Source of the DNA: Nocardia ninae NBRC 108245
GTDB lineage: Bacteria > Actinomycetota > Actinomycetes > Mycobacteriales > Mycobacteriaceae
Assembly (NCBI RefSeq): GCF_007990755.1
Contig: NZ_BJXA01000080.1
Span: forward strand, 1-40,742
DNA: 40,742 nt
Reading direction: 5' to 3'
Below, one piece after another: positions 1-40,742 of this stretch (within the stretch, counting starts at the first letter, position 1; each line of letters opens with the position of its first letter). The position numbers and the translations under genes are program-made. The notes below the pieces were generated by a model, which was given only the letters and a program-made list of their open reading frames with translations, did not search any database and was not told the origin of the DNA.

Positions 1-1
1 G

Positions 2-730
2 GCCGGCGCGGCGACCGAGGCGCCGTTGCCGAGAATCACGGTGCTCGCCGCGACCTCGCGCCACTACGCCGGGCGGGTGCTGCATCTGCTCGACCCGCTG
101 CGCACCCCACGGCGGGTCCGGCTCGCCGATCCCGGCAGGCAAGAGGTGGTCATCCGGAACCGGCGCGTGACCGACTGGGCCGGGTGGCGCGCCACCCGGC
201 TGCGCAGTCGTGCGATGCTCGATCCCGATGCGGCGACACCGACCGAAACCTGGGCTCGCAGGCACACCTGGTTCCGGTGGCTACGCGAATTTCTCTATGC
301 GCGGCCAGGTTTGCGGTCCGCGCGCGGGCTCGTGCTGGCGATCGAGGTCAAGGGCGACTATGTCGGCGAGGCCAGGTTGTTCGACCTCGACATGTTCGAC
401 CGCAATGCCCGCATGTTCGTCTGGACCGATCCCGCGCACGGCGACGATATCCGGACGGCCGCTACCCGGCTGTTGCTCACCCACGCGTTCGGCCCGCTCG
501 GATTGTGCCGGGTCGCGACGGCCGTCGAACCCGAGGATGCCCGCTCGGCCGACATCGCCGCGCGCGTCGGCATGACCCTCGAAGGGCGCATGCGCGGCTA
601 CGTCGGCGCCACCGGCCGTCGCGGCGACCACGATCTGTGGGCCGTCACCATGGGCACGGCCGCCGACGCGGAGCCGGAGACCCCCGCGCCCTCGGCCAGG
701 CGGACGCTGGGCCCGGCCGACCCTCAGTGA
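2..730 (+). CDS. GNAT-family N-acetyltransferase (RimJ/RimL-like), 5' end cut by window
   Basis: The reading frame is open from the first bases of the window, so the true start may lie upstream; an internal TTG at 26 is the only nearby start candidate. The protein resembles RimJ/RimL-type GNAT acetyltransferases: an N-terminal conditions-of-reaction segment, a central beta region (FVWTDPAHG) and the C-terminal part where RimJ-like proteins carry the neighbour-helix motif (here SADIAARVGMTLEGRMRGY, about 180-200). Such enzymes move acetyl from acetyl-CoA to amino groups of proteins, antibiotics or amino sugars. It lies 29 bp before an aminotransferase and a glycosyltransferase on the same strand, so an amino-sugar substrate made by that aminotransferase is possible. 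This substrate is inference only; the fold assignment is fairly secure. Confidence 0.72.
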   Translation, partial: AGAATEAPLPRITVLAATSRHYAGRVLHLLDPLRTPRRVRLADPGRQEVVIRNRRVTDWAGWRATRLRSRAMLDPDAATPTETWARRHTWFRWLREFLYARPGLRSARGLVLAIEVKGDYVGEARLFDLDMFDRNARMFVWTDPAHGDDIRTAATRLLLTHAFGPLGLCRVATAVEPEDARSADIAARVGMTLEGRMRGYVGATGRRGDHDLWAVTMGTAADAEPETPAPSARRTLGPADPQ

Positions 731-759
731 CCACGACCCGACCCTCCAGGAGCCCGACC

Positions 760-2127
760 ATGGAGCCGATTTCCGACGATCCGGCGGCACCCCGCCGCTT
801 CACCCGCAGCAACGAGCTCCAAGCCCGGCTGCACGAGCTGATCCCCGGTGGCGCGCACACCTATGCCAGAGGCCCCGACCAGTACCCCGAGCAGATGGCG
901 CCGATCCTGGTGCGCGGCAAGGGCTGTCACGTCTGGGACGCGGACGGCAACCGTTATGTCGAATACGGCATGGGCCTGCGCTCGGTCACCCTGGGTCACG
1001 GCTTTCCACCGGTCCTCGACGCCGTGCACCGCGCCATCGCCGACGGCGTCAGCTTCAGCCGGCCGACCGAACTGGAACTGCTTGCGGCGCAAGATTTCCT
1101 GAGCCTCGTACCGAGCGCCGACATGGTGAAGTTCGCCAAGAACGGCTCCGACGCGACCACCGCCGCGGTCCGGCTGGCCAGAGCCGCCACCGGCCGGACC
1201 GCCGTCGCCGTCTGCGATCAACCGTTCTTCTCGGTGGACGACTGGTTCATCGGCACCACCGCGATGAACAGCGGCATCCCCGCCGAAACATCGGCGGACA
1301 CAGTGCGATTCCGCTACAACGAGCTGCCGTCGCTGGCAGCCGTGCTGGATTCCGGGGCGATCGCGGCGGTCGTCCTGGAGGCCGCCACCGCGCTGGCCGA
1401 ACCGGAACCCGGCTTCCTGGCCGGTGTTCGGGCGCTCTGCGACCGCTACGGCGCCCTGCTCGTCTTCGACGAGATGATCACCGGTTTCCGCTGGTCCGCG
1501 GGCGGCGCGCAGGCGGTGTACGGCGTGCGGCCCGACCTTTCCTGCTGGGGGAAGGCCATGGGCAACGGATTTCCGCTCTCGGCCCTCGCGGGCCGGCGCG
1601 AATTCATGGAACTCGGCGGCCTGCGTACCGATCAGGATCGGGTATTCCTGTTGTCCACCACGCACGGACCGGAAACCGGTGCGCTGGCCGCCTTCCGTGC
1701 CGTGGTGCACGAGTACCGGACCAGCGATCCCATCGAGCGAATGGAGCGCGCGGGCCGCCGACTCGCCGACGGTGTCAACGCCGTGGCCGCCGAGCTCGGC
1801 ATCGCCGAGTATCTCCAGGTGCTCGGTCGCCCGTCCTGCCTCATCTTCGTCACCCGTGATCCGGACGGTCAGCCCTCCCAAGAATTTCGCACCTTGTTCC
1901 TCCAGGAGCTACTGCACCGCGGTGTGCTCGGGCAGTCCTTCGTCACCTCGGCCGCGCACACCGACGCCGATATCGATGAGACGATCGCGGCCTGCCGGGA
2001 AGCGGCGGCCGTCTATCGCAAGGCGATAGAGCAGGGTGGCGTCGGCGGGCTGCTCGAAGGCCGTGCCGTCGCCCCCGCTGTCCGCCGCCACGCGGCGCCG
2101 CGGCGCATCTCGTCCGAGCTCGCATGA
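760..2127 (+). CDS. Glutamate-1-semialdehyde aminomutase-like class III aminotransferase
   Basis: 455 residues, close to the family norm of 430-460. PLP-dependent class III aminotransferase of the HemL type: N-terminal IPGGAHTYARG and GKGCHVWDADGNRYVEY, FDEMITGFR for the cofactor Asp, and the Schiff-base lysine in GKAMGNG (about K265). The ATG at 760 is chosen because CCAGGAG lies about 7 bp upstream; the frame stays open further 5' only as a shadow of the preceding gene. Its stop overlaps the next gene's ATG (ATGA), so it is translationally coupled to the glycosyltransferase. True HemL sits with heme genes; here the partners are a GNAT enzyme and a glycosyltransferase, so I infer a role in making an amino sugar or another amino metabolite rather than heme. 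The C-terminal tail (about 40 residues, Arg/Ala-rich) is longer than usual. Confidence 0.85.
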   Translation: MEPISDDPAAPRRFTRSNELQARLHELIPGGAHTYARGPDQYPEQMAPILVRGKGCHVWDADGNRYVEYGMGLRSVTLGHGFPPVLDAVHRAIADGVSFSRPTELELLAAQDFLSLVPSADMVKFAKNGSDATTAAVRLARAATGRTAVAVCDQPFFSVDDWFIGTTAMNSGIPAETSADTVRFRYNELPSLAAVLDSGAIAAVVLEAATALAEPEPGFLAGVRALCDRYGALLVFDEMITGFRWSAGGAQAVYGVRPDLSCWGKAMGNGFPLSALAGRREFMELGGLRTDQDRVFLLSTTHGPETGALAAFRAVVHEYRTSDPIERMERAGRRLADGVNAVAAELGIAEYLQVLGRPSCLIFVTRDPDGQPSQEFRTLFLQELLHRGVLGQSFVTSAAHTDADIDETIAACREAAAVYRKAIEQGGVGGLLEGRAVAPAVRRHAAPRRISSELA

Positions 2128-3233
2128 CGCAGCCGCGCATCGCCATCGTGCACGAACGGTTCACCGAGTTCGGCGGCTCCGAGGCGGTCGTCGGCGCGCT
2201 CGCCGAAACCTGGCCGGGGACCGACGTTTTCGCGCCGATCGTCGATCCCGCAGGCGTGCGAGCACCGCTCACCACGGTGCACGACACCTGGCTGAGCCGT
2301 GCCTATGCCGTCTCGGGTGGCCGGTCGCACGCACCGTTGCTGCCGTTCGTCCCGCGTGCCCTGCGCCGCCTCCCCCTCCGGGACCGATACGACGCCGTCG
2401 TCGTCAGCCATCACGCCTTCGCCACGCAAGCCGCTTTCGCCACCGACGCGCCGGTTATCGCCTATGTGCACAGCCCGGCACGGTGGGCCTGGGACAAGGA
2501 TTTTCGGGCGCAGGAGGCCGGTGGCCGGGCGGGTCAGCTCGCGCTCACCGCGCTGGGATCGCTGGCTCGCCGGTCCGAATTGCGTGCGGCGCCCAGGCTT
2601 TCGCACATTATCGCGAATTCCCGAGCCGTCGCCGATCGGGTCAACGACTGGTGGGGGTTGCCCGCGACGGTCACCTATCCGCCGGTCCAGATCGACCGCT
2701 TCACGCCCGAGCCTGCGATTCCGCGCGATGACTTCTTCCTCTTCGCGGGCAGGCTCGTCCCGTACAAACGCCCGGACCTGGCCATCCGCGCCACACAGCG
2801 TGCGGGATGCCGCCTGGTCATCCTCGGTGATGGACGGTTCCGCGCCCACCTCGACACGCTCGCCGGACCGGAGACGACCTTTCTCGGCGCCACCTCCCAT
2901 GACGTGCTACTCGACACCTATCGCCGGTGCCGCGCGCTGCTGATGCCCGGTGTGGAGGACTTCGGCATCGTCCCCGTCGAGGCAATGGCTTGTGGCACAC
3001 CGATTCTCGCCGTCGGCCACGGTGGCGCGCTGGACACCGTCGTCCCCGGCGTGACCGGCGAGCACATACCGCACGGTCCTGACACGGCGGTCGTCGATCA
3101 CCTGGCCGAGGCGATGGTCGACTTCGACCCCGACTGTTATCGCCCCGCCGCTATCCGGGCGCACGCCGAGACGTTCTCCCCTGCCGCGTTCCGCGCCGAC
3201 GTGGCCGCCACCGTCGCCCGGTTCGTGCGCTGA
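2124..3233 (+). CDS. GT4-family glycosyltransferase
   Basis: 369 residues with the two-Rossmann GT-B layout. The N-terminal half has IVHERFTEFGGSE (acceptor side, Gly-rich loop) and VIAYVHSPARW; the C-terminal half has FLFAGRLVPYKRPDLAI and the GT4 nucleotide-sugar signature E-x7-E (E278DFGIVPVE286) followed by GTPILAVGHGGALDTV. This retaining family transfers a sugar from a nucleotide-sugar donor, typically to a lipid or polysaccharide acceptor at the cytoplasmic face of the membrane. The ATG overlaps the aminotransferase stop by 4 bp, so both are probably made from one message. Donor and acceptor cannot be read from sequence; the coupling suggests an aminated or N-acetylated sugar, which is inference. 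Confidence 0.9.
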   Translation: MTQPRIAIVHERFTEFGGSEAVVGALAETWPGTDVFAPIVDPAGVRAPLTTVHDTWLSRAYAVSGGRSHAPLLPFVPRALRRLPLRDRYDAVVVSHHAFATQAAFATDAPVIAYVHSPARWAWDKDFRAQEAGGRAGQLALTALGSLARRSELRAAPRLSHIIANSRAVADRVNDWWGLPATVTYPPVQIDRFTPEPAIPRDDFFLFAGRLVPYKRPDLAIRATQRAGCRLVILGDGRFRAHLDTLAGPETTFLGATSHDVLLDTYRRCRALLMPGVEDFGIVPVEAMACGTPILAVGHGGALDTVVPGVTGEHIPHGPDTAVVDHLAEAMVDFDPDCYRPAAIRAHAETFSPAAFRADVAATVARFVR

Positions 3234-3331
3234 CCCGCGCCGCCCCACGAGGACGGTGCGGGAATAGGTCGGGTCGCCGGCTGGTTGCGGCCGATGGTCG
3301 AGTAAACAGCGTGCGCGAAGGAGGCAGCAGT

Positions 3332-4105
3332 ATGTCGCAGGTCAGGGTCGACAGCACCGCCGACGGTTCCGGCGCACCGAACGAGGCCGGGGAGCTGCGC
3401 GGGCGGACGGTCGTGCTGATCGGCGGCGGCTCCGGCATCGGGTTGCGGGTTGCGCACCGGGTGGTCGCGGCAGGCGGGCGAGTCGTCCTGGGTGGCCGCA
3501 CCGCCGCCCGGTTGACCGCAGCGGCAGCCGAACTCGGTGACGGGGCCAGGTGGCAGACCGTCGACACCGGCGATACCGCTTCGCTCGCCGCCTTCTTCGA
3601 CGGCATCGAGCGCGTCGACCATCTCTTCACCACGGCGGCGTCCTACCAGGTCGGGCCGATGCGCGAGCTCAGCGCGGCCGACGCGGCGTCACCGTTCGAG
3701 TCCAAGTTCTGGGGCCAGTACCACGCGATCCGGCTGGCCGCGCCCAAGCTCGCCGCGGACGGATCGGTGGTCTTGATGTCGGGTGCCGCGTCGGCCCGTC
3801 CCGCCGGACTCGCCCCCGCGTACGTCGCGTGCAATGCCGCCATCGAAGGACTGGGGCGCGGGCTCGCCGTCGAACTCGCGCCGGTCCGCGTCAATGTCGT
3901 CTCGCCGGGCACGGTGGACGGGCATCTGTGGTCGAACCGGCCGGATCTTGCCCGGGCGGCCGCGTTCGATCAGTACCGCCGCGACACGTTGCTCGGCCGC
4001 CCCGCGACCGAGGACGAGATCGCGCACTCGGTCGTCTACCTGTTCACCAATACCTTCACCACCGGATCTACTCTCTACCCCGATGGCGGCTACACACTGC
4101 GCTGA
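3332..4105 (+). CDS. SDR-family oxidoreductase lacking the catalytic lysine
   Basis: 257 residues with a clear Rossmann cofactor motif (GGGSGIG, residues 31-37) and an SDR C-terminal end (TGSTLYPDGGYTLR). The active site is unusual: the YxxxK motif reads Y164-V-A-C-N168, so lysine is replaced by asparagine, and the NNAG position reads TTAA. A known SDR subgroup shares this YxxxN pattern with the downstream LAVELAPVRVNVVSPG block, so it is a subfamily trait and not a sequencing error. Catalysis may be altered or the protein may bind cofactor without ordinary reductase activity. ATG 3332 is chosen over the upstream in-frame GTG at 3311 because AAGGAGG (3318-3324) is ideally placed. It follows the glycosyltransferase by 98 bp and ends at a strong bidirectional terminator. 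Confidence 0.85.
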   Translation: MSQVRVDSTADGSGAPNEAGELRGRTVVLIGGGSGIGLRVAHRVVAAGGRVVLGGRTAARLTAAAAELGDGARWQTVDTGDTASLAAFFDGIERVDHLFTTAASYQVGPMRELSAADAASPFESKFWGQYHAIRLAAPKLAADGSVVLMSGAASARPAGLAPAYVACNAAIEGLGRGLAVELAPVRVNVVSPGTVDGHLWSNRPDLARAAAFDQYRRDTLLGRPATEDEIAHSVVYLFTNTFTTGSTLYPDGGYTLR

Positions 4106-4113
4106 CCGCACTC

Positions 4114-4155
4114 GTCCACGGCACCCCGCCCCCGTCGGCGCGGGGTGCCGTGGAC
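4114..4155. terminator. Bidirectional hairpin terminator between convergent genes
   Basis: A perfect 16-bp stem (arms 4114-4129 and 4140-4155, GTCCACGGCACCCCGC and its complement) with a 10-nt loop fills almost the whole 52-bp gap between the SDR stop and the stop of the convergent nuclease-fold gene. There is no U tract on either strand, as is common in high-GC actinobacteria. Confidence 0.85.
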
Positions 4156-4157
4156 GC

Positions 4158-5222
4158 TCAGCCGAGCCGGTAGGTCGCCAGCACTGCTTTGTGGTCGGTC
4201 ACCCACTTCGGCGGCGAGGCAATGAAATTGTCCTGCGTGTTCTCGTCCTGGCGGACGTTGCGCACGATCGAGCCGCGGGGGCCGACAATTCCGGCGCCGG
4301 TCAAACTCAGCGCGGAGCCGGGGCCCGCGAAGATGTAGTCGATCCGATCGCGCTCGTCGGCCTCGGGTGTCCAGGTGAGCTGGTCGACCGGTGCGTCCGG
4401 ATTGCTGGCGGGCCAGGTGAATCCGGGGTGGGTCACCGGATTCGGGTAGGTCGTACGGTAGGCGTCCACGAAACCGGCCTGTTGCAGACGCCGCGTGCTC
4501 TCCCACGGCAGCACCACGCCGTGGTGGTCGAACAGGTTCGCCGTCGCGGGCGTCCAGTCCAGCACGGACGGTTCGTTGAAGTCGCCACCCAGCAGTACCG
4601 AACTGCCCGCTGCCGCTTCGGCTTTCGCATCATCGATGAAGGCGCTGAGTACGTCCGGACGGCCCGAGGCGAGGTTGACCCGCTGCACCGCCACCGGATC
4701 GGTCACCGGCCCGCCCGGCATCTTGTTCCAGCCGAACTCGGAGTACTCCCCCGGCGCGGGCACACCCGCACCGTAGCCGCGCGGCAGATAGGTGGCGTAC
4801 CAACGGTATTCGAGGTGGGCGGCGTAGGCAGTCACCCGCTTTCCGTCGATGTTCAACCGCGCCTTCACCATCCAGCGCTGATCGGCGCTGTCCTCGACCG
4901 GGAATTCCGAGAGCAGGCCCGTGTCACCGGAGGACACCGCGGTGAACTTGCGCCCCTTCTTTTCCAGCGCGGCCGCGATCGCGTTCGTGGCCTTGTTCGC
5001 CTCGGACAGCAGCACGATCGAGGCCTGCGTGTCGACGATCAGATCGGCGACCAGCCCGATCCCGTTGGGGATCTTGCTACCGCCCAACCAGATATTGATC
5101 GCCAGCACCCGGATCTCCTCCGGCGCCGCGGCGGCCACCGGCAGTCCGGCACCGGCGGCCAGCACACCGCCCGCCACCCCGAACACCTTCATCGCATCGC
5201 GTCGCGTCATCGAACTCGTCAT
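4158..5222 (-). CDS. TAT-exported endonuclease/exonuclease/phosphatase-family protein
   Basis: 354 residues. The N-terminus is a twin-arginine signal (MTRRDAMKVFG, Ala/Gly-rich core, likely cleavage near VAAAAPEE), so it is exported folded. The mature part shows the EEP-fold metal and catalytic set: the Asn in LAINIWLGG (about N43), the Glu in LLSEAN (about E74), HLEYRWY, GGDFNEP with the D-x-N pair, DRIDYIFAG and a C-terminal TDHKAV. The superfamily cleaves phosphodiesters or phosphomonoesters: DNase I-like nucleases, sphingomyelinases, inositol phosphatases. ATG 5222 has GGAGTGAGG upstream on its strand; an internal ATG at 5210 directly before the TAT motif is an alternative. It is divergent from an exported 5'-nucleotidase, so nucleic acid or nucleotide breakdown outside the cell is the best guess. 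Substrate unproven. Confidence 0.85.
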   Translation of the reverse strand: MTSSMTRRDAMKVFGVAGGVLAAGAGLPVAAAAPEEIRVLAINIWLGGSKIPNGIGLVADLIVDTQASIVLLSEANKATNAIAAALEKKGRKFTAVSSGDTGLLSEFPVEDSADQRWMVKARLNIDGKRVTAYAAHLEYRWYATYLPRGYGAGVPAPGEYSEFGWNKMPGGPVTDPVAVQRVNLASGRPDVLSAFIDDAKAEAAAGSSVLLGGDFNEPSVLDWTPATANLFDHHGVVLPWESTRRLQQAGFVDAYRTTYPNPVTHPGFTWPASNPDAPVDQLTWTPEADERDRIDYIFAGPGSALSLTGAGIVGPRGSIVRNVRQDENTQDNFIASPPKWVTDHKAVLATYRLG

Positions 5223-5385
5223 GGTGACCTCACTCCGATCGTCTGCACAGCGGGACCTGGTTCTGCCTTCGTGCCTAGCCAGCCCATCGGAATACCCGGT
5301 GAACTGAGCGAGAGCACCGCGCGAACACCGGCGCGGGCAGGCGTGTGCGGTGGCAGCGACCGGCCGCACATGGGACAGTCGGAGC

Positions 5386-7089
5386 ATGAACGCGTGCCGC
5401 CGCTTTGCCGCAGTTTTCTCCGGGTTCGTGAGCATCGTCTTGATCGCGGGATGCGGCACCGCCGACGACAAGGGCACCGCCCCGGCCACGTCGACCACGC
5501 CGGGCGCCATCCCCTTGGTCTCGACGAACGATCTACCCGCGGCGAAATCCGACGAGGTGCATCTGTTCGGGTTCAACGACCTGCACGGCAACCTGCAGCC
5601 ACCGGCCGGTTCGACCGGCAAGATCGCTAACTACGACGCGGGCGGGGCGGCCTACCTGGCGACACATCTGGCGCGGCTGAAGGCGGCCTACCCGGCGAGC
5701 GCGGTGATCGCGGCGGGCGACGACATCGGAGCCAGCCCGCTGGTGTCCGGGCTCTTCCACGACGAACCGACCATCACGTTCATGAACAACATCGGCGTCG
5801 CCGCCTCCTCGGTCGGCAATCACGAATTCGACGACGGCGTCCTGGAATTGGCCCGGCTCCAGCAGGGCGGCTGCGCGCCGGACGGGTGTTCGCCGGGCGA
5901 ACCGTTCACCGGGGCCAAGTTTCCCTACCTCGCCGCGAACGTCACCGACGCCGAGGGCAAGCTGCCGCCCGCGCTGACACCGTGGACCATGGTGCAGGTC
6001 GGTGGCCACAAGGTCGGCGTGGTCGGCACGGTCACCCCCGACACTGTGAACCTTGTTTTCCCCGAAGGCATTCGGGGATACCGGTTCGGCGACGGGGTGG
6101 ACGCGATCAACACGTACGTGCCGGAGATGCGGGCCGCGGGCGCCGAGACCGTCGTGGCGCTCATGCACGACGGCGGCAGTCAGCGTGCCGAGAAGGACGC
6201 CCCGATCGACTACAACGGATGCGCCGACCTCACCCCGAATGTGGTCGGGCTGGCCAAGCGGGTCGACCCCATGGTGAAGGCGCTCTTCACCGCGCACAGC
6301 CACCAGTCCTACGTGTGCACGATCGACGGCAAGGTGGTCAGCCAGGCGGCCTCCTTCGGCAGGCTGATCACCGATCTCACGTTGCGTTTCGCACCCGAGG
6401 GTGTGCAGGCGTCGGCCGTGAACCGGGTGGTGACCCGCGACGTGACACCGGACGCGGCCACCACCGCGCTGGTCGACTTTTATGCCGAGCAGGCCCGCCC
6501 GCGCGCGGCCCGGATGGTCGGTGCGGCCGCCGATGTGTTGCCGCGCGAACCGGATGCCTCGGGCGCCTCGCCACTGGGCAATGTCATTGCGGACTCGATG
6601 CTCTCGGCGACCGCGGGTCCGGCCGGCGCCGTCGCGGCGTTCATGAATCCGGGCGGTGTCCGCGCCGATCTGAAGGCGGGGCCGGTGACCTACGGCGACA
6701 TCTACACCGTCCAACCGTTCGGCAATCAAGTCGTCACCCTGACGCTCACCGGGCAGCAAGTCCTGCGCCTGCTCGAGCAGCAGTGGGACAACACCAGCAA
6801 GCCCGCGGTGCTCTCCCTCGCCGGCCTCACCTACGCCTACGCCGACTCAGCGCCCAAGGGCGGCAAGGTGATCGGCGACAGCGTCCGGATCGCGGGACAG
6901 CCGCTCAACCCGACCGCTACCTATCGGATCGCCACCAACAGCTTCCTCGCCGGTGGCGGCGACGGCTTCACGGTCTTCAGCGAGGGCACCGACAAGGTCC
7001 CCGGCCCCACCGATCTCGACGCTCTCGAAGCACTCTTTCGCGACAAGCCTGCCGTGCAGGTGCCGCCCGCCCGGATCGAGAAGCGGTAG
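5386..7089 (+). CDS. Lipoprotein 5'-nucleotidase/UshA-type metallophosphatase
   Basis: 567 residues. The N-terminus is a lipoprotein signal: hydrophobic stretch then lipobox LIAGC with Cys23, followed by a Thr/Ala-rich linker. The catalytic domain carries the calcineurin-like metal motifs D-x-H (FNDLHGN, about 65-67), GDD (VIAAGDD), GNHEFDD and FTAHSHQSY, the last being AHSH instead of the usual GHTH. The C-terminal 5'-nucleotidase domain has NPGGVRADL and NSFLAGGGDGFTVF for nucleotide stacking. The family hydrolyses 5'-nucleotides, UDP-sugars or cyclic nucleotides at the cell surface, releasing phosphate and nucleoside. ATG 5386 is used because the signal peptide starts there; GGAG lies only about 1 bp before it, and GTG 5350 is an alternative that would add 12 residues. 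Divergent from the exported EEP-fold enzyme (163 bp between starts). Confidence 0.9.
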   Translation: MNACRRFAAVFSGFVSIVLIAGCGTADDKGTAPATSTTPGAIPLVSTNDLPAAKSDEVHLFGFNDLHGNLQPPAGSTGKIANYDAGGAAYLATHLARLKAAYPASAVIAAGDDIGASPLVSGLFHDEPTITFMNNIGVAASSVGNHEFDDGVLELARLQQGGCAPDGCSPGEPFTGAKFPYLAANVTDAEGKLPPALTPWTMVQVGGHKVGVVGTVTPDTVNLVFPEGIRGYRFGDGVDAINTYVPEMRAAGAETVVALMHDGGSQRAEKDAPIDYNGCADLTPNVVGLAKRVDPMVKALFTAHSHQSYVCTIDGKVVSQAASFGRLITDLTLRFAPEGVQASAVNRVVTRDVTPDAATTALVDFYAEQARPRAARMVGAAADVLPREPDASGASPLGNVIADSMLSATAGPAGAVAAFMNPGGVRADLKAGPVTYGDIYTVQPFGNQVVTLTLTGQQVLRLLEQQWDNTSKPAVLSLAGLTYAYADSAPKGGKVIGDSVRIAGQPLNPTATYRIATNSFLAGGGDGFTVFSEGTDKVPGPTDLDALEALFRDKPAVQVPPARIEKR

Positions 7090-7224
7090 CCGGTCGGTAG
7101 CTCAGCCCTACTGGACAACCGACCAGTTAAGCGATACCTGGAAATTGTTGTAACACTTACCCTTTGACCTGCACCGATGGGTGACCAGTCCCACATAGTG
7201 ATCCGGTCCGGAAGGCTTGCCGGA

Positions 7225-7240
7225 AATGATCAGGATCATT
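7225..7240. promoter_or_regulatory. Perfect palindrome, likely operator upstream of acyl-CoA reductase gene
   Basis: AATGATCAGGATCATT is a 7-2-7 inverted repeat lying in the 268-bp gap before the acyl-CoA reductase. A TATAAG hexamer follows 11 bp later (7252-7257), so the dyad would overlap the -35 zone of that promoter, a position typical for a repressor or activator site. The binding protein is unknown; no regulator gene is adjacent. I see nothing else firm in the gap. Confidence 0.5.
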
Positions 7241-7357
7241 ACTGTTTCCTATAAGTCAGGACGAAGGGGTTCCTGCTTTCCAAAATCTCCGCATTCACCG
7301 TTGCATGCCGGATGACTTGTGCGACAACACGGTTCGAATGAAGAGCAGGAGAGGGCG

Positions 7358-9370
7358 ATGGCTACTTACATCGTGACGGGCGGTACCGGATTCTTGGGAC
7401 GGCGGGTCGTTCAGGAACTCCTGGACAACGACCCCGAGGCCGTCATCCACGTGCTGGTGCGCGAGGAGTCGCTGCAGAAGTTCGCCGACCTCGCCACCGG
7501 ATGGAACGGCGGCGAGCGAGTGTTCTCGCTGGTCGGCGATCTCACCGCCGAGGGGCTCGGACTCACCAGAGAGGCGCCCGCGGCGGATCACCTGATCCAT
7601 CTCGGCGCCGTCTACGACATGACCGCCGACGAGGACACCGCGCACGCGGCCAATGTCGCGGGCACCCGGTCGGTGCTCGACCTGGCCCGTGCGACCGGCG
7701 CTGTGCTGCATCATGTTTCATCGGTCGCCGTGGCGGGCGACCACAAGGGCAAGTTCTTCGAGGAGGATTTCGACCTCGGCCAGCGGCTGACCTCGCCGTA
7801 TCACCGGACCAAGTTCGCGGCGGAGAAACTCGTTCGCGAATCGCGCGGGGTGCGCTGGCGGGTGTACCGGCCCGCGATCGTGGTCGGCGACTCGCGGACC
7901 GGCGCGATGGACAAGATCGACGGCCCGTACTACTTCTTCTCGGCCATCGCCAAGCTGGCCGCGCTGCCCGCGGAACTGCCGCTGCCGCTGCCCGATCTCG
8001 GCGCGACCAATATCGTGCCGGTCGATTACGTGGCCGCCGCGATGGCCGCCCTGGTGCGCAAGCCGGGCTTGGACGGGCGCACCTTCCACCTGGTCAATCC
8101 CGAGCCGCAGCCGTTCAGCGAGGTGTACAGCGCGCTCGCCGCGGCGGCGGGTGCGCCGTCGGGTATCGGCGTCGTGCCGCTCAGCGCTCGGGCACTGAGC
8201 GGGCTCTCCCAGCTGCCCGGCGTGCCCGCGGTGCGCGATTTCCTGTTGGAGCAGTTGGGGATTCCGGCCGCCGTCGCGCCGCACACCTCCTTCTCGGCAG
8301 AGTTCATCTCGGACTCGACTCGGGCGCAGCTGCGCGGCACCGGACTGTCCGTGCCGCCCTTCGCCAGCTATGCCGACCGGCTCTGGCAGTACTGGCGGGA
8401 AAACCTCGACCCGCACCGCGGGCAGCCCGCCGTGGCCAACGAGCCACTCAACGGCCGGATCGTGCTCATCACCGGTGCGTCGTCGGGCATCGGCCTGGCC
8501 ACCGCCCACGCGGTCGCCCGTCGCGGCGCCACCGTCCTGATGGTGGCCCGCGGCAAGGACGACCTGGCCGACGCGGCCGACTCCGTGCGTGCGGAAGGTG
8601 GTGTGGCCTATGACTATCCGTGCGACATCACCGACGCCGACGCGGTCGCGACGCTGGTGCAGGTCGTGCTCACCGAGCACGGCCACGTCGACTACCTGGT
8701 GAACAACGCGGGCCGCTCGATCCGCCGGTCGGTGCTCAACTCCACCGACCGCATGCACGATTTCGAGCGGACGATGGCGGTCAACTACTTCGGCGCGGTC
8801 CGGCTGATCCTCGCACTGCTGCCCTCCATGCGGGCAAGGCGTTTCGGCCACATCGTCAACATCTCCTCGATCGCCGTCCAGACCAAGGTGCCCCGGTTCG
8901 CGGCCTACGTCGCGAGCAAGTCGGCGCTGGACAACTTCAGCGAGATCGCGGCCGTCGAAAACCGGGATGCGGGAATCACTTTCACCTCGGTCCGGATGCC
9001 GCTGGTGCGCACCCCGATGATCGCCCCCACCGACCTCTACAAGTCGCTGCCCGTCCCGGACCCCGACCAGGCGGCCGCCATCGTGGTCCGCGCACTCGAG
9101 GATCGCCCGCACCGCATCGACACCCCCGTCGGCACCTTCGCCCAGGCCGTCGACCTCCTGATGCCGTCGGTGAAGCAGACCATCCTGCACCAGGGCTTCC
9201 GCCTCTTCGGGGAATCCCCTGCGGCACAGGGCAAGAAGAAGGCGGCGGCGAAGAAGGCCGACGCCGGGCGCAGCCCGCTGCAGGTCCTCTCGCCGGTCCT
9301 CATGCCCTTCATGGCGCTCCCCGGCCCGGCCGCGCGCGTGGCCCGGGTGGTGCCCGGCCTGCAGTGGTAG
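7358..9370 (+). CDS. Two-domain fatty acyl-CoA reductase / SDR (AcrA1-like)
   Basis: 670 residues with two fused Rossmann enzymes. The N-terminal part (about 1-350) is an extended-SDR acyl-CoA reductase domain: TGGTGFLG at 7-14, HVSSVAVAG and the YxxxK pair in SPYHRTKFAAEKLV. The C-terminal part (about 360-600) is a classical SDR: TGASSGIG (372-379), NNAGRS, NISSIA and AAYVASK. This arrangement is that of mycobacterial AcrA1-type reductases (Rv3391 family), which reduce long-chain acyl-CoA to aldehyde and possibly alcohol for wax or other lipid synthesis. The tail carries a Lys/Ala stretch (GKKKAAAKKA) and a hydrophobic end that may help membrane contact. ATG 7358 is preceded by CAGGAGAGG. 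It appears monocistronic, bounded by a palindromic operator upstream and a 12-bp-stem terminator downstream. Confidence 0.88.
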   Translation: MATYIVTGGTGFLGRRVVQELLDNDPEAVIHVLVREESLQKFADLATGWNGGERVFSLVGDLTAEGLGLTREAPAADHLIHLGAVYDMTADEDTAHAANVAGTRSVLDLARATGAVLHHVSSVAVAGDHKGKFFEEDFDLGQRLTSPYHRTKFAAEKLVRESRGVRWRVYRPAIVVGDSRTGAMDKIDGPYYFFSAIAKLAALPAELPLPLPDLGATNIVPVDYVAAAMAALVRKPGLDGRTFHLVNPEPQPFSEVYSALAAAAGAPSGIGVVPLSARALSGLSQLPGVPAVRDFLLEQLGIPAAVAPHTSFSAEFISDSTRAQLRGTGLSVPPFASYADRLWQYWRENLDPHRGQPAVANEPLNGRIVLITGASSGIGLATAHAVARRGATVLMVARGKDDLADAADSVRAEGGVAYDYPCDITDADAVATLVQVVLTEHGHVDYLVNNAGRSIRRSVLNSTDRMHDFERTMAVNYFGAVRLILALLPSMRARRFGHIVNISSIAVQTKVPRFAAYVASKSALDNFSEIAAVENRDAGITFTSVRMPLVRTPMIAPTDLYKSLPVPDPDQAAAIVVRALEDRPHRIDTPVGTFAQAVDLLMPSVKQTILHQGFRLFGESPAAQGKKKAAAKKADAGRSPLQVLSPVLMPFMALPGPAARVARVVPGLQW

Positions 9371-9435
9371 CCGCGAGCTGATCGACGGATCGCACCGGAT
9401 CCGCTGATCCGCAACGAACCCACGCTTTATGTTCG

Positions 9436-9466
9436 AGCCGCACACCCCTATGCCGGGTGTGCGGCT
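9436..9466 (+). terminator. Hairpin terminator after acyl-CoA reductase gene
   Basis: A perfect 12-bp stem (AGCCGCACACCC, 9436-9447, and its complement 9455-9466) with a 7-nt loop begins 65 bp after the stop. No U tract, only CTTGCA follows. It could also stop transcription arriving from the minus-strand small gene at 9543. Confidence 0.75.
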
Positions 9467-9542
9467 TGCACAAGTGGTGTGCGCCTTCCTTTCACAACCC
9501 GTGCCCGATTTCGCAAATTGTGAGCGATCGGGGCGGAATCGC

Positions 9543-9761
9543 TCAGATTCGGGCGCGGTTCGGTGGGGCGATATGGGGGTAGCGGTAGTGGATTCGGGCG
9601 ATGCAGTGGCGCACTGTGTGCAGCTCCGCGTGTAGGTCGCGCAGTCGCTGTGTTTGGAATGTCCTTTCGGCGGCATTGATGGCGCGCACGAGGGTGCGGG
9701 CGTGTGCGGCGAGCAAGTCCAGAAATACCCGGGCTTGTGCGATGTCGGAATCATCGGACAT
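9543..9761 (-). CDS. Small hypothetical protein, predicted helical
   Basis: I do not recognise this 72-residue protein. It is rich in Ala, Leu, Arg and His with regular hydrophobic spacing (FLDLLAAHARTLVRAINAAERTF, shown here only in part: LDLLAAHARTLVRAINA), suggesting one or two long helices followed by a short basic tail ending PPNRARI. There is no signal peptide or membrane segment. The ATG at 9761 has AGGAA about 6 bp upstream on its strand, which together with an upstream gap of suitable length supports a real gene. It lies between the acyl-CoA reductase and the cutinase-like gene without clear operon partners. It could be a false call. Confidence 0.45.
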   Translation of the reverse strand: MSDDSDIAQARVFLDLLAAHARTLVRAINAAERTFQTQRLRDLHAELHTVRHCIARIHYRYPHIAPPNRARI

Positions 9762-9942
9762 TCGCTGTTCCTATCACGCGTTCCGCGGGCCGCACCACCG
9801 GAACTCCCCGCGTTCCACCGGATTTCGCCGCAGCGTGTCCGAATCGAAAAGGACCACCGGTGTTTCAGAGAATTTGCTGCGCATGGCGAACAAAGGACCG
9901 TCGGTGGTACCGACGCACCTGCCGCGAACAGCCGACAGCGGA

Positions 9943-9960
9943 GCCGACCCTCGGGTCGGC
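9943..9960 (-). terminator. Hairpin terminator after cutinase-like gene
   Basis: GCCGACCC (9943-9950) and its exact complement (9953-9960) form a compact stem 28 bp beyond the cutinase stop on the minus strand; the two apical pairs must open to give a usable loop. A second dyad, CGTCGGT-GGT-ACCGACG (9899-9915), follows 28 bp further. Together they plausibly end the cutinase transcript. Confidence 0.6.
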
Positions 9961-9987
9961 CCCGCCGCGGATTCCCCGGTGGAGGAC

Positions 9988-10644
9988 TCAGACTCGCGAA
10001 GCGGCGAACTCGGCCGCGGGCCACATGGCCCACCCGTAGTTGCCGTGCGCCCCGAAGTCGAAGCCGGCACCGCACACCGGATCGCCACCGGTGCAGTAGT
10101 TCGCGGTGCGCCAGCCGTACAGATCCGGCACGTTCCAGCCGACCAGCCGGACCGGGTCACCGAACAGCAGCACCGCCGCCACCCGCCATTCCATGTCGAA
10201 CGGGAGGGTGTGCATGCCACCGAGCGCGGTCACGATGCCGGTACCGAGCACGCCGTGGGTGACCACCGCGCCCTGCGAGTAGCCGACCAGGATGAACCGC
10301 TGATCAGGGCAGATCGAGGACTGCCACATGATGTGCGCGGTCATGTCCTGGGTGCCCCGGCTGATCGAGGTCGGATCCAGCAGGTCCGCAGGATAATTGA
10401 CGCGGTACGCGCTGGAGCTCACCGGAAGCGTCTGCCGCAGCGTGTCATACAGTGGATCGCCGACCCCCGAACCCAGATATCCGGGTTCGTTGGTACCTCG
10501 TGCGACCACCACCTCGACCGCTGTACAGGGCGACGCCCACGCACTCGATCCTGTCGTCGTTCCGAATCCCGCGACGAGCAGTAGCACAATGAATGCCTGC
10601 ACCACCCGCCACTTTTCGAAATGAATTACCTTCCGGTTTGCCAT
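9988..10644 (-). CDS. Secreted cutinase-family serine esterase
   Basis: 218 residues, the size of mycobacterial cutinase-like proteins (Culp). A Sec signal (hydrophobic VVQAFIVLLLVAGFG, likely cleavage after SSAWA) precedes a compact alpha/beta hydrolase. The triad is visible: Ser123 in GYSQGA, Asp188 in TGGDPVC and His200 in FGAHGNYG; Cys pairs (C40/C112, C184/C191) fit the conserved disulfides. Family members hydrolyse esters of medium and long fatty acids, phospholipids or polyesters outside the cell. ATG 10644 is chosen; a GTG at 10686 would place the start inside an inverted repeat. The ribosome site is weak (GAGCGGGTG). Followed by a hairpin terminator. Confidence 0.9.
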   Translation of the reverse strand: MANRKVIHFEKWRVVQAFIVLLLVAGFGTTTGSSAWASPCTAVEVVVARGTNEPGYLGSGVGDPLYDTLRQTLPVSSSAYRVNYPADLLDPTSISRGTQDMTAHIMWQSSICPDQRFILVGYSQGAVVTHGVLGTGIVTALGGMHTLPFDMEWRVAAVLLFGDPVRLVGWNVPDLYGWRTANYCTGGDPVCGAGFDFGAHGNYGWAMWPAAEFAASRV

Positions 10645-10673
10645 CGTGATCACCCGCTCACGCCGTTGTGAGG

Positions 10674-10712
10674 AGCCGAGTGACACTTGTCATAGACAAG
10701 TGCCACTCGGCT
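10674..10712. promoter_or_regulatory. Long near-perfect inverted repeat upstream of cutinase-like gene
   Basis: Arms 10674-10690 and 10696-10712 are 17 bp each with a 5-nt centre and a single mismatch (AGCCGAGTGACACTTGT against ACAAGTGCCACTCGGCT). It lies 30 bp before the cutinase ATG and 96 bp after the alcohol dehydrogenase stop. It may terminate the dehydrogenase transcript, or serve as a repressor operator for the cutinase gene; no U-rich run follows on the minus strand, so an operator or attenuator is equally possible. Confidence 0.55.
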
Positions 10713-10807
10713 ATATCTGCGAAGGTAAGAACGGCGGAGCGGGCCGTCAAGCAAAAGAACCCGAACGATGCGTACTCAGCACCGAATCGTGTCCTGCTCG
10801 GCTTTTT

Positions 10808-11863
10808 CTATGGCACGAGAACCGCTGCGCCCGTGAAACGTCCGTGCGCGAGGTCCGCGAGGGCCTGATTTGCCATCCCCAAGGAGTACCCACGGGTGGT
10901 CACTTCTATGCGGTGTTCGCCTGCGAGGGCGAGAAACTCGCGGGCGTCGGTGCGGGTGTTGGCGGTGACCGAGCGAATTTCCCGCTCCTGGAACAGGTGC
11001 CGCTGGTAATTCAGCGCCGGGATGTCGCTGAGGTGAATGCCCGCGATGGCGAGGATGCCGCCGCGATCCAGTGCTTCGAGCGCGGGCGGCACCAAGTTGC
11101 CGACCGGCGCGAACATGATCGCCGAATCCAGTTGCACCGGAGGTGGATCCGCGGCATCCTGCGCGGAAGCGGCGCCGAGCGCCAAGGCCAGTTCCCGTGC
11201 GGCCGGGTCGCGGGTCATCACGTGCAGCTCCGCGCCGCGGGCCAGCGCCACCTGGGCGGCGATATGCGCGCTGCCGCCGAAGCCGTAGAGACCGAGGCGG
11301 CCGCCGGGTGGCAGCGCGGCGCGTTCCAGCGCGCGGTAACCGATGATGCCCGCGCACAGCAGCGGGGCCAGTTCGGTATCGGCGTAGCCGTCCGGTAGTA
11401 GCAGCGCGTAATCGGCTGGCACAGTGGCGAATTCGGCGTAGCCGCCGTCGGCATCCCAGCCGGTGTAAGTCGAACGAGGGCAGAGGTTTTCGGCGCCGCG
11501 GAGGCAGTACTTACAGGCGCCGCAGGTATGCCGCAGCCAGGCGATGCCGACTCGGTCGCCTACGGCGAAGGTCTGGGTGAACCGCGACTCTTCGGCCACC
11601 GCGCCGACCCCGGGTCCGACGGCCACCACCTCACCGACCACCTCGTGTCCGGGCACCACCCCGACCCGATGCACCGGCAGGTCGCCCTCGGCCACGTGCA
11701 GGTCCGTCCGGCACACACCGCACGCCAGCACGCGCACGAGTAACTCGTCGGCCGCAGGTTCGGGCACCGGCTCCCACACCTGATCCAACGGTGCCTCGTC
11801 GATGGGCCCGGGGCGTCGCACGCGCCAGCCGGTCATGGATGCGGGCCGGTCGACCTCGTTCAT
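10808..11863 (-). CDS. Zinc-dependent alcohol dehydrogenase (AdhA-like)
   Basis: 351 residues, medium-chain dehydrogenase family. Catalytic zinc ligands are Cys51 ([10 protein letters not shown]) and the H73-E74 pair (PGHEVVGEV), with the structural zinc cysteines C114, C117, C120 and C128 ([16 protein letters not shown]). The NAD(P) domain has [17 protein letters not shown]. It oxidises an alcohol or reduces an aldehyde in the cytoplasm; the pattern resembles the mycobacterial AdhA subgroup. ATG 11863 has AAGGAGAG 8 bp upstream. The gene diverges from a TetR regulator across 165 bp that contains two separate palindromes, so control by that TetR is likely. The nearby acyl-CoA reductase and flavin dehydrogenase make an aldehyde/alcohol detoxification or lipid role reasonable, but the substrate is unknown. 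Confidence 0.88.
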
Positions 11864-11900
11864 ACCGATCTCTCCTTGTCACCAGGATGCACGGTCGTAT

Positions 11901-11922
11901 CGAGTAGCGATCCCGCTACTCG
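11901..11922. promoter_or_regulatory. Inverted repeat near alcohol dehydrogenase start
   Basis: CGAGTAGCG-ATCC-CGCTACTCG is a perfect 9-4-9 dyad 37-59 bp upstream of the alcohol dehydrogenase ATG, where a -10/-35 region would lie. It is unrelated in sequence to the second dyad at 11954-11986, implying a different binding protein or an RNA hairpin. Confidence 0.5.
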
Positions 11923-11953
11923 TCTGATTTCACCACGTCACAGCGCCTAATCT

Positions 11954-11986
11954 GATACGTTTGTGTATTGAATACATTTTTGTATC
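11954..11986. promoter_or_regulatory. Symmetric TetR-type operator in divergent intergenic region
   Basis: The site is built as GATAC-N5-TGTAT-TGA-ATACA-N5-GTATC, exactly symmetric about position 11970 in both the inner and the outer half-sites. A further TGTAT at 11981-11985 overlaps the outer element, so two overlapping dyads can be drawn. It lies 42 bp before the TetR start and about 90 bp before the divergent dehydrogenase, in an AT-rich stretch unlike the surroundings. Autoregulation by the adjacent TetR protein is inferred. Confidence 0.65.
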
Positions 11987-12028
11987 CATTCGGCCGGTGC
12001 TCGCCGGTCCCGCCCGAGGAGGTGCCCG

Positions 12029-12664
12029 TTGTCGACCACCGACGCGAGAACCTCGGCGACCCGCGTCACCCGCCGCCGCGCCGAGACCAGGGAGCGGCTG
12101 CTCACCGCCGCCTACGAAGCCTTCGCCGAGGAAGGCTTCGGCAAGGCCACCGTGGAACGCGTCTGCGAGCGCGCCGGGTTCACCCGGGGCGCCTTCTACT
12201 CGAACTTCGGCTCGCTCGACGAGTTGTTCCTGGCCATGTGGGAGCAGCGCTCGGCCGCCATGCTCGCCGACGTGCAACGCCTGCTCGACGATATCCCGGT
12301 CGGCGGCACCGATGTGCGCACGTCGATCGAGCGGTTGGAGCGGGCGGTGCCGATCGATGAGGGCTGGTACCGCATCACCGCGGAGTTCACCACGCATGCG
12401 CTGCGCAATCCCGAACTGCGGCGAGTGATGGCCGCGCGCGAAGAGGCGATCGTGGGTGCCCTGATGCCGACCGTCGTCGCGGGCCTGGCCAAGATCGGCC
12501 GCACCGTGCCCGACCCGGAAGCGCTGGGTCAGGCCCTCGTCGCGGTGCACGACGGCACCAGCGTGCAGGTGCTGATGGAACCACGCAGCCGCGTCGTCCG
12601 ACGCAGGCGCACCGACCTCTTCTACCACGTCGTGCTGGCCTACAGCACCGAGACCGAAGGATGA
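12029..12664 (+). CDS. TetR-family transcriptional regulator
   Basis: 211 residues. An N-terminal TetR helix-turn-helix spans about 18-65 (RERLLTAAYEAFAEEGFGKATVERVCERAGFTRGAFYSNFGSLDEL region; key core RAGFTRGAFYSNF), followed by a helical ligand-binding part. The start is TTG 12029, preceded by GAGGAGGTG 5 bp upstream; no in-frame ATG lies near. Its end overlaps the flavin dehydrogenase ATG at 12661 (ATGA), so both are co-translated. A symmetric site 42 bp upstream is the probable operator and would control both this operon and the divergent alcohol dehydrogenase. The inducer is unknown; a substrate of the flavin enzyme or an alcohol/aldehyde is a fair guess. Confidence 0.9.
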   Translation: MSTTDARTSATRVTRRRAETRERLLTAAYEAFAEEGFGKATVERVCERAGFTRGAFYSNFGSLDELFLAMWEQRSAAMLADVQRLLDDIPVGGTDVRTSIERLERAVPIDEGWYRITAEFTTHALRNPELRRVMAAREEAIVGALMPTVVAGLAKIGRTVPDPEALGQALVAVHDGTSVQVLMEPRSRVVRRRRTDLFYHVVLAYSTETEG

Positions 12665-14346
12665 ACATGTCCGATTCCGCATTCGCCACCGAGGCAGATG
12701 TCATCGTCGTCGGCGCCGGGCTGGCCGGCCTGGTCGCGACGCACGAGCTGGTCAAGGCGGGCCGCAAGGTGCACGTGCTCGACCAGGAGAACCGCAACAA
12801 CCTCGGTGGACAAGCGTTCTGGTCGCTCGGCGGCCTGTTCATGGTGGACACCCCGGAGCAGCGGCGACTCGGCATCAAGGACTCCTACGACCTGGCGTTG
12901 CAGGATTGGCTCGGCTCGGCCGGTTTCGACCGCGACGACGAGGACTTCTGGGGCAAGCAGTGGGCGCAGGCCTACGTGCGGTTCGCGGCCACCGAGAAGC
13001 GCGACTATCTGCACGAGCTCGGACTGCGGATCACCCCGGTGGTCGGGTGGGCCGAGCGCGGCGGAAGTTTCGCCGACGGGCACGGCAATTCGGTGCCGCG
13101 CTTCCACCTCACCTGGGGCACCGGGCCGGAGGTGGTGCGGGTCTTCGCCGAGCCGGTCCTGGAAGGCGAACGAAAAGGATTGGTCGGCTTCAGTTTCCGG
13201 CACCGGGTCGACGAGCTGATCATCGAGGACGGTGCCGCGGTCGGCGTGCGCGGCAGCGTCCTGGCCGAGACCGACCTCGACCGCGGCAAGGCCTCGTCGC
13301 GAGAGGTGGTCGGCGAGTTCGAGTTCCGGGCGAAGGCGGTGATCGTCACCTCCGGCGGCATCGGGCACAACCACGAGATGATCCGGCGCAACTGGCCCAC
13401 CGAACGGCTCGGCAAGTGCCCGGAGACGATGATCTCCGGCGTGCCCGCGTACGTGGACGGGCGGATGCTCGCCATCGCCGAGTCCGCGGGCGGCGCCCTG
13501 GTCAACCGGGATCGGATGTGGCACTACACCGAGGGCATCATGAACTGGGATTCGATCTGGCCCGACCACGGCATCCGGATCATTCCCGGACCGTCCTCGC
13601 TGTGGTTCGACGCGAACGGAAAGCGGATGCCCGCACCGTGTTTCCCCGGTTTCGACACCATCAGCACGATGAAGGCGATCCTGTCCACCGGCTACGACTA
13701 CTCCTGGTTCGTGCTCACCCAGTCGATCATAGAGAAGGAGTTCGCGCTGTCGGGTTCGGAGCAGAACCCCGACATCACCGGCAAGGACTGGAAATTCACG
13801 CTCAAGAGCCGCCTGGCCAAGGGCGCGCCGGGACCGGTGGAGGCGTTCAAGCAGCACGGCGTCGACTTCGTGGTCGCGGACAACCTGCGCGAGCTGGTCG
13901 CCGGGATGAACAAGATCGCGCGCGGCCCGCAGCTCGACTACGACGCGCTGGAAGGCCAGATCGTCGCCAGGGACCGGGAAGTGACGAACAAGTACACCAA
14001 GGACAGCCAACTGATGGCGATCACCAACGCGCGCCAGTACCTCGGCGACAAGGTGAGCCGAGTCGCCAAGCCGCACCGGATCCTCGACCCGGCAGCAGGC
14101 CCGCTCATCGCGGTCCGGCTCAACATCATCACGCGGAAAACGCTGGGCGGCTTGCAAACCAACCTCGATTCGCAGGTGATGCGCCAGGACGGCACCGCAT
14201 TCCCCGGCCTGTACGCGGCGGGTGAGGTGGCCGGGTTCGGCGGCGGCGGGGTGCACGGATACAACGCGCTGGAGGGCACCTTCCTCGGCGGGTGCATCTT
14301 CTCCGGGCGTGCCGCGGGTAAGGCGCTGGCCGCGAAACTCGGCTAG
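12661..14346 (+). CDS. FAD-binding dehydrogenase (KstD/fumarate reductase flavoprotein superfamily)
   Basis: 561 residues. The N-terminal dinucleotide fold has DVIVVGAGLAGLVATHE, and the C-terminal FAD block has GLYAAGEVAGFGGGGVHG followed by GTFLGGCIFSGRAAG. The whole-length pattern fits the actinobacterial FAD-binding dehydrogenases of the Rv0785 type, related to ketosteroid delta1-dehydrogenase and fumarate reductase flavoproteins but not clearly either; the usual KstD active-site tyrosines cannot be assigned with confidence. It probably performs an alpha,beta-dehydrogenation or the reverse reaction in the cytoplasm. ATG 12661 overlaps the TetR stop; ATG 12667 is also possible, with GAAGGA 5 bp before it. 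Substrate unknown; the linked TetR and alcohol dehydrogenase suggest a small inducible pathway. Confidence 0.85.
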   Translation: MNMSDSAFATEADVIVVGAGLAGLVATHELVKAGRKVHVLDQENRNNLGGQAFWSLGGLFMVDTPEQRRLGIKDSYDLALQDWLGSAGFDRDDEDFWGKQWAQAYVRFAATEKRDYLHELGLRITPVVGWAERGGSFADGHGNSVPRFHLTWGTGPEVVRVFAEPVLEGERKGLVGFSFRHRVDELIIEDGAAVGVRGSVLAETDLDRGKASSREVVGEFEFRAKAVIVTSGGIGHNHEMIRRNWPTERLGKCPETMISGVPAYVDGRMLAIAESAGGALVNRDRMWHYTEGIMNWDSIWPDHGIRIIPGPSSLWFDANGKRMPAPCFPGFDTISTMKAILSTGYDYSWFVLTQSIIEKEFALSGSEQNPDITGKDWKFTLKSRLAKGAPGPVEAFKQHGVDFVVADNLRELVAGMNKIARGPQLDYDALEGQIVARDREVTNKYTKDSQLMAITNARQYLGDKVSRVAKPHRILDPAAGPLIAVRLNIITRKTLGGLQTNLDSQVMRQDGTAFPGLYAAGEVAGFGGGGVHGYNALEGTFLGGCIFSGRAAGKALAAKLG

Positions 14347-14365
14347 GCCCTGTCGAAAGCCGCGT

Positions 14366-15286
14366 CTAGGGGCGGCAGGCCGCGGAGACCAGGCTCGACG
14401 GCGGTTGCGGCGCGGCGGCCAGCGTGGTCGGCGAGGTGATCGGCGGTGGCGTGGTCACGGGCGCGGCGACCGGCGGTGTCCCGCTGTAGAGCCGGGTACC
14501 GGTCGGATGCACGCCCGGCTCCAGGTCGATGTCGTAGATCTCGGCCTGGTTGCCGTGCACGTCGGTGACCCGCGCGACGAAGGGGCCCGCCCCGGCGCCG
14601 GAGATGGTCCAGTAGTTGTCCATGCCGCGGGTGAGGGGCCGCCAGTCGCCGCCGAGCACATGCCGAATGGCGATGTCCTGCAACGGGTTTCCTGCCCCGC
14701 TGACCAGCATGGCGAACCACGCGCTGCTGGAATCCGGTTTCACCTGGTAGGACAGTTCCGGCGGCGGCTCCGGATTGTGCACCACGTTGTAGCGGATCGG
14801 CACCACCCCGTCGGACAGGTCGGCGAGCTGAGCGAAGGCGGCGACGCTCAGATCCAGTTGTCCCGGAGCACATGCCGGGCAACGGTCGACGATGAGTGCG
14901 CGTACGTCGCCGCGCGGCCCCTGGATGTCGAGGTACGCACCGCACGGATCGGCCCTGCCGAACTCCGGCGTCGACATTCCCGCATAAAAGCCGTCCAGCG
15001 GCAGACCGGCGAACGAGCACGAGACGCCCTGGCTGAACGAGTAGAACCGCGCCTCACCGGCGACCACCGGCTGCGGGTCCGTCGCGGGGGCGGTGATCGG
15101 CGTGAAACCGCTGTTGTCCACCGGCATTCGGGCCGTCGATGACTGAGTGAGCGCGCTCGGCGTCTCACAGTGCAGCGGGTCAGGTCGGGTCAGCCAGACC
15201 GCCGCACCCGCGATCGCGACCAAACCGATCGCCGACCACAGCCACCCCGAACGGACGTGTCGTTGATTGATAGGTATCCGGTGCAT
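14366..15286 (-). CDS. Bacterial expansin-like protein (EXLX1 type), membrane-anchored or secreted
   Basis: 306 residues. One N-terminal hydrophobic segment (WLWSAIGLVAIAGAAVWLT) acts as signal or anchor. The first domain (about 75-170) is a double-psi beta barrel with expansin markers: YSFSQGVSCSFAG, CGAYLDIQGPRG, the conserved Asp134 in LIVDRCPAC and the LDLS box at 144-147. The second domain (about 178-275) matches the CBM63-like expansin partner (YQVKPDSSSAWFAMLVSGAGNPL). A Pro/Thr-rich tail follows. Expansins loosen cellulose or peptidoglycan without hydrolysis. ATG 15286 has GGGGAGCG directly upstream; the stop is 20 bp from the convergent flavin dehydrogenase stop. Plant-cell-wall contact or own wall remodelling are both possible. 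Confident about the family, not the target. Confidence 0.85.
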   Translation of the reverse strand: MHRIPINQRHVRSGWLWSAIGLVAIAGAAVWLTRPDPLHCETPSALTQSSTARMPVDNSGFTPITAPATDPQPVVAGEARFYSFSQGVSCSFAGLPLDGFYAGMSTPEFGRADPCGAYLDIQGPRGDVRALIVDRCPACAPGQLDLSVAAFAQLADLSDGVVPIRYNVVHNPEPPPELSYQVKPDSSSAWFAMLVSGAGNPLQDIAIRHVLGGDWRPLTRGMDNYWTISGAGAGPFVARVTDVHGNQAEIYDIDLEPGVHPTGTRLYSGTPPVAAPVTTPPPITSPTTLAAAPQPPSSLVSAACRP

Positions 15287-15578
15287 CGCTCCCCGACTAC
15301 GGTTCACCTGCACGTGACGGCCTCGCGAGCGCTCGGCTGCGTCACGCGCCGGACGCGCTGCAAGATGGTTCGCTCGCTGCGCTCCTTCACGGACTGTCCA
15401 TCCTGACGTCCATCAGGAAAGCAGTCGGACGGCCCGCCCATACGGGGAACGAAAATTCTTCGCAGTGAAAGACTCACGCTTCAGCAAGCGTAGGGCAAAC
15501 GCCCAGCATACTGTTGGACACTCCAGCAGCCCGCCGGAAATCATCCGGTCGTGCCGCGCCCTCGGCGACGCGAATCGG
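15287..15578. other. Noncoding gap upstream of expansin gene
   Basis: 292 bp between the expansin start and the PadR stop. It must hold the expansin promoter (minus strand). The only structure I see is a small dyad TCCTGA-N6-TCAGGA (15401-15418), within a repeated GTCCATC motif (15396 and 15409). No convincing gene or terminator. Confidence 0.3.
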
Positions 15579-16199
15579 TCAGGAAGCGCGACGCTTCGCT
15601 TTCGGCACGGCCTTGGTGGCGATCTTGTCGACATCGGCGAGCAGTTCCCGGCCGAATTCGGCCTCGGCCTCGTAATGGCGCACGCACCAGCGCAATACGG
15701 CGGCCGGGTAGGGCTGGGCCGGATCGTCCCCCGCGCCCGCCACGTCCGCCTCGGCCAGCCCCCGCATCCGGTCGGCGTAACCGATGTGCTCGGTGAGGAT
15801 TTCGCGCAGCCGATCCGGCTCGGCCAGGTGGCCGAGCCAGGCGCGCAGCATCACGCTGTGCTTGAGCACCGGCGCCTCCACCGGCGCGTGATTCACCCAA
15901 TGTGCCGCTGCCGCACGACCGTTCGCGGTAATGGCATACATTCGCTTGCCGCGCACGCCGTCCTCCTGCAGCACCGTGCGCGAGGTCGCGTAGCCGTATT
16001 TCTCCAGCCGTTTCAACTCGGCGTAGATCTGGCTGAACGACGGGCTCCAGTAGAAGAACTGCAAGCTGCCGTCGGCCCACTTCTTCAGGTCGTAGCCGGA
16101 TAGTTCGTCCGCATGCGAGAGCATTCCGAGCACGGCCCAGCTGGTCGTGGGAAGGTCGGGTACCTCGGCTTTCGCCGAAACAGCCTGCGCGTCGGTCAC
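15579..16199 (-). CDS. PadR-family transcriptional regulator
   Basis: 206 residues. N-terminal winged helix of the PadR type (TTSWAVLGMLSHADELSGYDL, core ELSGYDLKKW; then SFSQIYAELKRLEKYGY and the wing GKRMYAITANGR), followed by the C-terminal four-helix PadR/Vir dimer domain (HSVMLRAWLGHL to the end) and a basic tail. The start is taken as GTG 16199: the frame is open further up but only as a shadow of the acyl-CoA dehydrogenase. No ribosome site precedes it; instead TATAGT ends 7 bp before the GTG, the spacing expected of a leaderless transcript. It sits 35 bp after the acyl-CoA dehydrogenase stop on the same strand. PadR proteins usually repress and respond to small aromatic or lipophilic compounds; target genes are not evident beyond the neighbours. 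Confidence 0.85.
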   Translation of the reverse strand: MTDAQAVSAKAEVPDLPTTSWAVLGMLSHADELSGYDLKKWADGSLQFFYWSPSFSQIYAELKRLEKYGYATSRTVLQEDGVRGKRMYAITANGRAAAAHWVNHAPVEAPVLKHSVMLRAWLGHLAEPDRLREILTEHIGYADRMRGLAEADVAGAGDDPAQPYPAAVLRWCVRHYEAEAEFGRELLADVDKIATKAVPKAKRRAS

Positions 16200-16234
16200 C
16201 AGCAGAACTATATCGCTCAGGCATATTTCGGGGG

Positions 16235-17377
16235 CTAGGTGAAACCGTCCATCAGGGAAAGAACGCGCAGCATGACCTCGTCCGCGCCGCCGCCGATACT
16301 GAGCAGGCGACTGTCCCGGTACGCGCGCGAGGTCCAGGTCTCGGCCATGTAGCCCATGCCGCCGTGCACCTGCAGGCACCAGTCGGCGACCTGGCGCGAC
16401 AGCCTGCCCGCCTCCAGTTTGGCGATCGTGGCCATCCGGGTGACGTCACCGCCCTCGTGATAGGACTGGGCGACGGCCTCGGTGTAGACCCGTAGCAGGT
16501 CCACCTTGGCGGCCAGTTCGGCATAGGTGTACTGCAGGTACTGGTTCGCGGACAGCGGCTGACCGAAAACCCTGCGCTGCCGCGCATAGTCGCGCGTCAT
16601 CTCCAGTTCCATGGCGCAGCTGACCGGCACACCGTAGGCGGCGAACATCCGCTCCATCACGAACTGCGACATCTGCTGCTGGAAGCCGCGCCCGATCTCA
16701 CCGATGGTGTTGCGCACCGGAACTCGCACGTCCTCGAAGGTGAGCAGGCCGGTATCGGAGGCCCACATGCCCAGCTTGTCGAGCTTGCGATCGACCCGGA
16801 AGCCGGGGGCGTCGGTGGGCACGATGATCTGGCTGATACCGCGATACCCGCCCTCCGGCGACGTCCGGACCAGGGTGCACAGCCAATCCGCCTGCACGGC
16901 ATTGGTGATGAACATCTTCGAGCCGTTGATCACCCAGTCGTCGCCGTCGCGGCGGGCGCTGGTCCGGATGCCCGCCACGTCGGAACCGGCCTCCGGCTCG
17001 GTAACCGCTACGCCGCAGACTGTTTCACCGCGCATGGCCGGCGCCAGATACTCCTGCTTCAGTTCCTCGCTGCCGTGCGCGTGCAGCGACGGCGTGGCCA
17101 TCGCGACGTGCACGCCCAGCGCCATCGGGAACGACCCGTGCGCGACCCGGCCCAGTTCCTGGCACAGCACCACGGTGAACAGATGGTCGGCGCCCTGCCC
17201 CGCGTAGGCCGGATCGTATTCGAGCCCCAGCATGCCGAGCTTGGCCATATCGGCGAAAATCTGGTGCAGCGGCATCATTTCGGCCCGCTCCCACTCGTCG
17301 ACGTGCGGGTTGATCTTCTGCTCGACGTAGCGCCGGACCATCGCCCGGAATTCCTGATGTTCGTCGCTGTACATCAT
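16235..17377 (-). CDS. Acyl-CoA dehydrogenase
   Basis: 380 residues, full length for the family. FAD-binding motifs CGVAVTEPEAGSD and the central YRGISQIIVPTDAPGF strand, plus the C-terminal QVHGGMGYMAE helix. The usual catalytic Glu near the C-terminus (EGT motif) is absent; the position reads IGGGADEVM. Instead a Glu at about 242 in FVMERMF lines up with the base used by isovaleryl-CoA and long-chain dehydrogenases, so a branched or unusual acyl-CoA is likely. It makes the trans-2-enoyl-CoA with electron transfer flavoprotein as acceptor. Two tandem ATGs at 17377 and 17374; GAGGAG sits 6 bp before the first. Divergent from hemC (97 bp) and followed by padR. Confidence 0.9.
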   Translation of the reverse strand: MMYSDEHQEFRAMVRRYVEQKINPHVDEWERAEMMPLHQIFADMAKLGMLGLEYDPAYAGQGADHLFTVVLCQELGRVAHGSFPMALGVHVAMATPSLHAHGSEELKQEYLAPAMRGETVCGVAVTEPEAGSDVAGIRTSARRDGDDWVINGSKMFITNAVQADWLCTLVRTSPEGGYRGISQIIVPTDAPGFRVDRKLDKLGMWASDTGLLTFEDVRVPVRNTIGEIGRGFQQQMSQFVMERMFAAYGVPVSCAMELEMTRDYARQRRVFGQPLSANQYLQYTYAELAAKVDLLRVYTEAVAQSYHEGGDVTRMATIAKLEAGRLSRQVADWCLQVHGGMGYMAETWTSRAYRDSRLLSIGGGADEVMLRVLSLMDGFT

Positions 17378-17474
17378 GCGGTGCTCCTCGTCCCGGCCAC
17401 CCTCATTGTCACCGCCGCCCCACCCGCGCGTCCCCGTTCCGGCCAACCATCGGGGCGGGAGTAGGGTGCTCGGC

Positions 17475-18404
17475 ATGTCGCGTGCGCGCATTATTCGGAT
17501 CGCTACTCGGTCCAGTCCCATGGCGGTGGCTCAGGCGGAGCAGGTTGCCGGGTTGCTCGCGGGGCTCGGGGCGGAGAGTGAGCTGGTCAAGGTCACTACT
17601 GCCGGGGATCGGTGGATGGGTGATCTCTCCAAGCTCGGCGGCAAGGGCGCTTTCGTCAAGGAGATCGACCACGCGCTGCTGGTGGACGAGGCCGACCTGG
17701 CCGTGCACTGCCTCAAGGACATTCCCGGTGACATCCCGGTGCCCGAGGGCCTCGCGTTCGCCGGATATCTGGCGCGCGACGACGTGCACGACGCGGTGAT
17801 CACCGGTAACGGCGCACCGCTCGCCGAACAGCCCGAGGGCACCGTGGTCGGCACCAGCTCGGTACGCCGGACCGCGCAGCTGCTCCTGCACTATCCGCAC
17901 CTGACGGTGAAACCGTTGCGCGGCAACGTGGATACCCGGCTGGCCCGGCTCGAAGAGGGCCACGTCGATGTGCTGATCGCGGCCGTCTCCGGGCTGCACC
18001 GCGTCGAGCAGGCCCATCGGATCACCGAGACCCTCGATCTCGACACCATGTGCCCGCCGATCGGCGCGGGCATCATCGCGCTGGAGTGCCGCACCACCGA
18101 CACCGAACTGATCGAACTCGGCGCTCGCCTGGACGACCCGGACACGCACCGTCAGGCCGATGCCGAACGCGCCATGCTGCATGCCCTGCAGGGGCACTGC
18201 AACTCCCCCATCGCCGGCTACGCCACCACCGACCGCACCGGCCGACTCACCCTGCACGGCAAGGTGTTCAGCCCGGACGGTGCCCAGTGGCTGGACTCAC
18301 GACAGTGGGGTGTCCCGGAAGATCCGCAGGCGCTCGGCTTCTTCGTCGGCGCGGATCTGCTGCGCCAAGGCGCACGCGCCATCATCGACGCGATCCCGCA
18401 CTGA
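17475..18404 (+). CDS. hemC: Hydroxymethylbilane synthase (porphobilinogen deaminase)
   Basis: 309 residues, normal length. It joins four porphobilinogens into hydroxymethylbilane for heme, siroheme and cobamide synthesis in the cytoplasm. Visible hallmarks: IRIATRSSPMAVAQAEQV at the N-terminus, GGKGAFVKEID, HCLKDIPG, GTSSVRRTAQL, the RGNVDTRL substrate loop and the dipyrromethane-cofactor Cys242 in LQGHCNSPIAGYA. It stands alone: no hemA, hemD or hemB is near, and the neighbours are an acyl-CoA dehydrogenase and an IclR gene. The motif LQGHCNSP differs from the common LQGGCxxP, and HCLKDIP from HSxKDxP, so it may be a second, diverged copy. ATG 17475 is the first plausible start; ribosome site weak. 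Confidence 0.92.
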   Translation: MSRARIIRIATRSSPMAVAQAEQVAGLLAGLGAESELVKVTTAGDRWMGDLSKLGGKGAFVKEIDHALLVDEADLAVHCLKDIPGDIPVPEGLAFAGYLARDDVHDAVITGNGAPLAEQPEGTVVGTSSVRRTAQLLLHYPHLTVKPLRGNVDTRLARLEEGHVDVLIAAVSGLHRVEQAHRITETLDLDTMCPPIGAGIIALECRTTDTELIELGARLDDPDTHRQADAERAMLHALQGHCNSPIAGYATTDRTGRLTLHGKVFSPDGAQWLDSRQWGVPEDPQALGFFVGADLLRQGARAIIDAIPH

Positions 18405-18413
18405 TCCGTCGGC

Positions 18414-19256
18414 TCAGCGCCAGCGGGCGTGCCGCGGGAAGAGCGAACGGCCTGCCTCGTGCGCGACCTCGACCAGCACCCGAGCCAGCCGGGCGGTATC
18501 CAGAACTGTTCGCTCGCCGCCGATTTGGCCGGACAACGACAGCGCGGCCACCGCGGCGCCGCGCCCGCGGAGCGGGACGGCCACACAGGCGATGCCCGCC
18601 ACGGACTCCTCGTTGTCCACCGCGACGCCCTGCCGCTGCCGGACGCGGGCCAGCTCGCGATGCAATTCGGCTCTGTCGCAGATAGTTCGGGCCGTCAACT
18701 GTGGTAGGTGATCCCGGAACGAGGTCTCGACGATGCTCGGTTCGAGGGAAGCCAGCAGCGCCTTGCCCAGCGCGGTGCTGTGCGCGGGCATCCGGCCGCC
18801 GAGGCGCGTCGGGATGCTGGCGGCGAACCGGCCGCCCGCCTTGTCCAGGTAGAGCACCTCGCGGCCGTCCAGCACACCGAGGTGCCCGACCATGCCGGTG
18901 CGTTGGCAGAGGTCGTGCAGCAGCGGGCTCACCACATCGCGAATCTCGTTGTGGTCAGCGGCAAGTCCGCCCAGCTCCAGGGTGCGCATGCCCAGCCGGT
19001 AGCCGCCGGGAGCGTGCGCGAGCCAGCGCAGCCGGATCATCTGATCGAGGATGCGATGCACCGTCGAGCGAGGCAGGCCGGTGCGCTCGGACAGCCCCAG
19101 CAGGGTCAGCGTCGGCGTCGCGCCGTCGAAAGCGTCCAGTATCAACGTCATTCGCTCGATCATGGAGACCGGCGGCTGGGACGGCCGAGCCGGCACCGGA
19201 GCCGATCCCGCCCACAACTCTCCGGATTCGGGAGGGGTCACCGCCTCGACCGCCAT
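18414..19256 (-). CDS. IclR-family transcriptional regulator
   Basis: 280 residues. After a Pro-rich 30-residue lead, an N-terminal winged helix spans about 31-95 (LGLSERTGLPRSTVHRILDQM; recognition helix RSTVHRIL) and the C-terminal effector domain follows, with DGREVLYLDKAGG, MPAHSTALGKALLA and SVAGIACVAVPLRG typical of IclR. ATG 19256 is preceded by GGAGGTGAG 5 bp upstream. The gene is convergent with hemC (9 bp between stops). A perfect TTAGAA-GTAT-TTCTAA dyad 31-47 bp upstream is a likely autoregulatory site. No adjacent catabolic operon identifies its effector. Confidence 0.9.
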   Translation of the reverse strand: MAVEAVTPPESGELWAGSAPVPARPSQPPVSMIERMTLILDAFDGATPTLTLLGLSERTGLPRSTVHRILDQMIRLRWLAHAPGGYRLGMRTLELGGLAADHNEIRDVVSPLLHDLCQRTGMVGHLGVLDGREVLYLDKAGGRFAASIPTRLGGRMPAHSTALGKALLASLEPSIVETSFRDHLPQLTARTICDRAELHRELARVRQRQGVAVDNEESVAGIACVAVPLRGRGAAVAALSLSGQIGGERTVLDTARLARVLVEVAHEAGRSLFPRHARWR

Positions 19257-19287
19257 GGCTCACCTCCACTGTGTGCTCGCCTAGAGC

Positions 19288-19303
19288 TTAGAAGTATTTC
19301 TAA
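19288..19303. promoter_or_regulatory. Palindrome in IclR promoter, likely operator
   Basis: TTAGAAGTATTTCTAA is a perfect 6-4-6 dyad in an AT-rich patch 31 bp upstream of the IclR start codon, a place where binding would block its own promoter. Confidence 0.55.
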
Positions 19304-19433
19304 TAGGCATGTACGTTTCCGGCGCACTCCTGTGTGTGCCCCATCACAGTGCCTCGGCGGGCGCGCAGTGACATCCCGGAAACTACGGAGAGCACTACGG
19401 ATCTTCTCGGTAGCCGGGAACGAATCTTGACAG

Positions 19434-19694
19434 CTATGCGCGGCTGCTCTGCTCCTCGACCATGGCGGACAACCACTCTCGGGTGTAGCGCTCGGCGAGC
19501 AGCGGGAGGAAGTTGTCGATGGTGGCATGGTCGGCGACGTGCTCATAGGCCGAGCGGAGGAACTGCTCGATGGCCTCGTCGTCGAAGAGACCGTCGAATT
19601 CTTCCTCCAGCCGAAGTGCGGCCGCGTGCAGGGCGACCGCCTGATCGAGGGACGGATCGTGCGGATTGGGCGTGGTAACAGGGCTGTCGTTCAC
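19434..19694 (-). CDS. Small three-helix-bundle dimerization-domain protein
   Basis: 86 residues. The core RLEEEFDGLFDDEAIEQFL, then SAYEHVADHATIDNFLPLLAERYTREWL, matches the three-helix bundle that actinobacteria fuse to, or encode beside, low-molecular-weight phosphatase/arsenate reductase proteins. Here it stands alone, with no phosphatase nearby, so its partner must be elsewhere or it works as a homodimer. The start is GTG 19694 with GGGAG 7 bp upstream; the frame continues 5' but codes a low-complexity Arg/Pro lead. It faces the NTF2-like gene across a 172-bp divergent gap. No catalytic residues are evident and no biochemical role can be assigned. Confidence 0.7.
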   Translation of the reverse strand: MNDSPVTTPNPHDPSLDQAVALHAAALRLEEEFDGLFDDEAIEQFLRSAYEHVADHATIDNFLPLLAERYTREWLSAMVEEQSSRA

Positions 19695-19819
19695 TGCGGA
19701 CTCCCGATCGTGACGAGACTTTCGGTGCGGTGAGCGCATGTACTGGCTGCGACATGCCTCGGTTGGTCGAGTACCCAACGGTCGGCTCGGAACACATTCC
19801 GGGCCGTCACCGGACAAAT

Positions 19820-19833
19820 TAGAACAGGTTATT
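19820..19833. promoter_or_regulatory. KstR-like box upstream of NTF2-like gene
   Basis: TAGAACAGGTTATT fits the sterol-regulator KstR consensus TnnAACnnGTTnnA at every fixed position but the last. It lies 33 bp before the NTF2-like ATG, overlapping a possible promoter. Matching a 14-bp degenerate site once is suggestive only. Confidence 0.4.
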
Positions 19834-19866
19834 GTTTACTGGGCGGTGGCATGCCACGCTGGTCGG

Positions 19867-20349
19867 ATGGATCTCGCCGCCATCGAAGCCGTCCGTCAGC
19901 TCAAGTACCGATACTTCCGGACGCTCGACCTCAAACAGTGGGACGCGTTCGGCGACACCCTCGCCGTCGACGCCGCCGGCCGCTACGGCACGCACGCGCT
20001 CGGCGAACCGCTCATCCTGGACGGCCGTGACGCCATCATCGCGTTCATGCGGGAGAACCTCGGACCCACGGTCGTCACGGTCCACATCGCGAACCATCCC
20101 GAGATCACCGTGCACGGCGAGACTGCCACCGGCTCATGGGCTTTCGAGGACACGGTGATCGCCACCGAATACAACGTGCTGATCCGCGGCGCGGGATATT
20201 ACACCGACAGCTACCGGCTCGACGCCGACGGCACCTGGCGCATCGCCTCGACCAGTTACCAGCGGATCTACGAATCGATGCAGTCGCTCGCCGACACCCC
20301 CAGCCATCAACTGCTGACGAACATGTGGGCGGCGCCCACAGCGAAATAG
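19867..20349 (+). CDS. SnoaL/NTF2-like fold protein
   Basis: 160 residues with the cone-shaped NTF2-like layout: N-terminal helices (AIEAVRQLKYRYFRTLDLKQWDAF; core LKYRYFRTLD), then TGSWAFEDTVIATEYNVLIRG and YYTDSYRLDADGTWRIASTSYQRIY beta strands. This fold hosts ketosteroid isomerases, polyketide cyclases and dehydratases. Possible polar residues are D34 to D42 and His69, but I cannot assign a catalytic pair. ATG 19867 gives the conserved start; its ribosome site is weak. A KstR-like box lies upstream, consistent with steroid metabolism but not proof. The AAA ATPase gene follows 30 bp later on the same strand, so they may share a transcript. Confidence 0.75.
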   Translation: MDLAAIEAVRQLKYRYFRTLDLKQWDAFGDTLAVDAAGRYGTHALGEPLILDGRDAIIAFMRENLGPTVVTVHIANHPEITVHGETATGSWAFEDTVIATEYNVLIRGAGYYTDSYRLDADGTWRIASTSYQRIYESMQSLADTPSHQLLTNMWAAPTAK

Positions 20350-20379
20350 GCGGCTCGGCGCGGCGATTAAGCTGGGTGC

Positions 20380-23300
20380 GTGGCGGGAACGCGGCTGATC
20401 GGCCGAGACCACCCGGCGGCGCTGCTGCGGGAGGCATTGCGCCGCACGGTGTCCAGTCACGGTGGGCTGGTGCTGGTGTCCGGCGAGGCGGGCATCGGGA
20501 AGACGACGCTGGTCACCGAGGTCGTCGGTGAGTTCGACGAGGGCGAGGTGCTGGTACTCACCGCGACGGCCTGGAGCGGCGACGGCACCCCCGGCTTCTG
20601 GCCCTGGGTGCAGGTGTTGCGCGGACTCCGGCGCGCCGCCACCCCTGAGCAGTGGGCCGCCGTCGACGACGCGCTGTCGTTCCTGATCGGTGAGGCGGAA
20701 CAGCCGGACCCTGCGGCCGGGTCGCTGTTCCGGATCGGTGACGCGGTGACCGAGGCGCTCGTTACCGCCAGCGCGCTGCGGCCGGTGTTCGTGGTGATCG
20801 ATGATCTGCACCGGGCCGATCCGGCATCGATCAGGTTGCTGGCTTTCGTCGCCCGGCATTCGTGGTTCGAGCGGCTGGCGATCGTCGGCACCGTGCGCGA
20901 CACCGATATCGACGCAGCACTGCGAAAGGTGTTCGCGGAGTTACTGACCGCCGCAAGAACCATCGAGTTGACGGGTCTGCCGGTCGACGGGGTCGCGGCG
21001 CTGGTCGGCAGCGTGACGGGTGCGTACGCCGACGACGAGGTCGTGCACACGCTGCACAGCTTGTCCGGCGGTAACCCCTTCCTCATCGAGCAGGCCACGC
21101 GCCTGTGGCAGGCGGGCAATCCGCTCGACACCCTGGCTCCTGGTGTGCGGGAAACCCTCGACGCGCGTCTCGAACCGTTGCCTGCGACCGCGATTGACAT
21201 CCTGACGACCGCCGCACTGGTCGGGCGCGAGTTCGCCGCGGCGGTGGTGGCGGCCAGTACCGGGTGCGAAATCGCCGTCGTGCAAGAACAATTGGCCGCA
21301 GCCGTGCGCGCCAGGCTGGTGACCCCACTCCCCAGCGACCGATTCATCTTCGTGCACGATCTGGTCCGCGAGACACTGCGCGCCCGGATCGGCGAGGCGG
21401 AGTCCCGTAAACGCCACGCCGCCATCCTCGCCGCGCTCGAGCAGCTGCCACGGGAGGTCTCCGGGGCGACCCCGCGCGACCTGGCGCAGCATGCCTACAA
21501 CGCCGCCGACGCGATCGACGATGCCCGGACGCTGCGGTATCTGCTCGACGCGGCGGCCGACGCGTGCGGGCGGCTGGCCGCGGGCGAGGTCGCCGAGCAC
21601 TATCGGCACGCGCTCACCCGCATTCCGGCGGATCAGGCCGATCTGCGTGGCACCGTCGGCCTCGGTTTGGCTGCGGCACAAAGTGATTCGGGTGACCTGG
21701 CCGCCGCGCGCCACACCTACGAGGCGTTGCTGACCGCCGCCGGGGCCCGCTCGGCGGCGGAGCTGTTCGCCAGGGCCGCGCTCGGGCTGCACATGCTCGG
21801 CATGCCCGATCCGGAACGGGAGGCACAGCGCGAGATCGAGATCATGGACCAGGCGCACCGGATGCTATTGGCCGAACGCCCGCCCACCGATCCCCTCGCC
21901 GTGCAGGTGCTGGCCGCCGCGACGCGCGTGCGGGTGCATACCGGGCATGCGTTACGCGACGCCACGGATCAGGCGAGTGCCGAAACGCTGCGCCTGGCCC
22001 GGGAATCCGGGGACGACGACGCACTCGCGGCGAGCCTGCTGGCCCGGCACGACGCGATCTGGCGGCCCGGTGCCGCAGGCGACCGACTGCCGCTGGCCGA
22101 CGAGCTCGCCCGCGTCGGCCGCCGCATGCACCGCGACGAGCTCGAATTGCAGGGCCGCCTGTTGCGCTTCGCCGCGCTGCTGGAGCTCGGTGACCCGCGC
22201 GTGCACACCGAGTTGGCCGCGTTCCGCGCGCTGGCGGACCGGGCCCGCCATCCCCGGTTCCGTTTCATCGCGTTGTCGCGAACGGGTGCCCTGGCGATGG
22301 TGAGCGGCCGATTCGCCGACGCACGCACGGCCATCGACGACGCGTACGCCCTCGCGGAACGACTCGGCGAAGTCGATCGGGTGCCGCTCTGGCTCGAACA
22401 GCGTTGGGCCCTAGCCCTGTTCACGGGCGATCTCGCGGAGGCCGGTGCCTTCGTCGACCGTTATCGCGAGATGGCGGGCGAGTACGCGGCGATCGTGGAC
22501 GTGATCACGGCGGCCCGGCGTGGTGATGTCGAGCGGGTTCGGCGCGGCGTCGGCGACCTTCCGGCGCTGTACGAGTTCTATCCCCGGCACTTCCACCCCG
22601 CCATCCTGATCGCGCAGGTGTATGCCGCGCTCGCCCTCGATGACGCTGATCTGCGAGCGGCGGTGCGCGCCAAGCTGGTTCCGCTGGCCGGATGGTGGGC
22701 GGTCGTCGCCGGTGGCGGCGCCGTCTACGGTCCGTACGCCTATTGGCTCGGGCGGGTGGCGGCGGCGGACGGGGACCTCGACGCCGCGGCCGAACATCTC
22801 ACGGCCGCAGCGGATTCGGCACACCGGATGCGGGCGCAGCCGTGGGTCGAGGCCGCGCGGCACCACCTGCGGTTGATTTCACATCGGGAGCCACCGCCGG
22901 TCCGAGCCCCGGTACCGCCGCCGGACAACGAGTTCCGGTTCGACGGCGCGGTGTGGACGCTGCGGTTCGCCGATCGCACTGTCCATCTGCCCGACGCCAA
23001 AGGAATCCGGGATCTGCACGTGCTGCTCGCACATCCGGGACACGACATTCCGTCGCTGGAATTGTTCGGTGCACCCGACGCCGGAACCCAGCACGCGGCA
23101 CAGTCGTTCGGCAGTGATCCCGTGCTCGACGACCGAGCCAAAGCCGAGTACCAGCGGCGACTCAGCACCCTCGACGCCGAGATCGATCGGGCCGTCGAGA
23201 TCGGAAACGATGCTCGCGCTGTCGAACTCGACCAGGAACGGGCCGCATTGCTCGAGGAGCTACGCCGCACAGCGGGCCTGGCCGGACGCACCCGTCAGCT

Positions 23301-23469
23301 CGGCGACGACGCGGAGCGCGCCCGCAAATCCGTCTCCGCCCGGGTCCGCGACACGTTGCGCCGGGTCGATCGGCTGCACCCCGAACTCACCGAACACCTG
23401 CGCGCCGCCGTCTCTCTAGGCCTGCTCTGCCGGTATCAGCCCCACCGCGACATCCGCTGGCGGCTCTGA
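20380..23469 (+). CDS. Large AAA/STAND-type ATPase with TPR-like region and unusual C-terminal domain
   Basis: 1029 residues. The N-terminal ATPase has Walker A GEAGIGKT (35-42) and Walker B VFVVIDDLHRAD (D141/D142), in the manner of LuxR-LAL (MalT-like) regulators. A long helical, TPR-like region runs from about 330 to 840. LAL proteins end in a LuxR helix-turn-helix; this one does not. Its last 180 residues hold instead a block starting VWTLRFADRTVHLPDAKGIR and ending in a helical Arg/Glu-rich segment (SARVRDTLRRVDRLHPELTE). I have seen this block in other actinobacterial ATPases but know no function; it may bind DNA or a partner. Start GTG 20380 directly before the conserved LIGRDHPAALL; ribosome site weak. 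Probably a signal-sensing regulator; target unknown. Confidence 0.8.
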   Translation: MAGTRLIGRDHPAALLREALRRTVSSHGGLVLVSGEAGIGKTTLVTEVVGEFDEGEVLVLTATAWSGDGTPGFWPWVQVLRGLRRAATPEQWAAVDDALSFLIGEAEQPDPAAGSLFRIGDAVTEALVTASALRPVFVVIDDLHRADPASIRLLAFVARHSWFERLAIVGTVRDTDIDAALRKVFAELLTAARTIELTGLPVDGVAALVGSVTGAYADDEVVHTLHSLSGGNPFLIEQATRLWQAGNPLDTLAPGVRETLDARLEPLPATAIDILTTAALVGREFAAAVVAASTGCEIAVVQEQLAAAVRARLVTPLPSDRFIFVHDLVRETLRARIGEAESRKRHAAILAALEQLPREVSGATPRDLAQHAYNAADAIDDARTLRYLLDAAADACGRLAAGEVAEHYRHALTRIPADQADLRGTVGLGLAAAQSDSGDLAAARHTYEALLTAAGARSAAELFARAALGLHMLGMPDPEREAQREIEIMDQAHRMLLAERPPTDPLAVQVLAAATRVRVHTGHALRDATDQASAETLRLARESGDDDALAASLLARHDAIWRPGAAGDRLPLADELARVGRRMHRDELELQGRLLRFAALLELGDPRVHTELAAFRALADRARHPRFRFIALSRTGALAMVSGRFADARTAIDDAYALAERLGEVDRVPLWLEQRWALALFTGDLAEAGAFVDRYREMAGEYAAIVDVITAARRGDVERVRRGVGDLPALYEFYPRHFHPAILIAQVYAALALDDADLRAAVRAKLVPLAGWWAVVAGGGAVYGPYAYWLGRVAAADGDLDAAAEHLTAAADSAHRMRAQPWVEAARHHLRLISHREPPPVRAPVPPPDNEFRFDGAVWTLRFADRTVHLPDAKGIRDLHVLLAHPGHDIPSLELFGAPDAGTQHAAQSFGSDPVLDDRAKAEYQRRLSTLDAEIDRAVEIGNDARAVELDQERAALLEELRRTAGLAGRTRQLGDDAERARKSVSARVRDTLRRVDRLHPELTEHLRAAVSLGLLCRYQPHRDIRWRL

Positions 23470-23533
23470 TCTAGCGCCGCGAGATCCGATCTAGCGCCTT
23501 CCCAGTAGAGACCACACTCGGAAGGAGCACACC

Positions 23534-24178
23534 ATGCACCAGATCGTCCCCAACCTCTGGGAGACCGAGACCCTCAGCCCGTTCCCCGGTCTGAACACCC
23601 ACGCCTACCTCTGGACGACCCCCGAGGGAAATGTGTTGTTCTACAACACCACCTTCCCCGAGGACTTCGACAAGATGGCCGAGCTCGGCGGTGTCGCCCA
23701 CCATTACCTGAGCCATCGCGACGAGATCACCTCGTCCCTGGCCACCGTCCGTGCACGCTTCGACGCAAAGCTGCACATCCACAAAGCAGACGCGGTCATG
23801 GTCACCGACACCCCCGTCGACGACGCCTTCGACACCCGCCACACCGCGATCGCCGGCCTCGAGGTGATCCCCACCCCCGGCCACACCCCCGGCAGCGCCT
23901 GCTACCTCGCCACCATCGACGGCAAACGTTACCTCTTCACCGGCGACACCCTCGTCCTCGGCGAAAACGGCAAGTGGTGGGCCGGCTACATCGAGGGCCA
24001 CAGCGACCGCGACACCCTCCTCGCCACCCTCGACGCCCTCGCCCGACTCGAGCCGGACGTCATCGTCTCCAGCGCCTTCATGAGCGACAAGGGCGTCATC
24101 GAACTCGGCGACCGCGCATGGTCCGAGTGCGTCGCCGAAGCACGCGGCGGTCTGCTCGCCGATCCGCCGAAGGAGTAG
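23534..24178 (+). CDS. Metallo-beta-lactamase-fold protein with incomplete metal site
   Basis: 214 residues with the MBL fold landmarks VIPTPGHTPGSACYL (metal His kept) and FTGDTL (metal Asp kept). The first motif is abnormal: the usual HxHxDH reads L-S-H-R-D-E, keeping only the second His and the Asp, and the final metal His near VSSAFMSDK is missing. It may bind one metal or none, so a hydrolase activity is uncertain. The N-terminus (HQIVPNLWETETLSPFPGLNTHAYLW) is ordinary for the family. ATG 23534 has GGAAGGAG 6 bp upstream. It is 64 bp downstream of the ATPase gene and ends in a GC-rich hairpin terminator. Confidence 0.8.
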   Translation: MHQIVPNLWETETLSPFPGLNTHAYLWTTPEGNVLFYNTTFPEDFDKMAELGGVAHHYLSHRDEITSSLATVRARFDAKLHIHKADAVMVTDTPVDDAFDTRHTAIAGLEVIPTPGHTPGSACYLATIDGKRYLFTGDTLVLGENGKWWAGYIEGHSDRDTLLATLDALARLEPDVIVSSAFMSDKGVIELGDRAWSECVAEARGGLLADPPKE

Positions 24179-24184
24179 ACGCAC

Positions 24185-24217
24185 GCGGCGGCCCCGCCGA
24201 CGATGCGGGGCCGCCGC
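24185..24217 (+). terminator. GC-rich hairpin terminator after MBL-fold gene
   Basis: Perfect 12-bp stem GCGGCGGCCCCG (24185-24196) with its complement (24206-24217) and a 9-nt loop, starting 7 bp after the stop. No U tract. Confidence 0.8.
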
Positions 24218-24369
24218 ACCAGCCTTCCGGACGGCTCTCTTCGCCTACCGCGACGAGTTCGACGTCCTCGCGTGCGAAGCCGTACGACCGTCGGCTCGGC
24301 GGCACATTTCGGTCCAGTTTCAGGGTGCTGGCGCTGTACCGGTGTGGCTCGGCGGCGGATGCTCCTACT

Positions 24370-25419
24370 ATGTCCTCCCTTGCGCCTGATGAGTTCTCGA
24401 CCGAAGTCACCTATCTCAATACCGCCTCGTTCGGGCTGCCGTCCGCGCGTTCGCTGGTCGCCGTTCAGGAGGCGAGCGAGCGGTGGGCGGCGGGGCGAGG
24501 TGGTCCGATGTCGAACGACGTACTGGTGCCGAGGTTGCGGGAGGGGTTCGCACGTCTGCTGGCGGGTGCTACCCCGGACGACATCGCGCTCGGTGGCGCC
24601 GCTTCGCAGTTGATCGGGCCGATCGCGGTCGCGCTGCCGTCCGGGGCCGAGGTGCTGGTGGCCGAGGGTGAATTCGCCTCGGTCACCATGCCGTTCCTGC
24701 ACCGGGGTGATCTCGCGGTGCGGGTGGTGCCGTTGGAGCGGCTGGCCGAGGAGGTGCGGCCGGAGACCGCGCTGGTCGCGGTGAGCGTGGTGCAGTCGGC
24801 GGACGGACGGATCACCGATCTGCCGACGCTGCGGGCCGCCACGCGGGCGCACAATGCCCGGCTGCTGGTGGATGCCACGCAGGCGGCGAGCTGGCTGCCG
24901 CTGAGCTTCGCCGACGCCGACTACTGGGTGTGCGCGACGTTCAAGTGGCTGATCGGCGCGCGCAGCGTGTCGTTCTTCGCCGCGGGACCCGAAGCGCTCG
25001 AGTCGATCCGGCCGGTCGGACCCGGTTGGTACGCGGCGGCCGACCCGTGGGCCGAGCTGTACAACCCGGTCGAGCTGCCGAAGACCACCCGGCGCTTCGA
25101 TTCCACGCCCGATTGGCTGGGGGTGACTGCGGCGAGCGCGGGGCTCTCGCTGATCGAGGAGTTGACGCTCGAGAAGATCCACGCGCACAACCTCGCGCTG
25201 GCCGACCGCTTCCGCGCCGGACTGACCGAACTCGGCCTGCCGTTGGTGCCCACCCGTTCGCCGATCGTCAACCTTCCCGGTGCGGGCGATGCGGCAGGGC
25301 GCCTGGAGCAGGCCGATGTCATCACCTCCGCGCGCAATGGCGGGCTGCGGTTCGCTTTCCACCTGTACAACACCGCTGAGGAGGTCGACCGAGCGCTAGA
25401 GGTTCTTGCCGCCGAGTGA
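24370..25419 (+). CDS. Class V aminotransferase-fold PLP enzyme
   Basis: 349 residues. Class V fold markers: TYLNTASFGLPS at the N-terminus, the cofactor Asp in LLVDATQAASW and the Schiff-base lysine in CATFKWLIGARSV. The lineage includes cysteine desulfurases, kynureninases and isopenicillin N epimerase; no Cys loop typical of desulfurases is seen. The reaction is therefore open: an aminotransferase, lyase or epimerase on a small amino acid. ATG 24370 begins the conserved part; upstream, 190 bp of noncoding sequence follow the previous terminator, so it likely has its own promoter. Its stop is 2 bp from the stop of the convergent FAH-fold gene. Confidence 0.85.
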   Translation: MSSLAPDEFSTEVTYLNTASFGLPSARSLVAVQEASERWAAGRGGPMSNDVLVPRLREGFARLLAGATPDDIALGGAASQLIGPIAVALPSGAEVLVAEGEFASVTMPFLHRGDLAVRVVPLERLAEEVRPETALVAVSVVQSADGRITDLPTLRAATRAHNARLLVDATQAASWLPLSFADADYWVCATFKWLIGARSVSFFAAGPEALESIRPVGPGWYAAADPWAELYNPVELPKTTRRFDSTPDWLGVTAASAGLSLIEELTLEKIHAHNLALADRFRAGLTELGLPLVPTRSPIVNLPGAGDAAGRLEQADVITSARNGGLRFAFHLYNTAEEVDRALEVLAAE

Positions 25420-25421
25420 CC

Positions 25422-26306
25422 TCAGGCCTGCACCGGAGCGGGCGCTGCCGCGGATGCCCACACCGCGTCGCGGCAGCGCTGCCTGGCCCGGCCGATCCCC
25501 TCGATCTCGACCTCCACCACGTCACCGTCGCGCAGGTACGGATAACGACCGGAAAGTGCCACGCCCGCAGGGGTTCCGGTGTTGATGATGTCGCCGGGTT
25601 CGAGCACCGCGTACTGGGACAGATGCCAGACCAGGTAGTCGACGCCGAAGATGAGGTCGGCGGTACTGGAGTCCTGACGGGGCTCGCCGTTCACGAAAGA
25701 ACGCAAGCGCAGGTTGCCCGCATCGAGCCGGTCGCGCGGCACCAGCGCGGGGCCGAGCGGGTTGAAGGTCTCGCAGCACTTGCCTTTCGACCACTGGCCG
25801 CCCGACTGTTCGAGCTGGAACGCACGCTCGGAGACATCGTTCGAGATGGTGTACCCCGCAATGTGATTCGGCGCGTCTTCGACCGAGTCGAGATAGCGGG
25901 CCCGCCGGCCGATCACCACCGCGAGTTCCACCTCCCAGTCCGTTTTCGCGGAGTCGCGCGGGATCAGCACGTCGTCGTAGGGGCCGACCACCGTGTTCGG
26001 CGTCTTGAAGAACACGACGGGCGTCTGCGGCGGCGCCGAGCCCGATTCGGCGGCGTGCGCGGCGTAGTTCATGCCGACGCACCACAGCGCCTGCGGCCGC
26101 GCGATCGGGGCGCCGATGCGCTGTCCGGCGATGTCGATGCGGGGAAGCCGGTCCGCCGCAAGCGCTTCGGCGACGGCCGCGATGCCGCCCGCGGCGAGGA
26201 AGTCGCCGTCGATGTCGCCGGTGAGCGCGCGCAGGTCGTAGGCGTGCTCGCCGTCGACGACGATCGGCCGCTCCGCGCCCACTTCGCCGATACGCTGCAA
26301 CTTCAT
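25422..26306 (-). CDS. FAH-fold hydrolase, probable 2,4-diketo-3-deoxy-L-fuconate hydrolase
   Basis: 294 residues of the fumarylacetoacetate hydrolase family. Metal ligands are visible: E125 and E127 in [11 protein letters not shown] and D157 in [13 protein letters not shown]; the catalytic-dyad His84 lies in [10 protein letters not shown]. In the non-phosphorylative fucose pathway this fold cleaves 2,4-diketo-3-deoxy-L-fuconate to pyruvate and L-lactate, the last step before central metabolism. The assignment rests on the neighbours: its ATG overlaps the lactonase stop (ATGA, 26303-26306), and dehydratase, SDR and lactate dehydrogenase lie in the same cluster. ATG 26306 has GAAGGAG 7 bp upstream. 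Related enzymes act on fumarylpyruvate or ureidoglycolate, so the exact substrate is inferred. Confidence 0.85.
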
Positions 26307-27193
26307 TCGGGTTCTCCTTCGGTCATCCAGGTCGGTGCGAGCGGTAGTTGGTAAGTGCGCCAGGCGACTTCGGTCAGCACCTGGATGCGGTCGGCGGGCG
26401 CGAGGTGGGCGAGGGTGTCCAGCGTGGTCCGCCACACGGTCCGGTACGACGCGGCGGTGAGCGTGAACGGCCAGTCACCGCCGACCATCAGCCGTCCGGG
26501 ACCGAATACCGCCAGTGCGTGGTCGACGTAGGGCTGCCACGCTTTCGCGCTGATCTCCGGGCCGGAAACCGTGGCCAGACCGGAGATCTTGGCGACCACA
26601 TTCGGCTGCGCGGCCGCTTCGGTGAGCAGGTCGGCCCAAGGCTGCCAGTCACCGGTCGCGATCGGCGGTTTGCCCAGATGGTCCAGCACGATGGTCAGTT
26701 CGGGGTGTGCCCGCGCGATTACCGGCACCTGCGCGAGCAGATCAGGTCGTTCGGCGACCGCGTCGAAAACGAGCCCTGCCTCGGCCAGTTGCGCGAGACC
26801 CGCCGAAACCTCGGGCCGCAGCAACCATTTCGGGTCCGGATCGCGGTGGATCATGTGCCGGACGCCGACGAACTCGGGATGGGCGCGTAGCGCGGGCAGT
26901 TCGGCGGCGACGACCTCGGGCCGGTGCAGCGGCAGCCAGCCGACCACGGCCGCAGGGTGCGGCGTCGCCGTCGCGGCGGCCAGCAGCGCGCGATTCTCGG
27001 CCAGTGAATCGGCGGCCTGCACCAGCACGACCGCGCCGACCCCGTGCGCCGACAGCTCCGGCTCGATATCCGGTAGCGCGTAGTTTCGGTGCAAAACATC
27101 GGATGTTTCGGTCAGCCAGTCGTACTCGACGCCGAATTCTCCGCCGTCTACCCGCCAAACATGAACATGTGAGTCTACAGTCATCGGAGGCAT
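26303..27193 (-). CDS. Amidohydrolase-2 family lactonase, probable L-fuconolactonase
   Basis: 296 residues. TIM-barrel amidohydrolase of the COG3618 type: the N-terminal metal motif [10 protein letters not shown] (H9, H11), [28 protein letters not shown] and MVGGDWPFT at the ends of the strands. Members open sugar 1,5-lactones; beside L-fuconate dehydratase this is best read as L-fuconolactonase, turning L-fucono-1,5-lactone into L-fuconate in the cytoplasm. ATG 27193 is chosen (GAGG 10 bp upstream); ATG 27184 is possible. The start lies only 31 bp from the divergent gntR start, so promoters of both genes overlap each other's coding ends. One cluster palindrome (27094-27108) falls inside its first 35 codons. 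Confidence 0.87.
27094..27108. promoter_or_regulatory. GntR-type operator copy 1 in fucose cluster
   Basis: AAACATCGGATGTTT, a perfect 15-bp odd palindrome containing the core ACATCGGATGT also found at 34147-34157 and (imperfect) 34255-34267. It is 85-100 bp inside the lactonase gene and about 117 bp upstream of gntR, so it could control either gene. Confidence 0.7.
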
Positions 27194-27224
27194 ACGTTCA
27201 CATCCTCGAGGGCGAAGGAAACAG

Positions 27225-27893
27225 GTGTCGGTTACCGACGACGCGATAGCGAAGATCAAGGCGATGATCATCTCGGGCGATCTGGAGCCGGGCGCGCGAC
27301 TGCCCCGCGAGGCGGACCTCGCCGCGCAGCTCGGCGTTTCGCGCAACTCGCTGCGGGAGGCGGTCCGCGCACTCTCGCTGGTCCGGATCCTGGACGTCCG
27401 GCAGGGCGACGGCACCTACGTGGCCAGCCTGGAGCCGAAGTCGCTGCTCGACGCGATGAGCTTCCTGCTCGAATTCCACCAGGACGACTCGGTTCTCGAC
27501 ATTCTCGCCATCCGGCGCATCCTCGAACCCGCCGCCACCGCACTCGCCGCACGCGCGATGCCCGAGGACCAGATCGCGCATCTGCGCACCCTGGTCGAGC
27601 CCGAGACGTCGTCGGTGACCGAGCTGGTGACGCTGGACCTCGAGTTCCACGCCGCCATCGCCGCCGCCTCCGGCAACAAAGTGCTTGCCTCCCTGCTGGA
27701 GTCGCTGTCGCTGCCGACCATGCGGGCCAGGATCTGGCGCGGCATCACCGAGGAGCGCGCGTTCGAGCGCACCGTTGCTGAGCACCGCGGCATCTGCGAC
27801 GCGATCGCCGCCCACGATCCCGAACTCGCGCACGCCAGGGCCCTGGCCCATGTGGCGGGTGTCATGGAGTGGCTGCGCCGCGCCGCCGGCTGA
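27225..27893 (+). CDS. FadR-subfamily GntR regulator, probable regulator of the fucose cluster
   Basis: 222 residues. The N-terminal GntR winged helix (about 1-70) has [21 protein letters not shown] and [25 protein letters not shown]; the C-terminal FCD domain (about 75-215) has [14 protein letters not shown] and EHRGICDAI with the His/Asp residues that hold the metal and a sugar-acid effector in many FCD proteins. Start GTG 27225 with GAAGG 5 bp upstream. It lies between the two minus-strand fucose transcripts and within reach of three copies of the palindrome ACATCGGATGT, the size and symmetry FadR-type proteins use. I infer repression relieved by L-fuconate, its keto-deoxy derivative or a similar acid. 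Confidence 0.9.
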
Positions 27894-27907
27894 GCGCTGA
27901 CGGCCGA

Positions 27908-28822
27908 TCACAGGCACCGGTCCAGTTCGTACCAGAGGTCTTCCGGCACTGTCGTATTCAGCATCGCGATGGTGTCTGCGACCTCCGCCGCAGTGCCCGC
28001 GCCGATGACAGTGGCGGCGACCGCCGGGTTGCGCCGGGCGAACTGCAATGCCGCCGCCCGCAGCGCGACATCGTATTTCGCGCAGATCCGCGCCATCGCC
28101 TGTGCCCGTTCGACGATCTGCTGCTGCGCGGGCCGATAGTCGAAAGTCGTTCTGTGCCAAGGATCAGCCAGAATTCCGCTGTTCAGCACACCGGCGACCA
28201 GCACGCGCACGTCCCGGCGGGCGCACTCCGGGAGTAGCTCGGCTTCGGCCCGCCGGTCCAGCAACGTATACCGGCCGGCGATCAGCACGTGGTCGATGCT
28301 GGTTTCCCGTACGAAGCGCAGTGCGACATCCGCGTCGTTGACGCCGACGCCGATCGCGGAGACGATCCCTGCGGCGCGCATCCGCGCCAATTCGGGCACT
28401 GCCTCGGCAAGGGCCTGCTCCTGGTAGTCGTCCGGGTCGTGGATCAGCAGCAGATCGACCCGATCCAGGCCGAGGCGCTCCAGCGAGTCCTCCAGTGAAC
28501 GCCGCACGCCCGCAGCCGAATAGTCGCGGCAGCGTGCGCGTTTCGGTGCGCCGTAGAAGTCATCGACACCATCGGGTGCGAGCGGGTCCTCGTAGAGCAG
28601 CCGCCCCACTTTTGTCGATACCGTGTACTCGGAGCGCGACCGTAGGAACCGGCCGAGACGTTCCTCGCTGCTGCCCGCGCCGTAGTGTGGCGCGGTGTCG
28701 AAGGCGCGGATGCCCGCGTCCCACGCGGCCGCGATGCCCGCTTGGGCTTCGGCCTCGCCGACCGTGCGGAACAGGCCCGCGTAACCCGCGCCGCCGAGGA
28801 CGATGTCGGCTACGTCATTCAT
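27908..28822 (-). CDS. Aldo/keto reductase, probable L-fucose dehydrogenase
   Basis: 304 residues. AKR barrel with the tetrad Asp42 and Tyr47 (FDTAPHYGAGSSEERLG), Lys71 (VSTKVGR) and His128 (LLLIHDPDD). The DTAPHYGAG box is that of D-threo-aldose 1-dehydrogenases, which oxidise L-fucose, L-galactose or D-arabinose at C1 with NAD(P) to the 1,5-lactone. It is the last gene of the six-gene operon and supplies the substrate for the divergent-coded lactonase. ATG 28822 lies 8 bp inside the mutarotase coding end; an in-frame GTG at 28831 would add three residues, but GGCGGGTGACG fits the ATG better. Stop is 14 bp from the convergent gntR stop. Confidence 0.87.
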   Translation of the reverse strand: MNDVADIVLGGAGYAGLFRTVGEAEAQAGIAAAWDAGIRAFDTAPHYGAGSSEERLGRFLRSRSEYTVSTKVGRLLYEDPLAPDGVDDFYGAPKRARCRDYSAAGVRRSLEDSLERLGLDRVDLLLIHDPDDYQEQALAEAVPELARMRAAGIVSAIGVGVNDADVALRFVRETSIDHVLIAGRYTLLDRRAEAELLPECARRDVRVLVAGVLNSGILADPWHRTTFDYRPAQQQIVERAQAMARICAKYDVALRAAALQFARRNPAVAATVIGAGTAAEVADTIAMLNTTVPEDLWYELDRCL

Positions 28823-29150
28823 CGGCGTCACCCGCCGGATTCAGCTCCCACACCACCGGCAGGGTCGCGGCGGCTCCCGTCGCCGAGTAGTCGTGCGTCC
28901 CTTCCAGGTACTCGTTGATCTGCAACTGCAACGCCACGTTGACAGGCAACTCAGCCAACTGGCTGAGCAGCAAATCATAGGCGGCACAGTCGATCACGTG
29001 GAACAGGTCGGTGCCACTGCGCCAAATCGTCCAGGAGGTGGCCCCGGCGTCCTTGATGGCCGCGACGAGTTCGGCCGGCACCGCCCGGTGTGCCGCCTCG
29101 TAAGCTGCCTCGGCCCCGGGTTTCAGCTTGGTGTGCAACGCGATTCGCAC
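28815..29150 (-). CDS. RhaM-family sugar mutarotase (L-fucose/L-rhamnose mutarotase type)
   Basis: 111 residues, the normal size of the COG3254 (DUF718) dimeric alpha+beta barrel. Markers: RIALHTKLKPGAEAAYEAAH at the start, SWTIWRSGTDLFHVIDC in the middle and PVVWELN at the end, with a conserved His22 and His52-type pocket. It speeds interchange of alpha and beta sugar anomers, giving the dehydrogenase the form it oxidises. GTG 29150 is preferred because AGGAG sits 6 bp before it; GTG 29156, overlapping the permease stop, would add two residues. Its family name is rhamnose mutarotase, but such genes are found in fucose clusters too. Confidence 0.88.
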   Translation of the reverse strand: MRIALHTKLKPGAEAAYEAAHRAVPAELVAAIKDAGATSWTIWRSGTDLFHVIDCAAYDLLLSQLAELPVNVALQLQINEYLEGTHDYSATGAAATLPVVWELNPAGDADE

Positions 29151-29152
29151 GC

Positions 29153-30184
29153 TCACTCCTGCCGTCGTCCGCTGGCGATGCGAGTGATCACCAGGGCCAC
29201 CAGGATCAGCGCGCCGTTGATGAACTTGAGCGAGTCGGCGCTGACGCCACCGTAGGACAGCAGCTTTTGAATCAACGTCAGGATCAGCACACCGAAGAAC
29301 GCGCCGAGCACCGAACCCCGCCCGCCGTTGAGCGCCACTCCGCCGATCACACAGGCGGCGAACACCTGGAAGATCATCCCGTCACCCTGGCTGACCTGCA
29401 CGCTGGCGAACTGCCCCGAGTAGATGAGCCCGCCGACCGCGGCGAGCCCACCCGCCACGACCAGCACGGCGATAACGACGTGATCGGTGCGGATACCAGC
29501 GGCCCGCGCGGCGGCCTCGTTGCCACCGACGGCGTAGAGGGCACGGCCGGCCGTCGTATAGGTGAGGACGAAATAGCCGAGGGCAAACAAGGCCAGACAG
29601 ACTGCCACGTCCACCGGCACGCCCACTATGTCGGTGTTGCCGAGCCATTCGACCGACGGCGGAATCTTGGTCAGCGTGAACCCTTCGGTGAGGAAGGTCA
29701 GCAGTCCGCGCAAGGCGATGAGCATCGCCAGGGTGACGATGAAGCCGTTCAAGCCGAACCGGACGATCAGCACGCCGTTGAGCGCGCCGACGGCGAGACC
29801 GACGAGCAGCGCGATTGGAATCGCCATCCACGGCGAGGTCCAGGTGTAGGCGCCCACCTTCGCGGTGCCCATGGTCGCCCAGATGGCGACGCCGGGAGCG
29901 AGCCCGAAGGTCGATTCCAGCGACAGGTCCATCCGGCCGACCACCAGCACCAGCACCTCGGCCAGCACGATGAGCGCGATTCCGCTCATCGCGGTCAGCA
30001 CATTGGTGAGGTTGGCCGAGGAGACGAAGTTGCTGTTGATGAAGTAGCCGACCACCAGGACCAGCAGGATCGGCGGCACGAGCAGGAAGTCGCGTAGCGC
30101 ACCCCAGCGCACCGTCCCCGGCCACCGCCGGGTCGCGGGGGACGCGCTGGTCGCGGGTTCGCGCCCGGTAGCGATCGGGATCAT
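29153..30184 (-). CDS. Sugar ABC transporter permease (CUT2, RbsC-like)
   Basis: 343 residues with about nine to ten membrane helices (for example LLVPPILLVLVVGYF, IALIVLAEVLVLVVG, IPIALLVGLAVGALNGVLIV, VVIAVLVVAGGLAAVGGLIY). CUT2 signatures include VGRMDLSLESTFGL, NGFIVTLAMLIALRGL, GRALYAVGGNEAAARAAGI and GGVALNGGRGSVLGA, the last being the loop that couples to the ATPase. It forms the homodimeric membrane channel for the sugar. The ATG at 30184 overlaps the ATPase stop (ATGA) and its own stop overlaps or abuts the mutarotase start. A single permease gene is the rule for CUT2 systems. Confidence 0.93.
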   Translation of the reverse strand: MIPIATGREPATSASPATRRWPGTVRWGALRDFLLVPPILLVLVVGYFINSNFVSSANLTNVLTAMSGIALIVLAEVLVLVVGRMDLSLESTFGLAPGVAIWATMGTAKVGAYTWTSPWMAIPIALLVGLAVGALNGVLIVRFGLNGFIVTLAMLIALRGLLTFLTEGFTLTKIPPSVEWLGNTDIVGVPVDVAVCLALFALGYFVLTYTTAGRALYAVGGNEAAARAAGIRTDHVVIAVLVVAGGLAAVGGLIYSGQFASVQVSQGDGMIFQVFAACVIGGVALNGGRGSVLGAFFGVLILTLIQKLLSYGGVSADSLKFINGALILVALVITRIASGRRQE

Positions 30185-31677
30185 GACAGTCCTTCCATCG
30201 CGGCGACGAGTTCTTTGTCGCCCCAGCCTTTCTCGAATTCCCGCGCGATCCGGCCCTGCACCATCACCAGTACCCGGTCGCAGTCGCGCAGATCGTCGAG
30301 TTCGTCCGACACCACCAGGACGGCGGTGCCGCGGTCGGCGGCGTCGCGCACGACACCGCGCAGGGTTTCCTTCGACCGCACGTCGACACCCGCCGTCGGC
30401 GTGATCAGCACCAGCACGGCGGGGTCGGTGGCCAGCGCGCGAGCGAAGACCACCTTCTGCTGGTTGCCACCCGACAGCTCGGCGACGCTCTGGTCCGGGC
30501 CCTCGGTCTTGATGCCCAGGTCGCCGATGGCTTTGCCCGCCACCGCGTTCCGGGTGCGCCGGGACAGCAGCCCGAGGCGCCCCAGCCGGCGTGGCACGGT
30601 CAGCGTGGCGTTGTCGGCGACGCTCATCTCCGGGATCAGCCCCTCCTCGTGCCGGTCCCGCGGCACGAAGCCGATGCCGGCGTCGAGCGCGGCACGAACA
30701 CCGTTGCGGTGCAGCCGGTTCCCGGAGACGAAGACGGAGCCGGTGGCCGCCTTGCGGAGTCCGACAATGGTTTCGGCGACCTCGATCCGGCCGCTGCTGC
30801 CACCACCCGCGAGGCCGGCGATCTCCCCCGGCCCGACCGACAACGTCACGTCGGCGAATTCGCCTGCCCGCGAGAGTCCGTCGACCCGCAGCGTCGGTGC
30901 GTCCGCAGCCACGGGATCGCGCCGCGCGGCCGGCGTCGCGAGTTCGACCGAATCGCCGGTCATCGCCGCGACGAGCGCCTTCTTGCCGAGCTCGGCGACC
31001 GGCGCGGTCACCACGTGTCTGGCGTCCCGGAAAACGGTGATGTCCTGGCAGATTTCGTAGGTCTCATCGAGGTGATGGGAGATGAACAGGAAGGTGACGC
31101 CCTGCTTTTGGAGGTCGGTGATCCTGCTGAACAATCGTTTGATCGCAGGTCCGTCGAGCTGGGCGGTCGGCTCGTCCAGGATGATGAAACGCGCACCGTG
31201 CGAGAGGGAACGCGCGATCTCCACCAGCTGCCGATGCTCGACGGACAGATCGCGGGCGACGGTGTCGACATCGACCGGCACCGACCAGGTGTCGAGCAGC
31301 TCGCGCGCCCGGCCACGGACTCTGCGCCAGTTGATGATTCGGCCGCCGAACCCCTGACTGTTGACGAACAGGTTCTCCGCCACCGACAGTTCGGGAATGA
31401 TCGTCGACTTCTGATACACGCACGCCACCCGGGAGCGCCAGGCGTCCCGGTCGGCCGGCGAGGGCGCCGGAACTCCGTTGAACCGCACCTCCCCCGCGTC
31501 GGGCGTGGTGAGTCCGGTCAGGATCGATACCAGGGTCGATTTTCCGGCACCGTTGCGGCCGACCAGCGCGTGCGTCCGGCCCGCCGCCACCCGGAGCCCC
31601 ACCTTGTCGAGCGCGATCACATTGCGGCCGAAGCGTTTCGACACGTCGATCGCCTCGGCGATCGGTTCGCCGGTCAT
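30181..31677 (-). CDS. Sugar ABC transporter ATPase with two nucleotide domains, second domain degenerate
   Basis: 498 residues, RbsA/MglA type. The first ATPase is complete: Walker A GRNGAGKST (40-48), signature LSVEHRQL, Walker B FIILDEPTAQLD and switch His in FISHHLDE. The second half starts near 255; its P-loop is AGGGSSGRIEV, the signature LSGGNQQKVVFARAL is normal, but Walker B reads VLVLITPTAGVD, lacking the Asp-Glu pair. In RbsA-type proteins the second P-loop is often weak; loss of Walker B as well means only the first site should hydrolyse ATP. ATG 31677 overlaps the preceding lipoprotein stop. A longer open frame upstream is a shadow. Confidence 0.92.
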   Translation of the reverse strand: MTGEPIAEAIDVSKRFGRNVIALDKVGLRVAAGRTHALVGRNGAGKSTLVSILTGLTTPDAGEVRFNGVPAPSPADRDAWRSRVACVYQKSTIIPELSVAENLFVNSQGFGGRIINWRRVRGRARELLDTWSVPVDVDTVARDLSVEHRQLVEIARSLSHGARFIILDEPTAQLDGPAIKRLFSRITDLQKQGVTFLFISHHLDETYEICQDITVFRDARHVVTAPVAELGKKALVAAMTGDSVELATPAARRDPVAADAPTLRVDGLSRAGEFADVTLSVGPGEIAGLAGGGSSGRIEVAETIVGLRKAATGSVFVSGNRLHRNGVRAALDAGIGFVPRDRHEEGLIPEMSVADNATLTVPRRLGRLGLLSRRTRNAVAGKAIGDLGIKTEGPDQSVAELSGGNQQKVVFARALATDPAVLVLITPTAGVDVRSKETLRGVVRDAADRGTAVLVVSDELDDLRDCDRVLVMVQGRIAREFEKGWGDKELVAAMEGLS

Positions 31678-32771
31678 CCGCCGTGACCCCACAGGCCGGG
31701 CGCGGAGGTACTCAGCGTGTCGAGTTCGCCTACCTTGCCGCCGGTTCGGGTGACCACCGGGGCGGGCAGCTGATCTTCGAGGGTCCCGCCGACGCCGGTG
31801 TCGATGATCGTGGACCCGTGGTCGGTGGGTCCCGGGGTGAACTTGCGGCCGTCGACGGCGGCCTTGGCATAGAAGGTCGCGTATTGCGCGTACAGGTCGG
31901 CGGGCTGGGAAATGGTGGCGTCGATCTCGCCGGCTTCGATGGCGTCCAGCTCGGCCTTGATGCCGTCGTTGGACACGATCGTGATGTGGCCCGGCGCACC
32001 GGCTTTCACCAGTTTGTCGCTGCGCCGCAGCAAAGCCAGGGTCGACTGCAGGAACACGCCGCCCGCCTGCATGTAGATGCCGTTGATGTCGGGATCGGTC
32101 AGTAGTTTGTCCTGGAGGCCCGAGACGGCCCGATCGCCCTTCCAGTCGGTCGGGATCTCGATCACCTTGATGCCTGGATACCGCGTCTTCATGCACTCGG
32201 CGAACGCTTCGGACCGATCGCGTCCGTTGATCGAACTCAGATCACCTTGGAATTCGACGACTTTGCCGGTGCCCTTCAAGGTTTCGCCGAGGTAGATACA
32301 CGACTTGGTGCCGTAGGCGCGGTTGTCCGCCCGCACCACCATGTACACCCCGCCGCTGTCGGGCCGGGTGTCGACGCTGACCACCGGCACATTCTTGGCG
32401 GCCGCCGCGGCGAGGGCGGGCTTGACCGCGGCGGTGTCCTGCGGGGCCATGATGAGCGCCTTCACGTTCTTGGACAGCAAAGTGTCGACGTTCGACTTGA
32501 GCCGGTTGGCGTCGTTGTCGGAGGAGGTGTTCTCCAGCTTCACCCCCGCGGCAGCGGCTTTCGGTCCCAGATAACCCGCGTAGGCGCTCCAGAAGTCGGA
32601 GTCCGAGCGGGGTTGATCGGCACCGACGAGGACGCCGTTGTCCGCGCCGCTACCAACGGTGACGGCGGGTGCGCTGTCACCGGTGCCGGTGGGTTCCCTG
32701 GTACACGCGGCGCCCGCGGAAATGATCAGGGTCGCGCCGAGGGCTACGCCGATGATGCTGGCGGTTTTCAT
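31674..32771 (-). CDS. Sugar-binding lipoprotein of the ABC transporter
   Basis: 365 residues. Signal peptide with hydrophobic [15 protein letters not shown] and lipobox ending at Cys23 (GAACT), then a Gly/Ser/Thr-rich linker. The mature part is a periplasmic-binding-protein type I fold (RbsB class): [65 protein letters not shown] and [16 protein letters not shown]. The Asp/Arg residues in SINGRDRSE and the VSND pair are where sugar is held in this family. It captures the sugar outside the membrane and delivers it to the permease. ATG 32771 has CAGGAG upstream and overlaps the dehydratase stop (ATGA). Confidence 0.92.
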
Positions 32772-34105
32772 GAGTTCTCCTGCGGTTGGAACGAGCGGGC
32801 TTGCGGATCCGCCTGCCACGCGGCGCCGGACGGATAGGTGTAGTCGCGCAGCGACGCGGGTAGCATCTCGGCGCTGAAACCGGGCTCACGCGGTGCTAGA
32901 TAACGGCCGCCGACCACGCGCACGGGATGACGGAAATGCTCGTGCAGGTGGTCCACGAACTCGATCGCGCGGTCCTCGGTGGTGCCGGTGATCGCCACGT
33001 AATCGATCATCGCGAGATGCTGGACCAGCTCACAGAGACCGACGCCGCCCGCGTGCGGCACCACCGGCACACCGAACTTGGCCGCCAGCAACAGGATTGC
33101 CAGGTTCTCGTTGACACCGGCGACCCTGGCCGCGTCGATCTGCACGAGGTCGACGGCCCCGGCCTGCAACAGCTGCTTGAACAAGATCCGGTTCTGCCCG
33201 TGCTCGCCGGTCGAGATGCGCACCGGCGCGACGCGGCGGCGGATCGCGGCGTGGCCGAGGATGTCGTCCGGGCTGGTCGGCTCCTCGATCCAGGCCGGAT
33301 TCGCCGACGCGAGCCGGGAGATCCAGTCCACCGCGACGTCGACGTCCCAGCGCTGGTTCGCGTCGACCGCCAGTCCGATGTCGGGTCCGATCGCCTCCCT
33401 GGCGACCTTGACCCGGCGCACGTCCTCGTCCACGTCGCGGCCGACCTTGATCTTGATGGTGCCGAAACCGTCGGCCACCGCCTGCCTGGCCAGCCGGGCG
33501 AGCTTCTCGTCGGAGTAGCCGAGCCAGCCCGGCGAGGTCGTGTATGCCGGATACCCGGTGTCCAGTAGCCGAGCGATGCGCTCCTGCCTGCCCGGTTCGG
33601 CACGGCGCAGGATCGCCAGCGCCTCGCCGGGGGTGAGCGCATCGGTGAGGTAGCGGAAGTCGATGAGGTCGGCGATCTCCTCGGGGGACATCTCGGCGAC
33701 CAACTGCCACACCGGTTTTCCGGCGAGTTTCGCTGCGAGATCCCAGGCGGCGTTGATCACGGCACCGACCGCCATGTGCATGACGCCCTTTTCCGGACCG
33801 AGCCAGCGCAGCTGGGAATCGGCGGTGAGGGATCTGGCGAATCCTCCGAGGTTCCCGGCGATTTCGGCCACCGATCGCCCGACTACCAAGTGCGCCAGCG
33901 ATTCGATGGCGACGCGCTGCACATCATTACCGCGGCCGATGGTGAACGCGAAGCCGTGGCCCTGCGGGCCCGCCGGATCGTCGGTGCGCAGGATCACGTA
34001 GGCCGCCGAATAATCGGGGTCGGGATTCATCGCGTCCGAGCCGTCCAGCTCGCGCGAGGTCGGGAACCGGACGTCTAACGTGTCCAGCGCCGTGAGGTGC
34101 GCCAT
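32768..34105 (-). CDS. L-fuconate dehydratase (enolase superfamily)
   Basis: 445 residues. It removes water from L-fuconate to give 2-keto-3-deoxy-L-fuconate in the cytoplasm, needing Mg2+. Sequence marks are strong: the N-terminal [19 protein letters not shown] and the [19 protein letters not shown] block seen in Xanthomonas FucD and human ENOSF1, not in rhamnonate dehydratases. Active-site set: K218 and K220 (TIKIKVG), Mg ligands D248 (VDANQRW), E274 (IEEPTSP), E301 (STGEHGQNR) and the base H351. These numbers coincide with those I recall for Xanthomonas FucD. ATG 34105 has GAGGAT 6 bp upstream. First gene of the six-gene operon, expressed from the operator-covered promoter at 34142-34169. 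Confidence 0.95.
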
Positions 34106-34141
34106 GGGTGATCCTCGTTCCAGATAGTGATCTGGGTCACG

Positions 34142-34169
34142 ACTATACATCGGATGTCTGCTTGCGCAA
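34142..34169 (-). promoter_or_regulatory. Promoter of the six-gene fucose operon
   Basis: On the minus strand TTGCGC (34164-34169) and TATAGT (34142-34147) are separated by 16 bp, a near-standard sigma-70-type layout. The predicted start of transcription is about 30 bp before the dehydratase ATG. The operator core lies within the spacer and touches the -10. Confidence 0.6.
34147..34157. promoter_or_regulatory. GntR-type operator copy 2, inside the operon promoter
   Basis: ACATCGGATGT, perfect 11-bp odd palindrome, in the spacer of the promoter that reads toward the dehydratase. A bound repressor here would shut RNA polymerase out. Confidence 0.75.
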
Positions 34170-34254
34170 TGGGAGATGGAAAATCCGTCAATCCTGGTTG
34201 CGCAGTGGCAATCTCGCGCGAATACCCGCGATCGGTGTTATGTTCGCCAGTGTT

Positions 34255-34267
34255 AAACATCGGATCT
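34255..34267. promoter_or_regulatory. GntR-type operator copy 3, toward the SDR-lldD transcript
   Basis: AAACATCGGATCT matches copy 1 over AAACATCGGAT and differs at one core base (C for G). It is 49 bp before the SDR start and just after a possible -10 (TATGTT, 34239-34244), about 108 bp from copy 2. Confidence 0.6.
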
Positions 34268-34315
34268 GTCCGGGTCGAGCTATCGCACCGGAACCGAGGT
34301 GAGAAGGTGGGCGGT

Positions 34316-35092
34316 ATGTCGGTAAAAAGCACGTTCGACGGGCTGGTAGCAGTGGTCACCGGTGGTGCGTCCGGCATCGGAATGGCCGTCACCGAGACCT
34401 TGGCGGCGGCAGGCGCGCGAGTGGCGGTGCTCGATCTGCACCCTGGCAACACCCCGGGGATCGCCCTGCGCTGCGATGTCGCCGATGACGAATCAGTCCG
34501 CAATGCCATCGCGGGCGTCGTCGACAAGTACGGCCGGCTCGACATCCTCGTCAACAACGCGGGCATCGGCGCACAGGGCACCATCGCCGACCACACCGAC
34601 GACGAGTGGCGGCGGGTGTTCGAGGTCAATGTCCTGGGCACGGTGCGCGTTTCCCGCGCCGCGCTCCCCCACCTGCGCCGGTCACCGGCCGCCGCGATCG
34701 TGAACATCTGCTCGATCGCGGCCACCACCGGGCTGCCGGATCGCGCCGTCTACAGCGCGAGCAAAGGGGCGATCCTGTCGCTGACGCGCGCGATGGCCGC
34801 CGACCACCTCCACGACGGCATCCGAGTGAACTGCGTCAATCCGGGGACCGTCGACACGCCCTGGGTGCAGCGGCTGCTGGCGAGCAGCGCGGATCCCGGC
34901 GCGGAAATGGCCGCGCTGCAAGCACGGCAGCCGCACGGGCGTCTCGTCACCGCCGCGGAAGTCGCGAGCGCGGTGGCGTATCTGGCCGGACCGGCGGCGT
35001 CGTCCATCACCGCAACGATGCTGGAGGTCGACGGCGGCATGCATTCACTACGCCTGCGGGCGGCGGCACAGGTCGCTGGGGCGCACCGATGA
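34316..35092 (+). CDS. SDR dehydrogenase, probable 2-keto-3-deoxy-L-fuconate dehydrogenase
   Basis: 258 residues, classical SDR. Cofactor motif TGGASGIG (15-22), an Asp after the second strand (VLDLHPG) that favours NAD, NNAG, the catalytic Ser in NICSIAA and the YxxxK pair in [11 protein letters not shown]. In the fucose pathway this enzyme oxidises 2-keto-3-deoxy-L-fuconate at C4 to the 2,4-diketo acid. Function is taken from cluster logic plus family, since SDR sequence alone does not fix the substrate. ATG 34316 has GAAGGTGG upstream. It starts the plus-strand transcript away from the dehydratase and is coupled to the lactate dehydrogenase gene by an ATGA overlap (35089-35092). Confidence 0.87.
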
Positions 35093-36321
35093 CCGCGCGC
35101 CGGGTGCCCCGACCGCGAGACCTCGCACCGCTGGTCAAATTCGAGCGGCCGTTCGGCGGCCGGGAGCGCAAACTGGCTCGCGCACAGACGATCTGGGACG
35201 TGCGTGAGCTGGCCCGCAAACGTACTCCCAAGGTCGCGTTCGATTACACCGACGGCGCGGCCGATGCGGAGATCAGCCTCGCCCGCGCCCGGGAGGCGTT
35301 CGCCGACATCGAGTTCCGGCCCGCGATCCTGCGCGACGTCAGCAGTGCCGACACCACGGTTCAGGTACTCGGTAAAACGGCCGCGCTGCCCTTCGGTATC
35401 GCGCCGACCGGGTTCACCAGGATGATGCACACGGCGGGCGAGCTGGCGGGGGCGCGCGCCGCCGAACGCGCGGGCATCCCGTTCACGCTGTCCACCATGG
35501 GGACGACCGCCATCGAGGATGTCGCCGCGGGCACCGGACCGAACGCGCGCCATTGGTTTCAGCTGTACATGTGGACCGATCGAGACCGTTCCCTGGCGCT
35601 GGTCGAGCGCGCCGCACGGGCCGGCTTCGACACGCTCGTCGTCACGGTCGATGTGCCGGTAGCGGGGGCCCGGCTGCGCGACGTCCGCAACGGCATGACG
35701 GTGCCGCCCTCGATCACGCTGAGCGGCGCGGTGGATGCGCTGCGCAGGCCATGGTGGTGGTGGGACCTCCTCACCACCGAACCGTTGGCCTTCGCATCGC
35801 TGGACCGCTGGTCGGGGACGGTCGCCGAGCTGCTCGATGCCATGTTCGACCCGACCGTCGGCTTCGATGATCTGGCCTGGATCAGGGCGCAATGGCCGGG
35901 CAAGCTGCTGGTGAAGGGCGTGCAGACGGTCGATGACGCCAAACGCCTGGCCGGGCTCGGCGTCGACGGCATCATCCTGTCGAATCACGGTGGGCGGCAA
36001 TTGGATCGCGCACCGGTACCGCTGCACCTGCTGCCCGCGGTGGTGCGCGAGGTGGGCGATGACCTGGAAGTCCACCTCGACACCGGCATCATGCACGGCG
36101 CCGACATCGTCGCCGCTCTCGCACACGGCGCGCGGTTCACCCTCGTCGGCCGGGCCTACCTGTACGGGCTGATGGCCGGCGGCGAGGCGGGCGTGGACCG
36201 CACGATCGAGATTCTCCGTACCCAGATCGTGCGGACCATGAAGCTGCTCGGCGTCGGCTCGGTCGAGGAGCTCGAGCCGGGGCATGTGCGCCTGCTCGAG
36301 CGGTACCGCCCGCGAGAATAG
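35089..36321 (+). CDS. lldD: FMN-dependent L-lactate dehydrogenase (LldD-like)
   Basis: 410 residues, alpha-hydroxy-acid oxidase/dehydrogenase family. Markers: [14 protein letters not shown] at the start, [14 protein letters not shown] (FMN phosphate side), [33 protein letters not shown] and the catalytic His300 in SNHGGRQLD, then [11 protein letters not shown] and GRAYLYGLM. It oxidises L-lactate to pyruvate, passing electrons to the quinone pool or to oxygen. The lactate would come from the diketo acid hydrolase of the same cluster, so this gene completes the route to pyruvate. Translationally coupled to the SDR. The stop is 2 bp from the convergent DapB-like gene. Mycobacteria use a related enzyme for lactate growth; other hydroxy acids cannot be excluded. 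Confidence 0.9.
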
Positions 36322-36323
36322 GG

Positions 36324-37391
36324 TTAGCGCTGTGCGGGTTTCGTGATCAGCGGCAGATCCAAGGCGGTCAGGATTCCGGCGGGCGCTCGAACTACGGCGG
36401 GGATCGCGTTGACGATGCGCATGGCGGTGGCGAGCAGGGTGGCGTGGTTGTGGTCGCCGTTGCGGCTCGACGTGACCAGATCCATTGCGTAACTGGGTTC
36501 GCCGGTGATCTCGACCCGATACGAGCCCTCGTGGTGGGCCGGTTGCGGCCAGTCCGGGCAGAGGTCGGGGTGCAGCCGGGTGACGTGCTCCAGGACCGTG
36601 ACGGGCTCTGCGCCGACCATGCCGCGCACCTCGAAACGCAGGGCAGCTGCGGTGCCCTCGGCGATGTGGCCGGTGGCGATGTCGAAGGAGCGGTCGGCCG
36701 GAATCCGCTGGTAGGTCTCGGTGACCGCGTCGAGAGTGACACCGATGCCCGCGGCGAGCTGGCGCACGGTGCCGCCCCAGGCGAGCGACAACACACCGGG
36801 CTGGAGCAGCATCGGGATGTCGTCCAGTGGTTTACCGAAACCCATGATGTCGAACATGACTTCGCGGTTGTCGTAGCTGGCGTAGTCCACGATCTCTATG
36901 CAGCGCAGCTGATCGATGCGCAGGCAGGTGCCCGCGAGCGCCAGCGGCAGTAGGTCGTTTGCGAAACCCGGATCGATGCCATTGACCCACAGCGACGCAT
37001 TGCCTTGTGCCGCAGCCTCTTGCACCGGCTTCAGCAGATCGTCGGGCAGGACGCCGTAGGGGTATTGGAAGAACACCGGGGCGCAGGCGACGACATTGAT
37101 TCCGGCGCTGAGGATTCGCCGCAGGTCGGCGAGGGCCTCCATCAGACGGTTGTCGGTCATCGAGCAGTAGACGACGCAGTCGGGTCGGGCCGCGAGGATC
37201 GCGTCGGTATCCATCGATGCGGCGACGCCTACCGGATCATCCAGTCCCGCAAGGGTTCCCGCGTCGATACCGTCCTTGGCCGGGCCCGATACCCAGACGC
37301 CGGCCAGCTCGAGGTCGGGGTTGGCGATGACACCTGCCAGGGCATGTTTGCCGACATTGCCGGTGCCCCACTGCACTACGCGATAGGTCAT
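36324..37391 (-). CDS. DapB-like NAD(P)-binding dehydrogenase (Rv0926c type)
   Basis: 355 residues. The N-terminus is a Rossmann segment of the dihydrodipicolinate reductase type (VVQWGTGNVGKHALAGV), followed by CVVYCSMTDNRLMEAL and a long C-terminal part with GIDPGFANDLLPLAL and GSYRVEITGEPSYAMDL. This arrangement is that of actinobacterial DapB-like proteins of unknown substrate; I recall a mycobacterial neighbour pair (Rv0926c beside the SDR Rv0927c) with the same order. It lacks the rest of the lysine pathway, so real DapB function is unlikely. ATG 37391 is 1 bp after the SDR stop on the minus strand, so the two are one operon. The reaction is unknown. Confidence 0.8.
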   Translation of the reverse strand: MTYRVVQWGTGNVGKHALAGVIANPDLELAGVWVSGPAKDGIDAGTLAGLDDPVGVAASMDTDAILAARPDCVVYCSMTDNRLMEALADLRRILSAGINVVACAPVFFQYPYGVLPDDLLKPVQEAAAQGNASLWVNGIDPGFANDLLPLALAGTCLRIDQLRCIEIVDYASYDNREVMFDIMGFGKPLDDIPMLLQPGVLSLAWGGTVRQLAAGIGVTLDAVTETYQRIPADRSFDIATGHIAEGTAAALRFEVRGMVGAEPVTVLEHVTRLHPDLCPDWPQPAHHEGSYRVEITGEPSYAMDLVTSSRNGDHNHATLLATAMRIVNAIPAVVRAPAGILTALDLPLITKPAQR

Positions 37392-37392
37392 G

Positions 37393-38184
37393 TCACAGGT
37401 CCCCGATCGGGAGGTCGAGGTTGGGGGCGATCAGGCCGCCGTCGGGTTCGAGCACCTTGCCGGTGAGGTACTTGCCCGCCGGGGAGACCAGGTAGAGCGC
37501 GGCTGCGGCAATGTCTTCGGGTTCACCGAGGCGGTGCAGCGGCGTCTTGGTTTCGAGTTCGGTACGCATCGCATCGTTGCTCGCGACGATCTCCAGCGCT
37601 GAGGTCAGGATCGAGCCGGGGGCAATGGCATTCACCCGGATGCGCGGGTTCAGGTCCAGTGCAGCGAGTTTGGTGTAGTGCGCCAACGCGGCTTTGGCGG
37701 TGCCGTACGCCGCGAACGCGCGGCCGGGCAACCGGCCCATGGTCGAGGTGACGTTGAGAATCGAACCGCCACCGGCGGTTTCGAGGATGTGCGGCACCGC
37801 CGCGCGGACGAGTGCGTGCGCGTTGGTGACATTGAAGTTGAACGCGTCCACCAGGGCCTGCGGGGTGGTGTCGAGCAGGGGGCACGGCATCGCGCCGCCG
37901 ACATTGTTGACCACGATGTCCAACCGGCCGAAGCGCTCCACCGCGATACCGGCCAGTGCCGCGGTCGCCTCGATATCGCTCAGGTCCGCCGGGACCACAT
38001 GCGCCTGGCGTCCAGCTGCGGTCACCCTTGCGGCTACCTCGTCCAATTGACTCTTGGTGCGCGAGGCGATGACGACGTCCGCGCCAGCCTCCGCGAAGGC
38101 GACCGCAATCGCGGCACCCAGGCCACGGCCTGCACCGGTCACCACGGCGACCTGTCCGTCTATGCGGAATCGATCCAGAATCAT
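37393..38184 (-). CDS. SDR-family oxidoreductase
   Basis: 263 residues, classical SDR with all catalytic parts: TGAGRGLG in the cofactor loop, SRTK after the second strand (favours NADP), NNVGG, the Ser in NVTSTMGR and the YxxxK pair in [13 protein letters not shown]. The tail ends [12 protein letters not shown] 38184 is chosen because GGAG lies 6 bp upstream and [17 protein letters not shown] is the conserved start; the open frame 5' covers the operator region. First gene of the two-gene operon with the DapB-like protein, divergent from an IclR regulator 129 bp away. Substrate unknown. Confidence 0.88.
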
Positions 38185-38234
38185 TCGCGCTCCATCCGCG
38201 CCGTAGACAACTCCCGCCGATCCCATCGGCCAGG

Positions 38235-38271
38235 CGTCGAATATTCGACGACTAATGCTCTAATATTCGAC
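38235..38271. promoter_or_regulatory. Twin operator in divergent SDR/IclR region
   Basis: CGTCGAATATTCGACG (38235-38250) is a perfect 16-bp palindrome. The sequence AATATTCGAC recurs at 38262-38271, 22 bp (two helix turns) from its first copy at 38240, so two protein dimers could sit on one face of the DNA. Probable binding site of the adjacent IclR protein. Confidence 0.65.
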
Positions 38272-38313
38272 ACATCGTAGGTCGCCCAACCGAGCAGAAC
38301 AAGAGGTTCCGTC

Positions 38314-39192
38314 ATGCCGGACCGCTCGACGTCACCGCCGACGCGCCGCGTCATCGACATCGTTTCGCTGCTCGCGACGTCGACCGAGCCGATCAGCGTC
38401 GCCGGGATCGCCGAACGGCTCGACATCGCCCGCGCCACCGCCACCGCGATCCTCACCGAGCTCGACGCGGCCGGTTGGGTCGGCCGGGATCCCCATCGCG
38501 GCTATGCAATCGGCCCGGCCCTGGCCGGCCTGCACGGTGCGGCGCTCCCCTCCGGCGTCGGCACGGTGCTCGCGGAACTCGCCGAACGGACCGGATCGGG
38601 TGCGACGTTCAGTCGCATCGAGCCCGATCGCCTGACCGTTCTCGACGTCCGGCACGGCACGCACCGCGTGGTCCCCGGAATACCGGTCGGGCATCGCATT
38701 CCGTTGCAGTTCCCGGCCGGGGCGAGTGTGATGCCCTGGCGTTCAGCGAGCGAACAGAATGCCTGGACCGCGACCGCCGCCGGTGCGGACCGGCGCACCG
38801 CGAGCACGTTGCTCGCCGTCGTCCGGGAACGCGGAGTCGCGGTCTTCCGGCCACGCGCCGATGACGCGGGCCTAGTCGACCTGCTGGCCGATCTGCTCGG
38901 CGCCGTGGGATCCGACCTACTGCAACCACATCTGCGCACGCGCGCACTCCGCCAGCTCGCGGCACTCACGTCGCGGCCGTTCACCAGGAGTGAATTGGAC
39001 TCCGATGATGCGCTGGCATTGAGTTATCTGGCGGCCCCGGTCTTCGATGCCACCGGTACCGCCGCCTACGAGGTGCAGCTCGGACCGCTACGCGCGGAGG
39101 TAGCCAAACCTGAACGCGATGAATATATTTCGGCGACCCTCGATGCGGCGAGGCAGCTGACTGCGGCTCTTTCTGGTGCTCCACACCGCTGA
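38314..39192 (+). CDS. IclR-family transcriptional regulator
   Basis: 292 residues. The N-terminal winged helix (about 8-70) has VIDIVSLLATSTEPISVAGI, the recognition part DIARATATAILTELDAAGW and the wing RDPHRGYAIGPAL. The rest is a diverged IclR effector domain (FSRIEPDRLTVLDVRHGTHR, IPLQFPAGASVMPWRSA) without the usual AxxxGKA helix, so its ligand pocket may differ from common IclR proteins. ATG 38314 has AAGAGG 6 bp upstream. It is divergent from the SDR/DapB-like operon and separated by the twin operator, so it most probably controls that operon and itself. Confidence 0.85.
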   Translation: MPDRSTSPPTRRVIDIVSLLATSTEPISVAGIAERLDIARATATAILTELDAAGWVGRDPHRGYAIGPALAGLHGAALPSGVGTVLAELAERTGSGATFSRIEPDRLTVLDVRHGTHRVVPGIPVGHRIPLQFPAGASVMPWRSASEQNAWTATAAGADRRTASTLLAVVRERGVAVFRPRADDAGLVDLLADLLGAVGSDLLQPHLRTRALRQLAALTSRPFTRSELDSDDALALSYLAAPVFDATGTAAYEVQLGPLRAEVAKPERDEYISATLDAARQLTAALSGAPHR

Positions 39193-39261
39193 CCCATGTG
39201 CCGGTGGCGTTCGTGGACTGCCCTATCGTTGCAGAACAGACACTGGGACGGAGGTGACGGC

Positions 39262-40566
39262 ATCGGTAATCAGAATCGGCGGAAGCGGTCGGGTCGTCGA
39301 CCGGAGAGTGGTCCGTCCGGCGGCGCGGGTTTCTGGTCTGCGCAGGGGTCCGCAGCGCCGGCGGATGCGGAGCAGATCGCCAATGCGGTGATGGCTGCCG
39401 CCATGGAGTTCGCGCAAGGCGTTGCGACTGCTGCGCAGCGTTGCGCGACCGCGCTGGTCGGGCGTGGGGCGTTGACGCCGCAGGTGGAGCACGGTGCGCA
39501 CCTTGCAGGGCAGCACATCATCTCGCGGATCTTTCAGTACGGCTGGCTGCCCGAGGACGTGCACCAGGCGGCGCGGCGGCATCTCGACGAGTATGCGGTA
39601 GCGCTGCTGACCGATGTGATCGCCGGGTACATGCGCCCGTTCGCCGCCGCGTCGGTAGACGAGACGTGGCGTGCGCAGCTCGAGGAGCTCGATGCGGCGG
39701 TGTGGTGGTCGGAGTCCGCTCCGCACCTCGGCCAATGGGCGGTGAAGCATCTGCTGACCGCGGAGGAAGCGCTCACCACCGTGGTCGAGGCGTTGGCGCT
39801 GTTGATCCGGCTGCCGAAGTTGGAGCTCATCCGCCCGCTGCCCGGGACCGCGCGACCGAGTGCCGCGGGTCATCACCATGTGGACGAGAAGATACTGAGT
39901 CGGGTGCGGGGGTTGCTGGCGAAAGCCGAGTCGACATCGTTTCCGGAAGAGGCGGAGACGCTGTCGGCGAAAGCACAGGAGTTGATGACCAAGTACGCGG
40001 TGGACCGCGTGCTGGTCGACACGGACGCCTCCGTACCGGATCTGCCTGGTGCCCGCCGGATTTGGCTGGATACGCCGTACGTCGACGCCAAGGCGTTGTT
40101 GGTCGATGTGGTCACCAAAGCCAATCGTTGCCGGGCGATCTTCTCGTCGGCCTGGGGATTCATGACGGTCGTCGGAGACGAGAACGATCTGGATGTCGTA
40201 GAGCTGTTGACGACTTCATTGCTCGTACAAGCGACCAGAGCAATGATCGCCAGCGGTAACCAGGCTGAGCGCAGCGCCGACTCACGGAGTCGTTCGTACC
40301 GGAAATCGTTCCTCATCGCCTATGCCACGCGGATCGGTGAGCGGTTGGCAGTTGCGAACGAGAGCACTATCGCCACCTCAGCGGATTCCGCGCGGTTACT
40401 GCCGGTGCTCGCTTCCCGTCAGTTGCAGGTGGACAAAGCATTCGATTCGCTGTTCCCGGAAGTCCGGAATCGCGGTGTCTCCATTCCCAATGCGAACGGC
40501 TGGGATGATGGACGCGCAGCGGCCGAGACCGCCGAACTCGGAGCCCGCCGCCCCCTTCGGAAGTAA
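39262..40566 (+). CDS. DUF2786-domain protein, possible ATC start
   Basis: 434 residues from the proposed start. A DUF2786 core sits at about 213-255: DEKILSRVRGLLAKAESTSF followed by EEAETLSAKAQELMTKYAVD. Flanking parts are helical, with no signal peptide or membrane segment; function unknown. Start choice is difficult: the only upstream ATG (39196) has no ribosome site, while GGAGGTGA (39250-39257) is perfectly placed before ATC 39262, giving the N-terminus GNQNRRKRSGRRP after the initiator, which resembles the basic MGxxNRxRR starts I recall for DUF2786 homologues. With ATG 39196 the protein would have 456 residues. It follows IclR by 69 bp and ends before a strong terminator 136 bp downstream. 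Confidence 0.75.
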   Translation: MGNQNRRKRSGRRPESGPSGGAGFWSAQGSAAPADAEQIANAVMAAAMEFAQGVATAAQRCATALVGRGALTPQVEHGAHLAGQHIISRIFQYGWLPEDVHQAARRHLDEYAVALLTDVIAGYMRPFAAASVDETWRAQLEELDAAVWWSESAPHLGQWAVKHLLTAEEALTTVVEALALLIRLPKLELIRPLPGTARPSAAGHHHVDEKILSRVRGLLAKAESTSFPEEAETLSAKAQELMTKYAVDRVLVDTDASVPDLPGARRIWLDTPYVDAKALLVDVVTKANRCRAIFSSAWGFMTVVGDENDLDVVELLTTSLLVQATRAMIASGNQAERSADSRSRSYRKSFLIAYATRIGERLAVANESTIATSADSARLLPVLASRQLQVDKAFDSLFPEVRNRGVSIPNANGWDDGRAAAETAELGARRPLRK

Positions 40567-40702
40567 CTCAAGCCGCCTTCACCGCTGTTCAGTCCGGCGC
40601 TCAGCCGCACTCTCTCTCTGGAAACGCACTGACTCTGGACCCCTGCAATCGGTACGAATCCCGAGACAGGGTGCGGATTTTCGCGTGGGTGGTCTGGAAA
40701 CG

Positions 40703-40737
40703 ACGAAAGCCCCCCAGCTGTGCTGGGGGGCTTTCGT
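40703..40737 (+). terminator. Strong hairpin terminator at window end
   Basis: A perfect 16-bp stem (ACGAAAGCCCCCCAGC, 40703-40718, and its complement 40722-40737) with a 3-nt loop; CUUUCGU on the 3' side gives a short U-rich part. Likely stops transcription from the DUF2786 gene, and works on either strand. Confidence 0.88.
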
Positions 40738-40742
40738 GAAGG

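Follow-up and report, generated by a model that had tools for sequence, protein, structure and literature searches.

A conserved Nocardia gene block that likely encodes non-phosphorylative L-fucose catabolism

The window analysed here is a stretch of 40,742 nucleotides of a Nocardia ninae contig. Positions 25422–36321 of it hold fucD and the genes for an AKR, a mutarotase, a lactonase, an FAH-fold hydrolase, an SDR, a CUT2 importer, a GntR/FCD regulator and LldD, as listed below with their principal support.

25422..26306, minus strand: FAH-fold hydrolase, proposed L-2,4-diketo-3-deoxyfuconate hydrolase (FAA_hydrolase, 233 bits)
26303..27184, minus strand: COG3618-type lactonase, proposed L-fucono-1,5-lactonase (Amidohydro_2, 129 bits)
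27225..27893, plus strand: GntR/FCD regulator, proposed FucR (GntR, 67 bits; FCD, 83 bits)
27908..28822, minus strand: AKR, proposed L-fucose 1-dehydrogenase (Aldo_ket_red, 166 bits)
28815..29150, minus strand: RhaM-type (PF05336) mutarotase, GTG start (rhaM, 56 bits, cut-off 23.4)
29153..30184, minus strand: CUT2 permease (BPD_transp_2, 129 bits)
30181..31677, minus strand: CUT2 ABC ATPase, 498 aa (ABC_tran, 158 bits, two ABC stretches)
31674..32771, minus strand: CUT2 sugar-binding protein (Peripla_BP_4, 147 bits; lipoprotein-like signal, judged by eye)
32768..34105, minus strand: fucD, predicted L-fuconate dehydratase of the enolase superfamily, 445 aa (1YEY match, residues, identity)
34316..35092, plus strand: SDR, proposed L-2-keto-3-deoxyfuconate 4-dehydrogenase (adh_short_C2, 196 bits; residue pattern)
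35089..36321, plus strand: lldD, FMN-dependent L-2-hydroxyacid (proposed L-lactate) dehydrogenase (FMN_dh, 433 bits)

All genes named in a preliminary description of this DNA were recovered at their positions by Pfam and NCBIfam profiles and reading frames, and in the profile search the Pfam matches of the block genes were all above the gathering score. The final gene of the interval, lldD, was unnamed there; its start overlaps the SDR stop. In the NCBIfam comparison no enzyme of the block reached an equivalog cut-off, so the substrate names of all of them rest on context.

The 445-aa dehydratase is a predicted L-fuconate dehydratase, based on full-length similarity to characterised FucD and on its catalytic residues. 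Its Pfam match is MR_MLE_C (211 bits), its best solved structure is 1YEY, the Xanthomonas campestris L-fuconate dehydratase (702 bits, residues 4–436), and it is 72% identical to FucD of Xanthomonas sp. With the start taken at 34105, K218, K220, D248, N250, E274, E301 and H351 are present and are invariant among 12 aligned FucD sequences; all of the residues quoted earlier for the dehydratase (K218/K220, D248, E274, E301 and H351) are among them.

The best solved relatives of the AKR are L-galactose dehydrogenases (80–90 bits), and its motifs carry D42, Y47, K71 and H128, which we take to be the tetrad. The lactonase scored best with NF052480 (L-fucono-1,5-lactonase; 170 bits, under the cut-off of 400) and gave 101 bits with the solved 4DLF. 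The best family for the FAH-fold hydrolase was NF053535 (2,4-didehydro-3-deoxy-L-rhamnonate hydrolase; 238 bits, under the cut-off of 500), and its solved relatives are 1GTT (209 bits over two domains) and 8GSR (L-2,4-diketo-3-deoxyrhamnonate hydrolase, 181 bits). The CUT2 ATPase, with a start codon and an open frame, matched YtfR and AraG best, both below cut-off, and the sugar-binding protein is related to ribose/allose-type binding proteins, from which its sugar is not predictable. By eye, an alternative GTG start of the mutarotase is possible at 29156. Both the AKR and the SDR belong to large, promiscuous families.

The SDR has S133/Y146/K150 together with R143, T178, R186 and R204, and so shares the R-T-R-R ligand pattern known from characterised L-KDF dehydrogenases; R186 requires a one-residue gap, after which it was also seen in the eight actinobacterial and four Xanthomonadales rows aligned for that residue. 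Mutants of an L-KDF dehydrogenase show that this pattern matters (PMC11199699). R143, T178 and R204 occur in every one of the 22 Nocardia rows (from 21 genomes, one of them entered twice), in 8/8 Xanthomonadales and in 52/52 readable SDRs of other actinobacteria with at least 50% identity, a group of 53 near fucD in as many loci, one being unreadable at the scored columns. Ten actinobacterial SDRs near fucD with less than 50% identity are without R143 and T178. The best solved relative is 4DQX (170 bits), and 17-beta-HSD14 (140 bits) scores above 8XWK, the solved L-KDF dehydrogenase of Herbaspirillum huttiense; the latter gave only 125 bits, yet the arginine pattern is common to both proteins. 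Identity to the SDRs of Xanthomonadales clusters is only 33–38%, a figure distinct from the similarity (>50%) by which PMC11199699 delimits type 1 L-KDF dehydrogenases. A hydrophobic Met242 lies where L-KDF dehydrogenase packs the C6 methyl, an arrangement still compatible with a pentose substrate.

The preliminary description had suggested a search for the same gene set in other Mycobacteriales, and an ordered block was found in 21 other Nocardia genomes, all fucD-positive; because the order is kept in them, the cluster is not a product of chance. The SDR, AKR and GntR genes are present in 21/21 of these blocks, the three ABC genes in 20, lldD in 20, the lactonase in 20 (the single miss being a contig end), the FAH gene in 18 (one of three misses being a contig end) and a mutarotase match in 15, with none in six. 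The block of genome G032 is without FAH and importer genes and that of G008 without FAH, and elsewhere these two genomes have only FAH paralogues of 39–49%. These genes, their order, the conserved residues and DNA sites and their co-occurrence were seen directly. Among 150 Nocardia genomes, 22 contain fucD. The description of the pathway as little known for such a bacterium is less well supported, as a sample of 394 Actinomycetia genomes yielded fucD in 98 and the route has been published for Bifidobacterium (PMC5080750) and for an acidimicrobiium (PMC12263773).

The GntR/FCD regulator scored best with LldR (106 bits, under the cut-off of 311). Its orthologues co-occur with an ACATCSGATGT palindrome in a table that leaves out five named Nocardia loci, an association confounded by shared descent. 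The palindrome was found upstream of fucD in 21/22 Nocardia genomes, and the N. ninae block contains the following sites.

27096..27106, no strand: third copy of the operator, in the 5' portion of the lactonase gene; exact in 20/21 lactonase genes examined
34127..34140, minus strand: GTGA-N6-TCAC site of the fucD promoter; 22/22 Nocardia
34142..34147, minus strand: -10-like TATAGT of fucD; 22/22 Nocardia; its first base is the last base of the operator
34147..34157, no strand: predicted operator palindrome ACATCGGATGT of the fucD promoter; exact in 21/22 Nocardia
34164–34169, minus strand: -35-like TTGCGC of fucD, read in the window sequence
34257..34267, no strand: second operator copy ACATCGGATCT, one mismatch, on the SDR-lldD side; core TCCGATGTTT in 22/22

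In the fucD promoter the operator copy is thus flanked by the -35-like and -10-like elements, and the GTGA-N6-TCAC site is, we presume from its consensus, Crp/GlxR-like. Within the intragenic copy, the Thr codon ACA was found in 21/21. Only four exact palindromes exist in the whole genome, two of them within the cluster. Of the remaining two, one immediately precedes the longest PhoD-like phosphatase frame and the other falls within an isochorismatase-family frame, at its 3' end; these neighbours are not obviously fucose-related, and neither place was retained as a fucose site.

LldD is a member of PF01070 above the gathering score and has the motif SNHGGRQ, in which H300 and R303 are presumably the catalytic residues; with NF033901 (269 bits, cut-off 550) and PRK11197 (306 bits, cut-off 376) it scored below cut-off. 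A close orthologue (at least 82% identity) was found in 21/22 fucD-positive versus 1/128 fucD-negative Nocardia genomes; N. macrotermitis is fucD-positive and without lldD. Twenty fucD-negative genomes have a relative of LldD, and in 14 of them it terminates an rhaI-rhaEW-rhaB operon (one of the 14 loci has a partial lldD where the contig ends). The other six loci are without adjoining rha genes: G092 and G126 retain LldD (82% and 77%) with neither fucD nor rha genes adjoining, and four relatives at 70–72% are likewise outside rha operons. Because LldD tracks fucD and its sister lineage ends rha operons, the sugar is probably L-fucose rather than D-arabinose, and L-lactate the second product, as far as sequences indicate.

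In short, the block is most likely a compact, apparently co-regulated set for the import of L-fucose and its non-phosphorylative conversion to pyruvate and lactate. Candidates for the dehydrogenase, lactonase, dehydratase, KDF dehydrogenase and diketo-acid hydrolase that define route III by gene content are encoded together, and we think it quite probable that this is an inducible, self-contained L-fucose module of that kind. Support for the non-phosphorylative L-fucose route proposed beforehand comes from the genes present and their synteny, from the catalytic residues and the ligand pattern of the SDR, and from the lactate dehydrogenase. The substrates, the reactions, the direction of regulation and the pairing of protein with site are what we infer. 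L-Fucose would enter via the CUT2 importer, its anomers would be equilibrated by the mutarotase, and the AKR would convert it to L-fuconolactone, which the lactonase would open to L-fuconate. FucD would then form 2-keto-3-deoxy-L-fuconate, the SDR would oxidise its C4, and the FAH-fold hydrolase would cleave the resulting diketo acid to give pyruvate and L-lactate. If LldD oxidises L-lactate to a second pyruvate, the six carbons of L-fucose would end as two pyruvates. The GntR/FCD protein may repress three units (fucD-ABC-mutarotase-AKR, SDR-lldD and lactonase-FAH) through ACATCSGATGT-type sites, of which the fucD copy is followed by the Crp-like site.

The same enzymes might serve D-arabinose, for instance from the cell's own arabinan, with pyruvate and glycolate as products and the FMN enzyme as a glycolate oxidase. 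L-Fucose 1-dehydrogenases and L-KDF dehydrogenase also accept D-arabinose-derived substrates (PMC6336799, PMC11199699), and D-arabinose is a mycobacterial wall sugar (PMC10115798, PMC10509167). However, the LldD lineage ends L-rhamnose operons in the 14 fucD-negative genomes mentioned above, where the hydroxyacid is L-lactate, and contig C73 of N. ninae carries a separate candidate D-arabinan/D-arabinose locus with a DUF2961/GH172-type protein, a FucI-family isomerase and FGGY kinases, so D-arabinose is less likely as the main substrate. The restriction of fucD to 22 of 150 Nocardia genomes and the hydrophobic Met242, compatible as it is with a pentose, also argue against this reading, which we regard as unlikely. 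The C73 locus bears on the earlier remark that isomerase and kinase are absent, which is true of the cluster and not of the genome. The isomerase has three FucI Pfam domains and is the sole PF07881 match in the genome; at 93 bits it lies below the FucI equivalog cut-off of 775.

A yet smaller chance attaches to the reading that fucose is incidental and that the main substrate is L-galactose, L-galactonate or a different sugar with matching stereochemistry. The L-galactose dehydrogenases among the relatives of the AKR fit this, and the chemistry of lactonase, dehydratase, SDR and hydrolase would presumably be identical, but FucD is close to a characterised L-fuconate dehydratase and the product would be glycerate, a mismatch with the LldD lineage. 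It is very improbable that the SDR, rather than the AKR, is the L-fucose 1-dehydrogenase and that another protein performs the keto-acid step. An SDR-type L-fucose dehydrogenase is known, HSD17B14 (PMC11293516), with which the SDR scores 140 bits; its R143/T178/R186/R204 pattern, the 53 other actinobacterial loci with close SDR relatives near fucD and the presence of an AKR in the same cluster speak against such an exchange of roles.

Little stands behind the suggestion that the pathway draws on host or plant fucose. No GH29 was found in the N. ninae genome by profile search, and GH95 gave a single weak, partial match (28.7 bits, cut-off 27; 95/408 positions, in a 928-aa frame). GH29 matches were found in 19 of 148 Nocardia genomes, of which G007 and G069 are fucD-positive, both with weak matches (E about 1e-16), so that scavenging of fucosylated glycans was rejected. 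No strong GH29 was found in any fucD-positive genome among the 148; this set covers at least 20 of the 22, as it omits two of the 150 genomes, up to two of which could be fucD-positive. Fisher tests of GH29 against fucD, with all 22 fucD-positive genomes counted as examined, gave no significant association (p = 0.74 for any match and 0.13 for strong matches). L-Fucose use varies among Nocardia species, according to three species-description papers.

The L-fucose operon of X. campestris, XCC4065-XCC4070 (PMC5080750), shares the AKR, lactonase, SDR, FAH-type hydrolase and FucD with the Nocardia block, whereas the latter has a CUT2 importer, a RhaM-type mutarotase, a GntR/FCD regulator, a distantly branching SDR and lldD. 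Five genes, for AKR, lactonase, SDR, FAH and FucD, are consecutive in 8/8 Xanthomonadales loci, and in the two of these that are from Xanthomonas sp. the identities to the N. ninae proteins are 44–45, 35–36, 33–34, 50 and 72%, respectively. In a quick fucD tree of 102 rows (97 different), rooted at midpoint, Nocardia and Xanthomonadales together were separated from the remaining actinobacteria (SH-aLRT 98). With a midpoint root, and with a split that also fits Xanthomonadales as the outgroup, horizontal transfer of fucD from that order was not adopted. Route III of H. huttiense and P. mimosarum likewise uses a KDF dehydrogenase and a diketo-acid hydrolase to give pyruvate and lactate, and yields glycolate from pentoses (PMC6336799, PMC11199699). 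Many fucD clusters of Streptomyces, Micromonospora and other actinobacteria have, like Nocardia, AKR, SDR, lactonase, CUT2 transporter and GntR genes, and in most of those with a Nocardia-type SDR it is 53–68% identical. The FAH gene, often outside the fetched stretch, is present in 34/80 named fucD loci overall. Bifidobacterium also has dehydrogenase, lactonase and fuconate dehydratase homologues; unlike in Nocardia, its L-fucose genes lie in two regions, one with fucosidases (PMC5080750). Infant bifidobacteria convert L-fucose to 1,2-propanediol (PMC5277004).

The Nocardia cluster belongs to an already known kind of pathway and is therefore useful rather than surprising. It offers a set of genes with which L-fucose use in Nocardia can be tested, together with a predicted operator and regulator open to tests across many actinobacteria, and an LldD lineage tied to deoxyhexose catabolism, which helps to distinguish L-fucose from D-arabinose routes from genome sequence alone. 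In the RhaR regulon of Actinomycetales, lldD also extends a deoxyhexose route to pyruvate, but that is the phosphorylative L-rhamnose route and the Nocardia block the oxidative L-fucose one (PMC3870299). Tentatively, with slightly less than an even chance in our estimate, one Nocardia LldD lineage may be an interchangeable final module that two unrelated deoxyhexose routes share, closing the phosphorylative rhamnose operon in some species and belonging in others to the oxidative fucose block under GntR control. The fucose version would turn the whole sugar into two pyruvates, a flavoenzyme passing on the last electrons, and its control would lie with a single GntR/FCD operator code, one copy of it intragenic, and a Crp-type site. 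No LldD match was found in 67 non-Nocardia actinobacterial fucD loci; in Luteibacter and three Dyella, an LldD of 42–45% identity directly follows fucD.

The block at 25422-36321 on contig C80 of the 9.7-Mb, 204-contig source genome is, as the comparisons below support well, an ordinary but tidy case of a known pathway, the non-phosphorylative conversion of L-fucose to pyruvate and L-lactate; its substrate and regulation are predictions that await assay. The coordinates in the preliminary description take in lldD, but this gene was missing from its gene list, and the lactate dehydrogenase of the block had been overlooked. The genes are arranged as follows.

Minus strand, one run with overlapping or closely spaced ends: fucD, the CUT2 binding protein, ATPase and permease genes, a RhaM-type mutarotase gene and an AKR gene
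Plus strand, facing the AKR gene: a GntR/FCD gene
Divergent from the GntR/FCD gene, with a 40-base gap: genes for a lactonase and an FAH-type hydrolase
Plus strand, divergent from fucD: an SDR gene and lldD (FMN-dependent 2-hydroxyacid dehydrogenase), the start of lldD overlapping the SDR stop

The minus-strand pair adjoining lldD at 36324-38226, a 2,4-diaminopentanoate-dehydrogenase-like gene (PF19328) and a PRK07814-type SDR gene, was present in just nine of the 20 Nocardia loci retrieved, with one further locus cut by a contig end, and thus probably lies outside the fucose block. Upstream of the block, 20380-23469 holds a 1029-aa frame with an AAA_16 ATPase domain. In the fucD region of another genome (locus L036, G032), the CUT2 importer and FAH genes are absent from the block and fucD abuts the mutarotase gene; FAH paralogues elsewhere in that genome are 41-42% identical.

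LldD orthologues (at least 82% identity) exist in 21 of the 22 fucD-positive Nocardia genomes versus one of the 128 fucD-negative ones. The source genome has four further long FMN_dh matches, just 33-35% identical to LldD. In N. macrotermitis, the block lacks lldD. LldD is matched at E 1e-100 or better in 20 fucD-negative Nocardia genomes, all of which were inspected: in 14, a relative (69-71%) forms the 3' end of rhaI-rhaEW-rhaB, starting at, or a few bases from, the rhaB end, and the remaining six are G092 (82%), G126 (77%) and four relatives at 70-72%. These rhaI-rhaEW-rhaB-lldD operons lie at L099 (4372-10255) and at 13 loci among L204-L218; at one of them, curated cut-offs are exceeded by the products of rhaI and rhaEW but not by the kinase. 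The G092 orthologue (L097, 8913-10124) is located downstream of the arginine-biosynthesis genes argD and argR, and neither fucD nor rha genes were found at that locus. In the rhamnose route, L-lactate is formed by oxidation of L-lactaldehyde, and lldD is noted within Actinomycetales RhaR regulons (PMC3870299). Independently of the Nocardia evidence, LldD lies 34-327 bases past fucD (between alignment ends) at Luteibacter and three Dyella loci. The co-occurrence in Nocardia, the rha-operon relatives and the Luteibacter and Dyella loci point to L-lactate as the likely product, which makes a 6-deoxyhexose the likely substrate.

The best solved match of the SDR is 4DQX, described as near type 2 L-KDF (2-keto-3-deoxy-L-fuconate) dehydrogenase (PMC11199699). 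Residues R143, T178 and R204 are conserved throughout the Nocardia rows (22 rows for 21 genomes, one entered twice), the eight Xanthomonadales and the other actinobacterial SDRs of at least 50% identity (52 of 52 readable); ten actinobacterial SDRs of lower identity lack R143 and T178. An alignment of 13 SDRs places R186 on the third arginine once a one-residue gap is allowed, completing an R-T-R-R pattern in eight actinobacterial SDRs of the window type and four Xanthomonadales; the thirteenth, from L112, is of another kind. The published Thr183, Leu189, Arg192, Phe211, Arg214 and Gln215 are matched by spacing in the Xanthomonadales SDRs. Met242 of the window SDR takes the place of Trp252, the residue that contacts the C6 methyl, and a W252M mutant retains 1800 of 7900 min-1 mM-1. 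The ligand residues support identification as a KDF dehydrogenase, in a branch just 33-38% identical to the Xanthomonadales enzymes. Counting against this role, the score with human HSD17B14, itself an L-fucose dehydrogenase (140 bits), exceeds that with the solved L-KDF dehydrogenase (125 bits).

FucD scores 702 bits with the Xanthomonas campestris L-fuconate dehydratase 1YEY and 535 with human ENOSF1, and the catalytic residues proposed from the sequence alone proved invariant across 12 aligned sequences. For the FAH-type hydrolase, 1GTT, which has two domains, gives 209 bits, and 8GSR, an L-2,4-diketo-3-deoxyrhamnonate hydrolase of equal size, gives 181. Since the C4 stereocentre is lost in the dehydrogenase step, the fucose and rhamnose routes arrive at one and the same diketo acid (PMC11199699). 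The lactonase is nearest to 4DLF among solved structures and to the L-fucono-1,5-lactonase model in NCBIfam (170 bits, cut-off 400), and the AKR is nearest to L-galactose dehydrogenases. None of these enzymes reaches an NCBIfam equivalog cut-off, and their substrate names are therefore taken from context.

An operator can be predicted for the cluster. ACATCSGATGT occurs at four places genome-wide, two of them within the cluster (reversed-pattern control: 0). The copy ahead of fucD matches exactly in 21 of the 22 Nocardia genomes and carries a single mismatch in the last. TATAGT directly follows this palindrome and GTGA-N6-TCAC, a Crp/GlxR-like site, lies downstream of TATAGT, both in 22/22; in the window, TTGCGC stands 16 bases before TATAGT. 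On the SDR side, TCCGATGTTT is conserved in 22/22. A third copy lies within the lactonase gene in 20 of 21, where the Thr codon is ACA in 21/21; of the 118 columns whose residue is invariant, four have A or T fixed at the third codon position, this one and three that fall within the first five translated codons. Among 75 named loci outside Nocardia, 11 of the 20 that have a GntR of at least 55% identity carry an exact site, versus two of the 55 that lack such a GntR (Fisher p 2e-6, relatedness ignored); with one mismatch permitted, the figures are 20/20 versus 17/55; in eight of the 11, an exact site lies 19-49 bases upstream of the GntR gene. A literature text search with both palindrome spellings gave no title on bacterial gene regulation among the matches listed.

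Counting the source genome, fucD was found in 22 of 150 Nocardia (E 1e-60), 14 of 301 genomes of the family sample (E 1e-100) and 98 of 394 of the class sample (E 1e-120). Of the 599 pattern matches listed for named genomes, 592 encode relatives. In the 80 best-ranking named loci, there are matches to AKR (72), SDR (67), lactonase (62), FAH (34) and LldD (eight: four Nocardia and four Xanthomonadales). Another type of fucD cluster is represented by ten Streptomyces loci with an SDR2-type match, including L112: the SDR differs, and neither an FAH match nor an exact ACATCSGATGT site is present; in L112, the sole locus of these to be aligned, R143 and T178 are missing from the nearest SDR.

The pathway has been published for Proteobacteria (PMC11199699), Bifidobacterium (PMC5080750) and an acidimicrobiium (PMC12263773); no paper on this cluster in Nocardia was found among the matches listed, subscription journals being mostly outside the search. 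In species descriptions, N. barduliensis, N. asiatica, N. noduli and the comparison strain of N. noduli are scored as L-fucose-positive, and N. gipuzkoensis, N. abscessus and N. alni as L-fucose-negative (for one source, new species were assigned to isolate numbers by title order).

The earlier statement that isomerase and kinase are absent holds for the cluster but not for the genome, in which contig C73 carries a FucI-family isomerase and two FGGY kinases. Such isomerases exist in 67 of 150 Nocardia, with no clear link to fucD (13/22 fucD-positive versus 54/128 fucD-negative, p 0.17), and a search of the source genome for GH29 found none. The C73 isomerase contains the three Pfam domains of FucI, scores 93 bits (cut-off 775) and adjoins the two kinases and a DUF2961 protein. 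DUF2961 is GH172, and exo-D-arabinofuranosidase activity is reported as demonstrated for a member. The apparent operon (L096, C73:27000-43000, at 1995-8489), consisting of the isomerase, an FGGY kinase, the DUF2961/GH172-type protein and a XylB-type kinase, may possibly serve a phosphorylative D-arabinan/D-arabinose route.
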